Assembly (NCBI GenBank): GCA_903866255.1
Contig: CAIPMW010000058.1
Span: 1 to 64,000, forward strand
Source of the DNA: an uncultured Chlorobiaceae bacterium
GTDB lineage: Bacteria > Bacteroidota > Chlorobiia > Chlorobiales > Chlorobiaceae
Direction of reading: 5' to 3'
Length of the DNA: 64,000 nt
A program made the position numbers and the translations under genes. Each line of letters starts with the position of its first letter. The stretch's first letter is position 1. Below the pieces are notes generated by a model. That model saw nothing but the letters and a program-made list of their open reading frames with translations, searched no databases and had not been told where the DNA came from. Of this stretch, positions 1 through 64,000 are shown in pieces.

Positions 1-149
1 AGTGGCTACAGATCGGGTACTTGTGCGGCGGAAAGCAATACGCCAATGTGCTCGACTTGGCAACGGATGCCACCGATTGGCAAGCCTTCAAGAAAAATGC
101 TGATGATCCGACAAGCTGGATGTATCCTGATTTCCCGATAATATTATAA
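1..149 (+). CDS. C-terminal fragment of unidentified protein
   Basis: The reading frame beginning at base 3 is open from the window edge to a TAA at 147-149, giving 48 residues that include GYLCGGKQYANVLDL and end in YPDFPIIL. I do not recognise the family. The last codons lie inside a 44-base repeat that also ends the SDR gene at 19917, so the terminal PDFP residues may be repeat-derived. The start lies outside the window. Confidence 0.6.
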   Translation, partial: WLQIGYLCGGKQYANVLDLATDATDWQAFKKNADDPTSWMYPDFPIIL

Positions 150-169
150 CGAGGAAGCGCCAAACAGCA
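126..169 (+). repeat. 44-base gene-end repeat, copy 1
   Basis: The segment matches 19894-19937 at about 39 of 44 positions. In both places it encodes a C-terminal PDFP-x-I plus a hydrophobic residue, then TAA, and continues about 20 bases past the stop. The upstream coding sequences are otherwise unlike each other. Confidence 0.7.
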
Positions 170-241
170 CTGCAATGTTTCTAATTCCATGAATTATAGG
201 TTATTCGGTAAGGATGTATTGCAATCTTTGAGCTTATGCCC

Positions 242-271
242 GGGAACGCCGAGCTCCAGCTCGGCATTCCC
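242..271. repeat. Palindromic repeat, copy 1 (GCCGAGCT hairpin)
   Basis: GGGAA-C-GCCGAGCT and AGCTCGGC-A-TTCCC form a near-perfect 14-bp stem with a two-base CC loop. A second copy lies at 19970-19997. Both follow the 44-base gene-end repeat (92 and 52 bases after the stop), so the two elements may travel as a module. There is no T tract, so it is a dispersed repeat rather than a clear terminator. Confidence 0.8.
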
Positions 272-426
272 AGAAAGCTTGTGCTCGGAAAAATAGTTAT
301 AATTACAACTTGCATTCTCTTGAAAATCAGGGATAAATATATGGTAACATATTTTATTTTATAAAAATAGTTCTTTCATCGTTATATTTCTCCCGGGAAA
401 TCAGGATGCATGGCTCTCTCCCGAAT

Positions 427-478
427 CACAGGGCTGCACCCTGTGTTTACAAATAACGCCCTTTCAGGGCTAAAATTA
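427..478 (+). repeat. Two-hairpin REP-like element, copy 1
   Basis: Hairpin one is CACAGGG-ctgca-CCCTGTG (427-445) and hairpin two is GCCCT-ttc-AGGGC (458-470), followed by TAAAATT. The same pair occurs inverted at 25134-25186 and in a variant at 25242-25292. It sits just past the 3' end of mazG. Confidence 0.75.
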
Positions 479-495
479 TGTAATTGCCCAAACCT

Positions 496-1311
496 TCACC
501 CCTCCCCCTTCTTGGCCGCACACCATAACGCGTCCAGCTCGTCAGGAGTGTACTCTTGCCATGGGCGGTCGGACGCCTCGACCTGTTTTTCAACCCTGAT
601 GAAACGGCTGATAAACTTGTTGGTGGCCTTGCGGAGAGCATCTTCAGGATTTGCGCCAAGAAAACGGCTGTAGTTGACAATGGTGAAAAGCAGATCACCG
701 AACTCATCCTCCTGCTCCTCCATGCTTGTGGCGTTTTTCAGCTCCTTGATCTCCTCGACAAGTTTGTCGAGCACACCGTCGTCACTTTGCCAGTCGAAGC
801 CGACTCCGGCAACCTTTTTCTGCACGCGATAGGCACGAAGCAGTTCCGACATCGCGGTCGGCACACCATCAAGCAGACTTTTTCGACCCTCTTTAAGCTT
901 GAGTGCTTCCCAGTTTTTCAGCACAGCACCTTCAGTTTCAGCAACAGTGTCGCCAAAAACGTGCGGATGCCGATGCACAAGCTTGTGGCAAAGAGCATCA
1001 AAGACATCGATAAAGGAGAATGAGCCGCGCTCCTCGCCAAGCAGTACCTGAAAACAGAGATGAAGAAAGAGATCGCCAATCTCCTTTTTCAGTTCGCTTT
1101 CATCCTGCTGATCAATGGCATGCACCAGTTCATAGCTCTCCTCAAGCAGCAGGTGGGCCAACGACTCTGGAGTCTGCTTCCTGTCCCAGGGGCACTCCTG
1201 CCGAAGCACCTTGACAAGCGACAGCACCCGCTCAAACTGCTGGGAAAGGGTTCTCTCTTTCTGTGCAACAATCTCAGCTTTCAACTGTTCAACCGTTGTT
1301 TTTTCAGCCAT
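496..1311 (-). CDS. mazG: MazG nucleoside triphosphate pyrophosphohydrolase
   Basis: This protein hydrolyses (d)NTPs to the monophosphate and pyrophosphate, a cytoplasmic house-cleaning role. The 271-residue product has two MazG domains. The first carries the metal-binding EExxE (about residues 57-61) and EIGD (77-80), with PWDRKQTPESLAHLLLEES around them. The second carries EEIKEL and EDEFGDLLF. An upstream ATG at 1344 would add MRCERKKVLTP, which is not domain-like. The ATG at 1311 (MAEKTTVEQ) is preferred because the family normally begins close to the first helix. It is divergent from mnmE, 115 bases away. The family call is secure. Confidence 0.93.
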   Translation of the reverse strand: MAEKTTVEQLKAEIVAQKERTLSQQFERVLSLVKVLRQECPWDRKQTPESLAHLLLEESYELVHAIDQQDESELKKEIGDLFLHLCFQVLLGEERGSFSFIDVFDALCHKLVHRHPHVFGDTVAETEGAVLKNWEALKLKEGRKSLLDGVPTAMSELLRAYRVQKKVAGVGFDWQSDDGVLDKLVEEIKELKNATSMEEQEDEFGDLLFTIVNYSRFLGANPEDALRKATNKFISRFIRVEKQVEASDRPWQEYTPDELDALWCAAKKGEG

Positions 1312-1426
1312 AGGGGTCAATACTTTTTTTCGTTCGCATCTCAATTGCCGAAGTTACCACTTTCTTGCCACTATTTCTTATACTTGCCCGAAGAGAGCTG
1401 CCTTGCCACATTTACCGCCTGAAATC

Positions 1427-2848
1427 ATGACCACACCATTCTCTCCGCAAGAACAGGGTGAGCCCATCGCCGCCATAGCCACGCCACTTGGGATCGGTGC
1501 CCTCGCTGTAGTGCGCATCAGCGGCAGAGGAGTGTTCGATATTGCCCACAAGGTGTTCCGCAAAAAGGGGAATCCATCATTCCACTTTGCGCAATCGAAA
1601 GGGTTCAGGGCCCATTTCGGTACCGTACACGACAGTGACGGGCTGATTGACGAGGTGGTTGCTCTGGTGTTTCGCTTCCCCAACTCCTTTACAAAAGAGG
1701 ATATGGTCGAGCTGAGCTGTCATGGGGGGCCAGTTGTGGTGAAACATATTCTGAAGGTGTTGCTGGATGAGGGGTGCCGACTGGCTGAGCCCGGCGAGTT
1801 TACCCGACGTGCGTTTCTTAACGGCCGCATTGACCTCTTGCAGGCCGAGGCTATTGGCGAAATGATCCATGCGCGATCCGAATCAGCATTCCGCACCGCT
1901 GTGACACAGATGGAGGGAACACTCTCCACCCGTCTTGACACCATGAGGGAAGAGCTTCTGCATTCATGCGCCCTCCTTGAGCTTGAGCTTGACTTCAGTG
2001 AGGAGGATGTTGAATTCCAGAGCCGCAGCCAGCTTCAGGCTGAGCTGCATCTCTTGAAGGAGGAGCTTTCACGTCTCATCGACTCCTATCAGCATGGCCG
2101 ACTTCTGAAAGAGGGGGTGGCAACCGTCATTGCTGGAAGGGCAAATGCCGGAAAATCGACACTGCTGAATACCCTTCTTGGCGAAGAGCGCTCTATTGTA
2201 AGCCATCAACCGGGCACCACCCGCGACTATATTGAAGAGTGCTTTGTCCACAACAAAACCATGTTCCGCCTCGTCGATACCGCCGGACTTCGCGAAGGCG
2301 AAGGGGAGATTGAGCATGAAGGTATCCGGCGCAGTTACAAAAAAATTTCTGAAGCTGATCTGATTCTCTACCTCATCGACATCAGCGTCGACAACTACCT
2401 TGATGAAGTTTCAACAATTGATGAATTTCTCGGTCGTTACCCGGCTGCGCATCTGCTGGTGGTTGCCAATAAAACCGACATCACCCAGAAATGCGCCGAA
2501 CGAATCGAACAACTTCGCGCAGCAACCGGTTGCGATGTTTGTGGCACAGCGGCCGCGAAGGGAGATGGAGTTGGTTTGCTCAAGCTCTTGATGAGTAACA
2601 TGGCGGAAGGGCTGAACAAACAACAGGAGGCAAGTGTGCTCGTCACCAGCCTGCGCCATTATGAAGCGCTTCGTAACGCATTTGATTGCATCAATAATGC
2701 CCAGGCGTTGATAGTGAGGAATGCAGAAACAGAACTTGTCGCCTTTGAACTCCGCTCAGCGCTGGAGTTTGTGGGAGAAATTACCGGAAAAGTGGTCAAC
2801 GAAGAGATTCTCTCCCTCATCTTTGACCGGTTCTGCATCGGGAAGTGA
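1427..2848 (+). CDS. mnmE: tRNA modification GTPase MnmE (TrmE)
   Basis: With MnmG this GTPase installs the carboxymethylaminomethyl group on wobble U34 of certain tRNAs. The 473-residue product has an N-terminal formyl-THF-binding domain (AIATPLGIGALAVVRISG), a G domain with G1 GRANAGKST at about 238-246, G3 DTAGLRE and G4 NKTD, and the diagnostic C-terminal CIGK whose Cys is needed for modification. The open frame runs upstream to 1211, but that stretch is antisense to mazG. The ATG at 1427 gives the normal N terminus. The gene is convergent with the FISUMP gene. Confidence 0.96.
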   Translation: MTTPFSPQEQGEPIAAIATPLGIGALAVVRISGRGVFDIAHKVFRKKGNPSFHFAQSKGFRAHFGTVHDSDGLIDEVVALVFRFPNSFTKEDMVELSCHGGPVVVKHILKVLLDEGCRLAEPGEFTRRAFLNGRIDLLQAEAIGEMIHARSESAFRTAVTQMEGTLSTRLDTMREELLHSCALLELELDFSEEDVEFQSRSQLQAELHLLKEELSRLIDSYQHGRLLKEGVATVIAGRANAGKSTLLNTLLGEERSIVSHQPGTTRDYIEECFVHNKTMFRLVDTAGLREGEGEIEHEGIRRSYKKISEADLILYLIDISVDNYLDEVSTIDEFLGRYPAAHLLVVANKTDITQKCAERIEQLRAATGCDVCGTAAAKGDGVGLLKLLMSNMAEGLNKQQEASVLVTSLRHYEALRNAFDCINNAQALIVRNAETELVAFELRSALEFVGEITGKVVNEEILSLIFDRFCIGK

Positions 2849-2926
2849 CGATATTTTCAAATCTTTCTGTGGAACCATTGCGGATAATCAACAGAAGGAT
2901 TACCCGCAACAAAATACGGAAAAAGA

Positions 2927-3619
2927 TTAATCCTGTACGCAACGAACGGCAAGACCATCTCTTTTATCATGAACACTGACATTGATAAATGAGCTGTCGA
3001 AGTTAAACTGAGCAGCCCAGGCATGAGTTTTAGAGCCCTCGGAGATTGACCAGAACCATGCATCTTCACCAAGAGAATTAAATATATCATCTTCGGCTAC
3101 TCTGAGACCTCCCTGCAAGGCATTAAAGTCCATGACATCATCAACAGATGCATAAGGATAGCGCCAGGCGGCCGTTGCATTCGCCTTTCTTGCTGCGGGA
3201 ACAGGATCGCCAGCCAAATATCTGGACAAACCCCTCCACTCCGCTTCGGTTGCTATATGCCAACCCTGTGGAGCGAGTCCTCTTGGATCATTGACAGCAT
3301 ACCAGTTGTACAGACGGCCATAGGTTTTGCCTTTGGCGCTGTCATTATTGTAATAACACCAGACACCCTCTCCTTTTGCCGCCGCTGCAAGCCACTCTGC
3401 ACTGCTCTCAACCTGGCGTACAGGATCGCCGTTACGGTATTTTGATACGTTCAGATTATCCTTCATCCACACTTTGCCACCCTTGGTTACGGTGTTGTAG
3501 CCATTATGGTCGATGTCGAAAAACCTCTCCCCGGCTTCTGCCCGAGCATAAAAAAGAGAGGTGATCACGGTCATCACCAGGAGAAGCAACCCGTACATTG
3601 TGTTCTGTTTCTGTCTCAT
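2927..3619 (-). CDS. Secreted FISUMP-domain protein
   Basis: The 230-residue protein begins with a signal peptide (basic MRQKQ, a hydrophobic stretch, cleavage near ARAEAG) and is otherwise one Fibrobacter succinogenes major paralogous domain (TIGR02145 type). Recognisable pieces are GKVWMKDNLNVSKY, YGRLYNWYAV, PQGWHIATEAEW, WFWSISEG and a final VRCVQD. These domains are exported, often in multicopy lipoproteins of Bacteroidetes and relatives, and their function is unknown. It stands alone, convergent with mnmE. Upstream lies a four-repeat TTAAG box with a well-placed -10 (3694-3754), shared with the tlpA and RTX operons, so it is probably co-regulated with them. Confidence 0.85.
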   Translation of the reverse strand: MRQKQNTMYGLLLLVMTVITSLFYARAEAGERFFDIDHNGYNTVTKGGKVWMKDNLNVSKYRNGDPVRQVESSAEWLAAAAKGEGVWCYYNNDSAKGKTYGRLYNWYAVNDPRGLAPQGWHIATEAEWRGLSRYLAGDPVPAARKANATAAWRYPYASVDDVMDFNALQGGLRVAEDDIFNSLGEDAWFWSISEGSKTHAWAAQFNFDSSFINVSVHDKRDGLAVRCVQD

Positions 3620-3693
3620 AATTTTGTTTCAGTTAAGAGTGTTGTTGTTGTTCATACATAAAAAAAAAGCGCGAATGATCACCTTATGCCATG

Positions 3694-3754
3694 AACATAA
3701 CAGCTCTTCCCTTAAGAGGTTCTTAACAAAAACTTAAAAAATTCTTAAAATTTT
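3694..3754 (-). promoter_or_regulatory. Four-repeat TTAAG box with -10 (box A)
   Basis: Read on the minus strand, TTTAAG, TTTAAG, GTTAAG and CTTAAG occur with five-base spacers, an exact 11-bp period (plus-strand units at 3711, 3722, 3733 and 3744). A TATGTT hexamer at 3699-3694 begins 17 nt after the start of the fourth unit. The FISUMP start codon is 75 bases further on. YTTAAK-N5-YTTAAK is the known PmrA/BasR half-site pattern, so an OmpR-family response regulator is inferred. Confidence 0.75.
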
Positions 3755-3762
3755 CAGGAGGG

Positions 3763-3803
3763 CCTTTTTTTCTGCCACCAGGCAACGATGGCAGAAAAAA
3801 AGG
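3763..3803. repeat. Long inverted repeat beside box A
   Basis: CCTTTTTTTCTGCCA (3763-3777) and TGGCAGAAAAAAAGG (3789-3803) form a perfect 15-bp stem with an 11-base loop, between the 3' end of ccsA and box A. The T tract precedes the GC core and the A tract follows it on both strands, so it is not a classical intrinsic terminator. Confidence 0.7.
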
Positions 3804-3810
3804 GGGTAGG

Positions 3811-4608
3811 TCAGCTTTGCGTGTAGGTGTGGACGCTGTTCCGGGCGGAAGGGAGATAGTTCACTCCAAACCAGCAGACCAGAAGCACCAGAAATGAGAG
3901 AGCGAGATACCACTGCAACTTCCCCCGGTCAATCTTGTACCGGCAGGCATGAAGATAGCCAAGATAGGCCAGCCACGACAGGAAAGCCCATGTCTCCTTT
4001 GGATCCCATGTCCAGTAATGGCCCCAGGCCTCTTTTGCCCACAAGGCCCCGAATATCAAGCCGAATGTGAGGAGCACAAAACCCAGAAGCGCCAGATAGT
4101 GCGAAACCGATTCACCATTGACATTCCCTTTGGATCTCAATTGAAGGGAGATATTGTGCAATGCCGTTACTGAGGAGGCCGCCAGCATCACGTAGCCAAC
4201 CAGATAGACGACGACATGCGGAATAAACCATGGACTCTGCAAGGCTGGCATCAGGGTTTTGTCGAACACCTCAGGATGAAGCATGTTGATCACCAGAAAA
4301 AATGCTGCCAGGCCCATGCAGTAGAATTTGAGCCAGGCTATCTTCCAGCGATACTCAACCAGAAACCCGACAAGGGGTATAAGCGCCGCATACCAGAGCC
4401 GTGTTTCGCCCAGTGTTCTGAGCGGCGGACGGTCGAGGAGCGACCAGTATGAGGCGATAAAGCCAACCATAACCAGAGAGCCTGCAAAGGAGAGCATCAA
4501 TGCAGGGAGTTTGAGTATGGGAGTGCGTCGCACAAAAAGAGAAAGGAGCGACCCTGTTGCCCAGCAGCCTATAGCCGCTTTGGCTGCCGTGTTAAAATCA
4601 ACGTTCAT
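3811..4608 (-). CDS. ccsA: Cytochrome c biogenesis protein CcsA (system II)
   Basis: CcsA/ResC is the integral membrane haem-handling half of system II cytochrome c synthetase; it carries haem to the periplasmic face for attachment to CxxCH apocytochromes. The 265-residue product has about eight membrane segments, the tryptophan-rich haem motif WGHYWTWDPKETW (195-207) and conserved candidate haem-ligand histidines near 131, 220 and 260. It follows resB and overlaps it by 4 bases. The c-type cytochromes at 6209 and 6790 are plausible clients. Confidence 0.92.
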   Translation of the reverse strand: MNVDFNTAAKAAIGCWATGSLLSLFVRRTPILKLPALMLSFAGSLVMVGFIASYWSLLDRPPLRTLGETRLWYAALIPLVGFLVEYRWKIAWLKFYCMGLAAFFLVINMLHPEVFDKTLMPALQSPWFIPHVVVYLVGYVMLAASSVTALHNISLQLRSKGNVNGESVSHYLALLGFVLLTFGLIFGALWAKEAWGHYWTWDPKETWAFLSWLAYLGYLHACRYKIDRGKLQWYLALSFLVLLVCWFGVNYLPSARNSVHTYTQS

Positions 4609-5846
4609 GATGCCACCTCTTTTTGTTTAATGCCATTCCAGAAAAACAGCACATTGCCTGCCATAATCATAAAAAATCCAAGATAGACTGCCGGTAACCA
4701 GGGATCGCGGATAACCTCTATAAGGCTATACTTCGACCATCTTCCAGCTTCGTCATCGTATCCCATCTGATAGAGCTTCCATCCCATAACGTTTATCGGA
4801 TGGTTAACTTCAAGCGTCGCTGTTACCAGTTGACCGCTTTCACCACGCACTGTTACGTCAGAACGAAATGCTTTCGGTGTACCAGGTGCCATGACCAGCA
4901 AGAGTTCTCCAATTGGTGCTGCCCAGGGTTTCATCATTGGGCTAATGGAGCTGATCCATGCATACGTCGGCACTGCATTTGTGTTGGTGATTCTGACTTT
5001 GGCAAAAGCGACTCCTGCTGTACGGTCTGCCGGTTCGGGGATACCGTTTTTTCCGGGAAGCGCATTGGGTAAAAAGTCGAGCACCTCAACAGCAACCCCC
5101 TTCCAGGAGGCCTTAACCCCCTTGTGGACGAGAGTCGTTGTTTTTGCCAGCTCCTGAAGGGCATGGTTTTTCCTTGGATCATACAAAAAGAGCTGGGGAG
5201 GATACTCCTCAAGCGAGAAATCATGCAGAAAAACCGAAAAAGGGAGCTGTTGCTCACTGTCGCTCTCCCTCGAATAGGCCATGTTACTCTCCCCGCCCTC
5301 ATCAACCTTCATGATGAGGCGCTGAATGTCAGGGCTTCCGAACACCCCACAGGAGAGCGCTATCCAGAACCCTGCATGAAACAGGATAAACTGAATATTT
5401 TTCATGCTGAAGGGAACAAGTCGCCAGGAGAGAGAGAGCCCCAGGTTAGCAAGAAACAGTAAAACCGTAAGGGCAAACGGCCAGCTCGAAAAAATCTGGT
5501 TTACACCAAGCAATGCCGGCAGAGAACCTGGCGCAACCTCCCCTTGTGGAATAACCCCTCCTATCAAGGAGAGAAGCGCAAGAGCAACAATCAGGGAAAG
5601 TCCCAGAGGAATTCCTCCAAGCCACTGAACGAGACGATTCTCCCTGAATCCAAGGCCAACGCCCAGGGTGAGAACGGCGAACAGTACCAGAATAACGGCA
5701 TTGAGCGGCAGGTGGAGCGGAGGAACACCCTGCCCTGACGTTGCATACTGAAGAATAAAACCGGCAACAACAATAAGTGCTGCACCAAGAGAAGATTCCC
5801 TGAACTCCCAGGGAGTCTGAAACCAGCGACGCCGGACAACCACCAT
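4605..5846 (-). CDS. resB: Cytochrome c biogenesis protein ResB/Ccs1
   Basis: ResB binds apocytochrome and works with CcsA in system II haem ligation. Starting at MVVVRRRWFQTPWEF the product has 413 residues: N-terminal transmembrane pairs, a large periplasmic domain (about residues 190-370, with a cytochrome-b-biogenesis-like NHPINVMGWKLYQMGYD segment) and a C-terminal membrane helix. The frame stays open to 6002, but the extra residues are mostly hydrophobic. A promoter-like TTGTCT-16-TATATT at 5940-5913 would start transcripts near 5906, ruling out the most upstream starts. The ATG at 5885 remains possible. Confidence 0.87.
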   Translation of the reverse strand: MVVVRRRWFQTPWEFRESSLGAALIVVAGFILQYATSGQGVPPLHLPLNAVILVLFAVLTLGVGLGFRENRLVQWLGGIPLGLSLIVALALLSLIGGVIPQGEVAPGSLPALLGVNQIFSSWPFALTVLLFLANLGLSLSWRLVPFSMKNIQFILFHAGFWIALSCGVFGSPDIQRLIMKVDEGGESNMAYSRESDSEQQLPFSVFLHDFSLEEYPPQLFLYDPRKNHALQELAKTTTLVHKGVKASWKGVAVEVLDFLPNALPGKNGIPEPADRTAGVAFAKVRITNTNAVPTYAWISSISPMMKPWAAPIGELLLVMAPGTPKAFRSDVTVRGESGQLVTATLEVNHPINVMGWKLYQMGYDDEAGRWSKYSLIEVIRDPWLPAVYLGFFMIMAGNVLFFWNGIKQKEVAS

Positions 5847-5912
5847 AACGATATACCTGAAATAAGCTTGATGAAAAAAAACCATCCGCATAAGCGGGTT
5901 ACACACATCCAA

Positions 5913-5940
5913 AATATAACACCACAACAATATGAGACAA
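5913..5940 (-). promoter_or_regulatory. Candidate promoter of resB-ccsA
   Basis: On the minus strand TTGTCT (5940-5935), a 16-base spacer and TATATT (5918-5913) form a reasonable sigma-70-like promoter 60-70 bases upstream of the preferred resB start. The rest of the 5847-6208 gap contains the promoter and dyad described next and no gene. Confidence 0.45.
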
Positions 5941-6022
5941 ATGATATTGTTCAGCCAGAATATTTTCTCTTTAAACACGGTAACCAGCAAAAAAATATGC
6001 ATTCTTTGAACCGCGAATTAAA

Positions 6023-6058
6023 TTAACGATTGTTAATTTAATTGTTATTGACTATAAT
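6023..6058 (+). promoter_or_regulatory. Promoter with TTAAC-N4-GTTAA dyad ahead of cytochrome c
   Basis: TTGTTA (6030-6035), a 17-base spacer and a perfect TATAAT (6053-6058) form a strong promoter. A dyad, AATTAAC-gatt-GTTAATT (6021-6038), overlaps the -35. Its core TTAAC-N4-GTTAA has the 14-bp symmetry typical of CRP/FNR-family sites. The family assignment is inferred from shape only. Confidence 0.55.
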
Positions 6059-6208
6059 GTCCTATATTAAGCCTATTGCACGGTGAACTTCGACTGCTGC
6101 CTGTAGTTCTCGCAATTCCGGACAGAACATTGTTATTGGCCCATCCGGGGTGTTAGCGAGCCTTGACAAACAATTGTACAATCATTTGCCAACAATAACG
6201 GAGACATT

Positions 6209-6562
6209 ATGAAACGTTTCGCGCAACTTTGTATGCTGATTTTTGCATTCTTTTGCACAACAGATGCCCTTCATGCCGAAAGCATTGATAAGGCGGAACT
6301 GGCAAAAAAATACAATCTTGCTGAAGGAAAAGAGATTTATGAGGGCACCTGTTCGGGATGTCATGCGAGCGGTTTGTTAGCAGCGCCAAAATTTTGTGAC
6401 ATAGCGGCATGGAAGCCGCGGATGGCAAATGGTATGGCGACACTGATCAAGCACACCGTTGAAGGTTTTAATGCAATGCCTTCCAAGGGCGGAATAGAGA
6501 CACTCTCAATACAACAATCTTCCAATGCAATTGCCTATATGGTAGACCAATGTCTGTTTTGA
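6209..6562 (+). CDS. Periplasmic monohaem cytochrome c (c5-like)
   Basis: The 117-residue protein has a signal peptide (cleavage after LHA, about residue 23), one haem-binding motif CSGCH (48-52) and a likely axial Met in NAMPSKGG (Met90), the arrangement of small class I / c5-type cytochromes. Two extra cysteines (C63 and C115) could form a disulfide. It is a soluble or membrane-associated electron carrier of the periplasm. An AACGGAG ribosome-binding site precedes the ATG. It lies 227 bases upstream of the porin-cytochrome fusion and may accept electrons from it; that link is inference from position. Confidence 0.85.
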   Translation: MKRFAQLCMLIFAFFCTTDALHAESIDKAELAKKYNLAEGKEIYEGTCSGCHASGLLAAPKFCDIAAWKPRMANGMATLIKHTVEGFNAMPSKGGIETLSIQQSSNAIAYMVDQCLF

Positions 6563-6582
6563 TGGCAAGAGTTAACAAAATC

Positions 6583-6610
6583 TTGACACATTGTTTGGAA
6601 AATTGATAAT
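6583..6610 (+). promoter_or_regulatory. Promoter of the porin-cytochrome gene
   Basis: TTGACA (6583-6588), a 16-base spacer and GATAAT (6605-6610) match the sigma-70 consensus at 11 of 12 positions. The resulting leader to 6790 would be about 170 nt. This suggests separate transcription from the upstream cytochrome gene. Confidence 0.6.
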
Positions 6611-6789
6611 AAAAGCAGAAATTGAGCCATTGTATCTTGGTCTATTTGTCTTCTGATTTATAGAGATAAGACATCCGACATTCTTATTTCAAAACTGAAA
6701 GCTGTCGCCTTGGTCTCGTGGTTGGAATGACAAGTTTTTGAATTTTTAACAAAGCCCATTAAATTTCATTAAAAAAACAGGAGCGGAGC

Positions 6790-8160
6790 ATGAAGAAAAC
6801 TAAAATTGCAGCAATTCTTTCACTCGGTATGGTTCCCGCCATGTTCTGGAGTTCCGAAAGTCAGGCAATACCATCGTGGGCAAGGAAATACAATGTATCC
6901 TGTTACATGTGCCACTCAGGATTTCCGCAGAGAAATGCCGTAGGTGAGGCCTTCCAGAACAACGGCTTTCGTTTTCCAGACGCAACCGAAGCTGCATTAA
7001 CCAAGCAGAAGAATATCAAGATTGGAAATGACGAATGGGATAAGCTGGCTCCAAATGCACCATTCCAGGGTTCATTCCCACAGTTTGATGCGCTGAGCAT
7101 GACGCTGGGAGGCAGGCTTATTAACTATACATCGCAGCAGTCATTAAAAGTAGGGGGGACGACAGCAAGGACTCTTGCCGGGAAGCAATTTAACTGGGCC
7201 GCGCCAAACAGTGTTTCCCTTTTTTATGGCGGCTCGCTCGGTGACGATATTACTTTCTTTGGTCAGTTAGGAGGATTTAATGGTTACCTCACTGCAGCCC
7301 CCAGTACAGCGTCCCCAACAAGCCAACTTACAAGCAATGCAAGGGTTGTTTATAGGTTGGCCCACGGATTTAAATTTGCGATGGGTACCCAGTTCAGTGC
7401 TATTGGGTGGAATGGAACAGGTGCTGGTGGAGTCGTAAACGTCAGCGGTTTACTTCCTTCACCGAGCAACTATGCTGAGCTCCAGCTCACCAGAGGTGAA
7501 ACTGGTGGATACTCTGTTGTTGCAGGTAGCAGTGTTGACTTGCCTCCAGGCCAAATAACAAATGCAGCTACTGCAGCCCTGTCAACTGCCGGGAATATTG
7601 ATAATCACGTCTATCTGCGGGCAAAGGTGAAGCTTGTGGGCGCAGGTATGCTCAGTGGAGCAAATGGGACTTTAGGCAACTCTTATAATGGCCTTGATAA
7701 TCAGGTAACCCTTGGTTTTGGTCTCTCTTCAGCAAAAAACAAGGCTATATTTGGTGGTGCCTATGCCGGTGAAACTCTTGTTTATGGCGCTGATATACAG
7801 GCAGTCCATAACAACTCGCTCGTTGGTGTCGCTGTCAGCAGGGACAAGGATTTTGGCTTGAACAACGTCAAGGCTGAAGCTGGTTACTTTGTCTATCCCT
7901 GGCTTTTTGCGAGGGTATCATATACTGACATAGCAAATACAGGCTACACAGTAGCAGCTCCTACTGGCACCGCAGTTGGTAGACATCGTCCAACTGTTGT
8001 TCCTTCTTTAGTTGCTTGGGTCGCGCCAAATGTATCAGTTACAGCGACCTACACCAGGTATACAAAGGAATGGAGGGAAAATGTTGCGGCTGGAGCAGAG
8101 TCTCTTAACAATATTTCTGACCAGAACGCTTTCAACGTGTCTCTGTTAGCAGGCTTCTGA
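6790..8160 (+). CDS. Outer-membrane porin-cytochrome fusion, Cyc2-like
   Basis: The 456-residue product has a signal peptide (cleavage after SQA, about residue 26) followed at once by IPSWARKYNVSCYMCH, a single haem site at 38-42, then PQRNAVGEAFQNNGF. The rest is glycine-rich, with alternating polar and hydrophobic strands, ending in an aromatic residue (LLAGF), as expected for an outer-membrane beta barrel. A short N-terminal haem segment fused to a barrel of about 400 residues is the architecture of Cyc2, the iron oxidase of neutrophilic Fe(II) oxidisers and some Chlorobium. An ACAGGAG ribosome-binding site precedes the ATG. Its promoter and terminator make it monocistronic. True Cyc2 versus a related porin-cytochrome cannot be settled by eye. 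Confidence 0.75.
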   Translation: MKKTKIAAILSLGMVPAMFWSSESQAIPSWARKYNVSCYMCHSGFPQRNAVGEAFQNNGFRFPDATEAALTKQKNIKIGNDEWDKLAPNAPFQGSFPQFDALSMTLGGRLINYTSQQSLKVGGTTARTLAGKQFNWAAPNSVSLFYGGSLGDDITFFGQLGGFNGYLTAAPSTASPTSQLTSNARVVYRLAHGFKFAMGTQFSAIGWNGTGAGGVVNVSGLLPSPSNYAELQLTRGETGGYSVVAGSSVDLPPGQITNAATAALSTAGNIDNHVYLRAKVKLVGAGMLSGANGTLGNSYNGLDNQVTLGFGLSSAKNKAIFGGAYAGETLVYGADIQAVHNNSLVGVAVSRDKDFGLNNVKAEAGYFVYPWLFARVSYTDIANTGYTVAAPTGTAVGRHRPTVVPSLVAWVAPNVSVTATYTRYTKEWRENVAAGAESLNNISDQNAFNVSLLAGF

Positions 8161-8202
8161 TGATATCTTGACACTGCTTTCAAATGCGAAAGCAATTTCT
8201 TC

Positions 8203-8240
8203 AAAAGACATGTCCAGCACCAGTGGACATGTCTTTTTTT
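8203..8240. terminator. Intrinsic terminator after porin-cytochrome gene
   Basis: AAAAGACATGTCCA and TGGACATGTCTTTT form a perfect 14-bp stem with a 7-base loop, followed by further T residues (seven T in all). The A-rich 5' arm could also serve the opposite strand. Confidence 0.92.
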
Positions 8241-8338
8241 ATTATGCAGACTCCGTATCGCCTTTTGCAACACAGCCCTCCCGTTCTCTCAATACTCTGC
8301 GGCATTATTCAGTCTGACACAGGGGATTTTCCTGCATT

Positions 8339-8394
8339 TTTAAGCAAATTTTAAGCTGCGGCTAATTGTCATTTAAGTTCAAATATGCTATCCT
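8339..8394 (+). promoter_or_regulatory. Four-repeat TTAAG box with -10 (box B)
   Basis: TTTAAG (8339), TTTAAG (8350), GCTAAT (8361) and TTTAAG (8372) are spaced exactly 11 bp apart. TATCCT at 8389-8394 starts 17 nt after the start of the fourth unit. Geometry and orientation are identical to boxes A and C. It drives tlpA-DUF4266-DUF3570. Confidence 0.8.
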
Positions 8395-8536
8395 TGTAAG
8401 CAGGAGAGATTTAACCGCATGTTTTAGTGACGTTGTGCGTCTGCATCGCTGATTTGAAGAGTGATGCAGGGTGACGCTTGGCCTGTGTATCCTGTTTTTA
8501 TCACCCAGTTTTCCTTTAACCAAAATCGATACGACA

Positions 8537-9052
8537 ATGGTACGCTTTCAATGTAAGAAGTTAAGAACCCTCCTGCTTGCCTCGCTGCTCTGCGTTGGCT
8601 TCAGTGGCACGTCGCACGCTCTGGAGGTTGGCACCAAGGCACCGGATTTTGAGCTGCCCGGCGCGCAGGGCCCCGTAAAGCTGTCGACTACTACTGGTTC
8701 GTTAATCTACGTCGATTTTTGGGCATCCTGGTGCGGACCGTGCAAGCAGTCGTTTCCCTGGATGAACGCCATGCAGGAAAAATACAAAGCTCAGGGGCTG
8801 AAAATCATTGGTGTCAATCTTGATGCCAAATCTGAAGATGCCAAAAAGTTTTTGGAACAGAATCCGGCTAAATTTACCGTTGCCTTTGATCCAAAAGGGG
8901 TTTTACCAAAAAGTTACGGGGTAAGGGGTATGCCAACCAGTTTTCTCATTGGCAAAAATGGCAAAATTATTTCCCAGCATTTAGGGTTTAACGCTGCTGA
9001 CAGCGAAAAACTTGAAAAAGAGATCAAAGCGGCACTGGAGGCAAACAAATGA
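8537..9052 (+). CDS. TlpA/ResA-family periplasmic thioredoxin
   Basis: The 171-residue product has a signal peptide (MVRFQCKKLR, hydrophobic core, cleavage near SHA) and a thioredoxin fold of the TlpA/AhpC-TSA type: GTKAPDFELPG, the active site WASWCGPCK and the cis-Pro loop GVRGMPTSFLI. It would be a periplasmic thiol-disulfide reductant or oxidant. The GTG at 8471 adds an unlikely leader; the ATG at 8537 gives a clean signal sequence. It is first in an operon, sharing an ATGA overlap with the DUF4266 gene. DsbD (13888) is the obvious source of electrons for it. Confidence 0.88.
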   Translation: MVRFQCKKLRTLLLASLLCVGFSGTSHALEVGTKAPDFELPGAQGPVKLSTTTGSLIYVDFWASWCGPCKQSFPWMNAMQEKYKAQGLKIIGVNLDAKSEDAKKFLEQNPAKFTVAFDPKGVLPKSYGVRGMPTSFLIGKNGKIISQHLGFNAADSEKLEKEIKAALEANK

Positions 9053-9288
9053 ACATGACTGTTATTCAGAAAATATTTTACGCCCTGTTAGTTGTCATCA
9101 CCCTCGGCTTGTCGGGCTGCTCAATTGGTGAGACGGTTCAACCGTGGGACAAGGCAATCCTTGCCAGACCGGAAATGACCTTTGAGGGCGACCCTCTCGA
9201 CACCAAGTATGTTGAGCACATCTACAGCAGCAAAGAGGCTGCCTCTGGTGGCGCCGGAGTTGGCGGCGGCGGATGCGGATGCAATTAA
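9049..9288 (+). CDS. DUF4266 lipoprotein with Gly/Cys-rich tail
   Basis: The 79-residue protein has a lipoprotein signal with lipobox LSGC (Cys24), then SIGETVQPWDKAILARPEM, which I recognise as the DUF4266 core, and a C-terminal SGGAGVGGGGCGCN with Cys76 and Cys78. Its start codon overlaps the tlpA stop by 4 bases, so translation is coupled. From memory, DUF4266 proteins usually neighbour a thioredoxin, a DUF3570 protein and ApbE, and all of these are present here. The function is unknown. The conserved CGC tail could bind metal, carry a modification or be a TlpA redox substrate; this is inference. Confidence 0.82.
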   Translation: MNMTVIQKIFYALLVVITLGLSGCSIGETVQPWDKAILARPEMTFEGDPLDTKYVEHIYSSKEAASGGAGVGGGGCGCN

Positions 9289-9316
9289 CTGTAATTATAA
9301 TTTTCAGGATACTCTT

Positions 9317-10483
9317 ATGAAATCGATCCCGATAAAAAAAACACATCTTGTAGGTGCTACCCTTTTTGCCGCTGCCTTGGCGCTGCCATCGCCTCACCCT
9401 GCCTTTGCTGAAGCTGCTCCTGAAAAAGGGATTGTTGCCTTTAAATATCTTAATTACGAGGATAAAGACACCAACCCTGCTCAGGAGAGGATTGAGGTCA
9501 ACGCCTTTACTGTCATGGCCATGGCACCAATTGCCGGTAAATGGTCGATTAGCACAACTTATACCAATGACTCTGTTTCCGGTGCGTCACCCAGTCACTA
9601 CAATGCAGTTTCCGGTGCATCCATAAAAGAGCATCGGCAGGCGGTTGACCTGGGTCTTACCCGTTACTTCCAGAAAGGAACCATAACGCTTGGCAGCAGC
9701 TATTCCAGCGAAAACGACTACATATCCCGCAGCTATTCTGCGCAAGGTAGCCTTTCTACCGAGGACAAGAATACTACCTTTACGCTTGGTGGCAGCTATA
9801 CAACGGATACTATTAACCCAACTACCGACAAAACCTCCTTTTATGACAAGCAGAGTTTTGCCTTGCTTGCGGGTATAACAAAAATCTTGACCAAGACGGA
9901 TATTGTTCAGCTCAACCTTGGTTTCTCAAGGGGATGGGGTTATTTTAATGACCCCTACAAGATGTTGGATGCTCGGCCAGAGAGACGTGAGAGCGAAACG
10001 ATCATGACGCGCTGGAACCATCACTTTGACGGAACCGACGGTACAAGCAGGATCTCCTATCGCTATTACACCGACACATTCGGCATTCATGCCCATACTT
10101 TTGGCCTTGAGTATGTTCAACCTGTCGCCAGTGACTGGACGATAACGCCGTCAGTAAGGTTCTCATCCCAGACCGCAGCAGACTTTTACTACCCAGTTGG
10201 ACCAGCAGACCCGGCAGATCCTGCTGTACAGCAAGTGTCTCAAGAGGCTCAAGACGCAAAAACAATGGGTTTACCTGTTTCATTAGATCAGCGTCTTTCT
10301 GCTTTTGGAGCACTTACACTTGGTATAAAGGTTGAAAAAAGGATTGCCAAAGAGTGGGTAGTTGATGCAAAGTATGAGATCTATGAGCAGAGAGCTGGCT
10401 GGAGCTTGACTGGCGGCGGAGATAAGGGGTTAGCCCCGTTCAGTGCTACTTTCTTTCAATTGGGAGTGTCACGACAGTTTTAA
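9317..10483 (+). CDS. DUF3570 outer-membrane beta-barrel-like protein
   Basis: The 388-residue product has a signal peptide (cleavage near AFAEA, about residue 32) and many amphipathic strands ending in LGVSRQF, a typical outer-membrane barrel C terminus, as in DUF3570 proteins. An AGGA ribosome-binding site precedes the ATG. The frame is open upstream to 9182 only through the DUF4266 gene. Residues 85-93 read DSVSGASPS and 96-104 NAVSGASIK; the first matches the D-x-x-S/T-G-A-S/T pattern that ApbE enzymes flavinylate. With apbE in the next operon, this protein may carry covalent FMN, but that is unproven. It is the last gene of the box B operon. Confidence 0.83.
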   Translation: MKSIPIKKTHLVGATLFAAALALPSPHPAFAEAAPEKGIVAFKYLNYEDKDTNPAQERIEVNAFTVMAMAPIAGKWSISTTYTNDSVSGASPSHYNAVSGASIKEHRQAVDLGLTRYFQKGTITLGSSYSSENDYISRSYSAQGSLSTEDKNTTFTLGGSYTTDTINPTTDKTSFYDKQSFALLAGITKILTKTDIVQLNLGFSRGWGYFNDPYKMLDARPERRESETIMTRWNHHFDGTDGTSRISYRYYTDTFGIHAHTFGLEYVQPVASDWTITPSVRFSSQTAADFYYPVGPADPADPAVQQVSQEAQDAKTMGLPVSLDQRLSAFGALTLGIKVEKRIAKEWVVDAKYEIYEQRAGWSLTGGGDKGLAPFSATFFQLGVSRQF

Positions 10484-10504
10484 CCCTAATGGGGAGTAAG
10501 CATT

Positions 10505-10539
10505 CCGACAACTGTCTTTTCATTGTAGATGGCTGTCGG
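10505..10539 (+). terminator. Possible weak terminator after DUF3570 gene
   Basis: CCGACA and TGTCGG form a 6-bp stem with a long loop, followed by a TTCGCTTCGCTTTT stretch. There is no clean T tract, so transcription may continue through to the RTX gene. Confidence 0.35.
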
Positions 10540-10762
10540 ATTCGCTTCGCTTTTAAAATGACAAATCTCCCCTTTACTGCCTGCCATTCAGTGCGTTAAG
10601 TTGATAAATCAGATAACATGCGAGCTTACATGTACAGGCGCATTGCAACTGTAGAGTGCGGCACTGTGGTTAAAATTAGTCAGGATCTGACTGAAATTCG
10701 ATGGGCCTCGTGGTGTCGTGATTTAGTTTTGTGACTGCCTGACAGAATAGATGCAGTAGCTT

Positions 10763-10818
10763 TTTAAGTGAAATTTAAGCGGCGATTAATATGGCTTAAA
10801 GAGTCAAAGACGTATCAT
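10763..10818 (+). promoter_or_regulatory. Four-repeat TTAAG box with -10 (box C)
   Basis: TTTAAG (10763), TTTAAG (10774), ATTAAT (10785) and TTAAAG (10796) have an 11-bp period. TATCAT at 10813-10818 starts 17 nt after the start of the fourth unit. The first two units, spacer lengths and -10 position are superimposable on box B. It drives the RTX gene and probably apbE-dsbD. Confidence 0.8.
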
Positions 10819-10857
10819 TGACCTACAATTTTACTTTTCATAACGACAGGGAAAAAT

Positions 10858-12942
10858 ATGGCTACTTATACCAAGACGGGTACTGCCGCTAATGATACCT
10901 TTGCGATTGGCAGTATAACCAATTTCAATGCCCCGAGTTCTGGGTCTATTTTTAATATTGATGGTGGAGCCGGAAGTGATATATTACAATTAAATAACAC
11001 TGGTAGCCTAAGTTATAATTCCAGATTCCCATCTACTGGATTTGTTATTAATCCGGTTAACGCATTGGGAGTGATTGTCGTCTCTGGCGCAAGTTCTGGA
11101 GGGAAAAGTTATACCTTCAATCTGACCAGTGTCGAGACTCTTGTCTTCTCTGACAGGACGGTCACGTTGACCTATGCTGACACCACACCACCTGTATTTG
11201 CTTCGGCAACGGTCAATGGCTCATCGCTTGTCATGACCTATACCGAGGCAAACACCCTTGATGCAGCAAACGCTCCTGCGGTTACTGCCTTTACCGTCTC
11301 CGGCACATCGTCCGGCGCTCACACGGTCAGCGCTGTTGCCGTTAATGCTGCCGCGAAAACAGTTACACTCACGCTTGCCACAGCCGTTGCCAATGGTGAA
11401 ACGGTTACGGTTGCCTACACCGATCCGACAGCAGGCAATGACGTAAAGGCAATCCAGGATGCGGCAGGTAACGATGCGGTTACGTTAGCGGCTACGGCAG
11501 TTACCAACAACACTCCTGTGCCAACAAACCATGCTCCAACTGGAGCAGTTACCATAACCGGCACAGCAACGCAGGGCCAGACACTTACCGAAAGCCATAC
11601 CACACTTGCGGATGCTGACGGAATTGTTGGAACCGTCAGTATACAGTGGTATGCGGGCGGTACGGCTATCTCTGGCGCTACGGCAGCCAACTATACCCTT
11701 ACTTCAAATGAGGTGAACAAGAGCATCAAGGTTGTGGCAAGCTACACTGACGGGCATGGAACTCCAGAAAGTGTAAGCAGCGATACAGTTCTTTTTGGCG
11801 CCACACTGGATCCAGTTACTACCGTTCAGAATGTGGCCGCACTGCATACTGAACTTGATGGTCATGTCCCGGCCACAGGTTATGCCGATGTCCAGGCTGG
11901 AATGGATGACTATTACAAGACGCTCACAACTCTTCACTCTGCAACAACAGATGTGGCGGTACGCACTATCAGCGTTACCTCGCAAGGATCACTCGATGTG
12001 AACCCCTCTGCTCATGAAGCGCTTGTTATCGATACTACCGGGTTGACCCCTGGTGCCCGACTGGATCTGAACAACGTAGACTTTGCCATTATCATCGCCG
12101 ACGAAACCCGTACCACTACAATACGTGGCGGAGAAGGCAATAACATTGTTTACGCAGGCGCTGGCCAGCAGGATATTCTCCTTGGTGCTGGTGATGATAT
12201 CCTGCACGGTGGTGCTGGCAATGACACTATTGGCTCGCTGGGTGGCACTGACCAGCTTTTTGGTGACGCTGGCAATGATATCCTTAGTGGTGGCGATGAC
12301 AATGACACGCTCTGGGGTGGTGCAGGCGATGACACCCTCTGGGGCGGAAACGGGATCGATACTGCTGCCTTCAGTGGAAATTTTGCAAATTACACCATCA
12401 AATTTAATGATACTGATTCAAGCTATCAGATAAAAGATAACGTCGGTACCGATGGCACAGATGTTGTCCACGACGTGGAAGTTTTCCAGTTTGCCGATTT
12501 TCCTGTGGGAAAAATTGACGATAATCTGGATCCCTCATTGAACTCAGTCAATCTTGGTAATCCAGGAGTCACTGGCGTTGCTGTTGGCACAACTATTGTG
12601 TTCACCTTCAGTGAAGACATTGCGTTGAAAGTTGTTGAAAAGGCAACCGACATTGTTGTTCATGCCGGGTCATCTACCGGAGCACCGGTGGCTGCAAGCA
12701 CGACAGTATCAGGGAACACACTCACCATCGATCCAACCGCCAACCTGTCGAACAGTACCCACTATTATGTTACCCTGGCCAGCGGCAGTATCCATGACCT
12801 GTTTGGCCATAGTAATGCGATTACAACCTACGACTTCACGACTGCCGATCCATACGTGGCTCCTCCGGCAGAAAGCAGCAGCGCCGCCATTGCAATTGCC
12901 GGAATTGGTGGCGTTGGCCTTCTTGCATGGTTGCTACTTTAA
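10858..12942 (+). CDS. RTX/Ig-like repeat surface protein with C-terminal membrane tail
   Basis: The 694-residue protein has no Sec signal peptide. An N-terminal beta-rich part is followed by a SwmB-type repeat (about 105-215, with FTVSGTSSGAHTVSAVAV), an Ig-like domain around WYAGGTAISGATAANYTL, and calcium-binding RTX nonapeptides (GGAGNDTIG, FGDAGNDIL, WGGAGDDTL; about 425-500). A Big_5-type Ig domain (about 560-665) comes next. Residues 673-694 form a hydrophobic glycine-rich helix, AAIAIAGIGGVGLLAWLLL. RTX repeats suggest Ca-dependent folding outside the cell and type I secretion, but the terminal membrane segment is unusual for that route. A GACAGGGA ribosome-binding site precedes the ATG. 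It is the first gene after box C and ends 14 bases before apbE. Confidence 0.8.
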   Translation: MATYTKTGTAANDTFAIGSITNFNAPSSGSIFNIDGGAGSDILQLNNTGSLSYNSRFPSTGFVINPVNALGVIVVSGASSGGKSYTFNLTSVETLVFSDRTVTLTYADTTPPVFASATVNGSSLVMTYTEANTLDAANAPAVTAFTVSGTSSGAHTVSAVAVNAAAKTVTLTLATAVANGETVTVAYTDPTAGNDVKAIQDAAGNDAVTLAATAVTNNTPVPTNHAPTGAVTITGTATQGQTLTESHTTLADADGIVGTVSIQWYAGGTAISGATAANYTLTSNEVNKSIKVVASYTDGHGTPESVSSDTVLFGATLDPVTTVQNVAALHTELDGHVPATGYADVQAGMDDYYKTLTTLHSATTDVAVRTISVTSQGSLDVNPSAHEALVIDTTGLTPGARLDLNNVDFAIIIADETRTTTIRGGEGNNIVYAGAGQQDILLGAGDDILHGGAGNDTIGSLGGTDQLFGDAGNDILSGGDDNDTLWGGAGDDTLWGGNGIDTAAFSGNFANYTIKFNDTDSSYQIKDNVGTDGTDVVHDVEVFQFADFPVGKIDDNLDPSLNSVNLGNPGVTGVAVGTTIVFTFSEDIALKVVEKATDIVVHAGSSTGAPVAASTTVSGNTLTIDPTANLSNSTHYYVTLASGSIHDLFGHSNAITTYDFTTADPYVAPPAESSSAAIAIAGIGGVGLLAWLLL

Positions 12943-12956
12943 CCGGAAAAAGAGCT

Positions 12957-13850
12957 ATGGAGGTTTATCGCTTTGGCTTTGATGCCATGGGGGGGAGCGG
13001 CGAGGTCGTTATTGCCCTGGAGAATAAAAAGGAGGCGCACTCCATAGCCAGGATGGCTCTCGCAGAGGTGGGGAGAATTGAGTACAAATACTCCCGTTAT
13101 CGCCCGGAGAGCATTGTTTCGAGGATCAATGCGACCGCCGGTTGCGACTTTGTTGACTGTGATGGCGAGACTGCGGCATTTATCCACTATGCTGACACCC
13201 TTTACGACAAGAGTGGCGGACTGTTTGATATAACGTCGGGGGTGTTGCGCCATTCCTGGGATTTCAGCAAGGGCAACCTTCCTGAACCGGCAAAACTCTC
13301 TGAACAGCTCTCTTTTGTGGGATGGCAACGGGTGGAACGACAAGGCAATGCCATTCGCCTGCCTGTTGCCGGAATGGAGATTGATTTTGGAGGATTTGGC
13401 AAAGAGTACGCTGCTGACCGGGCGGCGGAAATCGTGTTCAACAACGGGGTGAAGTATGGTTATGTAAATCTGTCGGGTGACATCAGGGTTGTAGGCCCAA
13501 GGCCTGATGGAGAGCCCTGGGTTATTGGGATTCAGGATCCCCGACACAAAGAGCGCACCATAGCCTCCATTCCTCTCTATACCGGAGCATTGACAACCAG
13601 TGGTGATTATGAACGCTTTTTTGAGGTTGACGGAAAACGATATTGTCACATTATTCACCCCGTTCGAGGCTATCCTGTCACCTTCTGGAGATCGGTAACG
13701 GTTGTTGCCCCCTCAGCCATTACTGCCGGAAGCTGCACAACCATAGCAATGCTGAAAGAGGCTGAGGGGTTGGGTTTTCTTGAACAATCAGGGTTTGGAT
13801 ACCTGGCAGTCGACCAGCTTGGAATCATCTATCACAAAAACAACCAGTAA
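12957..13850 (+). CDS. apbE: ApbE-family FAD:protein FMN transferase
   Basis: ApbE attaches FMN from FAD covalently to a Thr or Ser of target proteins. The 297-residue product shows FDAMGGSGEV at the N terminus (the usual xMGT position), the Mg/FAD-binding stretch IDFGGFGKEYAADRAAE, GYVNLSGDIRVVG and TSGDYERFFEVDGKRYCHI followed by HPVRGYP. Starting at 12957 it has no signal peptide or lipobox, so it is predicted to be cytoplasmic, unlike classical exported ApbE. The alternative ATG at 12927 overlaps the RTX gene and also lacks a signal. DUF3570 (9317) is a candidate substrate; no NQR or RNF subunit is in the window. Confidence 0.9.
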   Translation: MEVYRFGFDAMGGSGEVVIALENKKEAHSIARMALAEVGRIEYKYSRYRPESIVSRINATAGCDFVDCDGETAAFIHYADTLYDKSGGLFDITSGVLRHSWDFSKGNLPEPAKLSEQLSFVGWQRVERQGNAIRLPVAGMEIDFGGFGKEYAADRAAEIVFNNGVKYGYVNLSGDIRVVGPRPDGEPWVIGIQDPRHKERTIASIPLYTGALTTSGDYERFFEVDGKRYCHIIHPVRGYPVTFWRSVTVVAPSAITAGSCTTIAMLKEAEGLGFLEQSGFGYLAVDQLGIIYHKNNQ

Positions 13851-13887
13851 CTCTTGTGTCTACAGAAATTTTTTACCGGAAAACAAC

Positions 13888-15759
13888 ATGAACCACTTCT
13901 CGCTCAAGGGCACAACCACCTTTATTGTCCTGTTTCTGGCGCTCTTTCTCAGGGTAAGCACAGCCTTTGCCGCTGAATTTCTTGATCCAGAACAGGCGTT
14001 CAAAATCAGGGCCGAGCTGAACAGCGCAGGAAAAGTGGCTGTGCATTGGGATATTGCCAAAGGGTACAAACTGTATCGCGACAAGGTGACTGTCGGTATC
14101 GACAAGGGCAAGGCAGAGGTGAAAAGCCCGGTCATGCCGAAAGGAATCATCTTTACGGATCCCACAACAAACGAAAAGATGGAGATCTATCACGATAAAC
14201 TTGATGTAGGGGTCTCTGTTGTCAAGGCTGATGGAGTTTTCACCCTCAGCGTGGGATACCAGGGTTGTGCCGAAGATGGCCTCTGTTATCCACCGATAAC
14301 AAAACTGTTCACGGTTGACCCAGGCAAGCCGGGGGCATTATTGATTGCCAGTGAGGAGGGTGCCGCAACACCCTCGACTGTGGCCACCCAGGCACCTGCG
14401 ACTCCTGCCCCGTCGACACCGATTTCTGCCAGCGCTCCAAAAGAGGTCGCAACAAAGAGTGATCTCTCTATCGTAGCATCCACACTTGCCGGAGGAAGCC
14501 TCTGGAAAGTATCATTTGCGTTTCTTGTCTTCGGGCTGCTCTTGTCGTTTACCCCCTGCGTGCTGCCGATGGTGCCGATTCTCTCCTCCATCATTGTGGG
14601 CGAGGGTAAGGTGACGCGCAGCCGCAGCTTTTTGATGGCACTTGCCTACTGCCTCGGTCTGGCGCTGGTCTACACGGCTCTTGGTGTTGCCGCAGGTCTG
14701 GCGGGTGAAGGACTCTCTGGAGCGCTGCAAAAACCATGGGTACTTATTATGTTTGCGCTATTGCTTGTGCTGCTCTCTCTCTCCATGTTTGATGTCTATC
14801 AGTTGCAGATGCCCGCTTCACTGCAAAGCAAGCTTGGCAAGGCATCGGGCGGATTAAAAAGAGGACGTTTTGTGGGTGTGTTTTTTATGGGCGCACTGTC
14901 GGCCCTTATTGTCGGGCCCTGTGTTGCCGCCCCGCTTGCAGGCACCCTTGTCTACATCAGCCAGACTCACGACATACTTCTTGGTGGCGTAGCCCTCTTT
15001 TCCATGGCGATGGGAATGAGTGTTCCACTGTTGCTGGTAGGGTTATCCGCTGGCAGCCTTCTTCCTAAAGCTGGCTTATGGATGGTCAGTGTGAAGTATG
15101 TGTTTGGTCTTCTTCTGATCGCTGTTGCAATCTGGATGGTTACTCCTGTTTTGCCAGCCCAGGCTCTCCTGCTTTTGTGGGGCGCTTTTGGCATCCTCTG
15201 CTCGCTTTTCCTTGGCATTTTTGATGCCTCACCAGTAAAAGCCACCATCGCCCAGCGTTTTGGCAAAGCTCTTGGATTTGTGCTCTTTGTGCTCGGCGTG
15301 GTGGAGCTTGTCGGCTCTGCGGCAGGTGGCACCAATGTGCTTGAGCCTCTCTCATCGATACGAAGCGGCTCAATCACCATTGCCGGTGAAGAGAAAACCT
15401 CCAGCTTTACCCGTATCAAAACAGTTGCTGAGCTGGACAAGGCGCTGCTCTCAACCAAAACTCCGGTCATGCTTGATTTCTATGCCGACTGGTGCGTATC
15501 GTGTAAAGAGATGGATAAATTCACCTTTCATGACCCCAGGGTGATGAATCAATTCAAGACGCTGACCTTGCTCCAGGTTGATGTGACAGGCAACACCCCT
15601 GATGATGTTGCCTTGATGAAACGCTTTGGCCTCTTTGGCCCTCCTGGCATCATCTTTTTTGACAGCGCTGGCAAGGAGATAACCGACGGTAAAATTGCAG
15701 GCTTTCTCGAAGCCACCCCTTTTCTGGATCATATCAGCAAATTTGTCACTGGCAAGTAA
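13888..15759 (+). CDS. dsbD: DsbD thiol:disulfide interchange protein
   Basis: DsbD moves electrons from cytoplasmic thioredoxin across the membrane to periplasmic thiol proteins. The 623-residue product has a signal peptide (cleavage near AFAAE), an N-terminal DsbD-alpha domain with the redox pair in CAEDGLCYPP, a Pro/Thr/Ala-rich linker (about 150-190), and an eight-helix domain with FTPCVLPMVPIL and GPCVAAPLAGT, one redox Cys in each half. A C-terminal thioredoxin domain has DWCVSCK. All six catalytic cysteines are present. A GGA ribosome-binding site precedes the ATG at 13888. Position at the end of the box C operon makes TlpA (8537) a likely client. Confidence 0.95.
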   Translation: MNHFSLKGTTTFIVLFLALFLRVSTAFAAEFLDPEQAFKIRAELNSAGKVAVHWDIAKGYKLYRDKVTVGIDKGKAEVKSPVMPKGIIFTDPTTNEKMEIYHDKLDVGVSVVKADGVFTLSVGYQGCAEDGLCYPPITKLFTVDPGKPGALLIASEEGAATPSTVATQAPATPAPSTPISASAPKEVATKSDLSIVASTLAGGSLWKVSFAFLVFGLLLSFTPCVLPMVPILSSIIVGEGKVTRSRSFLMALAYCLGLALVYTALGVAAGLAGEGLSGALQKPWVLIMFALLLVLLSLSMFDVYQLQMPASLQSKLGKASGGLKRGRFVGVFFMGALSALIVGPCVAAPLAGTLVYISQTHDILLGGVALFSMAMGMSVPLLLVGLSAGSLLPKAGLWMVSVKYVFGLLLIAVAIWMVTPVLPAQALLLLWGAFGILCSLFLGIFDASPVKATIAQRFGKALGFVLFVLGVVELVGSAAGGTNVLEPLSSIRSGSITIAGEEKTSSFTRIKTVAELDKALLSTKTPVMLDFYADWCVSCKEMDKFTFHDPRVMNQFKTLTLLQVDVTGNTPDDVALMKRFGLFGPPGIIFFDSAGKEITDGKIAGFLEATPFLDHISKFVTGK

Positions 15760-15787
15760 TCAAACGGCTCGGTGGTAACCTTCTAAC

Positions 15788-15820
15788 AAAAAAGCCTGCT
15801 CTCTTCAAGCAGGCTTTTTT
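15788..15820. terminator. Bidirectional intrinsic terminator
   Basis: AAAAAAGCCTGCT and AGCAGGCTTTTTT form a 13-bp stem with a 7-base loop between dsbD (+) and the convergent rlpA (-). It has A and T tracts on both sides, so it can serve both genes. Confidence 0.95.
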
Positions 15821-15863
15821 GTGCCCGTTCCTTTATGCTGACGGGTGCGTCTCACATCAACAT

Positions 15864-16331
15864 TCAACCGGATATAAATGCCGCCGGGAGCAACTTGACT
15901 GCCTCCAGCTTTACCTGTACAATACCTGTCTGCATAATGCCAATCTTTTTTGCAGCGCCAGCCGATAAATCAATGATCCGGCCCTTCACAAACGGTCCGC
16001 GATCATTGATACGCACAACAACATCTTTTCCGTTACTCAGATTGGTAACTTTTACCCACGTACCAAAAGGAAGTGAAGGATGGGCAGCGGTCAATTGATA
16101 GGTGTTAAAGGTCTCGCCGTTCGCGGTCTTGCGTCCGTGAAACTGACCGGCGTAAAATGATGCAGTACCTTCGGTTGCCGCAGCCTGCTTTTTTGTGGTG
16201 CGAACCCCGGTATCGGCACCCTCCGCTGTGCTATAAAATGGATTACATGCGCCGAACTGTATCGCTGAAAAACCAGCGACTGTCAGTACAGCAAGAAGTG
16301 AGAAGTTGATAAAATGTTTTTCATGTCTCAT
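15864..16331 (-). CDS. RlpA-like double-psi beta-barrel protein
   Basis: The 155-residue exported protein has an N-terminal hydrophobic signal (possible lipobox near FGAC, Cys29) and a single RlpA domain: [35 protein letters not shown] and the catalytic-type stretch [18 protein letters not shown]. RlpA proteins are septal lytic transglycosylases acting on denuded glycan strands. It lacks a SPOR domain, so septal targeting is not evident. A second copy, similar only in this domain, lies at 29846. Confidence 0.88.
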
Positions 16332-16801
16332 ACGCTCATGGTTTAAGCTGGTTACTCTTCAGGCTCCCGATGGTAAAACAGAGAACCAATAATGAATAAA
16401 AATCAAAATGCTATTCAATCGCGTTACCACGCAAATATAAAGAAAAAATGTTATAACAACCAATCGAACCCCTTTTTCCTGCCAGAAACCTCTCAATATC
16501 GGACTTAACACGCACCCAATACAATAAAAAATACGCAAGACTAATTACCTTGAGCCACACTTATTGACGCAGAATGAAGGCTATCATTCTATATTGTGAA
16601 TAATATTCGCCTCTTTCAAGAGGGTATGAATATCACAGAAATTATGTCCCCTCATATTCAACCGGTTCACCCCCTTGCACAATAACAGCACAATTCGCTG
16701 TTTATTTGATTTACAACATATTGTCTATATTGTGCCCTTGAATCAGTGGTTTGGCGGATGCTGACCATTGTGCAAGGCTTTTTTCATTTCGCTCAATTAA
16801 C
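16332..16801. other. Long intergenic region upstream of kup
   Basis: This AT-rich gap of 470 bases lies between divergent rlpA and kup. It contains TCTATATTGTG twice (16588-16598 and 16724-16734), an inverted CACAATA (16677-16683) and a dyad AACAGC-N7-GCTGTT (16684-16702). These look like regulatory sites but I cannot assign a regulator. No gene is apparent. Confidence 0.4.
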
Positions 16802-18703
16802 ATGTCAACACTATCGAAAGAGTCGGATGCCAGCGGAAATGGCATAAAACGGCTTGCCGGCCTCTCTCTTGCTGCTCTCGGTGTTGTCTTTGGGGATATA
16901 GGCACCAGTCCGCTCTATGCCGTTCGAGAGTGTTTTCATGGAGAGTATGGCATTCCCATCACACACGACAATATTCTTGGCGTTCTCTCCCTCCTGGTCT
17001 GGTCCCTTCTTTTGATTGTCAGCCTGAAATATCTCACCTTTATCATGAAAGCTGATAATGACGGCGAGGGGGGAATTCTTGCCCTCACGGCGCTCATTAT
17101 CACCCAAAGCCGGAAAATTGGGTATGAACGAGGATTCCTGGTCGTTATTGGTCTGTTCGGTGCGGCTCTGCTCTATGGCGACGGCATGATTACTCCTGCC
17201 ATATCAGTACTCAGCGCTGTTGAGGGCGTTCAGATTATTGCTCCGGCATTCAAGGATCTTGTCATACCTGTCACAATCATTGTTCTTGTCGGCCTGTTCT
17301 ATTTCCAGCATAATGGAACGGCAAGGGTTGGCGCCCTTTTCGGCCCCATTCTCTTTGTCTGGTTTGTCGTCATCGGTTCACTTGGACTTGTTGAAATCAT
17401 AAGGTTTCCGCAGATTTTGCAGGCCATACTGCCATGGTACGGAATCTCTTTTCTCCTCAATAACCATCTCCAGGGTTTTATGGTGCTGGGCGCGGTTTTT
17501 CTCTCTGTTACCGGAGCTGAAGCGCTCTATGCTGATATGGGCCATTTTGGCAGACGCCCAATAAGGCTGACGTGGGTGTTGCTGGTTTTGCCTGCATTGC
17601 TCCTGAACTATTTTGGCCAGGGAGCCCTCCTGCTCGCTTTTCCTGAACAGTCGCACCATCCCTTTTATGGTCTGGTCCCTTCGTGGGCCATGATCCCTAT
17701 GGTAATACTCTCGACATCAGCAACCATTATCGCTTCACAGGCGCTGATAACCGGCGTTTTTTCATTGACCCAGCAGGCCATTCAACTTGGTTATCTCCCA
17801 CGGCTGACCATAACCCACACCTCTGCCAAACATATCGGACAGATTTATGTCCCTGCGGCAAATTGGGCATTAATGATTTCCACGATAACGCTTGTGGCTG
17901 GTTTTGGCTCCTCAAGCAAGCTTGCTGCCGCTTATGGAGTCGCGGTAACAGCAACCATGCTTATCTCAACCATTCTCTTCTATTATGTCGCCCGTGATCT
18001 CTGGAAATGGAACAGAATCGCTCTCAATCTGCTCATCGGCTTTTTTGCTGTTATTGATATCTCCTTTTTTGGGGCAAGTATGAGCAAGCTGTTTCAGGGC
18101 GCATGGTTTCCCCTGGCGATCGGCATGGCCATTTTTACCCTTATGCTGACCTGGAAGCAGGGCCGGAGCCTTCTGTTGAAACAGTTGCAGGATCGTACAC
18201 TGACAACTGAAGAGTTTATCCAGAGCCTCGCCTTGCAGCAGCCACACCGGGTCAATGGCCAGGCGGTCTATCTGACAGCCAATCCGGATGTTGTGCCCGT
18301 TGCCATGCTCCACAACCTGCGCCATAACAAAATTATGCACTCGGAGGTTGCCCTGTTTCATTTCAGCACGGAAAGGGTGCCAAGAGTTCCAAACAGTCGT
18401 AAAGTAGAGGTTGTTAAACTTGGCGACGGATTTTTCAAGGTTATTGCCCGGTATGGCTTTCTTGAATATCCCAATATCCGGCAGGTGATTGCGCTGGCCA
18501 ACCATCAAGGGTTGCATTTTAAACCAGAATCGATCAGCTTTTTCCTCAGCCGGGAAAAAATTGTTACCGGCCTGAAGTCGAAGATGATTTTGTGGCGCAA
18601 AAAACTTTTTGCCTTGATGGCTCGAAATGCCCTCAGCGCAACAGCCTACTATAACCTGCCATCAGGCCAGGTGATTGAGATAGGCGTTCTTGTGCAACTG
18701 TAA
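16802..18703 (+). CDS. kup: Kup-family potassium uptake transporter
   Basis: Kup is a low-to-medium affinity K+/H+ symporter of the inner membrane. The 633-residue product has the family N terminus LSLAALGVVFGDIGTSPLYAVRE, about twelve membrane segments (including LLYGDGMITPAISVLSAVEG and TGAEALYADMGHFG) and a cytosolic C-terminal part from about residue 450 (HNKIMHSEVALFHFSTERVPRV). The ATG at 16802 is chosen because the family begins shortly before this motif; the start at 16751 adds 17 unlikely residues. No clear Shine-Dalgarno sequence is visible. Confidence 0.95.
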   Translation: MSTLSKESDASGNGIKRLAGLSLAALGVVFGDIGTSPLYAVRECFHGEYGIPITHDNILGVLSLLVWSLLLIVSLKYLTFIMKADNDGEGGILALTALIITQSRKIGYERGFLVVIGLFGAALLYGDGMITPAISVLSAVEGVQIIAPAFKDLVIPVTIIVLVGLFYFQHNGTARVGALFGPILFVWFVVIGSLGLVEIIRFPQILQAILPWYGISFLLNNHLQGFMVLGAVFLSVTGAEALYADMGHFGRRPIRLTWVLLVLPALLLNYFGQGALLLAFPEQSHHPFYGLVPSWAMIPMVILSTSATIIASQALITGVFSLTQQAIQLGYLPRLTITHTSAKHIGQIYVPAANWALMISTITLVAGFGSSSKLAAAYGVAVTATMLISTILFYYVARDLWKWNRIALNLLIGFFAVIDISFFGASMSKLFQGAWFPLAIGMAIFTLMLTWKQGRSLLLKQLQDRTLTTEEFIQSLALQQPHRVNGQAVYLTANPDVVPVAMLHNLRHNKIMHSEVALFHFSTERVPRVPNSRKVEVVKLGDGFFKVIARYGFLEYPNIRQVIALANHQGLHFKPESISFFLSREKIVTGLKSKMILWRKKLFALMARNALSATAYYNLPSGQVIEIGVLVQL

Positions 18704-18786
18704 ACAATGATTGCTCTTTGATTGTATGCCGAACAACGGGCCGTTGAAGCACTGTTTTACCTCATAAATCGCCCAAACGACAAAAT

Positions 18787-18814
18787 ACAGGTTTGTTTTT
18801 TCCCTGTTTTTTTG
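18787..18814 (+). terminator. Probable terminator after kup
   Basis: ACAGG and CCTGT form a 5-bp stem around a T-rich loop, followed by TTTTTTTG. The stem is short, so efficiency is uncertain. Confidence 0.5.
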
Positions 18815-18843
18815 TATAAAGCGTCACGAAGTAATTAATAACC

Positions 18844-19164
18844 ATGACTTCCGGTCATGTAAAAGAAAAAGTGAGTGCCATGAGACAATTCAGGGTTGGC
18901 GACAAGATTATCTATCATAAGCCAAAAAGTTCATTTCGCCCCAGCCCGAAAGCCCGGCAGGTCTATCCACTTGAACATGGTGAGTCCTATCACTATATCG
19001 TCGACAAGTTCTGGCAGGTTGAGCAGGTTAATAATGATGGCACGCTTGAGGTTGTTACCCGGACAGGAAAAAAGAACAGACTTCAGGCCAATGACCCCAA
19101 CATCAGTAAAGTTAATCCTATCCAGCATCTCCTCTACCGCAAGCGCTTTCTCCGCCTGAACTGA
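18844..19164 (+). CDS. Small basic protein of unknown function
   Basis: The 106-residue product is basic and soluble, with no signal peptide or membrane segment. Residues 14-21 (RQFRVGDK) followed by YHKPKSSFRPSPKARQVYP, then FWQVEQVNNDGTLEVVTRTGKKNRL, suggest a small beta-barrel of the SH3 or KOW sort; this is a visual impression only. The ATG at 18880 (MRQFRVGDK) is an equally good start. It lies 33 bases upstream of the SDR gene in the same direction, probably in one transcript. I do not recognise the family. Confidence 0.65.
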   Translation: MTSGHVKEKVSAMRQFRVGDKIIYHKPKSSFRPSPKARQVYPLEHGESYHYIVDKFWQVEQVNNDGTLEVVTRTGKKNRLQANDPNISKVNPIQHLLYRKRFLRLN

Positions 19165-19197
19165 GTTCGCTGTTGTCCACCATTTAACAATTTCATC

Positions 19198-19917
19198 ATG
19201 AAAGAGAGCCAGAGATATCAGGGTCGTGTTCTTGTAACCGGCGCAACCGGCAAAACAGGGCAGTGGGTGGTTAAACGGCTGCTGCATTACGGGATTGCCA
19301 TCAGGGTATTTTCCCGGGATCGGGAGAAGGCGCTGGCTCTGTTTGGTAAACAGGTAGAGATTGTTGATGGTAAAATTCAAAGCAGTAGCGATATAGCACG
19401 GGCTGTCAAGGAGTGCTGCGCTGTTATCTCAACGCTGGGGTCAAGCGCTGTGACCGGAGAGTCATCACCTGGTGAAGTGGATCGTGACGGGGTGATCAGG
19501 CTTGTTGATGAAGCGGCCAAGGCTGGTGTGAAACACTTTGCTATCATCAGCTCTCTGGCTGTCACAAAATGGTATCATCCTCTCAATCTTTTCTCCGGTG
19601 TCCTGAGCAAAAAATGGGAGGCTGAAGAGCATCTCCGCTCCCTCTTTTCCAAAGAGGGACGGTCGTACACCATTGTAAGACCGGGAGGCCTCAAAGATGG
19701 CGAGCCACTGCTTCACAAGCTTCGCGTCGACACTGGCGACCGGCTCTGGAACGGCTTTATCAACCGTGCTGACGTAGCCGAGCTTCTCGTCATCTCCTTG
19801 TGGCTTGAGAATGCCAAAAACAGGACTTTTGAGGTGATTAATGAGAGCGAAGAACCACAGAAAAGTCTCGAACAATGTTATGATGCCCTGCCTCCTGATT
19901 TCCCGAAAATAGTATAA
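19198..19917 (+). CDS. NAD(P)-binding atypical SDR / NmrA-like protein
   Basis: The 239-residue product has the Rossmann nucleotide-binding motif VLVTGATGKTGQWVVKRLL (residues 11-29), an Arg after beta-2 (FSRDREKA) suited to NADPH, and GVKHFAIISSLAVTKWYHP in place of the classical YxxxK catalytic site, as in atypical SDRs related to NmrA and complex I NDUFA9-like proteins. The substrate cannot be inferred. The last residues (PDFPKIV) are inside the 44-base gene-end repeat. Confidence 0.85.
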   Translation: MKESQRYQGRVLVTGATGKTGQWVVKRLLHYGIAIRVFSRDREKALALFGKQVEIVDGKIQSSSDIARAVKECCAVISTLGSSAVTGESSPGEVDRDGVIRLVDEAAKAGVKHFAIISSLAVTKWYHPLNLFSGVLSKKWEAEEHLRSLFSKEGRSYTIVRPGGLKDGEPLLHKLRVDTGDRLWNGFINRADVAELLVISLWLENAKNRTFEVINESEEPQKSLEQCYDALPPDFPKIV

Positions 19918-19937
19918 CAAGGAAGCCCCAACCAGCA
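19894..19937 (+). repeat. 44-base gene-end repeat, copy 2
   Basis: About 39 of 44 bases match 126-169. It encodes PDFPKIV and the stop of the SDR gene and continues 20 bases downstream. It precedes palindrome copy 2, as in copy 1. Confidence 0.7.
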
Positions 19938-19969
19938 GCTCAAAATCTTTGAACTCCCCCCCACCCCCT

Positions 19970-19997
19970 GGGAACGCCGAGCTCCAGCTCGGCATTC
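19970..19997. repeat. Palindromic repeat, copy 2 (GCCGAGCT hairpin)
   Basis: GGGAACGCCGAGCT-cc-AGCTCGGCATTC repeats 242-271 but diverges in the last bases. It overlaps the stop codon of the minus-strand symporter gene (19996-19998), so the element forms the shared 3' boundary of two convergent genes. Confidence 0.8.
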
Positions 19998-21432
19998 AGT
20001 GCTCACTTTTTCCGTCAGTGCTCCCGTTCCCCTGATTGAATACTCTGAGAATAATATCCATCAACCAGACAACAATGACGTTAAACGTCACGGAGACAAG
20101 AATGAACCAGCTCCATGCCAGGCCATAATATTTCAGCACAAAGACAATCGCCATGCTTGCGACAAGACCTGTTGCCAGACTGGAAGGATGAAAGTTGCGC
20201 TTGCTTTTGGAGAGCAGAAATAACCCCAGGAGCCCGCCGTAGGTAAACGACGCAATTTCCAGGCCAACCATAACCATCGCCTTGTTCCCGGCATCAAACA
20301 GCAGCGCAATAAGAATAAGCAAAATTGCCCAGAAAAAACTGATCCACCTCGACATGACCAGTGAAGACTTTCCTCCAAGAATATCGTTGACCGTCGAGGA
20401 GGCAAGGGAGTTTATGGCTGAACTGTGGGTTGACATGGCGGCTGACAATACTCCGGCAATCAAAAGCCCCTTCAGCCCGACAGGAAGATGGTGTACGATA
20501 AAGTATGCAAATTCCCGGTCTTTTTCCATTGGCGCTCCATGCATAAAAACGGAGATCAGTGAACCGGCAAGCAGAAAGACGGAAAACTGGAAAAAGACAA
20601 AAAAGCCGCTCCCGATCATCGCTTTTCTGGCTGAGCTGAGATCCTTGCAGCCCAGCACACGCTGCACCATCATGTAGTCAACGCCGTGGGAAGAGAGTGA
20701 GAGCAGAATACCACCGATAAAAGCGCTGAAAAAGGTTAGCGGATTGGTTAAAAAGTGGGGGTCTGTATTGATAATCTTCAGCTTTCCGGCCTCTAACAGA
20801 GAACCGACAATTGCCGGAACCCCCTGCCCAATGCTGTCAAAGAGAAAAATGACAGAGAGTACTCCGCCAAGAAGGTAGAGGCTGAATTGAAAGCTTTCCA
20901 GCCAGACCACCGCCTTGATGCCGCCTGAAAGCGTATAGACAAGGGTGACAACGCCGATAATCATCACCGAAAGTGGCAGCGACCAGCCGGTGACCACCTG
21001 CACCACCACCCCGGCAGCAAGAAAGCGGATGGCATCACCCAGCGTCCGGGTGACAAGAAAGACCACTGCCGCCACCTTCTGCATTCCCGGCCCAAACCGG
21101 AGACCGATAATCTCATAGATGGAGCTGACACCATGCCTGAAATACATCGGGAGGAGAATGGCGCTCACCAGCACTCTGCCGACAATGTAGCCCATGGCGA
21201 GTTGCAGAAAGCTCCAGTCGCCCCTGTAGGCAAGCCCTGGGACGCTGACAAAGGTGAGCACTGACGTTTCAGAGGCAACAATCGAGAGCATGGAGGCAAT
21301 CCACGGCAGGTTTTTATTGCCGAGGAAGTAGTCGCGACTGCTTTTATTGCTTTTGCCATGCCAGAGCCCGAAAAGGGTATTTCCAACCAGAAATAGTATA
21401 ATAATAGCAAGATCAAGAGGCTGCATGGTCAT
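19996..21432 (-). CDS. Sodium:solute symporter (SSS family)
   Basis: From MTMQPLDLAIIIL the product has 478 residues and about thirteen membrane segments. Family features include SRDYFLGNKNLPWIASMLS near the N terminus, GDAIRFLAAG, and STHSSAINSLASSTVNDI in the later helices (the Na+ site region). The frame stays open to 21645, but that part is antisense-like sequence inside the NamZ gene; the start at 21432 (or 21426) follows the NamZ stop at once. It is the last gene of the AmgK-MurU-NamZ operon, so uptake of N-acetylmuramic acid or a muropeptide sugar is a reasonable inference. SSS transporters serve many substrates. Confidence 0.88.
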   Translation of the reverse strand: MTMQPLDLAIIILFLVGNTLFGLWHGKSNKSSRDYFLGNKNLPWIASMLSIVASETSVLTFVSVPGLAYRGDWSFLQLAMGYIVGRVLVSAILLPMYFRHGVSSIYEIIGLRFGPGMQKVAAVVFLVTRTLGDAIRFLAAGVVVQVVTGWSLPLSVMIIGVVTLVYTLSGGIKAVVWLESFQFSLYLLGGVLSVIFLFDSIGQGVPAIVGSLLEAGKLKIINTDPHFLTNPLTFFSAFIGGILLSLSSHGVDYMMVQRVLGCKDLSSARKAMIGSGFFVFFQFSVFLLAGSLISVFMHGAPMEKDREFAYFIVHHLPVGLKGLLIAGVLSAAMSTHSSAINSLASSTVNDILGGKSSLVMSRWISFFWAILLILIALLFDAGNKAMVMVGLEIASFTYGGLLGLFLLSKSKRNFHPSSLATGLVASMAIVFVLKYYGLAWSWFILVSVTFNVIVVWLMDIILRVFNQGNGSTDGKSEH

Positions 21433-21436
21433 CTCA

Positions 21437-22606
21437 TTATGAGTGGTAAAGGTGGTACTGCTGCTTTCTGCCCAAAAACTCCACCTCATCATGATGCCAT
21501 AACGAGAGAATCGAGGCAACATCAGCCCCACGCTCAATGGCTGTACGGATATGGCTGTTACCGGCAAGAAGATCAAATGCGGGAATGGTATCGTTAAACT
21601 CGTAAACGCCGCGCAAAAACTGCATCTGCCCGGGATAGAGTTCATGAATCGCCGCAGTCATGGCAACACCCGTGGCGAAGGAGCGGTAACGGGAGCGGTC
21701 AGTCACCTGCTGCCAGAGGCCACCAATAACCTCTCCGCAATATTTATGAAACGTCGGCTTGAACCAGAGCGGTCGAAACAGGACTCCCTCCAGCCCATAG
21801 GAGCGGCAGCGTTCTGCCAGCTCAAACGGATGAATGAAAGGCGCACCGGAGAGCTGGAAAGGGGTGGTTGAACCTCTTCCTTCTGAAACATTGAGCCCCT
21901 CAAAAAGGCACATCCCGGGGTACACTTCTGCCGTCGCAAAGGTTGGCATATTCGGGGATGGTGGAAGCCAGAAAAGGCCAGTTTCAGGAAAAAGCATGGA
22001 ACGATGCCACCCCTCCATAGGAATAACGGTAAGGTTGAGATCCAGCTTCTTGATGTCACGATAGAAGAATGCAAGCTCACCGGCAGTCATGCCGTGGCGC
22101 ACCGGTGCCGGAAAAACACCAACAAATGAGCCATACGCCTCATCGAGCAGCGGCCCCTCAACTATTTCTCCTCCGAGAGGATTTGGACGATCGAGCACCA
22201 TGATCTCAATATCGCGACCTGCAACGGCCTCCATAAAAAGAGCAAGCGTATTGATGTAGGTGTAGTAACGGGAGCCCACATCCTGAATATCGAAAATGAC
22301 AAGGTCGAGATGATCCAGTACCGCAGAATCGGGTATCAGCGTCCCGGCTGTATTGCCATAGAGGCTTACCAGTTCACTCCCGTGAGCTGGTTGATCACTG
22401 ACAGCAATCTGATCCTGCTCAGTTGCAAAGAGGCCATGTTCAGGCGAGAATATCCGCTTGACATAAACGCCTCTCTCCTTCAGAACATGCCAGGAATAGC
22501 TCAAATCAGTGGTCACAGAGGTTTGATTGACAATCAAGCCGATGTTCCTTTTTTTTATGCGTTCCGTATTGCTGAGCAGCATATCAAGCCCGGTAGCTAC
22601 CATCAA
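21437..22606 (-). CDS. namZ: DUF1343 family, NamZ-like exo-beta-N-acetylmuramidase
   Basis: The 389-residue protein matches DUF1343, whose characterised member NamZ cleaves terminal MurNAc from peptidoglycan fragments. Recognisable stretches are GLIVNQTSVT, FSPEHGLFA, DIQDVGSRYYTYI, VLDRPNPLGG, PPSPNMPTFATAEVYPGMCL and EGRGSTTPFQ. It overlaps the MurU-like gene by 4 bases (ATGA) and ends 4 bases before the symporter. No signal peptide is visible at the N terminus (MMVATGLDMLLSNTER), unlike secreted NamZ, so it may act on imported disaccharide. Confidence 0.85.
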   Translation of the reverse strand: MMVATGLDMLLSNTERIKKRNIGLIVNQTSVTTDLSYSWHVLKERGVYVKRIFSPEHGLFATEQDQIAVSDQPAHGSELVSLYGNTAGTLIPDSAVLDHLDLVIFDIQDVGSRYYTYINTLALFMEAVAGRDIEIMVLDRPNPLGGEIVEGPLLDEAYGSFVGVFPAPVRHGMTAGELAFFYRDIKKLDLNLTVIPMEGWHRSMLFPETGLFWLPPSPNMPTFATAEVYPGMCLFEGLNVSEGRGSTTPFQLSGAPFIHPFELAERCRSYGLEGVLFRPLWFKPTFHKYCGEVIGGLWQQVTDRSRYRSFATGVAMTAAIHELYPGQMQFLRGVYEFNDTIPAFDLLAGNSHIRTAIERGADVASILSLWHHDEVEFLGRKQQYHLYHS

Positions 22607-23559
22607 TGCCTCTCCTGTTGTTGCACATCTTCCATAACCGTAACACTATAAGGGTCAAGAACCGAGTTGATAATAACACTGCCTGGCTTAATCTCTACCC
22701 CTGGCAGGAGGACTGAATTCCTGATAACAGATTCTGCCCCGATCCGGCATCCACTGCCTATAACTGAGCCAGAGATATCGGCATCCTGACTCACGATGGC
22801 ATCTGAAGAGATTGCGTGGGGAAAGAGCCCTGTAGTAAGCCTCATCGACTCTGCCAGATTGCCGATAACCCCTGTCCGGTCAAGATTGGCCTGCCAGTAA
22901 CGCGGCATCGTGCCGATATCCATCCACAGCCCCTTGTGTTCGTAAAAGCCAAGTCCGCCATGATCAATCAGCCCTGTAAAGCCTGTATCAACAATGCTCG
23001 AATGCTCTGTTGTCATAAAACGAAAAATAGTTGGGCTCAGCACTGCCGTTCCTGTATAAAGAAGCGAGGAGCGAAGTCCGGTATGTCGGCGATTGGCGAA
23101 ATCCCTGACCAGAGCACCATCAACACCAACAGAACGAAAAGATGCTGCATCCGGTGTTGCATAGAGGGTCAACGTCCCGGGGCGCCCTGACTCTGCATGA
23201 CAGCGAAGAAGCGTTGTGAAATCAATATCAGTAATAATATCGCTGTTGACCAGAATAAAATCCTCATCACCAATGAGTTTCTCACATTTTTTGAGGCCAC
23301 CTCCTGTGCCAAGAATGGTTGGCTCTTCGGAGAAGGTGATGCGCACTCCTGGAAGATGAGTCTCCTCAATCTCACTTCTTATACGATCGGCATGATGGTG
23401 GATATTACAGATAATCTCACTGATTCCAGCCTGTTTCAAGAGAGAAACGGTATAGAAAAGGCTGGGAACATTGAGCACGGGTATCAGCGGTTTCGGAATA
23501 TGAGAGGTCAGGGGACGAAGGCGGGTGCCGAGTCCGGCGGCAAGGATAAATGCTTTCAT
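22603..23559 (-). CDS. Sugar-1-phosphate nucleotidyltransferase, MurU-like
   Basis: The 318-residue enzyme has the nucleotidyltransferase signature AAGLGTRLRP (7-16) with the catalytic Lys24 in IPKPLIPV, and VNSDIITDID for the metal. It ends in left-handed beta-helix repeats (about 255-310, SGSVIGSGCRIGAESVI). MurU makes UDP-MurNAc from MurNAc-1-phosphate and is shorter, without the helix, so mannose- or glucose-1-phosphate activity is the alternative. Sandwiching between AmgK and NamZ, with 4-base overlaps on both sides, favours MurU function. Confidence 0.82.
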   Translation of the reverse strand: MKAFILAAGLGTRLRPLTSHIPKPLIPVLNVPSLFYTVSLLKQAGISEIICNIHHHADRIRSEIEETHLPGVRITFSEEPTILGTGGGLKKCEKLIGDEDFILVNSDIITDIDFTTLLRCHAESGRPGTLTLYATPDAASFRSVGVDGALVRDFANRRHTGLRSSLLYTGTAVLSPTIFRFMTTEHSSIVDTGFTGLIDHGGLGFYEHKGLWMDIGTMPRYWQANLDRTGVIGNLAESMRLTTGLFPHAISSDAIVSQDADISGSVIGSGCRIGAESVIRNSVLLPGVEIKPGSVIINSVLDPYSVTVMEDVQQQERH

Positions 23560-24563
23560 GGTACGACGCGCTCAAGCAGTGGTTGGAGGATGTTGCCAGC
23601 ACCTCTCAGTTCACTGCGATCATTGATATACTCCGGGATATAGGCCAGGGTTGGAGCAATCGAATGTTCAAAGCTGCTGTTTTTTTTGACGCTTGTCTGG
23701 TACGCAAAAGTGCCAAGAGCCTTGATGTTGCGCTGAAAGGCCATGATATCAAAATAGTAAAGATATTCATCAAAACTCATGACACTCAAATTATGATCTC
23801 GAAGAGCGTTGTAGTGATATGCTTTAAGCTCCTCCGTTAATACTGGATCAAGGGTGACATAAGAGTCCCTGATGAGTGAAACGGCATCATATTGTGGCAA
23901 ACCCATACGGGCATCCTGAAAGTCGATAATCACTGCTCTGTCGTGGTGAATCAGAATATTACGGCTGTGAAAATCACGGTGGTTCAGCACAAAATGGCGG
24001 GGCTGAACAAGAATCTCTGCAATGCTCTCAAACTCATGGCGCAATCCGCTCATCGACTTCTCATCAAAAATTGGCGCAAAGTAGTTGAGCAGGGCATGTT
24101 CAATAAAAAAATCAAACTCAAACCTCAGTTTTTCCCGATCAAAACTGAGGCAGAAGGGCACCTCTTTATCGTTACCCCGAATTGACTGAAATTGTATCAG
24201 CAGATCGATAATCTTCCGATAGTAATCAGGAATTTTTGCCTTATCTGGTGCATCAAAAAGATGTTGCAGCAGAAGATCTCCACAATCTTCAAGAAAGAGA
24301 AGCCCATGTTCGGCATTAAGAGCAATGAGAGCAGGAACAGGGATAGTATGACGAGATAAAATCCCGTGCATGAGCAAAAAAGTGTAACCAGCCTGGATTG
24401 CGGCGTTAAATGCCGGATCGTGACAGGCTATGAGGGTACCGTCTGCATTGGTAACTCTGAAATACTGACGACTTGAAGCATCGCCCTGTATGGGAGCTAT
24501 ACATAGTGGCTCGCGATGGAAAAAAGACCTGAAGAGGGAGGCAATATTGTTCTGGATGGTCAT
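23556..24563 (-). CDS. amgK: Anomeric sugar kinase, AmgK-like
   Basis: This 335-residue aminoglycoside-phosphotransferase-fold enzyme has GDASSRQYFRV (27-37) in the ATP-binding lobe, the catalytic loop NHRDFHSRN (194-202, Asp197) and the metal site IIDFQDARMG (212-221). The stretches GDASxRxYxR and HRDFHxxN plus DFQDA are typical of AmgK, the MurNAc/GlcNAc anomeric kinase. It is first in the operon; its stop overlaps the next start by 4 bases. Together with MurU it would recycle MurNAc straight to UDP-MurNAc, bypassing MurA and MurB. Confidence 0.87.
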   Translation of the reverse strand: MTIQNNIASLFRSFFHREPLCIAPIQGDASSRQYFRVTNADGTLIACHDPAFNAAIQAGYTFLLMHGILSRHTIPVPALIALNAEHGLLFLEDCGDLLLQHLFDAPDKAKIPDYYRKIIDLLIQFQSIRGNDKEVPFCLSFDREKLRFEFDFFIEHALLNYFAPIFDEKSMSGLRHEFESIAEILVQPRHFVLNHRDFHSRNILIHHDRAVIIDFQDARMGLPQYDAVSLIRDSYVTLDPVLTEELKAYHYNALRDHNLSVMSFDEYLYYFDIMAFQRNIKALGTFAYQTSVKKNSSFEHSIAPTLAYIPEYINDRSELRGAGNILQPLLERVVP

Positions 24564-24702
24564 ACGGCAATATTTGATATCGGCATCACGGTATCATGAG
24601 GCTCAACAAGCGAAAAATGAAGCGCCAAGACATCGCTTCACGGACAATTTCCTATCGACAATGAACAAAGGGTGTACAATGAGGCGACATGATAACAAGT
24701 AC

Positions 24703-24740
24703 AAAAAAAAAGCACCCTGCACAGTAAATGTACAGGGTGC
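24703..24740 (-). terminator. Intrinsic terminator of csmB
   Basis: On the minus strand GCACCCTGTAC, a 7-base loop and GTGCAGGGTGC form the stem, followed by nine T residues. It lies 20 bases past the csmB stop. Confidence 0.95.
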
Positions 24741-24759
24741 TTATACAAAAACTCAGCGC

Positions 24760-24984
24760 TTACTTTTTAGGAGCAATCGCTGAAGTGATGCTCTGCAAAA
24801 CCTGGCCCAGTGTGTTGACCACATTACCAACAAGGTCAGTAGCTGTTTTGCTGAGAGGCTCGGCAAGCTGAGCAGCAGCCTTGAGGCCATTGCTGATCAG
24901 ATCAACCTGCTGCTGGGCAAGTTTACCAAAGGTTTCGATGAAGGTGCTGATAGCGCCTGAGAGATCGTTGTTTTCGTTTGACAT
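24760..24984 (-). CDS. csmB: Chlorosome envelope protein, CsmB/CsmF type
   Basis: The 74-residue protein (MSNENNDLSGAISTFIETFG at the start, TSAIAPKK at the end) resembles CsmB of green sulfur bacteria, a small structural protein of the lipid monolayer around chlorosomes. The central amphipathic helices (FGKLAQQQVDLISNGLKAAA and TATDLVGNVVNTLGQVL) fit surface attachment. It is monocistronic, with its own terminator and a leader of about 100 bases, as expected for an abundant protein. CsmF is a close paralogue, so B versus F is less certain than the family. It is the best lineage marker in the window. Confidence 0.85.
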   Translation of the reverse strand: MSNENNDLSGAISTFIETFGKLAQQQVDLISNGLKAAAQLAEPLSKTATDLVGNVVNTLGQVLQSITSAIAPKK

Positions 24985-25133
24985 ATTCTGTATTGTTTTG
25001 AGGGTTATGGAGAAAATTTATTCTTTGAATATCGCATACTGGCAACAGCTCCAGTACTTTCCCTGAAGTTAAAACATTTTAAACTCCCTAGCAAATAGAA
25101 AAATAAGTGTAGAGGAGTTTCTGGCGACTTTTA

Positions 25134-25186
25134 CTCAATTTTAGCCCTGAAAGGGCGTTATCTATTAAACAGGGTGCAGCCCTGTG
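25134..25186 (-). repeat. Two-hairpin REP-like element, copy 2
   Basis: This is the reverse complement of the 427-478 element: GCCCT-gaa-AGGGC (25144-25156), then ACAGGG-tgcag-CCCTGT. It faces copy 3 as an inverted pair in the csmB-sdhB gap. Confidence 0.8.
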
Positions 25187-25241
25187 ATGGGAGTCCGTAC
25201 GTGCATCCCTGTGATCTGGGAATCCATACGCCGTTCGTACT

Positions 25242-25292
25242 CGATGGGCTGCACCCATCGTTAGCATATTCCGCCCTTTCAGGGCTTTATTA
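25242..25292 (+). repeat. Two-hairpin REP-like element, copy 3 (variant)
   Basis: CGATGGG-ctgca-CCCATCG (25242-25260) is followed by GCCCT-ttc-AGGGC (25273-25285) and TTTATTAT. The loop bases ctgca and the second hairpin are identical to copy 1, while the stem of hairpin one has changed with compensation. Confidence 0.75.
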
Positions 25293-25308
25293 TCGGTATT
25301 TTTCTGTG

Positions 25309-26082
25309 TCAAAAAGAGACTTTGACAACTTTTTCTTTTTCTGAAAAGAGTTTTGCGCCGATGAACTCACGGTTCATACGCGCAATATTGACAACGGATA
25401 TCCCTTTGGGACATTCTGCTTCACATGCGTATGTGTTGCTGCAATTTCCAAAACCAAGCGTATCAACACAGGCCACCATCTTCTGTACCCTTTTGGACGC
25501 TTCAACCCTCCCTTGAGGGAGCAAGGCAAGATGGGAGACTTTTGCTCCAATAAAGAGCATTGCCGCAGCGTTTGAACAGGCGGCTACGCAAGCTCCGCAC
25601 CCGATGCAGGCCGCTGCATCCATTGCAGCTTCTGACTTCTCTTTAGGTATAGGAATGGTATTGGCATCAGGCACTCCTCCTGTATTAACGGAGACATAGC
25701 CGCCTGCCTGAATAATTTTATCAAGCGCACTACGATCGACAACAAGATCTCTGATAATCGGAAATGCTTTTGCTCTCCATGGCTCAATGTGGATAGTATC
25801 CCCATCAACAAAGGAGCGCATGTGCAGTTGGCATGTTGTCACCCCCTTGACCGGACCGTGGGGACGGCCATTAATGTAAAGACTGCATGTCCCGCAGATA
25901 CCCTCGCGGCAATCATGGTCAAAAGCAACCGGATCTCCACCGGTCATGATGAGCTTCTGATTCAGCGTGTCAAGCATTTCAAAAAAAGAGCTGTCGGGTG
26001 AAATCCCCGAAACATCATAAGCAATAAGCTCACCTTTTGCCGCAACGTTTTTCTGTCGCCAGATTTTCAGCGTAAAGTTCAT
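25309..26082 (-). CDS. sdhB: Succinate dehydrogenase/fumarate reductase iron-sulfur subunit
   Basis: The 257-residue subunit carries the [2Fe-2S] ligands CREGICGTC (58-66) with Cys84, then two further clusters from [11 protein letters not shown] and the later [10 protein letters not shown] and CEAECP. It passes electrons between the flavoprotein and the cytochrome b subunit. The gene is third in sdhC-sdhA-sdhB order, 9 bases after sdhA. In green sulfur bacteria the complex works as fumarate reductase in the reverse TCA cycle; direction cannot be read from sequence. Confidence 0.94.
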
Positions 26083-26091
26083 AATAACCAG

Positions 26092-28032
26092 TTATTTATA
26101 GCTTCTCTGGGAGAGCTTGATCTCGTTAAACTGAAGGTCCTCACGATTGAGGCTTGCTGCGACCTCACGCCCCTTGTATTCCCATGCTGAAACAGAGGCA
26201 AACCTCTCGTCATTGCGCAATGCCTCCCCCTCACTTGTCTGATACTCCTCCCTGAAGTGGCCTCCGCACGACTCTTTTCGTTGCTGGGCATCGCGCACCA
26301 TAAGCTCGCCAAGCTCAATAAAATCAGCAACCCTGCATGCTTTTTCGAGTTCCGGGTTGTATTCATCAAATCCACCGGGAATTCTTACCCCTCGGGCATA
26401 CTCGTGGCGCAGCTCGGTAATCTGATACAGTGCTTCGGTAAGCCCGGCATCGTTGCGCGCCATGCCGCAATACTCCCACATGATTTTTCCAAGGCGACGA
26501 TGAAAACTGTCAACTGACTCCTTGCCAGCACTCTCCTTCATTTTTTTCAGACGATCGGTAACACCTTGAGCGGCAATCGTAAATTCGGAAGCGCCTGTAT
26601 CGAAGCGCGGTGTATGAATTTCTGCTGCCAGATAGTTGCCAATGGTGTAGGGAAGGACAAAATAGCCATCAGCCAGCCCCTGCATGAGCGCCGAAGCGCC
26701 GAGGCGGTTCGCGCCATGGTCAGAAAAATTGCACTCCCCGATAGCAAAGAGGCCCGGGATAGTGGTCATGAGTTCATAATCAACCCAGAGACCGCCCATG
26801 GTATAGTGTACAGCAGGATAGATCATCATCGGAGTTTCATAAGGATTTTCCGCAACTATCTGCTCGTACATCTGAAAGAGGTTACCGTAGAGCGCATCAA
26901 TGGTATCATGCCCTTTACGCTTGATGGCATCGGCAAAGTCAAGATACACGGCAACTCCGGTACTGCCCACACCGAAACCCGCATCACAACGCTCTTTGGC
27001 CGCCCTGGACGCCACATCTCTCGGAACCAGATTGCCAAAGGCCGGGTAGCGACGCTCCAGATAGTAATCACGATCCTCTTCCGGAATATCAGAAGGTTTG
27101 ATCGATTGAGTCCTTAATTTTTCAACATCCTTTTTCTTGAGTGGAACCCATATCCTGCCATCGTTACGCAAGCTTTCACTCATCAGGGTCAGCTTTGACT
27201 GCGTATCACCATGCACTGGAATGCAGGTGGGATGAATCTGGGTGAAACAGGGGTTAGCAAACATTGCCCCTTTCTTATAGGCGCTCCAGGCTGGCGTTAC
27301 ATTGGAGCCCATGGCGTTCGTGGAGAGAAAAAAGACATTGCCGTAGCCGCCGCTGGCGAGAACGACCGCATGAGCGGCATGACGTTCTATGTCGCCAGTA
27401 ACAAGATTTCTTGTGATGATGCCTCGTGCCTTGCCATCAACAAGCACCGTGTCAAGAACATCCCTGCGGTTAAAAAGTGTTACGTTGCCCAACGCAATCT
27501 GGCGACTTAAAGCACTGTAGGCGCCAAGCAGCAGTTGTTGACCAGTTTGGCCTCTGGCATAGAAGGTTCTTGATACCTGGGCACCGCCAAATGAACGATT
27601 GGCAAGAAGTCCACCATACTCGCGCGCAAACGGCACCCCCTGGGCAACACAAAGGTCAATAATCTGGTTGCTGACTTGAGCAAGCCGGTAAACATTGGCT
27701 TCACGAGCGCGGTAATCGCCACCTTTAATCGTGTCATAGAAGAGCCTAAACGCGCTGTCACCGTCGTTTGGATAGTTTTTTGCCGCGTTTATTCCGCCTT
27801 GTGCAGCAATACTGTGGGCACGACGAGGGCTATCCTGGTAGCAGAAAACCTTGACCTTGTAACCAAGCTCTCCGAGCGATGCTGCAGCCGAAGCGCCGGC
27901 AAGTCCAGTACCCACGACAATGATGTCAAGTTTCCGCTTGTTGCTTGGATTTACGAGTTTGCAGGAGGATTTATAATCGCTCCACTTGCTTGCCACCGGC
28001 CCTTCAGGGATTCTGGCGTTGAGGCGTGTCAT
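26092..28032 (-). CDS. sdhA: Succinate dehydrogenase/fumarate reductase flavoprotein
   Basis: The 646-residue subunit has the FAD-binding Rossmann motif [19 protein letters not shown], the covalent-FAD histidine in HSIAAQGG, and active-site regions including [13 protein letters not shown] and [14 protein letters not shown]. It reduces fumarate or oxidises succinate on the cytoplasmic side. Length and motifs match the type-B enzymes with a single cytochrome subunit. It follows sdhC by 40 bases. Confidence 0.95.
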
Positions 28033-28072
28033 TGAAGAGTATTGTGTAATGTTGCTTTCGTGTAACAGTAGC

Positions 28073-28738
28073 TTAATGCTTCAAAAAAAGAATACATATC
28101 GGAACAAGAGTGAACCCTGCCGTGATGATGAGGGAGTAAGCCGAGCCAAGAAACTTTACGGCATCCATATACTTGCCATGGTTCCATCCAAGCGTCTGAA
28201 ATGCTGACTGTATGGCATGATTAAGGTGAATGCCAAGAGCAATAAAGCAGAAGATGTACAATAATGAATACCATGGTGTTGAAAAGAGAAGCAGGGTTCT
28301 GCTATAAAAATCGTGGATCGCAACACCGGGAGGTGGAGCCACAAGACCTATCTTGATAAAGTAAAAATCAAAAAAATGGAGAAGGAGAAAGAGGAAGACA
28401 ATAACGCCGGTATGAAACATGTACTTGGAAAGGAGGGAGGTATCGGAACTGTTGCTGACCGCATAAGGAGACGGGCGGGCGGCCTTGTTCTGGCTGGACA
28501 CCAGTACACCGACAATGATATGGAGCAAAAAACCGACAAAAAGCACAACTTCAAAAACTTTGATGAGAGCATTGGTACCCATAAAGGTGGCCGCCTCAGT
28601 AAACAAACGCCCTCCATCATTTTTCAGCAACATCAGGTTGATCCCAAGATGCACGCTTAAAAAAGTAACCAGAAAAAGCCCGGCAAGCGCCATAAGAACT
28701 TTTTTGGTAATGGATGAATACAAAAACATAGTGTTCAT
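28073..28738 (-). CDS. sdhC: Succinate dehydrogenase/fumarate reductase cytochrome b subunit
   Basis: The 221-residue membrane anchor has five hydrophobic segments with His residues in several of them ([41 protein letters not shown]), the pattern of a dihaem type-B cytochrome b558. It links the complex to the quinone pool. It is first in the sdhCAB operon. No strong Shine-Dalgarno sequence precedes MNTMFLYSS; the second ATG three codons on is possible. Confidence 0.9.
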
Positions 28739-28805
28739 TCAATGGTTATTTCGATGAAAAAGAACTCAGGACTTGTGTCCAGTGAGCGCTAATGTACAGC
28801 TCTTT

Positions 28806-29603
28806 TTACAAACCTCCAATAGAAAAGTCAGGCTGAATCCCTCTTCTGCGCATTCTGCCAGCAACATAGTCAATGATAACCTGAACCGCTTTCGCCCGTT
28901 CTCCGTCACAAAAAAGCTGATGATCGGAATGCTCCAGCCAAACAATGGATTTTGCGGATGGTTCTGTCGCAATATTGTTGAAAAGTATGGTGGCGCTTTC
29001 GGGATGCACTGTACTGTCCCTTCGGCATTGCAGTACCAGAACAGGCACGGTGACACGGCAAAGCTCTGGCTGAGTATGCTTGATCAACTCAAAAAAAGAG
29101 AGAATCGCACTGGTCGGAACCCAGGAGTAGTGCAACATGAGGCTGGAATGTTGCCGATCGGCAAAAAGTGTTTTCAATTCCCATTTTTTAAACAGTTTAC
29201 TGACAAGCGGCGCAAGGAATTGCATGGGGCGGCCCGGGGCAAAAAGGGAGACAAGTTTTATGGCTGGTGTGGCAAGCACCAAGGAATCAACCTTGTCAGG
29301 ATACTTGATGGCAAGATGCAGGGCAAGCAGAGCCCCCATACTGTGACCGATCACAATAATCCGCTCCGAATTGCAACAGATTTTTTGCAATGCCACCTCC
29401 GCATCATTGAGCCACTCATGCCAACTCACTCCCCGGAGCAGCTCTGGCGAAGCTGCTCCATGGCCCGCCAGCAGAGGCATACTGACTGCAATGCCCAACT
29501 TTTGAAGTGGTGCACTCAACGCCTGTACGCTCTCAAGTGTCCCCGTAAACCCGTGAAAAATGAGAACACCAAAGAAGCTTGTCTCGTCGTGTCGGTCCGC
29601 CAT
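28806..29603 (-). CDS. Alpha/beta hydrolase (esterase/lipase)
   Basis: The 265-residue protein has LIFHGFTGTLESV (oxyanion region), the nucleophile elbow GHSMGALLAL, VLVLQCRRDSTVHP for the catalytic Asp and LEHSDHQLFCDGE for the His. This pattern is close to Est30-type carboxylesterases and monoacylglycerol lipases. No signal peptide is present. It is downstream of sdhC but in reverse order (sdhC starts at 28738 and this gene ends at 28806), so it could share transcription into sdh. The substrate is unknown. Confidence 0.88.
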   Translation of the reverse strand: MADRHDETSFFGVLIFHGFTGTLESVQALSAPLQKLGIAVSMPLLAGHGAASPELLRGVSWHEWLNDAEVALQKICCNSERIIVIGHSMGALLALHLAIKYPDKVDSLVLATPAIKLVSLFAPGRPMQFLAPLVSKLFKKWELKTLFADRQHSSLMLHYSWVPTSAILSFFELIKHTQPELCRVTVPVLVLQCRRDSTVHPESATILFNNIATEPSAKSIVWLEHSDHQLFCDGERAKAVQVIIDYVAGRMRRRGIQPDFSIGGL

Positions 29604-29845
29604 TGATCAATAATTGTAAAATACCCGTATCTATACCTCAACAAAACATCGGCAAACGCATTGTCAGAAAGATACAAGTTATAGGGAAAATTCCGGTAAA
29701 TTACCTATGTTTTATTCAACTACCCCAAGGCGGAGCTGCGGGATACAAATTTATTTATAAAGGAAATTCGTTCCCGAAGGAGAGTTTCAGGGAATGCTGT
29801 AGCAATTCAAGCTTGCTCAACACGTAAACATAACAGAACAAGACG

Positions 29846-30355
29846 ATGCGTAAGGTTGTGCTGACCCTCTGGCTGATGTTGCCCCTGGCGCTCAGTGCCT
29901 GCTCCTCATCAAGACCAGGGTTAAGTGACAGAAGTGATGCTGGCCTCATTTCACCCTACGATGCCTACCGACTCGGAAAAATAAAAAATACGCCTTACAT
30001 CATTGACGGGAAGACCTATGTGCCCATGAATTATGAAGAGGCTATCGCTTATGAAGAGACCGGAATTGCCTCGTGGTACGGCCAGGAGACTCTCGACCAG
30101 CATAGTGGGCAATTGACCGCTTATGGGGAGGTATTTGATCCCTCTCAACCGAGCGCTGCACACAAATACCTCCCGCTCCCCTCTCTTGTGAAGGTAACAA
30201 ACCTTGATACCAGATCGTCGATTATTGTCCGCGTCAATGACAGGGGGCCATTTATCGGCGACCGCGTTATCGATTTGAGTGCGGAGGCTGCAAAAAGACT
30301 TGGTTTCTTTGAGAAAGGAACGGCAACGGTGAAAATCGAAGTGTTGTCAAAGTAA
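29846..30355 (+). CDS. RlpA-like lipoprotein
   Basis: The 169-residue protein has a lipoprotein signal with lipobox LSAC, a spacer region, and one double-psi beta-barrel RlpA domain: GIASWYGQETLDQHSG, LPSLVKVTNLDTRSSI and VRVNDRGPFIGDRVIDLS. It probably acts on peptidoglycan as a lytic transglycosylase at the outer membrane. There is no SPOR domain. It stands alone, divergent from the esterase, in a gap of 242 bases without other features. Confidence 0.9.
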   Translation: MRKVVLTLWLMLPLALSACSSSRPGLSDRSDAGLISPYDAYRLGKIKNTPYIIDGKTYVPMNYEEAIAYEETGIASWYGQETLDQHSGQLTAYGEVFDPSQPSAAHKYLPLPSLVKVTNLDTRSSIIVRVNDRGPFIGDRVIDLSAEAAKRLGFFEKGTATVKIEVLSK

Positions 30356-30450
30356 AAAACATCATAGCCACTTTTTTATGCTTGCGGCGAGAAGTTGCTT
30401 CGCTTCGAGGGATGTTTCCCACAGGGCTTATCCTCACTGACAGTACTTCC

Positions 30451-30475
30451 ATGCATAGGGCTGCACCCATCGGAT
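30451..30475 (+). repeat. Partial REP-like hairpin, copy 4
   Basis: ATAGGG-ctgca-CCCAT keeps hairpin one of the element but lacks hairpin two. It abuts the stop codon of the deoxyhypusine synthase-like gene at 30477. Confidence 0.55.
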
Positions 30476-30476
30476 T

Positions 30477-31508
30477 CTACCCAAGCAGTGCATTGAAGTT
30501 TCTGGCCTGACGACCCTCCCAGTTGCGTTTGTGCCAGGCATAGCCAGCGATGAGCGGCAGTGCAATGGTGGCTTCAGCGAAGACCATCTGTTCATGAACA
30601 GTATCTACCTTGCCCCATGAACTGGCCTCCTTGAGGGTTGAGCCGGAAAGGGCGCCATCACGTTCATCGGCAACGGTGATCTGTACCGCATAAGTGTGCA
30701 TGGAGACATCCTCGTGACCAAGCACCTCGGCAGCAACCACAATATCCTGGGTAAAGTTTTTGGGGACGCCGCCGCCAATCATGAAAATACCGGTCTTGTC
30801 GTTCTCGATCTTGATTCTGGTCAGCTCACGAAAATCCTTGACAGAATCGATTGATACATGTTTTTCGGGGTTATTCCACTGGTGGTGCACCAGACCAAAT
30901 CCGGCAGAGCAGTCTGAAAAGGCGGGGCAAAAGATCGGCACCCCCTTTTCGCAGGCTTTATAGATAATGGAGTTCCTGTCGAGATTATTTGCCTTGATGT
31001 ATTTGCCCATCTCCACAATAAATTCGCGTGAAGAGTAGGTACCGGGTGCCATGGAGTTGGCGATAATAGCTGTGGTATCATCACAGACACGAAGATCATC
31101 TTCATCAATATAGGTATCGTAAATGCGGTCAATATGCAACTCCCTGAGAATGGCATCATCCATAAACTGGCTTCCCTTGTAGTGACGGAATCCAAGCGCT
31201 TCAAAAAAGTCCTGGTCAACAATGTTTGCACCGGTGGAGACAATGGCGTCCACCATATTGCTCTCAATCATGTCAATAATGACCTGCTTCAATCCTGCGC
31301 TTATTAGTGAGCCGGCAAGGGTGAGAATGACCGCGCAATCCCTGTCCTGCTGCATAAGATCAAGAATGGAGGCGGCTCGGGCAAGATTCCTTGCCTGAAA
31401 CGCCGTGTCGGCCATCTGGTCGATGAGTGGCACAATATTCAGTTGCTTGATATCGATGTGGCGAACCGGCGCACTCAGTAACTCCTTTTTTGTGAATTCT
31501 GACGGCAT
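30477..31508 (-). CDS. Deoxyhypusine synthase-like protein
   Basis: The 343-residue protein matches the deoxyhypusine synthase fold: LTLAGSLISAGL near residue 66, NMVDAIVSTGANIVDQDF, GVPIFCPAFSDCSAGFG and GGGVPKNFTQD with the Lys at the imine-forming position. Bacteria lack eIF5A, and bacterial homologues characterised so far make homospermidine or related polyamines by aminobutyl transfer from spermidine or putrescine. It is monocistronic, and the SRP RNA lies upstream on the same strand. The actual substrate is open. Confidence 0.85.
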   Translation of the reverse strand: MPSEFTKKELLSAPVRHIDIKQLNIVPLIDQMADTAFQARNLARAASILDLMQQDRDCAVILTLAGSLISAGLKQVIIDMIESNMVDAIVSTGANIVDQDFFEALGFRHYKGSQFMDDAILRELHIDRIYDTYIDEDDLRVCDDTTAIIANSMAPGTYSSREFIVEMGKYIKANNLDRNSIIYKACEKGVPIFCPAFSDCSAGFGLVHHQWNNPEKHVSIDSVKDFRELTRIKIENDKTGIFMIGGGVPKNFTQDIVVAAEVLGHEDVSMHTYAVQITVADERDGALSGSTLKEASSWGKVDTVHEQMVFAEATIALPLIAGYAWHKRNWEGRQARNFNALLG

Positions 31509-31555
31509 AACTGCTCCCGATGCGATTAAATAATGACGTAATAAAAATAGAGAGC

Positions 31556-31660
31556 AAGCTTGCTATATCACACACTCAAATCACCGGATGCTGCTTCCTT
31601 CCGGATCTGACATGGTTGGGCAACGGAGCGTTGTATAGGACTTACTCTCTAAAATAGTGG
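31556..31660 (-). ncRNA. ffs: Signal recognition particle RNA (4.5S, small bacterial type)
   Basis: The minus strand contains GTCAGATCCGGAAGGAAGCA (31611-31592), the invariant apical domain of SRP RNA with the GGAA tetraloop and Ffh-binding internal loops. Flanking stretches can pair imperfectly to extend the hairpin. The core is certain; the ends are estimated at about 40-50 bases on either side. It occupies the gap between the deoxyhypusine synthase-like gene and trpS. Confidence 0.88.
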
Positions 31661-31855
31661 CTTTCGGACTCCCCGTCTGTCAAGAAATCTAAAACACGTG
31701 GCCAAATATAGTGCTTATAAGAGTGAAAACAAAAAACAAACAAAGGCCTTTTATCTTTCTGTCAACTATGATAACTTCAGGCTCATGTAATCAGTAGTCA
31801 CAATGCGACCGGAACAAGCCTCATCGCTCCAGTGGAAGCGACAACCATCACCTCT

Positions 31856-32908
31856 ATGGGAACTCAGCGAATTTTAAGCGGAATGCGCCCTACCGGCAAG
31901 CTCCACCTTGGACATTATACCGGCGCCCTTGAGAACTGGGTTGAACAGCAAAATTTACTTGACGAAAGCGGCTTGAGAGCTTATGAAACATGCTTTCTTA
32001 TTGCTGACTACCATAACCTCACCACCTCCCTTGAAACCGGGGGGATCTACAATCATTCGCTTGAGATGCTTATTGACTGGCTTGCTGCTGGAATTGAACC
32101 AGAAAAAAGTCCGGTTTTCCGCCAGTCACAGGTCAAGGAACATGCTGAGCTGTTTCTGATTTTCGCCATGCTGATCACCTCCTCACGCCTGGAGAGAAAC
32201 CCGACACTGAAAGAGCAGGTGCGTGACCTGAATATGGAGTCGCTGACTTATGGCCATCTGGGTTACCCTGTTTTGCAATCGGCAGATATTCTTCTCTACA
32301 AGGCAAATGTTGTCCCCGTTGGTGAAGACCAGATTCCCCATGTTGAAATTACCCGGGAGATCGCCCGCAAATTCAACAATCAATACCCTCACTCTCTTCT
32401 GGGCGAGGTCTTTGCAGAACCAGCGCCAAAAATCACCAAATTCTCTCGACTTGTTGGACTTGATGGCAAGGCAAAGATGTCAAAATCTCTTGGCAATACC
32501 ATTTTACTTTCCGACAACCCGGATGAGGTGATGAAAAAAATGCGCATGGCGGTAACTGATACCCTGAAGATTCGCAAAAACGACCCGGGTCATCCTGAGG
32601 TCTGCACCGTCTTCAGCTATCATTCCAAATTTTCAACATCGTCACAACTGGAGGGTATCGCTGCTGATTGCCGTGCCGGCGCACTTGGCTGTGTGGACTG
32701 CAAAAAGCTCTGTGCAACAAATATTTCGCAGGAACTTGCTCCGCTCCTTGAGCGACGCCGATACTTTGAGACCCGTATGGGTATGGTGACCGATATTCTA
32801 CTTGATGGAGAGAAAAAAGCAAAACGCATTGCCCACGCAACCATGCAGGAGGTGAGAGCTGCCATGAGGCTTGGCGAAACAACCTTCCAGCAACATCACT
32901 CCTACTGA
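31856..32908 (+). CDS. trpS: Tryptophanyl-tRNA synthetase
   Basis: The enzyme charges tRNA-Trp. The 350-residue class I synthetase has SGMRPTGKLHLGHYTGAL (the HIGH-type motif), DQIPHVEITREIA and the KMSKS loop in GKAKMSKSLGNTI. A GTG at 31832 would add eight residues; the ATG at 31856 (MGTQRILSGMRP) fits the family. Its stop codon directly abuts the next start, so trpS and the HAD gene are co-transcribed. Confidence 0.95.
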   Translation: MGTQRILSGMRPTGKLHLGHYTGALENWVEQQNLLDESGLRAYETCFLIADYHNLTTSLETGGIYNHSLEMLIDWLAAGIEPEKSPVFRQSQVKEHAELFLIFAMLITSSRLERNPTLKEQVRDLNMESLTYGHLGYPVLQSADILLYKANVVPVGEDQIPHVEITREIARKFNNQYPHSLLGEVFAEPAPKITKFSRLVGLDGKAKMSKSLGNTILLSDNPDEVMKKMRMAVTDTLKIRKNDPGHPEVCTVFSYHSKFSTSSQLEGIAADCRAGALGCVDCKKLCATNISQELAPLLERRRYFETRMGMVTDILLDGEKKAKRIAHATMQEVRAAMRLGETTFQQHHSY

Positions 32909-33616
32909 ATGCTGAACAAGAGAGATATACAGGCCTTTATTTTTGACATGGATGGTGTGCTCACCGATAACATGCGTTTCCATGCTGACTCATGGGTTGA
33001 ACTCTTCAAAGACTTTGGTCTTGAGGGGTTGAATGCTGAACGCTATCTTGTTGAGACCGCAGGAATGAAAGGTCACGATGTGCTGCGCTATTTTCTCGAC
33101 CCAAAAATCACAGAAGCTGAAGCGGGACGGTTGACAGAATTAAAAGATTTTCTGTATCGAGTGATGTCACGCAAACGCATTACCCCCATGCCTGGACTCA
33201 AGGCTTTTCTTGATATGGCTGACAAGCAGGGTATCCGGCTCGGCATAGGTACAGGCGCTGGAGCGAAAAACATAGAGTATGTGCTTGACTTGCTGAACCT
33301 TACAGGAAGATTTCAGGCCATTGTTGACCCGTCTCAAGTGAGCCAGGGGAAACCTCAGCCCGATATTTTTTTGCGTGTCGCCGAACTTCTGGAGGTTGCC
33401 CCTTCTGACTGTATCGTTTTTGAAGATGCCCTGCCAGGTGTGGAGGCTGCGCGTCGGGCTACGATGACATGTGTTGCCGTTACCACCACAAACAGTGCCG
33501 ATGCCTTTAACTGTTTCAATAATGTGGTGGCGGTTATCGACGATTTTACCAGGCTTTCTCCCAACGATCTCCTGAATACCATCTCCACACAAGCTCTTTC
33601 GACTCTAGTACAATAA
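32909..33616 (+). CDS. HAD-superfamily phosphatase/phosphomutase-like protein
   Basis: The 235-residue protein has HAD motif [13 protein letters not shown] (nucleophile and acid Asp), motif [11 protein letters not shown], the Lys in GKPQPDIF and motif [17 protein letters not shown]. This is the beta-phosphoglucomutase / phosphoglycolate phosphatase subfamily with an alpha-helical cap. Motif II has Thr-Gly-Ala rather than the common Ser-Asn. The substrate is not predictable. It sits between two tRNA synthetase genes in one operon. Confidence 0.87.
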
Positions 33617-33624
33617 AATGTCTT

Positions 33625-35283
33625 ATGCACTCATTTTTTTCTCCCGTCATACAGAAAGCCCTCCATTCGGCTGGCGTTACAACCGATAAACCAATTCAGA
33701 TTGAACAGCCCTCAGACAAAAAGTTTGGGGACTTTTCAACGAACATCGCCCTGCTTGTCGCCAAAGAGTGCAGAAGAAATCCGCGTGAGCTGGCACAGGA
33801 TATTATCAAACACATACAATTTCAACCGGATACCATCGCAAAAATTGAGGTTGCCGGAGCCGGATTCATCAACTTTTACCTTGCGCCTGTTTTTATCATG
33901 CGCTCGGTTGAAAGGGTGCTGGATGATGGTGATGAGTTTGGCAAGGATAGCACAGGCCAGGGGAAAAAAGCTGTTGTCGAATATGTCAGCGCCAATCCTA
34001 CCGGGCCATTGACCATTGGGCGTGGCAGGGGAGGAGTACTTGGAGACTGTATTGCCAACCTCCTTGAAACCCAGGGTTACAACGTCACTCGGGAATACTA
34101 CTTTAATGATGCTGGTCGACAGATGCAGATTCTTGCCGAGTCGGTACAGCTCCGTTATCTGGAGCGCTGTGGAAGAGTGAGTGAGTTTCCCGCAACTCAT
34201 TACCAGGGCGAATATATCCGGGAGATTGCCGAAACGATCTTCGCTGAACATCATGCAACCCTCCAAGAGAGTAGTGATCTCTCTTTTTTCAAAAAAAGTG
34301 CAGAAACTATTATTTTCGCCTCTATACGAAAGACTCTCGAAAGATTGGGCATACAACACAACTCCTTCTTCAACGAACACACACTTTACCAAATCGATAA
34401 CCATGGGATTGCGGCAAACCAGAGGGTAATCGCCGCGCTGAAAGCGATGAACTTCATCGCCGAATACGAGGGAGCAACCTGGTTTCTGACAACAAAGCTC
34501 GGACAGGAAAAGGATAAAGTTCTCATCAAATCTTCAGGAGAACCAAGCTATCGCCTGCCCGATATCGCCTACCACATCACGAAATTTGATCGAGGCTTTG
34601 ACATGATGGTCAATGTTTTCGGCGCAGATCATATTGATGAATATCCTGATGTCCTCGAAGCGCTGAAAATTCTGGGGTACGATACCGGGCGAATAAAAAT
34701 CGCCATCAACCAGTTTGTCACCACAACGGTTGATGGTCAGACGCTCAAAATGTCGACAAGAAAAGGTAATGCCGATCTGCTCGACGATTTGATTGATGAT
34801 GTTGGCGCAGATGCTACACGACTCTTTTTCATCATGCGTGGCAAGGATTCACACCTGAACTTTGATGTTGAACTGGCAAAAAAACAGTCAAAGGAAAATC
34901 CGGTCTTCTATCTGCAGTACGCCCATGCCAGAATCTGCAGCCTCTTGCGTATGGCGTTGCAGGAGACAGGTTTCGATCCAGCATCCAGCAAAGAGTATCA
35001 ACTGCTCCGGCTGCTCAGCTCTCCAGCGGAGCTTCAGCTTGGCTTTGCACTGCTGAACTATCCCGATATGGTAAAAGCGAGTCTGCGACTTCTGGAACCG
35101 CAAAAAATGGTTGAATACCTCCACTCCCTTGCGGAACTGTTTCACCGCTTCTATCAGGAGTGCCCCATCCTTAAAGCTGAACCTGATATCTGCAAGGCTC
35201 GGTTGTTTCTCTCGGTAGCAACACGCCAGGTGCTGCGGATCGGCTTCAGAATCCTTGGTATTTCAGCGCCAGAATCGATGTAA
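33625..35283 (+). CDS. argS: Arginyl-tRNA synthetase
   Basis: The 552-residue class I enzyme charges tRNA-Arg. It has the N-terminal Add1 domain ([11 protein letters not shown]), [20 protein letters not shown] with the HIGH-type motif, a KMSK-equivalent LKMSTRKGN and the C-terminal DALR anticodon-binding domain ([12 protein letters not shown] and onward). It follows the HAD gene by 8 bases. Length is normal. Confidence 0.96.
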
Positions 35284-35296
35284 CGTAAAAATATTG

Positions 35297-35881
35297 TTAT
35301 CGATAGAGCGCCTGTTGCCTCATGTAGGAGTTAATAGAAGGCGGAACAAGCGGGGAAACAGACTTTTCGGAAGCCACAAGTGCCCTGATGTCGGTTGATG
35401 ACACCGGATAGTGAAAATCGATCATCCGGGTTCCGGCATCACCACCAAAAATCCCGAAGCTTCCGTCAATCAAGCACCTTCTGAACACCACAATATCACA
35501 CATCTCAACAAGAGCATCACACTCTTTCCACGACGGTAACTCTGCAAAACTATCTTCACCAATAAGCAGGGTCAGCTTGTCGTGGGAATAAGAGGCATTG
35601 ATATGGCGCACAAGGTCAACAGTATAGGAGGTTCGCTTTTTTTGCAACTCCCAGTGACTCACCTCGCAGCATTTACCTGCCATGTTGATTTCCCATGCCA
35701 GAAGCTCAGTCATGCGAGATCTGTGTTTTTCACCCGCTGCCACACGGTCTTGCTTAAAGGGATTGTTGGAGACCGAAATAATTATTCGGTCAAGGGCAAG
35801 CAACTCTCTGGCAAAAAGGGCAAGAGCAAGATGCCCGTTATGAGGAGGATCAAAGGTGCCGCCAAAAACTGCAAGATGCAA
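35297..35881 (-). CDS. nadD: Nicotinate-nucleotide adenylyltransferase
   Basis: NadD converts nicotinate mononucleotide to deamido-NAD. The 194-residue product has the nucleotidyltransferase motif VFGGTFDPPHNGHLALA at residues 5-21, LLIGEDSFAELPSW and the ISSTxIR-like VSSTDIRALVA near the C terminus. It is convergent with argS and lies 11 bases downstream of bamD. Confidence 0.94.
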   Translation of the reverse strand: MHLAVFGGTFDPPHNGHLALALFARELLALDRIIISVSNNPFKQDRVAAGEKHRSRMTELLAWEINMAGKCCEVSHWELQKKRTSYTVDLVRHINASYSHDKLTLLIGEDSFAELPSWKECDALVEMCDIVVFRRCLIDGSFGIFGGDAGTRMIDFHYPVSSTDIRALVASEKSVSPLVPPSINSYMRQQALYR

Positions 35882-35892
35882 GGTGGTAGAGA

Positions 35893-36792
35893 TCAGATTT
35901 TTGAATTTTGTTCTATTTTATTCCTTACGGTCTGCATCTGCTTCTCTTTATCAGGGAAACGCTTCAGGTACTGGTCAAGTGTCAGCCGGGCATCAAACCA
36001 CTTTTTTCGAGCAACAAGCGCCTCTATCTTGCCTTCCATGGCCTGTTGAAGGCAGCTTGTATCTCCATACCGCTCTATCAGCTCATCGTAAAAAATGCCT
36101 GCCGCCTTGAACTTCCCGAACTGTACATACTCGCGGGCCACAATCAAAACATGTTGTGCAAGTTTCTCCCTCAACTGGCTAATGGCCTTTCTGGAATACC
36201 TGAGACTGTCAACCCGCGCAAACTGAGAGGATGCTGTTGCATAGCGCTGCTTGTACGAATCATTATCAGGGTTGATTTTAAGTAACTCACGGTAGGTCTC
36301 GACATCATTTGCTATCTTTGATGAATCTTTCATTGGATACATCTGCATGTAGAGCGAAAAATTCTCAATAGCCTTATGGGTCGGCTGTTGATCCAGCCCT
36401 GTCGGGGGAGAGAGTTGTTCATAGGATTTTGCCAGCATAAACTGGGAGGCGCGAGCATAAGGTGACAAAGGCATCTGCTGTTGCAGCCGTGAAAACATCT
36501 CGGATGCCAGCAGATACTGCTCCGAGTGGTAATACGATTGCCCAAGCAGATAAACGATATCATCTTCAAGCGCCGTTGCGGGCGAGGTAAACAGGAGTGT
36601 TTCCAAGGCTACAGAGGCTGCCTGATACTCCTTGTTTTCGTACATTTTGGCTGCTCTGGAATAGCTTTCGTTAAGTGCTGCATGCACCGAGGTGGGCGGC
36701 TTTGAGGATGAACAACCTGAACTCATCAATACCCCGACCGCCAACAGTATAGCCGCAGAACATGAAAGAAAACTGGTGACAGGCTTAGACAT
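35893..36792 (-). CDS. bamD: BamD-like outer-membrane assembly lipoprotein
   Basis: BamD is a TPR lipoprotein of the BAM complex that inserts beta-barrel proteins. The 299-residue product has a lipobox (MSSGCSSS), then TPR-like helices: AAKMYENKEYQAASVALETL, YLLGQSYYHSEQYLLASEMF and PYARASQFMLAKSYEQ, and later FSLYMQMYP and AREYVQFGKFKAAGIFYDEL. The pattern and the length are typical of YfiO/BamD of Bacteroidetes and Chlorobi. It is the first of two genes ahead of nadD. Confidence 0.88.
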   Translation of the reverse strand: MSKPVTSFLSCSAAILLAVGVLMSSGCSSSKPPTSVHAALNESYSRAAKMYENKEYQAASVALETLLFTSPATALEDDIVYLLGQSYYHSEQYLLASEMFSRLQQQMPLSPYARASQFMLAKSYEQLSPPTGLDQQPTHKAIENFSLYMQMYPMKDSSKIANDVETYRELLKINPDNDSYKQRYATASSQFARVDSLRYSRKAISQLREKLAQHVLIVAREYVQFGKFKAAGIFYDELIERYGDTSCLQQAMEGKIEALVARKKWFDARLTLDQYLKRFPDKEKQMQTVRNKIEQNSKI

Positions 36793-36926
36793 GCAATAGC
36801 TCCATTATCTCGTAAATGTTTGAACAAAACCCGCTGCAAAGAATAATTCTCCCCTGAATCGACTACGTCAATTGCGCCGAAAGTTACACGGTCAATCAGC
36901 ATCCAGTGTATGGATAATATACTCTG

Positions 36927-36999
36927 TGGAGCTTAGGGGAGTCGAACCCCTGACCTTCTCATTGCGAACGAGACGCTCTACCAACTGAGCTAAAGCCCC
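36927..36999 (-). tRNA. tRNA-Ala (anticodon CGC)
   Basis: The 73-base cloverleaf has the acceptor GGGGCTT/AAGCTCC with the G3-U70 wobble pair that identifies alanine tRNAs, D stem GCTC/GAGC, anticodon loop TTCGCAA (anticodon CGC, reading GCG), T arm AGGGG-TTCGACT-CCCCT and discriminator A. CCA is not encoded. Confidence 0.93.
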
Positions 37000-37002
37000 G
37001 AC

Positions 37003-37053
37003 ATTTATCTCACTGTGGCATTACTGTCAGAACCTGGCCACAGAGTGATAAAT
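37003..37053. repeat. Imperfect inverted repeat between atpH and tRNA-Ala
   Basis: ATTTATCTCACTGTGGC (37003-37019) pairs with GCCACAGAGTGATAAAT (37037-37053) with a small internal mismatch. It immediately precedes tRNA-Ala on the minus strand. It may help separate the atp and tRNA transcripts. Confidence 0.55.
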
Positions 37054-37078
37054 AAAATAGCCTGCACTGGCAGGCTAT
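37049..37078 (-). terminator. Intrinsic terminator of the F0 operon
   Basis: On the minus strand ATAGCCTGC, loop CAGT and GCAGGCTAT form a 9-bp stem followed by TTTATTTA, 30 bases past the atpH stop. Confidence 0.88.
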
Positions 37079-37108
37079 CGACTGTTAAGCCATCAAAAAA
37101 ATCCTTTC

Positions 37109-37654
37109 TCAAGCAGTCTCAGAAACAAGAATCTCCCTGAGTTTTCTGAGCTGGTGACTGATCGTACCATCAAAAATAGTGTCGCCAATTTTAACAGACA
37201 CACCACCAATAAAAGCAGCATTGATTGAGCTGTGTGCACGCACACGCTTGCCTGTATAGGATTCAAGCTGCGCAATCAAGTCTGCAGACTGCTGATCGGA
37301 GAGCACAACAGCGCTGACTATGTCGGCATTGACAACTCCCATACGCTCATCGATGAGAATTTGAAACTCGTCGATAATTTCAGGGAGCTGCCCGGCTCTC
37401 TTTTTTCTGGCAACCAGTCTTAAAAAAACAAACATCTGCTCACCAACAGAACCCCTGAAAACCTCTTCAAGGATCTTGATTTTCTTGTCCCCGTTGACAA
37501 CCGGGCTACGCAACGTATGCGTGAGATCTCGAGAATTATGAAGAACTTCTTTGATCACCTCAAACTCTCCGACGATCTGATCAAGAAAATTTCCCTCCAC
37601 AGCCGCAGTCAACAGAGCTGAGGCATATCGACGGCTTGCAATTAAACTTGACAT
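37109..37654 (-). CDS. atpH: ATP synthase F1 delta subunit
   Basis: The 181-residue subunit links the b-subunit stalk to the top of F1. It begins with SLIASRRYASALLTAA and ends with the conserved INAAFIGGVSVKIGDTIFDG, SISHQLRKL-type stretch. It is the last gene of an operon holding only F0 plus delta; no alpha, gamma, beta or epsilon gene follows, in keeping with the dispersed atp genes of Chlorobi. Confidence 0.93.
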   Translation of the reverse strand: MSSLIASRRYASALLTAAVEGNFLDQIVGEFEVIKEVLHNSRDLTHTLRSPVVNGDKKIKILEEVFRGSVGEQMFVFLRLVARKKRAGQLPEIIDEFQILIDERMGVVNADIVSAVVLSDQQSADLIAQLESYTGKRVRAHSSINAAFIGGVSVKIGDTIFDGTISHQLRKLREILVSETA

Positions 37655-37667
37655 AGGGCGAGCGTTT

Positions 37668-38201
37668 TCAGTTACGTTTTGTTGAAAGATCCTGAAGCAT
37701 GCTGTTCACTATTTTTTTCTGCATATCAGCATCAAGCGCCGTTTTGATAATCTTTTCGGCACCCATGACCGCAAGATCGGCAACCTCATTCCTCAAGACA
37801 TCAAGCGCACGATGTTTTTCCTGCTCAATGGCACTCAATGCCGCAGCAATCATTTTTTTCGATTCTTCCTGTGCCTTCCCGGTAATATCCGCACGAAGTT
37901 TTTCGGCATACTCCTTCCCCTCGCGGACGATCTTGTCTGCCTCGGCATCTGCCTTTGCAAGAAGCTCCCTGTTCTTGCGCAAAATAGCCTCTGACTCATC
38001 TTTGGCCTGGTGCGCACGGTCAATAGCTGATTGAATTCCTTTCTCTCTCTCTTCAAGAGCAGTAATGATTGGTCCCCATGCTATCTTCTTCAGAATAACC
38101 ATCACAATCACAAATGTAACAGCAGTCCAGAAAATAAGACCGGGTTCCGGGCTCAAAAGACTACCGGCAAGAAGTATAACTCCTGAGGTAAGCATGAACA
38201 A
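37668..38201 (-). CDS. atpF: ATP synthase F0 b subunit
   Basis: The 177-residue subunit has one N-terminal membrane helix ([18 protein letters not shown]) and a long charged helix (about 40-170) that forms the peripheral stalk coiled coil, with [15 protein letters not shown] and similar repeats. It lies 13 bases upstream of atpH. Confidence 0.93.
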
Positions 38202-38297
38202 TGTTTCCGTTAACGATTAATAAAGCCCGATTGCAGCGTGATCGCATCAGCTACAATCGGGATATCTTCTGTACTGAATCTGCTGAAGGCCCAAAAC

Positions 38298-38525
38298 TCA
38301 CTTAAGAGCAAGAAGCACACAGATAACCTCACCGAAAAGAGCAACACCCTCGATAAGAGCTGCCGCAATAATCATGGTGGTACGTATATCTGCCGTCGCT
38401 TCAGGCTGACGCGCAACACCTTCAGCAGCGGAGGCCGCTACGTTACCAATACCAAGACCAGCGCCGATAACAGCAAGACCAGCGCCAATGCCTGCTCCTA
38501 AATAACCTAAACCTAAACCTTCCAT
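38298..38525 (-). CDS. atpE: ATP synthase F0 c subunit
   Basis: The 75-residue hairpin has helix one with GAGLAVIGAGLGIG and helix two with the proton-binding Glu in AALIEGVALFGEV; the polar loop is ARQPEAT. The Glu surroundings lack the Na+-type ET/ES plus Gln pattern, so H+ coupling is expected. A GGGGG ribosome-binding site lies 8 bases before the ATG, suited to high expression of the c ring. Confidence 0.95.
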   Translation of the reverse strand: MEGLGLGYLGAGIGAGLAVIGAGLGIGNVAASAAEGVARQPEATADIRTTMIIAAALIEGVALFGEVICVLLALK

Positions 38526-38625
38526 CGTGTAATTACCCCCGTTTATTTTTTTGTAAGTCTTTAAGAAAACCAGTCAATAAAACGCGTGAAAATAAAAGCT
38601 GTCTGCCAATAATCCTTGTGCCATT

Positions 38626-39639
38626 TTAATGCGAGGCCACTCCTGCCTCATGCTCGTCATGACCTTCATGTGCAGAGGCAAGACCGATAAAAAGCGCCGA
38701 AAGCATGGTAAAAATAAATGCCTGAAGAAACGCCACAAAGAGCTCAAGCAAATAAATAAAAATTGAAAATGGAACCGACATGACTACAGCAACGATATAG
38801 CTTTTAAGAATAAAGCTGATAAAAATCAGGCTGAGAATAACAATATGGCCTGCAGTCATGTTGGCAAACAACCGTATGGTAAGAGCGACCGGCTTGGTAA
38901 ACAAGCCGATAAATTCAATGGGGATCATGATGACCCAGAGGGCCGGATGAGTGCCACCTGTAAGATGCGCAAGATAACCCTTTATGCCATGAGCTTTCAA
39001 TGCCGCTGACTGTGTCAGGAAAAAACTGAACGTAGCCAGGGTTAAGGTGACATTAATATTGCCTGTCGCGGTCGCACCGTAGGGAACCAGCCCGAGCAGG
39101 TTGCAAAGCAGAACAAAAAAGAAGACCGTCAAAAGATAGGTAAGATATTTTTCATACCCGTGTCCGATATTGGCTTTGGCCACATCAATACGGATAAACT
39201 CAACCAAAGCCTCCATGGCGTTGACCAACCCTCCTGGAGCCTGGCGGGCCGTCATTTTCTTGTACTTGCCTCCAACTATGGAAAAAAGCACAACAAGAAT
39301 GGCAGAAACAACCCAGAGCATCACCACATGTTTGGTAATTGAAATGTCGTACCCGCCAACCTTTATCTCAGGAAGCTTTACCTCGCCAAAAGGGGGAAAC
39401 GCAAAGACCCTGTTGTTGAGAATATGATGCATAATAACATCGCCAGCCTTTTCCTCCTCTTCGCCTCCCTCTGCGCCACGAACCACTTCACCTGCAGGTA
39501 CCACCGCCACACTTCCGGAAACAGTGGAAGCCTTTTCGGTTGACCCGGCAGCAATTCCATAAACATTCAGCACGAGAGGGACAAGAATCGCAATAACCCT
39601 GAAAAAAGCCCTGGACTGTATAAAGTTTAACCGTTTCAT
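38626..39639 (-). CDS. atpB: ATP synthase F0 a subunit
   Basis: The 337-residue protein is longer than most a subunits because of an N-terminal hydrophobic segment and an acidic linker (about 40-75, [13 protein letters not shown]). The core has the half-channel helix with the essential Arg in [18 protein letters not shown] and the final [20 protein letters not shown]. The C terminus is His/Glu-rich, ending [14 protein letters not shown]. It overlaps the upstream gene by 4 bases. N-terminal extensions of this sort occur in Bacteroidetes and Chlorobi AtpB. Confidence 0.94.
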
Positions 39640-40022
39640 GCACTATTCTTTTTCTGTTTGTTTTTCCTTTGATAGCCGAGAATTTCAACAATCACATAAA
39701 TACAGTAAAAAGCGAAAAACGAGAAGACAAAGTCATTAATCACAACAAGATCCTTGAGAAGCACAACAGCAATGATCAACATCAGGATGAGCAAACGCAC
39801 TACAAGGCCTCCAAACACAAACCTGGTGAACTCTGCTGAACTTTTATCAAGAGCATACTCAAAAAGGAGATACCCTATCGCCGTATTCGAAGCCACCATC
39901 GCCCATGCTACAAACACAGAACCATAATCAACACTTCCGGGCTTGAGCCCTGAATAAATAACCCCCCACAAAACGAGGGACAAGATAAACAACTTAATAA
40001 AAAATTCAAATAATGGCTTCAT
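39636..40022 (-). CDS. Membrane protein of the F0 operon (unknown function)
   Basis: The 128-residue protein has four predicted membrane helices and a basic C terminus ([13 protein letters not shown]). It sits between the AtpZ-like gene and atpB, overlapping atpB by 4 bases, the place where atpI-like or Mg/Ca-handling helper genes often lie. I do not recognise the exact family. A role in F0 assembly is inferred from position. Confidence 0.75.
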
Positions 40023-40071
40023 AAGAAGAGCTTCTTTCTTGAAAAGCAGAAGATAATATCCCCAAACAGTG

Positions 40072-40317
40072 CTAATTTTTCTTGTTTGCTATCCGAACAA
40101 CCTTGATGAGCACAAGCACCATACCACCCATCCCTGTCAAGACCCCACCAAACAGTAACAATGGTGACGTGCCAAACCGGATATCGGCCCAGTAACCCAG
40201 AAACACAAAAAAAACAAAACTGACCGCTATCTGTAAACCAATACCCAGATAATCGGAAACCGCACGGACTGAGCGCCCAAACTTGTCAGAAAACCTCTCA
40301 TCATCGGGCATTGTCAT
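40072..40317 (-). CDS. AtpZ/AtpI-type F0 accessory membrane protein
   Basis: Starting at MTMPDDERFSDKFG the product has 81 residues and two membrane helices, GIGLQIAVSFVFFVFLGYW and LLLFGGVLTGMGGMVLVL, separated by a short ADIRFG loop, as in AtpZ/AtpI proteins that help c-ring assembly or Mg2+ supply. A strong AGGAG lies 7 bases upstream of the ATG at 40317 and 4 bases from the adjacent ATG at 40320, so translation from the farther start at 40383 is unlikely. It is first in the F0 operon. Confidence 0.82.
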   Translation of the reverse strand: MTMPDDERFSDKFGRSVRAVSDYLGIGLQIAVSFVFFVFLGYWADIRFGTSPLLLFGGVLTGMGGMVLVLIKVVRIANKKN

Positions 40318-40507
40318 CATTCCGCTCCTGGTTAACATGCAGACCTGCACCACAATCGGCAAAAAATAAATCCTGGGCTGCATGGATGTACAAGCTGAGT
40401 TGAAGGTGAAGATACGACTACTTATCTGAATAATGAATTCATTCCCTCAAATTTTTCACCCAATGCGGGTGGATATTGACAAAAATTCATATTATTCCCT
40501 CCTCTGA

Positions 40508-41431
40508 ATGCAAGATAACACAACTGTTCCGCAGGAGTGGTGGATAACTGAGCAAGGCTTAAAAAAAAATATGATGCTGCCAGGGAACATACCGATTGCA
40601 ACGATCTCTGATGTCATTGTGCCAGCCATCTTCAGCCGGGCACCCGGGCTTGTCGCCCTGCAAAGCACAAGAAATGGGGGGGTAAGTGAGGGGGTCTACT
40701 CCACCATGAATCTGGGAAACAATACGGAAGACAGCCGGGAGAGTGTCCAGCAGAATATGATGCGCCTGTGCCAGAGAGCCTTCATTGATGGTAATCGCAT
40801 GGTCAGCTCAATACAGGTTCACGGCACAGAGGTACTCCTTGCCGTAAAGCCGGGGAAATACCATGGTTATGACGCTTTCATCACCAACCAGGAGAACCTT
40901 TTTCTCTCTGTCTTTACTGCCGACTGCCATCCAATACTTCTCTACGACCCTCGACATAACGCTTCGGGAGCTGTGCATGCGGGCTGGAAAGGAGCCGCCG
41001 GTGAAATTGTGACAAAAACCATTCATGCCATGCAGAAAAGTTTTGGATCTATTCCGGCAGAGTGCCTTGCCTATACAGGAACAGGTATTTCTGCCGAAGC
41101 TTATGAGGTTGGAAGAGAGGTCGCCAGTGCATTTCCGGAGGATTGCAGCAGACGATCGCTGTTGTCTCCGGGGAATGAAAAATACCAGCTCAACCTCGGG
41201 ATGGTCATCTATCGGCAACTGCTCAATGCCGGAATTCCGGCATTGAGCATTGAACAATCTCCTTTCTGCTCTTTTTATGAAAGCCGCCTCTTTTATTCAC
41301 ATCGGCGAGATCATGGAAGAACCGGACGAATGGTCAGTTTGATCGGATTCAACAGCAAACACCCCTCTACGAAAACCTCCTGCCATAAGAGCCATAGAGT
41401 TCATGGGCCTGACGAGATATCTCCTCCCTGA
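40508..41431 (+). CDS. pgeF: PgeF/YfiH-type laccase-domain protein (purine nucleoside phosphorylase)
   Basis: The 307-residue protein has the zinc-site motifs SIQVHGTEV, FTADCHPILLYDP and AVHAGWKGAAGEIV and ends the domain with HGRTGRMVSLIGF. Family members are reported as multicopper-type oxidases, purine nucleoside phosphorylases, or peptidoglycan editing factors (PgeF) that guard against misincorporated amino acids at the MurC step. The last 25 or so residues (after GFNSKH) lie antisense to the 3' end of the CoA-transferase gene, a 65-base convergent overlap. It is divergent from the F0 operon. Confidence 0.9.
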   Translation: MQDNTTVPQEWWITEQGLKKNMMLPGNIPIATISDVIVPAIFSRAPGLVALQSTRNGGVSEGVYSTMNLGNNTEDSRESVQQNMMRLCQRAFIDGNRMVSSIQVHGTEVLLAVKPGKYHGYDAFITNQENLFLSVFTADCHPILLYDPRHNASGAVHAGWKGAAGEIVTKTIHAMQKSFGSIPAECLAYTGTGISAEAYEVGREVASAFPEDCSRRSLLSPGNEKYQLNLGMVIYRQLLNAGIPALSIEQSPFCSFYESRLFYSHRRDHGRTGRMVSLIGFNSKHPSTKTSCHKSHRVHGPDEISPP

Positions 41432-42659
41432 AATCGGGATGCGCTATACTGGCCAGCGCTTCGGCTCTCTGACGGAGATTTTTTCCAAAGAGATTGACAA
41501 TACCATACTCAGTAACAACATACTGCACATGCGCCCTTGTGGTAACCACTCCTGCCCCTGGCTTGAGCATTGGAACAATTCTGGACTGCCCGTGTTTGGT
41601 GGTGGATGGCAACGCAATAATCGGCTTGCCTCCCTTGGAGAGGGCAGCCCCACGAATAAAGTCCATCTGGCCACCAACACCGGAATAGTACTTCTGTCCG
41701 ATCGAATCGGCACATACCTGGCCAGACATATCAATTTCAAGGGCGCTGTTAATTGCCGTTACCCGAGGATTGCGCCTTATCTCACGGGTATCGTTGACAA
41801 AATCGGAAGGGAGCATCTCAACCAGCGGGTTATCGTCAACAAAATCATAGAGCCGCCGCGTACCGACAAGAAAACTGGCAACAATAATCTCACGATAACT
41901 TCGCTTCTTGCTGCCATTGATCACCCCTTTTTCCACCAGATCAATCACGCCATCCGAAAACATTTCAGAATGAATACCCAAATCCCTGTGACCGGAAAGC
42001 GCGGCAAGTGTTGCATCAGGAATGGCACCGATGCCCATCTGTAACGTCGCCCCATCCTCAACAATTGATGCGATATGCTGGCCAATACGAATTTCAACAT
42101 CTCCAAGCAGATGACGGGAAGTCTCTGGAAGAGGATCATTCACCTCTACCATCGCATGAATTTTACTCGCATGAAGCACACCCTCACCATGCGTACGAGG
42201 CATGTTCGGATTCACCTGTGCAATAACAAGCCTGGCAGACTGAACTGCCGCCAGAGTGGCATCAACCGACACCCCCAGAGAACAATATCCATGACGATCG
42301 GGTGGAGAAACATGAACAAGGGCCACATCCAGCGGAAGAACTCTGTCGTAGAAAAGAGAAGGGACATCACTCAAAAAGACAGGAATGGAGTCGCCATCCC
42401 CTTGTTGAACAGATTGCCTTACATTTTTCCCCACAAACAGTGCGTTGAGCCTGAAGCTTTCCCGATACTCCCGCTTGGCATAAGCCGCCTCGCCTTCGGT
42501 ATGCAAACTGACAATTTCAACATTTTTTAACTCATCGGCGCGCTGAACCATCGCGTCAATCAAGCGTTGCGGCGTCGCCGCCGCTGTATGCAAAAATACT
42601 CTGTCTCCTGACTTTATTCTTGCTACCGCGTCTTCTGCGGAAAGCGTACAATAGCGCAT
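41367..42659 (-). CDS. Acetyl-CoA hydrolase/transferase family protein
   Basis: The 430-residue enzyme belongs to the family of 4-hydroxybutyrate CoA-transferase, Cat1 and succinyl-CoA:acetate CoA-transferase: VFLHTAAATPQRLIDAM, DVALVHVSPPDRHGYCSLGVSVD, MGIGAIPDATLAAL, HSEMFSDGVIDLVEKG and a final VTEYGIVNLFGKNLRQRAEAL. It would interconvert acyl-CoAs, for example in acetate assimilation or succinyl-CoA use. The acyl specificity is not readable. It lies 9 bases downstream of ftsZ on the same strand and may be read through from the dcw operon. Confidence 0.9.
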   Translation of the reverse strand: MRYCTLSAEDAVARIKSGDRVFLHTAAATPQRLIDAMVQRADELKNVEIVSLHTEGEAAYAKREYRESFRLNALFVGKNVRQSVQQGDGDSIPVFLSDVPSLFYDRVLPLDVALVHVSPPDRHGYCSLGVSVDATLAAVQSARLVIAQVNPNMPRTHGEGVLHASKIHAMVEVNDPLPETSRHLLGDVEIRIGQHIASIVEDGATLQMGIGAIPDATLAALSGHRDLGIHSEMFSDGVIDLVEKGVINGSKKRSYREIIVASFLVGTRRLYDFVDDNPLVEMLPSDFVNDTREIRRNPRVTAINSALEIDMSGQVCADSIGQKYYSGVGGQMDFIRGAALSKGGKPIIALPSTTKHGQSRIVPMLKPGAGVVTTRAHVQYVVTEYGIVNLFGKNLRQRAEALASIAHPDFREEISRQAHELYGSYGRRFS

Positions 42660-42668
42660 AAATTCCTG

Positions 42669-43961
42669 TTAATTTCCATTATTTTTCCGGCGAAGATATG
42701 CCGGAGTGTCTGATAAACCTTTCTGAATAATATTTCCCTGCTCTCCCCTTTCCCCTGCCATCGGTATGTTATGATCACCCTCATGACCACCATTACTTCT
42801 TATTCCCACTTCATGGGGATCATGAATCGACAACTGCCTGCGGATATAGGCTGGGATCCGCAAATCCTCCTCTTTCCCTTCCGGGTAGTGAGAAAACGGC
42901 TTTCGTCCTGTAGCCGGCATCTGTCCTGTCCTCATCCCAGGCACTGCGGTAACAGGACGTCGTGCGGTCTGACTCTTTCCTTCATCCTGATCCTTTCGTC
43001 TGAAACCGGTAACGATAACGGTCACCCTGATCTCACCCGATACCTGTGGCTCATCAACATAACCGTTTATAATTTTTGCTTCGCTCCCTACCTGCTCCTC
43101 GATATAGTTCATGGCGTCCGACATGTCACGCATGGTAACCTGGCCAGTAATATTGACCAGAACCCCTTTTGCCCCTTTTATCGATACACCCTCAAGAAGA
43201 GGACTGTTTATCGCGTCGGATGAGGCCTTGAGGGCACGGCGTTCACCTGCCGCTGCGGCAGAACCCATAACTGCATCGCCAGCCCCCGACATAATGCTGC
43301 GAACATCAGCAAAGTCAACATTGACATGTCCGTGACGGGTAATAATATCGGCAATGCCTTTCGCCGCCCTGTAGAGAACATCGTTAGCCATATTAAATGC
43401 TTCAGTGGCACTTACCCCCTCTTCAGCAATACTGAGAATCTTCTCATTCTCGACCAGAATCAGGGTGTCGATATACTTCCGAAGTTCGGCTATTCCTCCG
43501 TCTGCAATCTTCGACTTAACCTGCCCCTCAAAGTTGAATGGCCTCGTCACAACACCGATGGTGAGAATGCCCATATTGCGGGCAATCGAGGCAATCACCG
43601 GCGCGGCACCAGTACCTGTGCCCTTGCCCATACCAGCAGCAATAAAGACAAGGTCAGCCCCGCGAAGCTGAGCCGCAATAATCTCGCGGTCATCTTCGGC
43701 CGCCTGGCGACCTTTTGCCGGATCTGCTCCAGCACCAAGGCCGCTTGTTGCTTTTTTCCCAATCTGTACCCTGAGAGGAGCTTTCGAATTCAGAAGAGCC
43801 TGACGATCCGTATTAAAAACTATATATTCAACGCCACTTATTTTCCGGTCGATCATATTGTTTACGGCATTGCCACCACAGCCGCCAACGCCAACAATTC
43901 TTATCGTCACCCCCTTGCCCTGGTCATTGTCAAAAAGACCAGGATCCAGCTCAAATGCCAT
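42669..43961 (-). CDS. ftsZ: Cell division protein FtsZ
   Basis: FtsZ is the tubulin-like GTPase forming the division ring. The 430-residue product has [15 protein letters not shown], the GTP-binding GGGTGTG-equivalent [14 protein letters not shown], synergy-loop [20 protein letters not shown], a variable linker (about 325-405) and a C-terminal conserved peptide [13 protein letters not shown] for FtsA and other partners. It is the last gene of the dcw cluster, after ftsA. Confidence 0.97.
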
Positions 43962-44003
43962 CGCTCATCTCCCCTTTATAACACGCTTGTTCCCTCTCGT
44001 TCA

Positions 44004-45305
44004 TCAAAGATTATCCCAAAATTTCTTCATGCGATCCACAATTTTTTTACCTGCGGGAGCCTGTTCATGTACATCTGACTGTTCCTGAAGCCCCGACAAC
44101 GCTTCACTGGGAAGAACCTCTGCTGTCGCAGCAAAACTCTGATTTACTGCAAGGTTATTCTGAAATGCATGGGCAACAAGCCCCATAACCGTGGCATACA
44201 TAGGGTTATTCACTGATCCCTTGATACCGCCTGAAACCCCTTCCGGATAGCCGATGCGAACATCAAGCCCGAGAATGTCATGAGTAAGCTCCTCTGTGCC
44301 TGGCAGAAGCGAACCTCCACCCGTTATAATCGCACCGGCATTAAGATACTCATAATAACCTGAACGTTTGACTGAATCACGCACCAGTTCAAGAATCTCC
44401 ATCATCCGCGCTTCAATGATCATCGTCAATGAGCTCTTTGGCACAGATTTCTGTGGCCGTCCTTCAATGCCCTCTATAAGAAGCTCCTCATCCTCTCCAC
44501 TTAGCTTGCAGTAAGCGCAACCATATTTTATCTTGAGCTCTTCGGCGACCTCGTAGAGTGCTCTGACTCCATGGGCAATATCATGAGTAATATCGTTTGC
44601 CGCTACCTTGATCACCTCTGAATAGCGAATGGCTCCATCAATATAGATCGCCACTTCGGTTGTGCCACCACCAATATCAATGACAACCACACCACTTTTC
44701 TTCTCACGCTCTTTCATGACCGCCATACCCGAAGCAACTGGCTCAAAGGTAATGGCGCTGATCTCCAGACCTGCCTTTTCAACACACTGCCTGATATTGC
44801 GAATCTTTGTTCTCAAGCCTACAACAATATATGCGCTGCCTCTCATGGTCGACCCTGCCATTCCTATCGGATCAAGAAGCCCATCCTGATCGTCAACAAT
44901 AAACTCTTGCGGAATGACATGAATAATTTCATGATCAATATCCAGATAGCGAATATTGGTCTTCGCCTTTTCCAAAAACCGCTTCACGTCCGACTCATTG
45001 ACAATCCCTGTCTGGTTGACGCTGATTTCCGAGTTGCTGTGAATGCAATGAACATGCGCGCCGGAAATCCCGACATCGACACCATGAATACGAATGGAGG
45101 ACTCACGCTCAGCATCAGCAACTGCCGCCCTGATAGCCGCGACTGTCTTGTTGATATTGACCACCGTAGCCCGCTGGAGACCATCAGAATTGGAACGCCC
45201 TTTGCCAAGAACATTAAGCTTGCCGATCTCATCTTTTTCGGCCACCACAACGCACACCTTCGTCGTTCCTATATCAAGACCTACCGCAATATTGCTTTTC
45301 AGCAT
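44004..45305 (-). CDS. ftsA: Cell division protein FtsA
   Basis: The 433-residue actin-like protein tethers FtsZ to the membrane. It has VGLDIGTTKVCVVVAE (phosphate 1), VVIDIGGGTTEVAIY (phosphate 2), AGAIITGGGSLLPG (adenosine motif) and a C-terminal amphipathic helix region IVDRMKKFWDNL for membrane binding. It sits between ftsQ and ftsZ. Confidence 0.96.
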   Translation of the reverse strand: MLKSNIAVGLDIGTTKVCVVVAEKDEIGKLNVLGKGRSNSDGLQRATVVNINKTVAAIRAAVADAERESSIRIHGVDVGISGAHVHCIHSNSEISVNQTGIVNESDVKRFLEKAKTNIRYLDIDHEIIHVIPQEFIVDDQDGLLDPIGMAGSTMRGSAYIVVGLRTKIRNIRQCVEKAGLEISAITFEPVASGMAVMKEREKKSGVVVIDIGGGTTEVAIYIDGAIRYSEVIKVAANDITHDIAHGVRALYEVAEELKIKYGCAYCKLSGEDEELLIEGIEGRPQKSVPKSSLTMIIEARMMEILELVRDSVKRSGYYEYLNAGAIITGGGSLLPGTEELTHDILGLDVRIGYPEGVSGGIKGSVNNPMYATVMGLVAHAFQNNLAVNQSFAATAEVLPSEALSGLQEQSDVHEQAPAGKKIVDRMKKFWDNL

Positions 45306-45309
45306 TGTT

Positions 45310-46185
45310 TTACTCTTGCCTGATTATCACAGGGTTTGACCCGACTTGTGTCTCTGGAGGAGAAGACTGCGTTGTGAATATCCTCTCTTTGAACCGCAGA
45401 TCAACCGTGTCATAAAAGCCAAACCCTTTTTTTGAAACAACCTTTTGCCAGAATATCTCAAATTTTTTCAACTTTTCCTTAAAGTTGCCATCATTACCAA
45501 TAATAAAACGGGTGGGTGCCTGAACGGCAATACACCAACTCATATTGTTGGTTGCAAGATGAAATTCCTTGATAAGCAGTCTGGCATAATCGCTCTTTGA
45601 AAGGGCATCAAGAAACTGGAGGATCAAGGCAACATCCCTTTTGTCGAGTTGCTGAAGACCATTATCGGCAATGTTCAAACGACTTACCCTGCCAATTGAA
45701 AACAGGTCAGGGAAGCGGACGGCAACCTCTTTTCTCCAGGGAAGAAGAAATCCTTCACGGTCGATTACCATGGTGCCGCGACCCATAAAAGCGAGGGCAA
45801 CAGGCTCCCGCTCCACAACCTTGACTCGAACAATGCCATTCAGCTCCTTGCTGATCACCGCATCCCTGAGATAGGGAAGCACCGAAATCCTCCGTTTCAG
45901 TTCATCCGCATCAAGTTCCTGAAGATTTACGCCTTTATAATCTGCCATTCGCGACAACAGTTCACGCTCAGGAATAATCAACACACCGTCAATGGCAAAG
46001 TCACGGACAATCACCTCTTTTTTCCACCGCGATGCAGAGGAGGCCAGGGAGGCCAGGGCAAGAATCACGGTTATGACAAGAAGCAACAGCCCCAGCCTGC
46101 GGCCCGGAGCGGCACCATCCGTTGATTCCGGAAGCGCGGGTTCAGTCAGATAATCGGGATAATCTCCGGGATCGGAATCAGACAT
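45310..46185 (-). CDS. ftsQ: Cell division protein FtsQ/DivIB
   Basis: The 291-residue single-span protein has a cytoplasmic N terminus (about 1-30), one membrane helix (LGLLLLVITVILALASL), a POTRA domain (DFAIDGVLIIPERELLSRM) and the FtsQ domain with RDAVISKELNGIVRVKVVEREPVA and VIDREGFLLP. It links early and late divisome proteins. It is 4 bases ahead of ftsA. Confidence 0.92.
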   Translation of the reverse strand: MSDSDPGDYPDYLTEPALPESTDGAAPGRRLGLLLLVITVILALASLASSASRWKKEVIVRDFAIDGVLIIPERELLSRMADYKGVNLQELDADELKRRISVLPYLRDAVISKELNGIVRVKVVEREPVALAFMGRGTMVIDREGFLLPWRKEVAVRFPDLFSIGRVSRLNIADNGLQQLDKRDVALILQFLDALSKSDYARLLIKEFHLATNNMSWCIAVQAPTRFIIGNDGNFKEKLKKFEIFWQKVVSKKGFGFYDTVDLRFKERIFTTQSSPPETQVGSNPVIIRQE

Positions 46186-46236
46186 ACAATATATTTTTTT
46201 CTTTCATGACTCAACTCGTTCGACCTGTTCAGCCCG

Positions 46237-47628
46237 TCAACGTGACATGCAGGATTCGGCAACTTTTGACGCAAGATGGGTAATATCTCCAGCTCCCATA
46301 AAGAGAAGCATATTCCCGTTGACCGTCTGCTCCATGATTGCAGCAAACAGGGAGTCACGATCCGCAATATACTCTACATGCTTGCCACCGGCCTTCCGAA
46401 CAGCCGAGGCAACGAGGTCACCTCCGACATCGGGATAATCAACCGCCTTCTCACGGGAAGGATAAATGTCTGCCACATAAACCATATCTGCCCTTGAGAG
46501 CGCCCAGCCATATTCATCAGCAAACTCCCTTGTACGGGAAAACAGGTGCGGCTGAAAAATAGCAACTACTCTGGATTCCACCCAACCGCTTTTTGCCGCC
46601 CTGACAGTCGCCTTGACCTCTGATGGGTGATGTGCGTAATCGTCCACCACCATCAGACCAGCACTATTGTCGTATTTCACCTGGAAGCGTCTCCTCATTC
46701 CGCTGTATTGACCAAGACCGGTAATAAGTTTTTCAGGCTGAATTCCCAGCTCAAGACCTGCGGAAAAGGCCGCCAGAGCATTGAGTACGTTGTGGCGTCC
46801 TGGAACATTGATACAGACATCCCGGTACTCTCGACCATAAGCCTTGATGGTGAACGTGGCCCGCCCTTTATCCAGAAGCAGATCAGACGCCATAACATCA
46901 GCGGACTCATCAATACCGAACGTGGTGTAGAGACGATTCATCATAGGGATGATCTTTCTGATCTCCGGCCAGTCAACGCAACAGATCACCCTCCCATAAA
47001 AAGGGACTTTGTTGGCGAAGGAAATAAAGGCCTGTTTCAGCTCTTCCAGCGTCCCATAGGTATCCAGATGCTCCGACTCAAGGCTGTTGACAATGGCAAT
47101 GGTCGGGGTAAGCTTCAGAAAAGCGCGATCGTACTCATCAGCTTCAATAACCATGAATTTCCCGTCACCAACAACCGTACTTCCTTTCAGATAGTCCGAT
47201 ATACCTCCAATCATGACCGTAGGTAACTCTCCCGATTCGATAAGCATCGTGGCAATCATTGCTGTCGTGGTCGTCTTGCCGTGGGTACCGGAGATACATA
47301 TTCCATATTTATAGCGCATGAGCTCACCGAGCATCTCGTCCCGCTTGATCACCGGAATACCCGCTTTCCGGGCTGCCATGATCTCTATGTTCTCCTCCGG
47401 CCGGATCGCAGAGGAGTAAACCACCACATCGCACGACGTGACCTGCTCTGCCCGGTGACCGCGATAAATTATTGCACCGTGTTCAACCAGCTTGTCGGTC
47501 ACCTCCCCCGACAAGAGGTCAGAGCCAGTGACACCGAAACCCGACTTGAGGAGCAGCTCTGCAATGGCGCTCATGCCAGCTCCACCTATGCCTACGATAT
47601 GAACACTTTTTGTTCTTCCAAGTTCCAT
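46237..47628 (-). CDS. murC: UDP-N-acetylmuramate--L-alanine ligase
   Basis: The 463-residue Mur ligase adds L-Ala to UDP-MurNAc. It has [18 protein letters not shown] near the N terminus, the ATP loop [42 protein letters not shown] and [16 protein letters not shown]. It is the enzyme that would use UDP-MurNAc from the salvage operon at 21-24 kb. The order murG-murC-ftsQ is kept but murB is not between murC and ftsQ. Confidence 0.96.
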
Positions 47629-47640
47629 GAGTCAAATTCC

Positions 47641-48738
47641 TTAATGTTGTTGAGCCAGCGCAATGATACGCAGGGCAAGCTGACAGGCAGCATCGGGATA
47701 GGCCAATTGCCGGGCGGCTTCACCCATATTCCGTAATTTCCCGGGATTATTCAATAATGCAAGAATTTTTTTTATTGAACCATCCTCGCCAAGAGAATCG
47801 TCCTCAACCACCAGCGCAGCGCCACCTGTCACCAGCGCTCTTGCATTATGACGCTGATGGTCGCCAGTTGCATACGGATAGGGAATCAGAACCGATGGTT
47901 TGCCAAGATTGGTCAATTCGGCTATAGAAGAGGCTCCCGCACGACAGAGCACAAGATCGGCAGCACTGTACGCCGCACCCATATCTTTAATATAGGGAGC
48001 AATCCAGAGATAGGGGGAGGGCAAGATCTGCCCCTTGATTCGCTCATAATCAAGGGAGCCGGTCTGCCAGAGAAGGTTCGCTGAAGCGGTAATCTCGCCA
48101 AGATGTTGACGCACTGCATTGTTGATGGAGCGCGCACCCCTGCTACCCCCGAACACCAGCAGAGTCGGGCGCTCTTCGAGCAAGCCAAAACGAGCTCGCG
48201 CCTGAGTGACATCTTCTCCCTCAAACAATCTCGCAGGATTACCGGATACAAAAATTCGACGTGTTTTTGGAAGAAATCGTCGAGCCTCCTCAAAAGAGAG
48301 ATGCACCTCACTGGCAAGCACCGCCAGCAGTTTTGTCGTCACACCCGGAAAAGCATTCTGCTCTTGAACAAGAGTTTTTTTACGCATAAGCTGTGCCGCC
48401 AAAAGCAGTGGTGCACTCACAAACCCGCCAGTACCCACAACAACATCCGAATCCTCGCGATGAACCAAAGCAATGGCTCGACCCAGAGCCGCCACAAAAT
48501 CAGCGAGCACACCGAGATTTGCGACTATATTGGTAAAAAATCGCCCCCTCTTCAAACCTTTGACCGCGATAAGATGAAGCTTGTAACCAAGCCGGGGCAC
48601 CTCCGTTGCTTCAATGCCACTAGTTGTGCCAGCAAAGGAGATCTCCGCATTCGGCAACATCTTCCTGAGCTCTGCAGCCATGGCAATCCCCGGGTATAAA
48701 TGGCCGCCGGTGCCGCCACCAGCAAACAGTATCCTCAT
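47641..48738 (-). CDS. murG: UDP-GlcNAc:undecaprenyl-PP-MurNAc-pentapeptide GlcNAc transferase
   Basis: MurG makes lipid II from lipid I at the cytoplasmic face. The 365-residue GT28 enzyme has the first G loop [13 protein letters not shown], the second region [16 protein letters not shown], and the C-domain [14 protein letters not shown] plus [11 protein letters not shown] for UDP-GlcNAc binding. It overlaps ftsW by 4 bases. Confidence 0.96.
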
Positions 48739-49940
48739 ACGTTCCTCCTCTCAGAAACATCAGCTTGTACCTCTCTCTGAAGTTCCCGTTTTTTATGGCG
48801 CGAGATACTCATCAGAATTCCGACGCCGAGTGAGTTGAAAAGGAGCGCAGTGCCTCCATAACTTATAAAGGGGAGGGCAACTCCGGTTGTCGGGAGCAAA
48901 TGGCAGGCAACCGCAATATTAATGAATGCAAAAAGAGAGATTGCCGTCGTGATGCCGCTTGCCACATATTTGCCAAAATTATCAGGGGCGTGCTTGGCAA
49001 TAATAATTCCGCAGACAAAAAATCCGGCAAACAACGCAATAACCACAAGAGCCCCTAAAAACCCGTACTCCTCTCCGATAACAACAAAAACAAAGTCATT
49101 ATAGGAGAGCGGAAGATAAAGATCTCTCTGCTTGCTTGCCCCGATGCCGAGACCAAACAGCCCGCCGTTTCCCAATCCAATCAAGGCCTGCACAACCTGG
49201 TAGCTCAACCCCTTTTCATCTCCACTGAAAAATGAGAGCAAGCGCGCAACCCGATAGGGAGCCGCAATGGCAAAAACACCGGCAATGGGTATCAGCAGTG
49301 AAAAGGTGGTCAGGAGATAACGGATATTGACCCCGCCGATAAACATGAGCATAAAGCCAATAATGGCAATAAGTGATGCAGTGCTGAAATTGGGTTCAAG
49401 AGCGACAAGGGCAACAACCGTCATCAGAAGCGTCAGGAGCGGGTAATAGGAGTTATTCAAATCCCTGATGTAGGACTGTTTTTCGGTGATCAGTCGCGAG
49501 AAATGGAAAATAATGGCATACTTTGCAAAGTCCGATACCTGGAATTTAATAGGCCCAAACCCTATCCATCGCGCCGCACCGGAGATGAGACCAACAACCT
49601 TCATCACCAGAAGCAGCGTCAGCAAAATAATACTGGCAAAAAGGATGATCTTGCTCGTCTTCCAGAAAACGTGGTAATCCATCTGCGCAACAAGCAGAAC
49701 CGTGAAAATTCCCAGCACCGCGAAGGTAAGCTGGCGCCAGAGAAAATACTCCGAACTTGAGTACTTCGTGACCGCCCAGCCTGCACCGCTGCTATAGACA
49801 ATGACAATGCCTATACACATCAGTAGAAAAACAATGAGCATCAACAGTTTTCCGGCAATCACCTCTCCGATTGAGGGCGATACAGGCGCTTCGGTGGCCG
49901 GTGAGGCTGATGAACTGTGCAAGGTATCGGAAGTCAGCAT
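48735..49940 (-). CDS. ftsW: SEDS peptidoglycan glycosyltransferase FtsW
   Basis: FtsW polymerises lipid II at the septum with FtsI. From [11 protein letters not shown] the product has 401 residues and about ten membrane helices; SEDS signatures include [22 protein letters not shown] (loop), [37 protein letters not shown] and [20 protein letters not shown]. The start at 49940 overlaps murD by 7 bases; an in-frame ATG at 49961 is the alternative. Confidence 0.94.
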
Positions 49941-51331
49941 AACGGTAAACGATGGACGCATTGTTTAAACTGCCGCCCACGCTCCTCAAAATTATCGAAC
50001 ATGTCAAAACTTGCACATCCGGGCGAAAAAAGTACGCTCTGACCTGGCAGAGCTGCCTCACTGGCCAGTAGAACCGCCTCTTCAAGTGAGCCTGCTGCCT
50101 TTAGAGGAACAATACCATCAAAAGCGGCAATTATCTTTTCCCGAGACTCTCCAATCGCAATCAGCAGGGAAATTTTCTCTCTGACCAGTTCAGCGATGGT
50201 CGCATAATCGTTTCCTTTGTCCCGACCTCCTGCAATCAGAACTGCTGTGGAGGGAAGCGACTGAAGTGCCTGACGCATTGCGTTAAGGTTTGTGGCTTTT
50301 GAATCGTTAACCCAGTCAACCCCGTTGATACTCCTGACAAACTCCTGGCGATGCTCAACCCCCTGAAACGACCTCAGGGCGGCAAGGAGTGGCTCACCAC
50401 CGATACCCAGCGCCCAGGCCACTCCAACAGCGGCCAGCACGTTAGAGATATTATGCCGACCACGAAAACTTTTTTTGAGAAACTCTGCAGTTTCCATAAT
50501 CCGCTCAACACCATTGGAAGTACGCACAACTATGCTCTCTCCATCAAGCAAAACAGTACGACAATCAATCTCTCCCTTGCCAACCGACTCCATTCCGAAA
50601 GAAGAGATCCTGAAGGGGAATTGAGCATGAACGGCAGTAAAATGAGCATGCAAAAGCGGATCATCCGCATTATACACCAGCGTATCCTCTGGCCGCTGGT
50701 TCGCGCATATCCTGAACTTTGCTGCCGCATAAGCCTGAATATCACCGCTATAGCGGTCGAGATGATCTGGCGTAATATTGGTGATAACCGAAACATCAGG
50801 GCGAAAAGCAGGGGAGCGCTCGAGCTGGTAACTGCTCAGCTCCACCACAGCAACATCGCCAACGGACATCTCCCTGACCATCGAAGCGAAGGGCACCCCT
50901 ATATTACCGACAATGAACGAGTGATACCCATTGCGGCGACCATCCTCTTCGCAGATGCGATGAACTATCGTGGACGTTGTGGTCTTTCCATCCGTACCGG
51001 TAATGCCGACAATACGCGCCTGGCAAAACAGGCTCGCTATCTCTATCTCGCTGTATAGCGGGATGCCTCGTGCCTGCATCGACTGTACAACTGGCGCAGA
51101 GGGTGGAATCCCAGGACTGATAACGCAAAAATCCGCTTCATACATCCGCCCTGAGTGCCTCTCCTCTTCATAAGGAATCCGCATCTCGCGCAAACGCAGC
51201 AGCCCTTCCGCACCAATAGCGCCCAATTCGCTGACAAACACCTTCGCACCCTCACGCACAAGCAACTCTGCCGCAGCAACACCACTCTTTCCCGCGCCAA
51301 TGACTGATACCTTTTTACCCTTTATATGCAT
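49934..51331 (-). CDS. murD: UDP-N-acetylmuramoyl-L-alanine--D-glutamate ligase
   Basis: The 465-residue ligase adds D-Glu to the stem peptide. It has VSVIGAGKSGVAAAELLVREG, the ATP loop GITGTDGKTTTSTIVHRI, SSYQLERSPAFRPDVSVITN, GRHNISNVLAAVGVAWA and WVNDSKATNLNAMRQAL. It lies 5 bases after mraY. Confidence 0.95.
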   Translation of the reverse strand: MHIKGKKVSVIGAGKSGVAAAELLVREGAKVFVSELGAIGAEGLLRLREMRIPYEEERHSGRMYEADFCVISPGIPPSAPVVQSMQARGIPLYSEIEIASLFCQARIVGITGTDGKTTTSTIVHRICEEDGRRNGYHSFIVGNIGVPFASMVREMSVGDVAVVELSSYQLERSPAFRPDVSVITNITPDHLDRYSGDIQAYAAAKFRICANQRPEDTLVYNADDPLLHAHFTAVHAQFPFRISSFGMESVGKGEIDCRTVLLDGESIVVRTSNGVERIMETAEFLKKSFRGRHNISNVLAAVGVAWALGIGGEPLLAALRSFQGVEHRQEFVRSINGVDWVNDSKATNLNAMRQALQSLPSTAVLIAGGRDKGNDYATIAELVREKISLLIAIGESREKIIAAFDGIVPLKAAGSLEEAVLLASEAALPGQSVLFSPGCASFDMFDNFEERGRQFKQCVHRLPLC

Positions 51332-51336
51332 AATCG

Positions 51337-52443
51337 TTATCTGAGTTTTAAGGTCATGAGGCTTGCAAGAAAAAAGAGGATAGTCAAAATCCAGAACCTT
51401 ATCACGATCTTCTGTTCAGCCCACCCTTTCAACTGAAAATGGTGATGAAGGGGCGCCATCAAAAAGATGCGCTTCCCCTCTCCGGTCATCATTCTCGTGT
51501 ACTTGAAGTAGAGTACCTGCAATGAGACCGAAAGCGTTTCGATAAAAAATATCCCGGCCATCAACGGCAGAAGAAGCTCCTGCTTGATAAGAAGAGCAAT
51601 CACACCAATAGCGCTGCCAAGAGCCAGTGAGCCGGTATCGCCCATAATTATCTCCGCAGGGCTGGTGTTGAACCACAAAAATCCGACGCAGGACATGACA
51701 ATGGCCATACTGACCACCGCCACCTCACCGCCGCCAGGAATAAAGGGAATATTGAGGTAGACCGCATAGACCGCATTGCCGGCAAGATAGGAAAAACCGG
51801 CAAGACCTATGAACACAATAGCCGAACTTCCGGCCGCAAGCCCATCAAGACCGTCGGCCAGATTGACAGCATTCGATACCGCAGTAATAATAAAAATGAC
51901 AATCGGAATGTAAAAAATACCGTAATCAATAGTCAGGTGCTTGAAAAACGGCACCGTAGTGGTGGACAGCAACACCGAAAATGCGGGATCAAACCAGGTA
52001 TAGAGGCCTATCACAAGACCAAGTGATACCTGCCCGATAAGCTTGTAACGAGCTGACAAGCCCCCCTTGATCTTCAGCACCACCTTCCTGTAGTCATCAA
52101 TAAAGCCAATAATGCCCATCCAGAGCACAGCAAGCATGATAAGCCAGACATGAGGATCCGTAAATTTTGACCAGAGCAGCACCGAGGTCTCGATGGAAAA
52201 GATAATAAGGACACCGCCCATGGTGGGTAACTGCTTTTTCTTTTTATGCTCCGGGGGGGCCTCCTCCTTGATAGGTTCAATAAATCGGGATTTCAGAAAT
52301 CTGATAAATGCAGGACCGGCAATGATGGTAATCAGCAGTGCCGTTATAGCAGCAGCGCTTGCCCTGAAGGTAAGATATTCGATAACATGAAGAGCCGGAG
52401 GATCAAATGTATCATTTATGTATTTTAACAGATAGTAGAGCAT
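51337..52443 (-). CDS. mraY: Phospho-N-acetylmuramoyl-pentapeptide transferase
   Basis: MraY makes lipid I from undecaprenyl phosphate and UDP-MurNAc-pentapeptide. The 368-residue membrane enzyme has about ten helices, [20 protein letters not shown] (aspartate-rich), [15 protein letters not shown] and GDTGSLALG, with the HHHFQLKGW His cluster near the C terminus. It follows murF by 3 bases. Confidence 0.96.
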
Positions 52444-52446
52444 ATT

Positions 52447-53880
52447 TTATTTTTGCCTGGTTATGATTTTTTCTTTGACAAGCGCCTCGACAACACGCTC
52501 GAGTTTCATTCCCCTTGATCCCTTGAACAACACCGCATCCCCATCATGCAACTCGCCCAGCAGGGCATTGAGAAGCGCTTCATGGCTCCCGAAATGGCCT
52601 CGGCAAGAGTCGGGGTTCTCCCGACATATCAGTCGCGCCTTGTCGCCAAAAGTAAAGAGTTTATCAACTGCCCGATCATGAAGATAACGGCCAATAATCT
52701 CATGCTCAACATCGCATGCTGCGCCAAGCTCAAGCATATCTGCAAGCACAGCCACTCTGCGACCTGCGCATGGCATATCACACAGGGCATCAATTGCCAG
52801 ACGCATGGAATCTGAATTGGCGTTATAGGTGTCATTAAGAATCTTCAGTCCAGCCACATCCATCACCTCAAGCCGCTTCCAGCCAGGGGCAGGAACAAGT
52901 GCTTCGAGCCCCTCACGAACCTGACTCAACGAAAGGCCAAAATGAAGCCCGACAGAGGATGCTGCAACAGCATTGACAGCATTATGCTTACCCGTAAAAT
53001 TCAGGGTAACCTGTTCCACTCCGTCTGGTGCCGTTAAAAGAAAAGTGAGACGACCATCCCGCTCCACTGAAATCATGCCCGCCCAACAGTGCAGGCCCGG
53101 ATGTGCCGATGTGCCATAACAGAGACTCCCCGGGAGAGTCGACGCTGAAGCCTTAAGACGAGTATCATCAACATTGACAAAAGCAGTGCCGCCATGGTCA
53201 CGCATATAGTCAAAAAGCTCTGTTTCGGCAGCGGCTACACCATCAAGATCATGAAGAAACTCAAGGTGCTCGTGACCGATATTGGTCAGGAGAGCATGGG
53301 TCGGTCTGACGATACCAGTCAAAAAGCCCATCTCGTCTGGATGATTAATCCCCACCTCAACAACCGCCACCTCTGTATCTCGCCTCATCTGCAACAAAGT
53401 CAAAGGAACCCCAAGATGGTTGTTACGATTGCCCTGGCTCATCGTCACCCTGAATTTGGTTCCAAGAACCGACGCAACCATCTCTTTGGTTGTCGTCTTG
53501 CCATTACTTCCGCCAATAGCTATGACAGGAATAGAAAAGGTATTCCGATAGAGTACTGACAGGCGCTGTAACCCCCCGACAGGATCCGTAACCACAATAA
53601 ACCCTTTACCAGCAGGCGGCTGAGGTGAGGCCTCTGCCTCATACCATGCACGGCTGACCATAGCCCAGCTCCCTCCCGCCTCCATGACAGTTCCAATATA
53701 GCTGTGCCCATCTGTCCGCTCTCCACTCAAGGCTACGAATATACCTCCATCAGTGATCTCCCTTGAATCAATAACCACTTTTGGCTCAGTCATCTCAAGA
53801 GGAGGCTCTTCACACCTGGGGAGAACAACCTCTCCGACCTGACGAAAATCATTGATCGTCAATACTCCTGTTATCGGCAT
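52447..53880 (-). CDS. murF: UDP-MurNAc-tripeptide--D-alanyl-D-alanine ligase
   Basis: The 477-residue ligase completes the UDP-MurNAc pentapeptide. It has DSREITDGGIFVALSGERTDG at the N domain (only in part quoted here as a match), the ATP loop GGSNGKTTTKEMVASVL, NHPDEMGFLTGIVRP and NDTYNANSDSMRLAIDAL. Its start overlaps the murE stop by 10 bases. Confidence 0.95.
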   Translation of the reverse strand: MPITGVLTINDFRQVGEVVLPRCEEPPLEMTEPKVVIDSREITDGGIFVALSGERTDGHSYIGTVMEAGGSWAMVSRAWYEAEASPQPPAGKGFIVVTDPVGGLQRLSVLYRNTFSIPVIAIGGSNGKTTTKEMVASVLGTKFRVTMSQGNRNNHLGVPLTLLQMRRDTEVAVVEVGINHPDEMGFLTGIVRPTHALLTNIGHEHLEFLHDLDGVAAAETELFDYMRDHGGTAFVNVDDTRLKASASTLPGSLCYGTSAHPGLHCWAGMISVERDGRLTFLLTAPDGVEQVTLNFTGKHNAVNAVAASSVGLHFGLSLSQVREGLEALVPAPGWKRLEVMDVAGLKILNDTYNANSDSMRLAIDALCDMPCAGRRVAVLADMLELGAACDVEHEIIGRYLHDRAVDKLFTFGDKARLICRENPDSCRGHFGSHEALLNALLGELHDGDAVLFKGSRGMKLERVVEALVKEKIITRQK

Positions 53881-55436
53881 ACGCTCTCCTTCGCCGAATA
53901 ACCGGCACCGTTTTGCCGCATATTCCTTATGAGATGCTCCTGATCCGAAAACGGGTATTTCTCTCCAGCAATCTCCTGATACCGTTCGTGCCCTTTGCCT
54001 GCAACAAGAAGAACATCCCCCGCCCTGAGCATGCCGACCGCCCGGGTGATGGCTTCAGCACGGTCACAGATCCGCAGATAATGGTCTCCCGTAATCCCAC
54101 GCTCAATTTCATCAAGAATTATCTCCGGATCCTCATCCCGAGGGTTATCGGAGGTCAGAATAATCTCATCGGCTCCTTCAGAAGCGATACGCCCCATGTC
54201 AGGGCGCTTGGCACGATCTCTGTTTCCACCACACCCGAAAACCAGAACCAGACGGGAATCCGGCGGTTTGAGTTGACGAATGATTTCAAGCACTTTAAAG
54301 AGCGCATCAGGGGTATGAGCGTAATCAACAAAAACCGAGTAGCCCTGGCTATCGCCACTCACTCTTTCCATACGGCCATCAACGGCAGAAATGGCCGAAA
54401 GAGACTGGCAGATCTCTTCGGGAGAGAGCGCCATACCAGCGCCAATGGCTGCAGCCTCGAGCACATTCATAACATTGAAAGAGCCCGGCAGCCCAACCTC
54501 CATCGTTATAACCCTCTCTGGAAAATGGATGGCAACCGTACTTGAGTCAAGAGTACTTTGAAGAATATCTGCCGCAAAATGGTATCGGCACCGCACCTGC
54601 TCAGAAAATCTGCTCTGCAAGGTACAGCAGTAGATTTTTTCTGACGCTAACCGTGAAGCCATCTGCATTGCAAAGGAATCGTCACTGTTGAAAACGGCAA
54701 ACCCTTCTGGAGTGAGCTGGTCAAACAACTGCTGTTTGGCTAAAGCGTACTCATCCATCGTTGCATGAAAATCAAGATGCTCTCTGGTCAGATTGGTAAA
54801 AAGCGCCGCGTGGAACCGGATTCCATACACTCTCTGCAATACAAGCGCATGGGATGAAACCTCCATCACGGCAGCCCTGCACCCGGCTTCCACCATAAGG
54901 GCGAAGAGGGCATGCAGCTCATGGGCTTCCGGAGTTGTACGCTCAAGCGGAATATCACACTCCCCAATCCGGCATAGATTGGTGCCAATATATCCTGCAG
55001 GAATACCGCTGGCGTTGAGCATTGCCGTAATCAGCCTGGCTGTTGTGGTTTTCCCGTTGGTACCAGTCACTCCAATAATCATTAATTGATCACCAGCCTC
55101 CCCATAAAAGAGCCGAGCCACCCTGGCAAGAGCCCTGCGTGCATCGACAACCTGGATATAGAGGCAGGAGGATGCAATATCAGACGGAAACTCCTCGCAG
55201 ATAACCACCGCAGCACCTCCCTCCACCGCACTTTGGATAAAACGATGGCCATCAGTACAGTAGCCTCGCACAGCCACAAAAAGAGAGCCCGGCTGAACTT
55301 CTCGCGAGTCAATCGTCACATGCTGCACAACAGTACCCGGCACGACCTCTCCGGCATGTCCAAGAGAGGTAACGGTATTGAGCAGCACATCAAGATGCAG
55401 CGCCTGCCGCCTGGCGCATTTTATCGAAAGAGTCAT
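53871..55436 (-). CDS. murE: UDP-MurNAc-dipeptide--diaminopimelate ligase
   Basis: The 521-residue ligase adds the third residue of the stem peptide. It has GVTGTNGKTTTARLITAML, EVSSHALVLQRVYG, NLTREHLDFHATMDEY, VFVDYAHTPDAL and the DNPR motif (LTSDNPRDEDPE) that marks the meso-diaminopimelate-specific enzyme, so the peptidoglycan is of the Gram-negative DAP type. It overlaps ftsI by 4 bases. Confidence 0.96.
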   Translation of the reverse strand: MTLSIKCARRQALHLDVLLNTVTSLGHAGEVVPGTVVQHVTIDSREVQPGSLFVAVRGYCTDGHRFIQSAVEGGAAVVICEEFPSDIASSCLYIQVVDARRALARVARLFYGEAGDQLMIIGVTGTNGKTTTARLITAMLNASGIPAGYIGTNLCRIGECDIPLERTTPEAHELHALFALMVEAGCRAAVMEVSSHALVLQRVYGIRFHAALFTNLTREHLDFHATMDEYALAKQQLFDQLTPEGFAVFNSDDSFAMQMASRLASEKIYCCTLQSRFSEQVRCRYHFAADILQSTLDSSTVAIHFPERVITMEVGLPGSFNVMNVLEAAAIGAGMALSPEEICQSLSAISAVDGRMERVSGDSQGYSVFVDYAHTPDALFKVLEIIRQLKPPDSRLVLVFGCGGNRDRAKRPDMGRIASEGADEIILTSDNPRDEDPEIILDEIERGITGDHYLRICDRAEAITRAVGMLRAGDVLLVAGKGHERYQEIAGEKYPFSDQEHLIRNMRQNGAGYSAKESVCR

Positions 55437-57454
55437 GATGAGGTTTTATTCATCTTTCCAGAAGCAAGCTGAACCTTGATTGTTCTCTCCTTTTGAACCA
55501 AACTTCCGGGAGTGACGTTCTGGCGAACAACAAACCCGTCAAAATTACCCGAATAATCCATCTCCAGCTTAAGCCATTTCAGCAATCGCTGCGCGTCCCT
55601 CCCTGAAAGGCCCTTGAGTTCAGGAACAGCTACCGTAGCAACAGCATCAAGTGTTGCCTGTTCCGGTGATGGAACAGAAAGATTTTTCTGCATCTCTTCC
55701 GAGCAGGCGATCATTCTTTTGGCAATACCTGCAAAAACGGGTACGGCAACGGCAGCGGCATAATAGGCGGTTCTCGGTCTTTCCACATTCACAATAATAG
55801 CATAGCGTGGAGCTTCAACCGGAAAATAACCAACAAATGAGGAGACATAGACCCGATTGGCATAAGAGCCGCCTGCCGCACGTTGAGCAGTTCCCGTTTT
55901 TCCGGCTACACTGATTCCGGGTAACGCAGCATTTTTCGCAGTACCGCTGTCAACGACAGCTTTGAAGTACTCTTTGCCAAGATATCGCGCTGTGGCCACG
56001 GAAACCACCCGACGTATTTTCATTGGCACATTCTCCCGGACAATCCGGCCATCAGCAGCAACAATCTTTTTTATAATATAAGGACGCATCAACTCGCCAT
56101 CATTGGCAATAGCCGCATAAGAGAGCAGGGTTTGCAGGGGAGTTACCATCACCTGATAGCCATAACCCATCCAGGGAAGAGTGGTTTTATCCCAATGTGC
56201 AAGAGAGCGCACCCTGCCCGGCGATTCACCGATAAGACCAATACCAGTTCTTTTCCCGAAGCCAAAATTTCTTGTATAGGCATTAAAGTTGTCTCTGCCA
56301 ACCGCCATGGCAGTCTTTGCCGCAACAATATTGCTTGAGTACATGATTGCCTCCCGAAACGTTATGGTACCATAAGCCTCATGATCCTTTATTTTAAGGG
56401 TATAGAGAGGCAAAACACCATTATTGGCGAATACCATATCTTCAGCTTTCCTTTTGAGTACATCCGTTGCTGCTGCGGCCATGATCAGCTTGAAGGTCGA
56501 GCCTGGTTCGTAGCTGTCTGTCACGGCCCGATTACGCGCCAGTTCGGGTTTCCACGTCTCCCTGCGATTAAGATCAAATGATGGATTGTTGGCCATGGCA
56601 AGAATCTCTCCGGTACGGACATCCATAACAATGCTGGAAGCGGCTTCGGCCTGAAACTTCTCCACCGACAGCGAAAGTTCGTCTTCGACAATACTTTGAA
56701 TATCACCATCAATGGTCAATTGTACGGTATTGCCATCTACAGCATCCTGCTGCTCGACATCAGGCGCCGGATAACGAACTCCTGTGGCATTGCGCTGAAA
56801 AACTCTTGTCCCGTCAAGTCCTTTCAACTCTTTATTCAACTGAAGCTCCAAGCCGCTGCTCCCCTCATTTTTGCTGTCGGTCGAACCAATCAACTGGGCA
56901 GCAACATTCAGATAATACCTCTGTTGCTCCTTGTCAAACCAGACGCCATGTATCTTTTCCTGCATAAGAGGCAAGGCTTTTGCAACGGCAATCTTCCTTC
57001 CAAGCACTGCCATACCTTTGGGGCGTCTCAACTCCTGGAGATACTCCAGGCGATTACCTCCCAGTCGCCTGGCAAAAACAGAAGCAATCGCCACACTATT
57101 GTCAAAGGTTTTCTGTTTTTTTGTAACCTTGTCAATAATCGGCCTCTCTTTTTCATCAAACAACGGAGTATTCCTGACTTTAACGGGATCAGCATAAAAT
57201 GAAATGGATTCGATGCTCTCTGCCAGCATACGTGAATTGCGGTCAAGAATCACACCCCGCTGGGCAACCTCCGTCACAACCCTTTCATACTGTTTTACCG
57301 CTTTCTCCTTGTATTTTTTGACGTTGACCACCTGGATGTTCAATAACATGCCAATGATGGCAGCGATAAACATCGAAAAACCGAAAACGACAATACCAAG
57401 CCGCCTGCCAAACTCTTTTTCATCAGGCCTCCTGATGCTCTGTGGATCATTCAT
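55433..57454 (-). CDS. ftsI: Septal penicillin-binding protein FtsI with PASTA domain
   Basis: The 673-residue transpeptidase cross-links septal peptidoglycan. It has one N-terminal membrane helix, a dimerisation domain (about 60-230), and the transpeptidase domain with the serine active site in EPGSTFKLIM, SSN (YSSNIVAAK) and KTGTAQRA. A C-terminal PASTA domain (about 610-668, VAVPELKGLSGRDAQRLLKWL region) follows. The PASTA tail is absent from E. coli FtsI. It lies between the ftsL-like gene and murE. Confidence 0.94.
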   Translation of the reverse strand: MNDPQSIRRPDEKEFGRRLGIVVFGFSMFIAAIIGMLLNIQVVNVKKYKEKAVKQYERVVTEVAQRGVILDRNSRMLAESIESISFYADPVKVRNTPLFDEKERPIIDKVTKKQKTFDNSVAIASVFARRLGGNRLEYLQELRRPKGMAVLGRKIAVAKALPLMQEKIHGVWFDKEQQRYYLNVAAQLIGSTDSKNEGSSGLELQLNKELKGLDGTRVFQRNATGVRYPAPDVEQQDAVDGNTVQLTIDGDIQSIVEDELSLSVEKFQAEAASSIVMDVRTGEILAMANNPSFDLNRRETWKPELARNRAVTDSYEPGSTFKLIMAAAATDVLKRKAEDMVFANNGVLPLYTLKIKDHEAYGTITFREAIMYSSNIVAAKTAMAVGRDNFNAYTRNFGFGKRTGIGLIGESPGRVRSLAHWDKTTLPWMGYGYQVMVTPLQTLLSYAAIANDGELMRPYIIKKIVAADGRIVRENVPMKIRRVVSVATARYLGKEYFKAVVDSGTAKNAALPGISVAGKTGTAQRAAGGSYANRVYVSSFVGYFPVEAPRYAIIVNVERPRTAYYAAAVAVPVFAGIAKRMIACSEEMQKNLSVPSPEQATLDAVATVAVPELKGLSGRDAQRLLKWLKLEMDYSGNFDGFVVRQNVTPGSLVQKERTIKVQLASGKMNKTSS

Positions 57455-57495
57455 ACGTTATCCCGTTCATCGTTTCATTGAGCAGCCGCGTTCAT

Positions 57496-57939
57496 TCAGG
57501 GGCGAAGTTCAACGGGAGGAATACCTGAAGGTTCCAGACCAATTTTTAAGGCATCTTGTGCAATATTATGGATACCGTGCAATTCATGTACTTTCAGCTC
57601 CTGCGAGGTAATCACACTGGTGGTCATAAGAATCTGCTCACGCAGTTTTTCATTCTGTCTGGCGAGGTTGATGATTGCAAGGGTATTATAGGTTTGAAGC
57701 AGAAAAACAAGCGTACCACCAAGCAGATAAAGAAATGTTTTGAGCTGCAGCAACGCTGCAATATCAAACTTTAATGCGGCCATAACCGGCTCATTCGGCG
57801 AATAATCGCCAACACCCTCAGCACCCTTAACCTCACCAAATCGTGTTGAAGCAGAAGCCCCGGCGGCAACAATTCGCTCTCCACCCTTGATGCTTTTCCT
57901 GAAACGTCCCAGGAAATCAATTACTTTACTCTTATTCAC
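57496..57939 (-). CDS. FtsL-like division protein
   Basis: The 147-residue protein has a cytoplasmic N-terminal part of about 65 residues, one membrane helix (LKTFLYLLGGTLVFLLQTY) and a coiled-coil-like segment (NLARQNEKLREQILMTTSVI), the layout of FtsL. FtsL sequences are poorly conserved, so position between rsmH and ftsI is the main support. It overlaps the rsmH stop by 4 bases. Confidence 0.78.
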   Translation of the reverse strand: MNKSKVIDFLGRFRKSIKGGERIVAAGASASTRFGEVKGAEGVGDYSPNEPVMAALKFDIAALLQLKTFLYLLGGTLVFLLQTYNTLAIINLARQNEKLREQILMTTSVITSQELKVHELHGIHNIAQDALKIGLEPSGIPPVELRP

Positions 57940-58919
57940 AACAGACTCCGCTGCGGATTTTTTTCAATAACGCGCAATTTCGCACTCCTCGACCTTGAGT
58001 TCAACGCTATCTCCTCCGGGGTAGCAGCCAGAGGCTTTCTCGTTATAAGAGTAATGTCGCCAGTGACCAAAGGCTCCCTGAGGCCGACCCCTTTTGGCCC
58101 CCAGTCATTTTTTGCTTTTTCAGCAAACGCTTTTTTAACTATCCTGTCCTCAAGGGAGTGATAACTGATAACCGCCATACGACCGTGGCCATTGAGACAA
58201 TTAACGCCACCGTCCATCGCCACGCTGAGCACATCAAGCTCACCGTTCACCTCAATTCGCAGTGCCTGAAACACTCTTGAAAGGGTTTTGATCACCTTTT
58301 CACCACCATGGGCATTCGCACGAACAAGCGCAGCAAGCTCTTGTGTTCCACTGACTGAACCATGTGCCTGGCGATAGGCAACAATAGCCCTGGCAATACT
58401 CCGGCTTCTTGGCTCTTCACCATATCGGTAAAATAGCCTCGCCAGCTCTCTCTCTTCCCAGGTATTGACGATCTCGCCAGCAGTCAAAGTGGTATCACCA
58501 TCCATCCTCATATCAAGTGCGCCATCCCTCAGATAGCTGAAACCCCGTTCTGCAGTATCAATCTGGAATGAGGAAACTCCGAGATCAAGCAAAATACCGA
58601 CAGCATTCGGCTCCAGACTTTTTTCGTGGCAAACACGCCTGAAAATGACCTCAATATCCTGAAAATTCCCTTTGACCAGAACAGAACTGGCAGCAAAACC
58701 TGAAAGCTTGCCAACAGCATGGCGCAATGCGTCATCATCCTGATCAATACCAATCAAAAGCGAGCGCTCAAGATAACCTGCCTCGCGCAGCGCCTGAAGC
58801 ATGGCAAGCGAGTGGCCTCCTCCCCCCAGAGTTCCATCGATATAAATCCCTGGCCTCCTCACCAGGAAAGCAACAACCTCGGCTACAAGCACCGGATGAT
58901 GAAATCTCTCCTGCCCCAT
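57936..58919 (-). CDS. rsmH: 16S rRNA (cytosine(1402)-N4)-methyltransferase
   Basis: RsmH methylates C1402 of 16S rRNA. From MGQERFHHPVLVAEV the product has 327 residues with the SAM motif YIDGTLGGGGHSLAML, LLDLGVSSFQIDTAERGFSY, DMRMD and a C-terminal VISYHSLEDRIVK. The ATG at 58919 follows the mraZ stop by 5 bases; the frame extends to 59003 only inside mraZ. Confidence 0.96.
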   Translation of the reverse strand: MGQERFHHPVLVAEVVAFLVRRPGIYIDGTLGGGGHSLAMLQALREAGYLERSLLIGIDQDDDALRHAVGKLSGFAASSVLVKGNFQDIEVIFRRVCHEKSLEPNAVGILLDLGVSSFQIDTAERGFSYLRDGALDMRMDGDTTLTAGEIVNTWEERELARLFYRYGEEPRSRSIARAIVAYRQAHGSVSGTQELAALVRANAHGGEKVIKTLSRVFQALRIEVNGELDVLSVAMDGGVNCLNGHGRMAVISYHSLEDRIVKKAFAEKAKNDWGPKGVGLREPLVTGDITLITRKPLAATPEEIALNSRSRSAKLRVIEKNPQRSLL

Positions 58920-58924
58920 AGCCG

Positions 58925-59395
58925 CTAAAAATACCTGCCCGCAAGCGATGTAAAGCGTCCTGCACTCTCCAGCAAGATTGCAGAGAGTCGTTCCGGCTCC
59001 CAAATAATCATCTTTGTATCAGCCCCGATAATAACAACCTCCCTTGTAATACCTGCATGTTCCAGAAACTCCCTTGACAATGCGACCCTCCCCTGACGAT
59101 CAAGCTCAACGGTTTCAAGGCTTTCATACATCAACGTCTTCAGCAGGCGCTCATCAGGGTTAAAATCGGAAAGAGCAGATATACCCCGCCTGATCCCGTT
59201 CCAGATAAACGGCTCATAAAGCTCCAGGGCACGATCCGGCGTCTTCATGATATAGAGCGCCTCTATACGCTCCACTCCAGACTCGCCATCAGCATCTGAA
59301 GCCATCAGACCAAATTTTCGCCGAAATTTTACAGGAACCATCAGGCGTCCCTTTTCGTCAATGGAATGCCTCTCTTTTCCTATAAAGCCAGCCAT
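58925..59395 (-). CDS. mraZ: Transcriptional regulator MraZ
   Basis: MraZ is an AbrB-like DNA-binding protein that represses its own dcw operon. The 156-residue product has two MraZ repeats: GKERHSIDEKGRLMVPVKFRR and VELDRQGRVALSREFLEHAG. Its length is near the family norm. It is the first gene of the cluster, and three GTGG/ATGG repeats at a 10-bp period lie about 100 bases upstream (59497-59520). Confidence 0.95.
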   Translation of the reverse strand: MAGFIGKERHSIDEKGRLMVPVKFRRKFGLMASDADGESGVERIEALYIMKTPDRALELYEPFIWNGIRRGISALSDFNPDERLLKTLMYESLETVELDRQGRVALSREFLEHAGITREVVIIGADTKMIIWEPERLSAILLESAGRFTSLAGRYF

Positions 59396-59496
59396 TACCC
59401 CACCCCCTCTTCTGCACCGCTATGCAGATACCGTCCACTTTCCACCCTTGTATCAACCACGGAATCGAAATAAAAAAGGTGAATGAACTGTTTGCT

Positions 59497-59520
59497 CCAC
59501 TTTTTACCATATTTTGCCAC
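59497..59520 (-). promoter_or_regulatory. Probable MraZ-binding repeats of the dcw promoter
   Basis: On the minus strand GTGG (59520), ATGG (59510) and GTGG (59500) are spaced exactly 10 bp apart, each followed by an A-rich stretch. This resembles the tandem AAAGTGKNNN MraZ box of mycoplasmas and the TGGG repeats of E. coli. The rest of the 233-base gap to the chorismate mutase gene shows no further gene. Confidence 0.55.
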
Positions 59521-59628
59521 TCCAAAATGTATAAAAAAAGGAGGCACTAAAAAAATAGTTGTCTATTTTTAATAGTCCCGTGTGGTGCATATTTTACCCC
59601 TGCAAGTCCTCATGGAAGAGGGCCATTC

Positions 59629-59991
59629 GTGCAATTTTCTCATCCACTTTTAACCGCTGTCATCATGATGTCTGACAATCCCCTCAATAATGCAGCGCAT
59701 TGGCAGGAACTGGACGAATGGAGAAAAAAAATCGACGCCATTGATCAACAGCTCTCTTCCCTTCTCTGCAGGAGACTTGATTGCGCACAGAACATAAGTG
59801 CCCTGAAATTAAGGATCGGTGAGGAGGTGCTCCAGCCTGAACGAGAAAAGGCAGTTCTTGATAATGTCCTGAACCACGCAGACTCACCTCTCAAATCCAA
59901 AGCACTTGAAAAAATCTATCGCTGTATCATCGAAGAGAGCCGCCTGTTTCAGCATGAGTGGAAAAACAACCAGCAAAGCATACAGAGTTAA
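59629..59991 (+). CDS. Chorismate mutase (AroQ class)
   Basis: The 120-residue helical protein has the AroQ pattern: WRKKIDAIDQQLSSLLCRRLDCAQNIS (Arg and Lys active-site positions), then LKLRIGEEVLQPEREKAVLDNV and IYRCIIEESRLFQ. It converts chorismate to prephenate for Phe and Tyr. A GGAAGAGG lies 7 bases before the GTG at 59629, favouring that start; the ATG at 59665 (MMSDNPL) would leave the whole domain intact as well. It lies 15 bases ahead of mltG. Confidence 0.85.
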   Translation: MQFSHPLLTAVIMMSDNPLNNAAHWQELDEWRKKIDAIDQQLSSLLCRRLDCAQNISALKLRIGEEVLQPEREKAVLDNVLNHADSPLKSKALEKIYRCIIEESRLFQHEWKNNQQSIQS

Positions 59992-60006
59992 AGGGATTAT
60001 TGCGCA

Positions 60007-61029
60007 ATGGTATGTAAAAAAACATTTTTGCCAGTCCCGTTGCTGACTGGCGCCATCATTGTGCTGACAATAGTGGCGTCCTTTTTGTTCCTTCCGGGGC
60101 TCAGTACCTCATCCCGCATTACCCGCCTCACGGTACACCGGGGAACGGGATTCAGAACCATTCTTGGGGAGTTACATCGTAATGGCACTATTACAGAGAC
60201 ATGGCCTTCTCTTCTGACCGCAAGTCTTGTTCCAAAACTGCACAGTATCAAGCCAGGAAGATATATCATACCGCCGGGCATGTCGAATTTCGGACTTTTG
60301 TACTATTTGCACAGTCATCCGCAGGATGAGGTTCGAGTGACTCTCCCCGAGGGACTTGACCTCAGTCATATTGCCAGAATACTCTCAAGGAACCTTGACA
60401 TTGATTCCACCGGATTTATGGTTGCGGCATCCGACCAAAAAATGCTGGCGAAGTACGGCATTGCAGCCACCAATGCTGAAGGGTATCTCTTCCCCGGAAC
60501 GTATAACTTTGCCTGGGCAAGCACACCCCGTGAAGCAGCAGTATTTCTTATCGGCAGATTCAACCACTTTTACACCGACAGTCTGAAAAATGTTGCCTCC
60601 AGAAGAGGGCTGAACACAGTCAGTTTGCTGACCCTTGCTTCTATAGTTGAGGCTGAAACCCCGCTTGACGCGGAAAAACCTGTCGTCGCCAGTGTCTATC
60701 TCAATCGGTTGAAAACAAAAATGCGCCTGCAGGCAGATCCAACCGTACAGTATGCCCTGGGGGGAACAGCCAGAAGACTTTACTACAAAGACCTTGGAGC
60801 AGATTCACCCTACAACACCTATCGTCATCACGGGCTGCCGCCCGGACCTATCTGCAACCCGGGCGCCGCATCAATTCTTGCTGTACTGAACCCGGCGGAG
60901 AGCAGATTGCTCTACTTTGTCGCGACCGGAAAAGGTGGACATTACTTTGCAGAATCACTGGCAGAACATACTGCAAACATCAAAAAATATAGACAAGTAC
61001 GGCGCAATACACCGCCAGACAGGAGGTGA
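60007..61029 (+). CDS. mltG: Endolytic murein transglycosylase MltG
   Basis: MltG cleaves nascent glycan strands and sets their length. The 340-residue product has an N-terminal membrane anchor (LLTGAIIVLTIVASFLFL), a LysM-like part and the YceG domain: AEGYLFPGTYNF, LASIVEAETP with the catalytic Glu, LQADPTVQYALGG and SPYNTYRHHGLPPGPICNPG. It is co-directional with the chorismate mutase gene and lies 83 bases before pgk. Confidence 0.94.
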   Translation: MVCKKTFLPVPLLTGAIIVLTIVASFLFLPGLSTSSRITRLTVHRGTGFRTILGELHRNGTITETWPSLLTASLVPKLHSIKPGRYIIPPGMSNFGLLYYLHSHPQDEVRVTLPEGLDLSHIARILSRNLDIDSTGFMVAASDQKMLAKYGIAATNAEGYLFPGTYNFAWASTPREAAVFLIGRFNHFYTDSLKNVASRRGLNTVSLLTLASIVEAETPLDAEKPVVASVYLNRLKTKMRLQADPTVQYALGGTARRLYYKDLGADSPYNTYRHHGLPPGPICNPGAASILAVLNPAESRLLYFVATGKGGHYFAESLAEHTANIKKYRQVRRNTPPDRR

Positions 61030-61112
61030 GTAAGCAACAACATTTAAATATGTAGTATCAATTACATACATTGGAAAGACGTGTTATTTTATTAACTCAC
61101 TCAATAAAAACA

Positions 61113-62306
61113 ATGCAGAAGAAGAGTTTGTGTGACATATCAACCCAGGGAAAACGGGTACTGATGCGTGTTGACTTCAATGTTCCCCTTGACGAGAACA
61201 AGAGAATTACCGACGACAAGAGAATCGTTGAGTCTCTTCCCTCTATCAGAAAGGTACTTGACAGCGGCGGGCGACTTATTCTCATGTCTCACCTTGGAAG
61301 ACCGAAAGGCAAGGTCAATCCCGAATACTCGCTTGCTCCGGTAGCATCGCGGCTGGCCGAGCTGATCGAATGTCCGGTTACCATGGCAAAAGATTGTATC
61401 GGCATTGAGGTTATGCAACAGGTGCTTGCGATGCAGGATGGTGAGGTTCTCCTGCTTGAAAACCTGAGGTTTCACGCGGAGGAAGAGGCAAATGATCCGG
61501 ATTTTTCAAGAGAGCTTGCTTCGCTTGGTGAGGTGTACGTGAATGACGCTTTTGGAACTGCACACCGTGCCCACGCGTCAACCGAAGGGATTACCCATTA
61601 TGTACAGACCGCCGTTGCGGGATTTCTTATAGAAAGAGAGCTGCTCTATCTGGGAAAAGCTCTTCAGGAACCAGAACGACCATTTGTAGCTATTTTGGGT
61701 GGCTCCAAGATATCAGGAAAAATTGATGTTCTTGAAAACCTGTTCAAAAAAGTTGATACCGTACTGATTGGCGGAGCCATGGTTTTCACCTTCTTCAAGG
61801 CGCAAGGGTATGCGATTGGTAAATCTCTGGTTGAGGAGAGCAAAATAGAACTTGCCCTTGCTATTCTTGAACAGGCAAAAGGCAAGGGCATAAAACTGCT
61901 CCTTCCGACAGATGTCATTCTTGCACCAGCGGTCTCGGGAGATGTTGATTTTTACACCGACAAAATATCAAACATCCCTGAAAATATGATTGGTGTCGAT
62001 ATTGGCCCGGAAACGGCAGAGCTGTACCGTAAGGAAATTCTTTCTGCACGGACTGTGCTCTGGAATGGCCCGATGGGTGTCTTTGAAATCGACAATTTTG
62101 CAGCAGGTACTATGGCCGTGGCACAAGCTTTGGCAGAGGCGACCATAAAGGGGGCAACAACTATCGTCGGCGGTGGAGATTCTGCAGCGGCTATTGCAAA
62201 AGCAGGCCTGGCCAAAGAGATCACCCATATCTCCACAGGTGGGGGCGCCAGCCTTGAATTCCTCGAAGGCAAGGATCTGCCGGGCATCTCAGCACTGAAC
62301 GATTAA
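61113..62306 (+). CDS. pgk: Phosphoglycerate kinase
   Basis: The enzyme interconverts 1,3-bisphosphoglycerate and 3-phosphoglycerate. The 397-residue product has [62 protein letters not shown] and [13 protein letters not shown]. The ATG at 61113 ([10 protein letters not shown]) gives the normal length; the frame is open to 61071. Confidence 0.97.
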
Positions 62307-62327
62307 AGGGGAACTATTACAGAGGCA

Positions 62328-63155
62328 ATGAACTACTCCCAGCCATACAGTCCCGGGGGCTTTGAATTTATGCCCCCGGCCATCAAAAGCATTATTCTAG
62401 TCAATGTCGCCGTTTTTCTGCTCCAGTTAACACCATTTGGAGAAACAATTTCTGCATTTTGCTCCTTGTGGCCTCTGGGTTCCGGCAATTTCAGAATCTG
62501 GCAACCGGTGACGTATATGTTTCTTCACGGCGGCATGACACATCTCTTCTTTAATATGTTTGCACTCTGGATGTTCGGGGCGGAGATAGAGAATCACTGG
62601 GGCACCCGTCAATTCAACATCTACTATTTTGTCTGCGGTATCGGTGCAGGAATCATCAACCTGTTGGCCACCATGAACAGCCCTTATCCTACGGTTGGTG
62701 CCTCCGGCGCAATTTACGGTGTACTGCTTGCATTTGGCATGATGTTCCCAAACCGCTATATCTTTCTCTATTTTCTTTTCCCCGTCAAGGCAAAGTATTT
62801 CATTGCTGGCTATGCGCTCATTGAGTTTATCTCCGGTTTCGGCAGTCGCTCCATGGGAAGCGGCAGCAACATTGCCCACTTTGCGCACCTCGGTGGAATG
62901 CTGATCGGCTTTATCTTTATCAGCATCAAAAGAGCAGAGTTATCACTCTCTGAATTACTCGACAAAGGACTTTCGACAGTACGGTCAGCCTCTAAAAAGA
63001 GAGCCAGACCGCGTCTTCATACGCAAAACAGGGTAGCGCCACCGGTTTCTGAAGCCGAGATTAATGCGATACTCGACAAGATTTCAGCGCATGGTTACGC
63101 ATCATTAACCCCGGAGGAGCGCCGCAAACTGCTTAAGGCAAGCGGCAAAACGTAA
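62328..63155 (+). CDS. Rhomboid-family intramembrane serine protease
   Basis: The 275-residue protein has six membrane segments, the HGGMTHLFFNMFAL loop-helix motif, the catalytic Ser in GASGAIYG (Ser126) and the His in AHFAHLGG (His187). The cytosolic C-terminal tail of about 70 residues carries the helical SEAEINAILDKISAHGYASLTPEERR motif (only recognised in outline) seen in many rhomboids of Bacteroidetes and Chlorobi. Substrates are unknown. It is 21 bases past pgk and convergent with the RlmD-like gene. Confidence 0.93.
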   Translation: MNYSQPYSPGGFEFMPPAIKSIILVNVAVFLLQLTPFGETISAFCSLWPLGSGNFRIWQPVTYMFLHGGMTHLFFNMFALWMFGAEIENHWGTRQFNIYYFVCGIGAGIINLLATMNSPYPTVGASGAIYGVLLAFGMMFPNRYIFLYFLFPVKAKYFIAGYALIEFISGFGSRSMGSGSNIAHFAHLGGMLIGFIFISIKRAELSLSELLDKGLSTVRSASKKRARPRLHTQNRVAPPVSEAEINAILDKISAHGYASLTPEERRKLLKASGKT

Positions 63156-63162
63156 CCACTCT

Positions 63163-64000
63163 TCAGCGGTGGGCAAGCAACTCAAAACAGGCAACGCTCT
63201 CAATATGACTTGTATGCGGAAACATATCAACCGGCTGCACTGACACAAGCGTGTAGCCGTAAAGTGCAATCTCCTTGCCATCACGGGCGAGACTGGCAGG
63301 ATTGCAACTGACATAGACGATTCTCTCTGGCCTGAGCCTCAACATCGTGGAAAGCGCTTTTGGGTGCATACCCGCCCTCGGGGGATCGGTGATGATCACC
63401 CGGGGAGCATCAAAAGCTTCAAGCGCCTCCAAAATGGAATGAAAATCCTTGAGATCAACCTTCAAAAATGCAGCATTACCGATACCGTTCAGTGTTGCAT
63501 TGCTTCGGGCATCATTGATTGAACTCTCAACTACCTCCAAACCTATTGCTTGACGACAATGCTGAGCGAGAGTGAGAGTGATGGTTCCTGTGCCGCAATA
63601 GAGGTCATACACTGTATCTTCCGGATTCAGCCGGGCAACCTCAAGAATGCTGCGATAGAGTAACTCTGCCTGCGAAGAGTTTGTCTGAAAAAATGAGTTG
63701 GCTGATATTCTGAAATCAAGTCCGCCAAGACGCTCGGTAATGTAGCCTGCACCACTGAGTGTATACTCCGCATCACCCGTTGCAACGTTGTTGTGTCGCT
63801 CAGTGACATTATTCACCACCGTCAGCTTCTCTGCATCCATACCCGCTTCGAGATGAACCCGGTAACGCTGCATCAACGCCTCATCATGCCATGAGGTGAC
63901 AAGATTGACCATCACCTCCTCTTTGTTCTCGCTGAAACGGACAACCAGATTTCTCAAAAAACCGGTATGAGCCTTAGCTGCATAAGGGACCAAAGCATTG
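63163..64000 (-). CDS. 23S rRNA (uracil-5-)-methyltransferase RlmD-like, 5' end outside window
   Basis: The reading frame on the minus strand is open past base 64000, so only the C-terminal 278 or so residues are visible. It has SAM-binding DLYCGTGTITLTLAQHC, ITDPPRAGMHPKAL, and the catalytic Cys in YVSCNPASLARD, as in TrmA/RumA family enzymes. SAM-dependent m5U formation at 23S U1939 or U747, or in tRNA, is the expected role. The TTG at 63993 is not the true start. Confidence 0.9.
   Translation of the reverse strand, partial: NALVPYAAKAHTGFLRNLVVRFSENKEEVMVNLVTSWHDEALMQRYRVHLEAGMDAEKLTVVNNVTERHNNVATGDAEYTLSGAGYITERLGGLDFRISANSFFQTNSSQAELLYRSILEVARLNPEDTVYDLYCGTGTITLTLAQHCRQAIGLEVVESSINDARSNATLNGIGNAAFLKVDLKDFHSILEALEAFDAPRVIITDPPRAGMHPKALSTMLRLRPERIVYVSCNPASLARDGKEIALYGYTLVSVQPVDMFPHTSHIESVACFELLAHR

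Follow-up and report, generated by a model that had tools for sequence, protein, structure and literature searches.

The predicted fused cytochrome-porin encoded at 6790-8160 and the periplasmic monohaem cytochrome encoded at 6209-6562 probably form a two-gene electron-uptake module of Chlorobium. The window (the whole 64,000-nucleotide stretch analysed here) lies on contig C58 of a Chlorobium MAG of 2.80 Mb, 99% complete and labelled G000 below; among named relatives Chlorobium sp. L442-64 comes closest, its counterpart of the 6790-8160 product being 97% identical. How would such a module work? A small reductant from outside the cell, either dissolved Fe(II) or humics or quinones in reduced form, would enter the pore of an outer-membrane barrel, where the single-haem periplasmic plug of the 6790-8160 product would accept its electrons and hand them to the c5-like cytochrome (6209-6562), which would pass them to the photosynthetic chain. 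We infer both the direction of flow and the identity of the donor, for which Fe(II) is one candidate. Expression would be controlled through a palindrome upstream and is probably derepressed when sulfide is scarce.

The fused cytochrome-porin and its neighbourhood

The features that bear on this proposal are, in order along the window:
3811-4608, minus strand: CcsA/CcsB-type cytochrome c assembly protein, system II (Pfam Cytochrom_C_asm, 4e-32; NCBIfam TIGR03144, 1e-38, below the family cut-off)
4605-5864, minus strand: ResB, system II cytochrome c maturation (Pfam ResB, 8e-18)
6018-6041, no strand: perfect palindrome with 10-bp arms, TTAAATTAAC-GATT-GTTAATTTAA, a candidate operator (one match in the window against 0.02 expected)
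6030-6058, plus strand: predicted sigma-70-like promoter for the cytochrome, TTGTTA-17-TATAAT (consensus scan, 10/12)
6209-6562, plus strand: periplasmic monohaem c5-like cytochrome c (Pfam Cytochrome_CBB3, E=7e-12; Cytochrom_C)
6583-6610, plus strand: predicted sigma-70-like promoter before the porin gene, TTGACA-16-GATAAT (consensus scan, 11/12)
6790-8160, plus strand: RKY-type (clade A) Cyc2-like protein, a predicted fused cytochrome-porin (motif, hhalign, clade A SH-aLRT 100)
8203-8237, plus strand: intrinsic terminator-like hairpin at the end of the c5-Cyc2 unit (14-bp stem and a T run)
8537-9052, plus strand: TlpA/ResA-like thioredoxin (NCBIfam ResA subfamily, 1e-30, below the family cut-off; Pfam AhpC-TSA/Redoxin)
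9049-9288, plus strand: DUF4266 small lipoprotein-like protein with a C-terminal CxC (Pfam PF14086, 4e-22)
9317-10483, plus strand: DUF3570 protein carrying the SGAS flavinylation motif twice, at residues 88 and 99 (Pfam PF12094, 2e-64)
12927-13850, plus strand: ApbE, FAD:protein FMN transferase (Pfam PF02424, 1e-69)
13888-15759, plus strand: DsbD, transmembrane thiol electron carrier (NCBIfam PRK00293, 7e-169; start codon chosen by eye)

A sequence-only reading had proposed a Cyc2-like layout, with one haem motif after the signal peptide, and this was confirmed: the 6790-8160 product has 456 residues, a signal peptide recognised by eye, a single CXXCH at residue 38 with no second haem motif, and a C-terminal Phe. 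The reading frames of both the porin and the cytochrome were borne out at their coordinates. The string around the haem motif reads AIPSWARKY-NVS-CYMCH-SGF-PQR, and the haem domain offers no invariant distal His or Met candidate except M40, inside CXMCH. Searches of Pfam and NCBIfam with the product matched no model, and sequence searches of the PDB returned nothing meaningful. The long remainder after the haem domain is barrel-like, and the 16-stranded, haem-plugged barrel of the Cyc2 family would be compatible with its numerous amphipathic beta windows, a crude and weak measure. AlphaFold, run on a two-row alignment (the window protein and a 97% identical homologue, L001) too shallow to use, gave a pLDDT of 27. 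The gene is not a chance reading frame, because 48 of the 61 Chlorobium genomes (types A, B and RQT together) preserve the frame and the haem domain in a homologue of much the same length. Clade A copies that are fragmented or frame-broken occur on contig C227 of G085 and at L045 (G005, C51), which suggests gene decay or assembly breaks.

The periplasmic monohaem c5-like cytochrome that the same reading had placed before the porin gene is there as well (117 residues, a signal peptide and one CXXCH at residue 48). It is 52-59% identical to 12 of 15 cytochromes found beside RQT-type Cyc2, another Chlorobium type, where such a cytochrome lies nearly always just upstream. These 12 of the 15 tested form a joint clade (98/97) with the window cytochrome and the other clade A partners of its group; two distinct porins are thus served by a single type of partner. 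Cytochromes that lie downstream of other clade A genes fall outside this clade. Two extra Cys occur in the cytochrome alignment: 16 rows have the two together, 11 have none and no row has just one, and a pair gained and lost jointly behaves as expected of a disulfide. At L032 of G023, tandem c5-like cytochromes (7745-8035 and 8461-8781), both without the extra Cys pair, precede a clade A gene, and this genome carries a separate RQT-type Cyc2 unit as well.

Upstream, ResB and CcsA are divergent from 6209-8160, in agreement with the earlier description of system II maturation genes. Of the 61 Chlorobium genomes 55 have ResB, which in many of them adjoins an A- or B-type Cyc2-like gene. Four related genomes share with the window the order ResB, c5-like cytochrome, clade A gene, (TlpA-DUF4266), DUF3570, in which DUF4266 was read in the window alone and TlpA in the window and G003; nine other genomes have a clade A gene in the corresponding position but lack the cytochrome there. 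DUF3570 also follows RQT-type Cyc2 in G003, G015, G027 and G017. One long locus (L060 of G003, 3688-18235) runs from ResB and a clade B gene through a Rieske/cytochrome b and multihaem cluster to a c5-like cytochrome with RQT-type Cyc2, TlpA and DUF3570.

Place among the Cyc2 homologues of Chlorobium

Is the window protein a Cyc2? Homologues of the family fall into several types among the 61 genomes. Clade A, to which the window protein belongs, occurs in 26 and clade B in 21 of them; a third, clade C, is more distant. In each of the three the haem motif is preceded by FARKY or WARKY, or by a form with one letter changed, and followed by PxR or, in rare cases, AxR. The RQT type, found in 21 of the 61 and absent from the window genome, has mostly ARQT and CxxCHFQRxPxL, and so fits the published Cyc2 signature, AXPXFAR[Q/K][T/Y] with PXL (PMC8406198). 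The window protein agrees with much of this description: its length exceeds the family minimum of at least 365 residues, it has a signal peptide and a single N-terminal CXXCH, and AIPSWARKY fits every position of the signature except for W in place of F. A strict PXFAR screen as in PMC8406198 would exclude it. PXL, which lies four residues after CXXCH and was seen in all RQT-type Chlorobium rows examined, is missing, and the window protein has PQR three residues after the motif.

Profile comparison supports homology with Cyc2 proteins. With hhalign, the window type matched RQT-type Cyc2 at E=7e-12 over residues 1-167 (no more than the haem domain and the first strands), and clade A matched proteobacterial Cyc2-like proteins at E=8e-11 over 103 columns; the RQT type matched the latter, plasmid-borne proteins better than clade A did (E=3e-21, 206 columns). 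Identity between clade A and the RQT type is only about 17-21%. In a tree that takes the RQT type as a proxy for Cluster 1, the named Cyc2 of C. ferrooxidans, Mariprofundus and Gallionella not being among its rows, and in which the proteobacterial anchors are remote proteins from a plasmid tblastn (the only kind that search returned), the RQT type and the proteobacterial rows lie on one side of a branch with support 99 and clades A, B and C on the other. Clade A itself has an SH-aLRT of 100, and forcing it into a single clade with the RQT type was rejected (AU p=1.3e-7); a tree of the N-terminal part only was unresolved.

From its motif and homology, the RQT type probably corresponds to the Cluster 1 Cyc2 of photoferrotrophs, and this tree places the window protein in a separate Chlorobium RKY clade, outside the group linked to iron oxidation. 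The earlier claim of a true Cyc2 thus holds in part: by motif and profile the protein is a member of the Cyc2 family in the broad sense, and its separation from the RQT and proteobacterial set, the missing PXL and the F-to-W change tell against the narrower identity. With the Cluster 1 proteins of neutrophilic iron oxidisers (PMC7029218, PMC8406198) it shares the signal peptide, one CXXCH, the AxPx[F/W]ARKY signature, a barrel-like C-terminal part, a length above 400 residues and a partner periplasmic cytochrome; it differs in having RKY rather than RQT, W for F, and PxR three residues after CXXCH where Cluster 1 has PXL four after, and in lying outside the RQT-type Chlorobium and proteobacterial Cyc2-like set. 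Most likely, judging from these motifs and profiles, the window protein works like Cyc2, yet it should not be filed in Cluster 1.

Cyc2 homologues in Chlorobium have already been published. The parts of these reports available to us describe three homologues in each Trout Bog population, one of them highly transcribed (PMC12285243), and homologues in 40% of Chlorobium mOTUs (PMC8125076); the window protein belongs to this pool, and those parts report no split into RKY and RQT types, no shared partner cytochrome and no palindrome. What is added here is the split, the partner sharing and the sulfur-linked palindrome, of which the last two look new; a limited literature search found no report of the palindrome.

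A palindrome and a probable link to sulfur

The palindrome has its core, TTAACGATTGTTAA, at 6023-6036 (pattern TTAAC-N4-GTTAA), and the -35 element of the predicted cytochrome promoter sits within it. The core is conserved in G029 and G031, and in G031 one outer pair is altered on both sides (pairing judged by eye). With at most one mismatch, the palindrome lies upstream of 3/5 c5-clade A units, 3/6 other ResB-linked clade A genes, 9/14 clade B genes and 7/16 RQT-type units, with none found at eight unlinked clade A genes or five clade C genes; roughly half of the Cyc2 units inspected lack it, those of G083 and G023 included. Sites are concentrated before these units, with 27 in 42 kb upstream of them compared with 11 in 669 kb of other sequence; the reversed-pattern control gave 8 and 27 (Fisher p=4e-5). 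Across the 61 genomes there are 126 copies of TTAACRATYGTTAA and 8 of its reversed control. The two other places in G000 (at most one mismatch) are alone not above the control count, and the case for the palindrome therefore rests on the genus-wide count.

What does the palindrome mark? Of 33 site loci read, 23 stand in front of genes of sulfur assimilation: metY in 16 cases, usually with a DUF4395 gene in between, a metB-like gene in 3, siroheme sulfite reductase in 2, cysK in 1 and a sulfate-binding protein gene in 1. Three more loci are c5-Cyc2 units and four are FadL-type porins. In four genomes (L101, L103, L104 and L115, near position 1501) the palindrome lies between 64 and 97 bp ahead of genes for FadL/OmpP1-type outer-membrane proteins. 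The natural reading of these gene neighbours is that the palindrome marks a sulfur-assimilation regulon, and it would act as an operator coupling expression to sulfur status. At ResB-linked loci it could act on ResB instead of, or besides, the cytochrome.

The genomes give a second link to sulfur, in counts that ignore phylogeny, include several tests on one table and draw on some incomplete MAGs. All 21 dsrA-lacking Chlorobium genomes among the 61 carry type A, B or RQT, and none of the 13 genomes without any of these types lacks dsrA (p=0.002). Against the same 13, genomes with clade A only more often lack dsrA (6/14 vs 0/13, p=0.016) and more often have an assimilatory-type sulfite reductase (10/14 vs 2/13, p=0.006). 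The pattern is plainest in G012, a 97% complete genome with clade A alone, a sulfite reductase and no dsrA match above the cut-off. These counts fit the report that photoferrotrophic Chlorobi assimilate sulfate (PMC5498476).

The window organism has a different profile. Its genome has dsrA above the cut-off, so it probably oxidises sulfide; an assimilatory-type sulfite reductase was not found in this genome. With dsrA and no RQT-type Cyc2 it has the look of a sulfur-oxidising green sulfur bacterium, and for the same two reasons the earlier suggestion of a photoferrotroph is not supported. Uptake of electrons from outside, suggested along with it, is plausible; because dsrA is present, it would supplement sulfide oxidation and would not be obligatory. 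The rest of the window includes an ordinary cell-wall and division cluster (42669-57454: Mur ligases, a penicillin-binding protein, FtsZ).

Competing explanations and consequences

Could the pair simply oxidise Fe(II) for a photoferrotroph, with a function no different from that of the Cyc2 in C. ferrooxidans and Mariprofundus? Layout and kind of partner cytochrome are the same, and G012 manages without dsrA while having only the window's type. The separate clade and motif departures stand against this, as do the dsrA and the lack of RQT-type Cyc2 in the window genome, and the literature, as far as it was accessible to us, yielded no functional test of an RKY-type protein; we regard this explanation as unlikely, if still the most serious of the rivals. 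The single-haem architecture argues against a PioAB/MtoAB system (decahaem cytochrome plus MtrB/PioB porin); TIGR03509 (MtrB/PioB) had no match in the 61 genomes, and control genomes also gave none.

A rival of low probability turns the path outward, the porin and the DsbD-TlpA-DUF4266-DUF3570-ApbE set exporting reductant, for example in Fe(III) reduction for iron uptake. The set at 8537-15759 is indeed complete and, with its two SGAS motifs in DUF3570, corresponds to the published DsbD-type flavinylation system (PMC8238504), in which DUF3570 of C. luteolum was shown to be flavinylated; it differs in following directly after a Cyc2-type unit and in including a gene (10858-12942) for a large secreted protein of RTX/Ig-like type. 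DUF3570 also follows ResB-linked clade A genes at most loci. However, the terminator-like hairpin and separate predicted promoters divide the c5-Cyc2 unit from the flavinylation unit, clade A genes also occur away from DUF3570, and DUF3570 is multicopy elsewhere. ResB, CcsA, TlpA and DsbD may alternatively cooperate in cytochrome c maturation. Quite improbable is a haem-plugged porin serving as sensor or redox gate for nutrient entry, with the sulfur link reflecting transport and no catabolic conduit: a candidate operator common to a sulfate-binding protein gene and FadL-type porins would suit it, and the adjoining dedicated periplasmic monohaem cytochrome and the association with dsrA loss would not.

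The electron-uptake module thus remains the reading we prefer. Its more ambitious form, which we put forward tentatively and consider rather doubtful as a whole, is that a second, diverged Cyc2 lineage (RKY) can act as a stand-alone inlet, with a partner family common to the RQT type and a sulfur-assimilation operator, so that sulfur shortage would turn the cell to outside electrons. The arrangement suggests an electron inlet tied to sulfur status, with outside electrons used once sulfide runs out. Cyc2 presence serves as a marker of photoferrotrophy in Chlorobium; if many matches belong to a different lineage, for which another donor is possible, this marker would over-call iron oxidation. 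The palindrome in turn offers a testable idea of when green sulfur bacteria switch on extracellular electron uptake.
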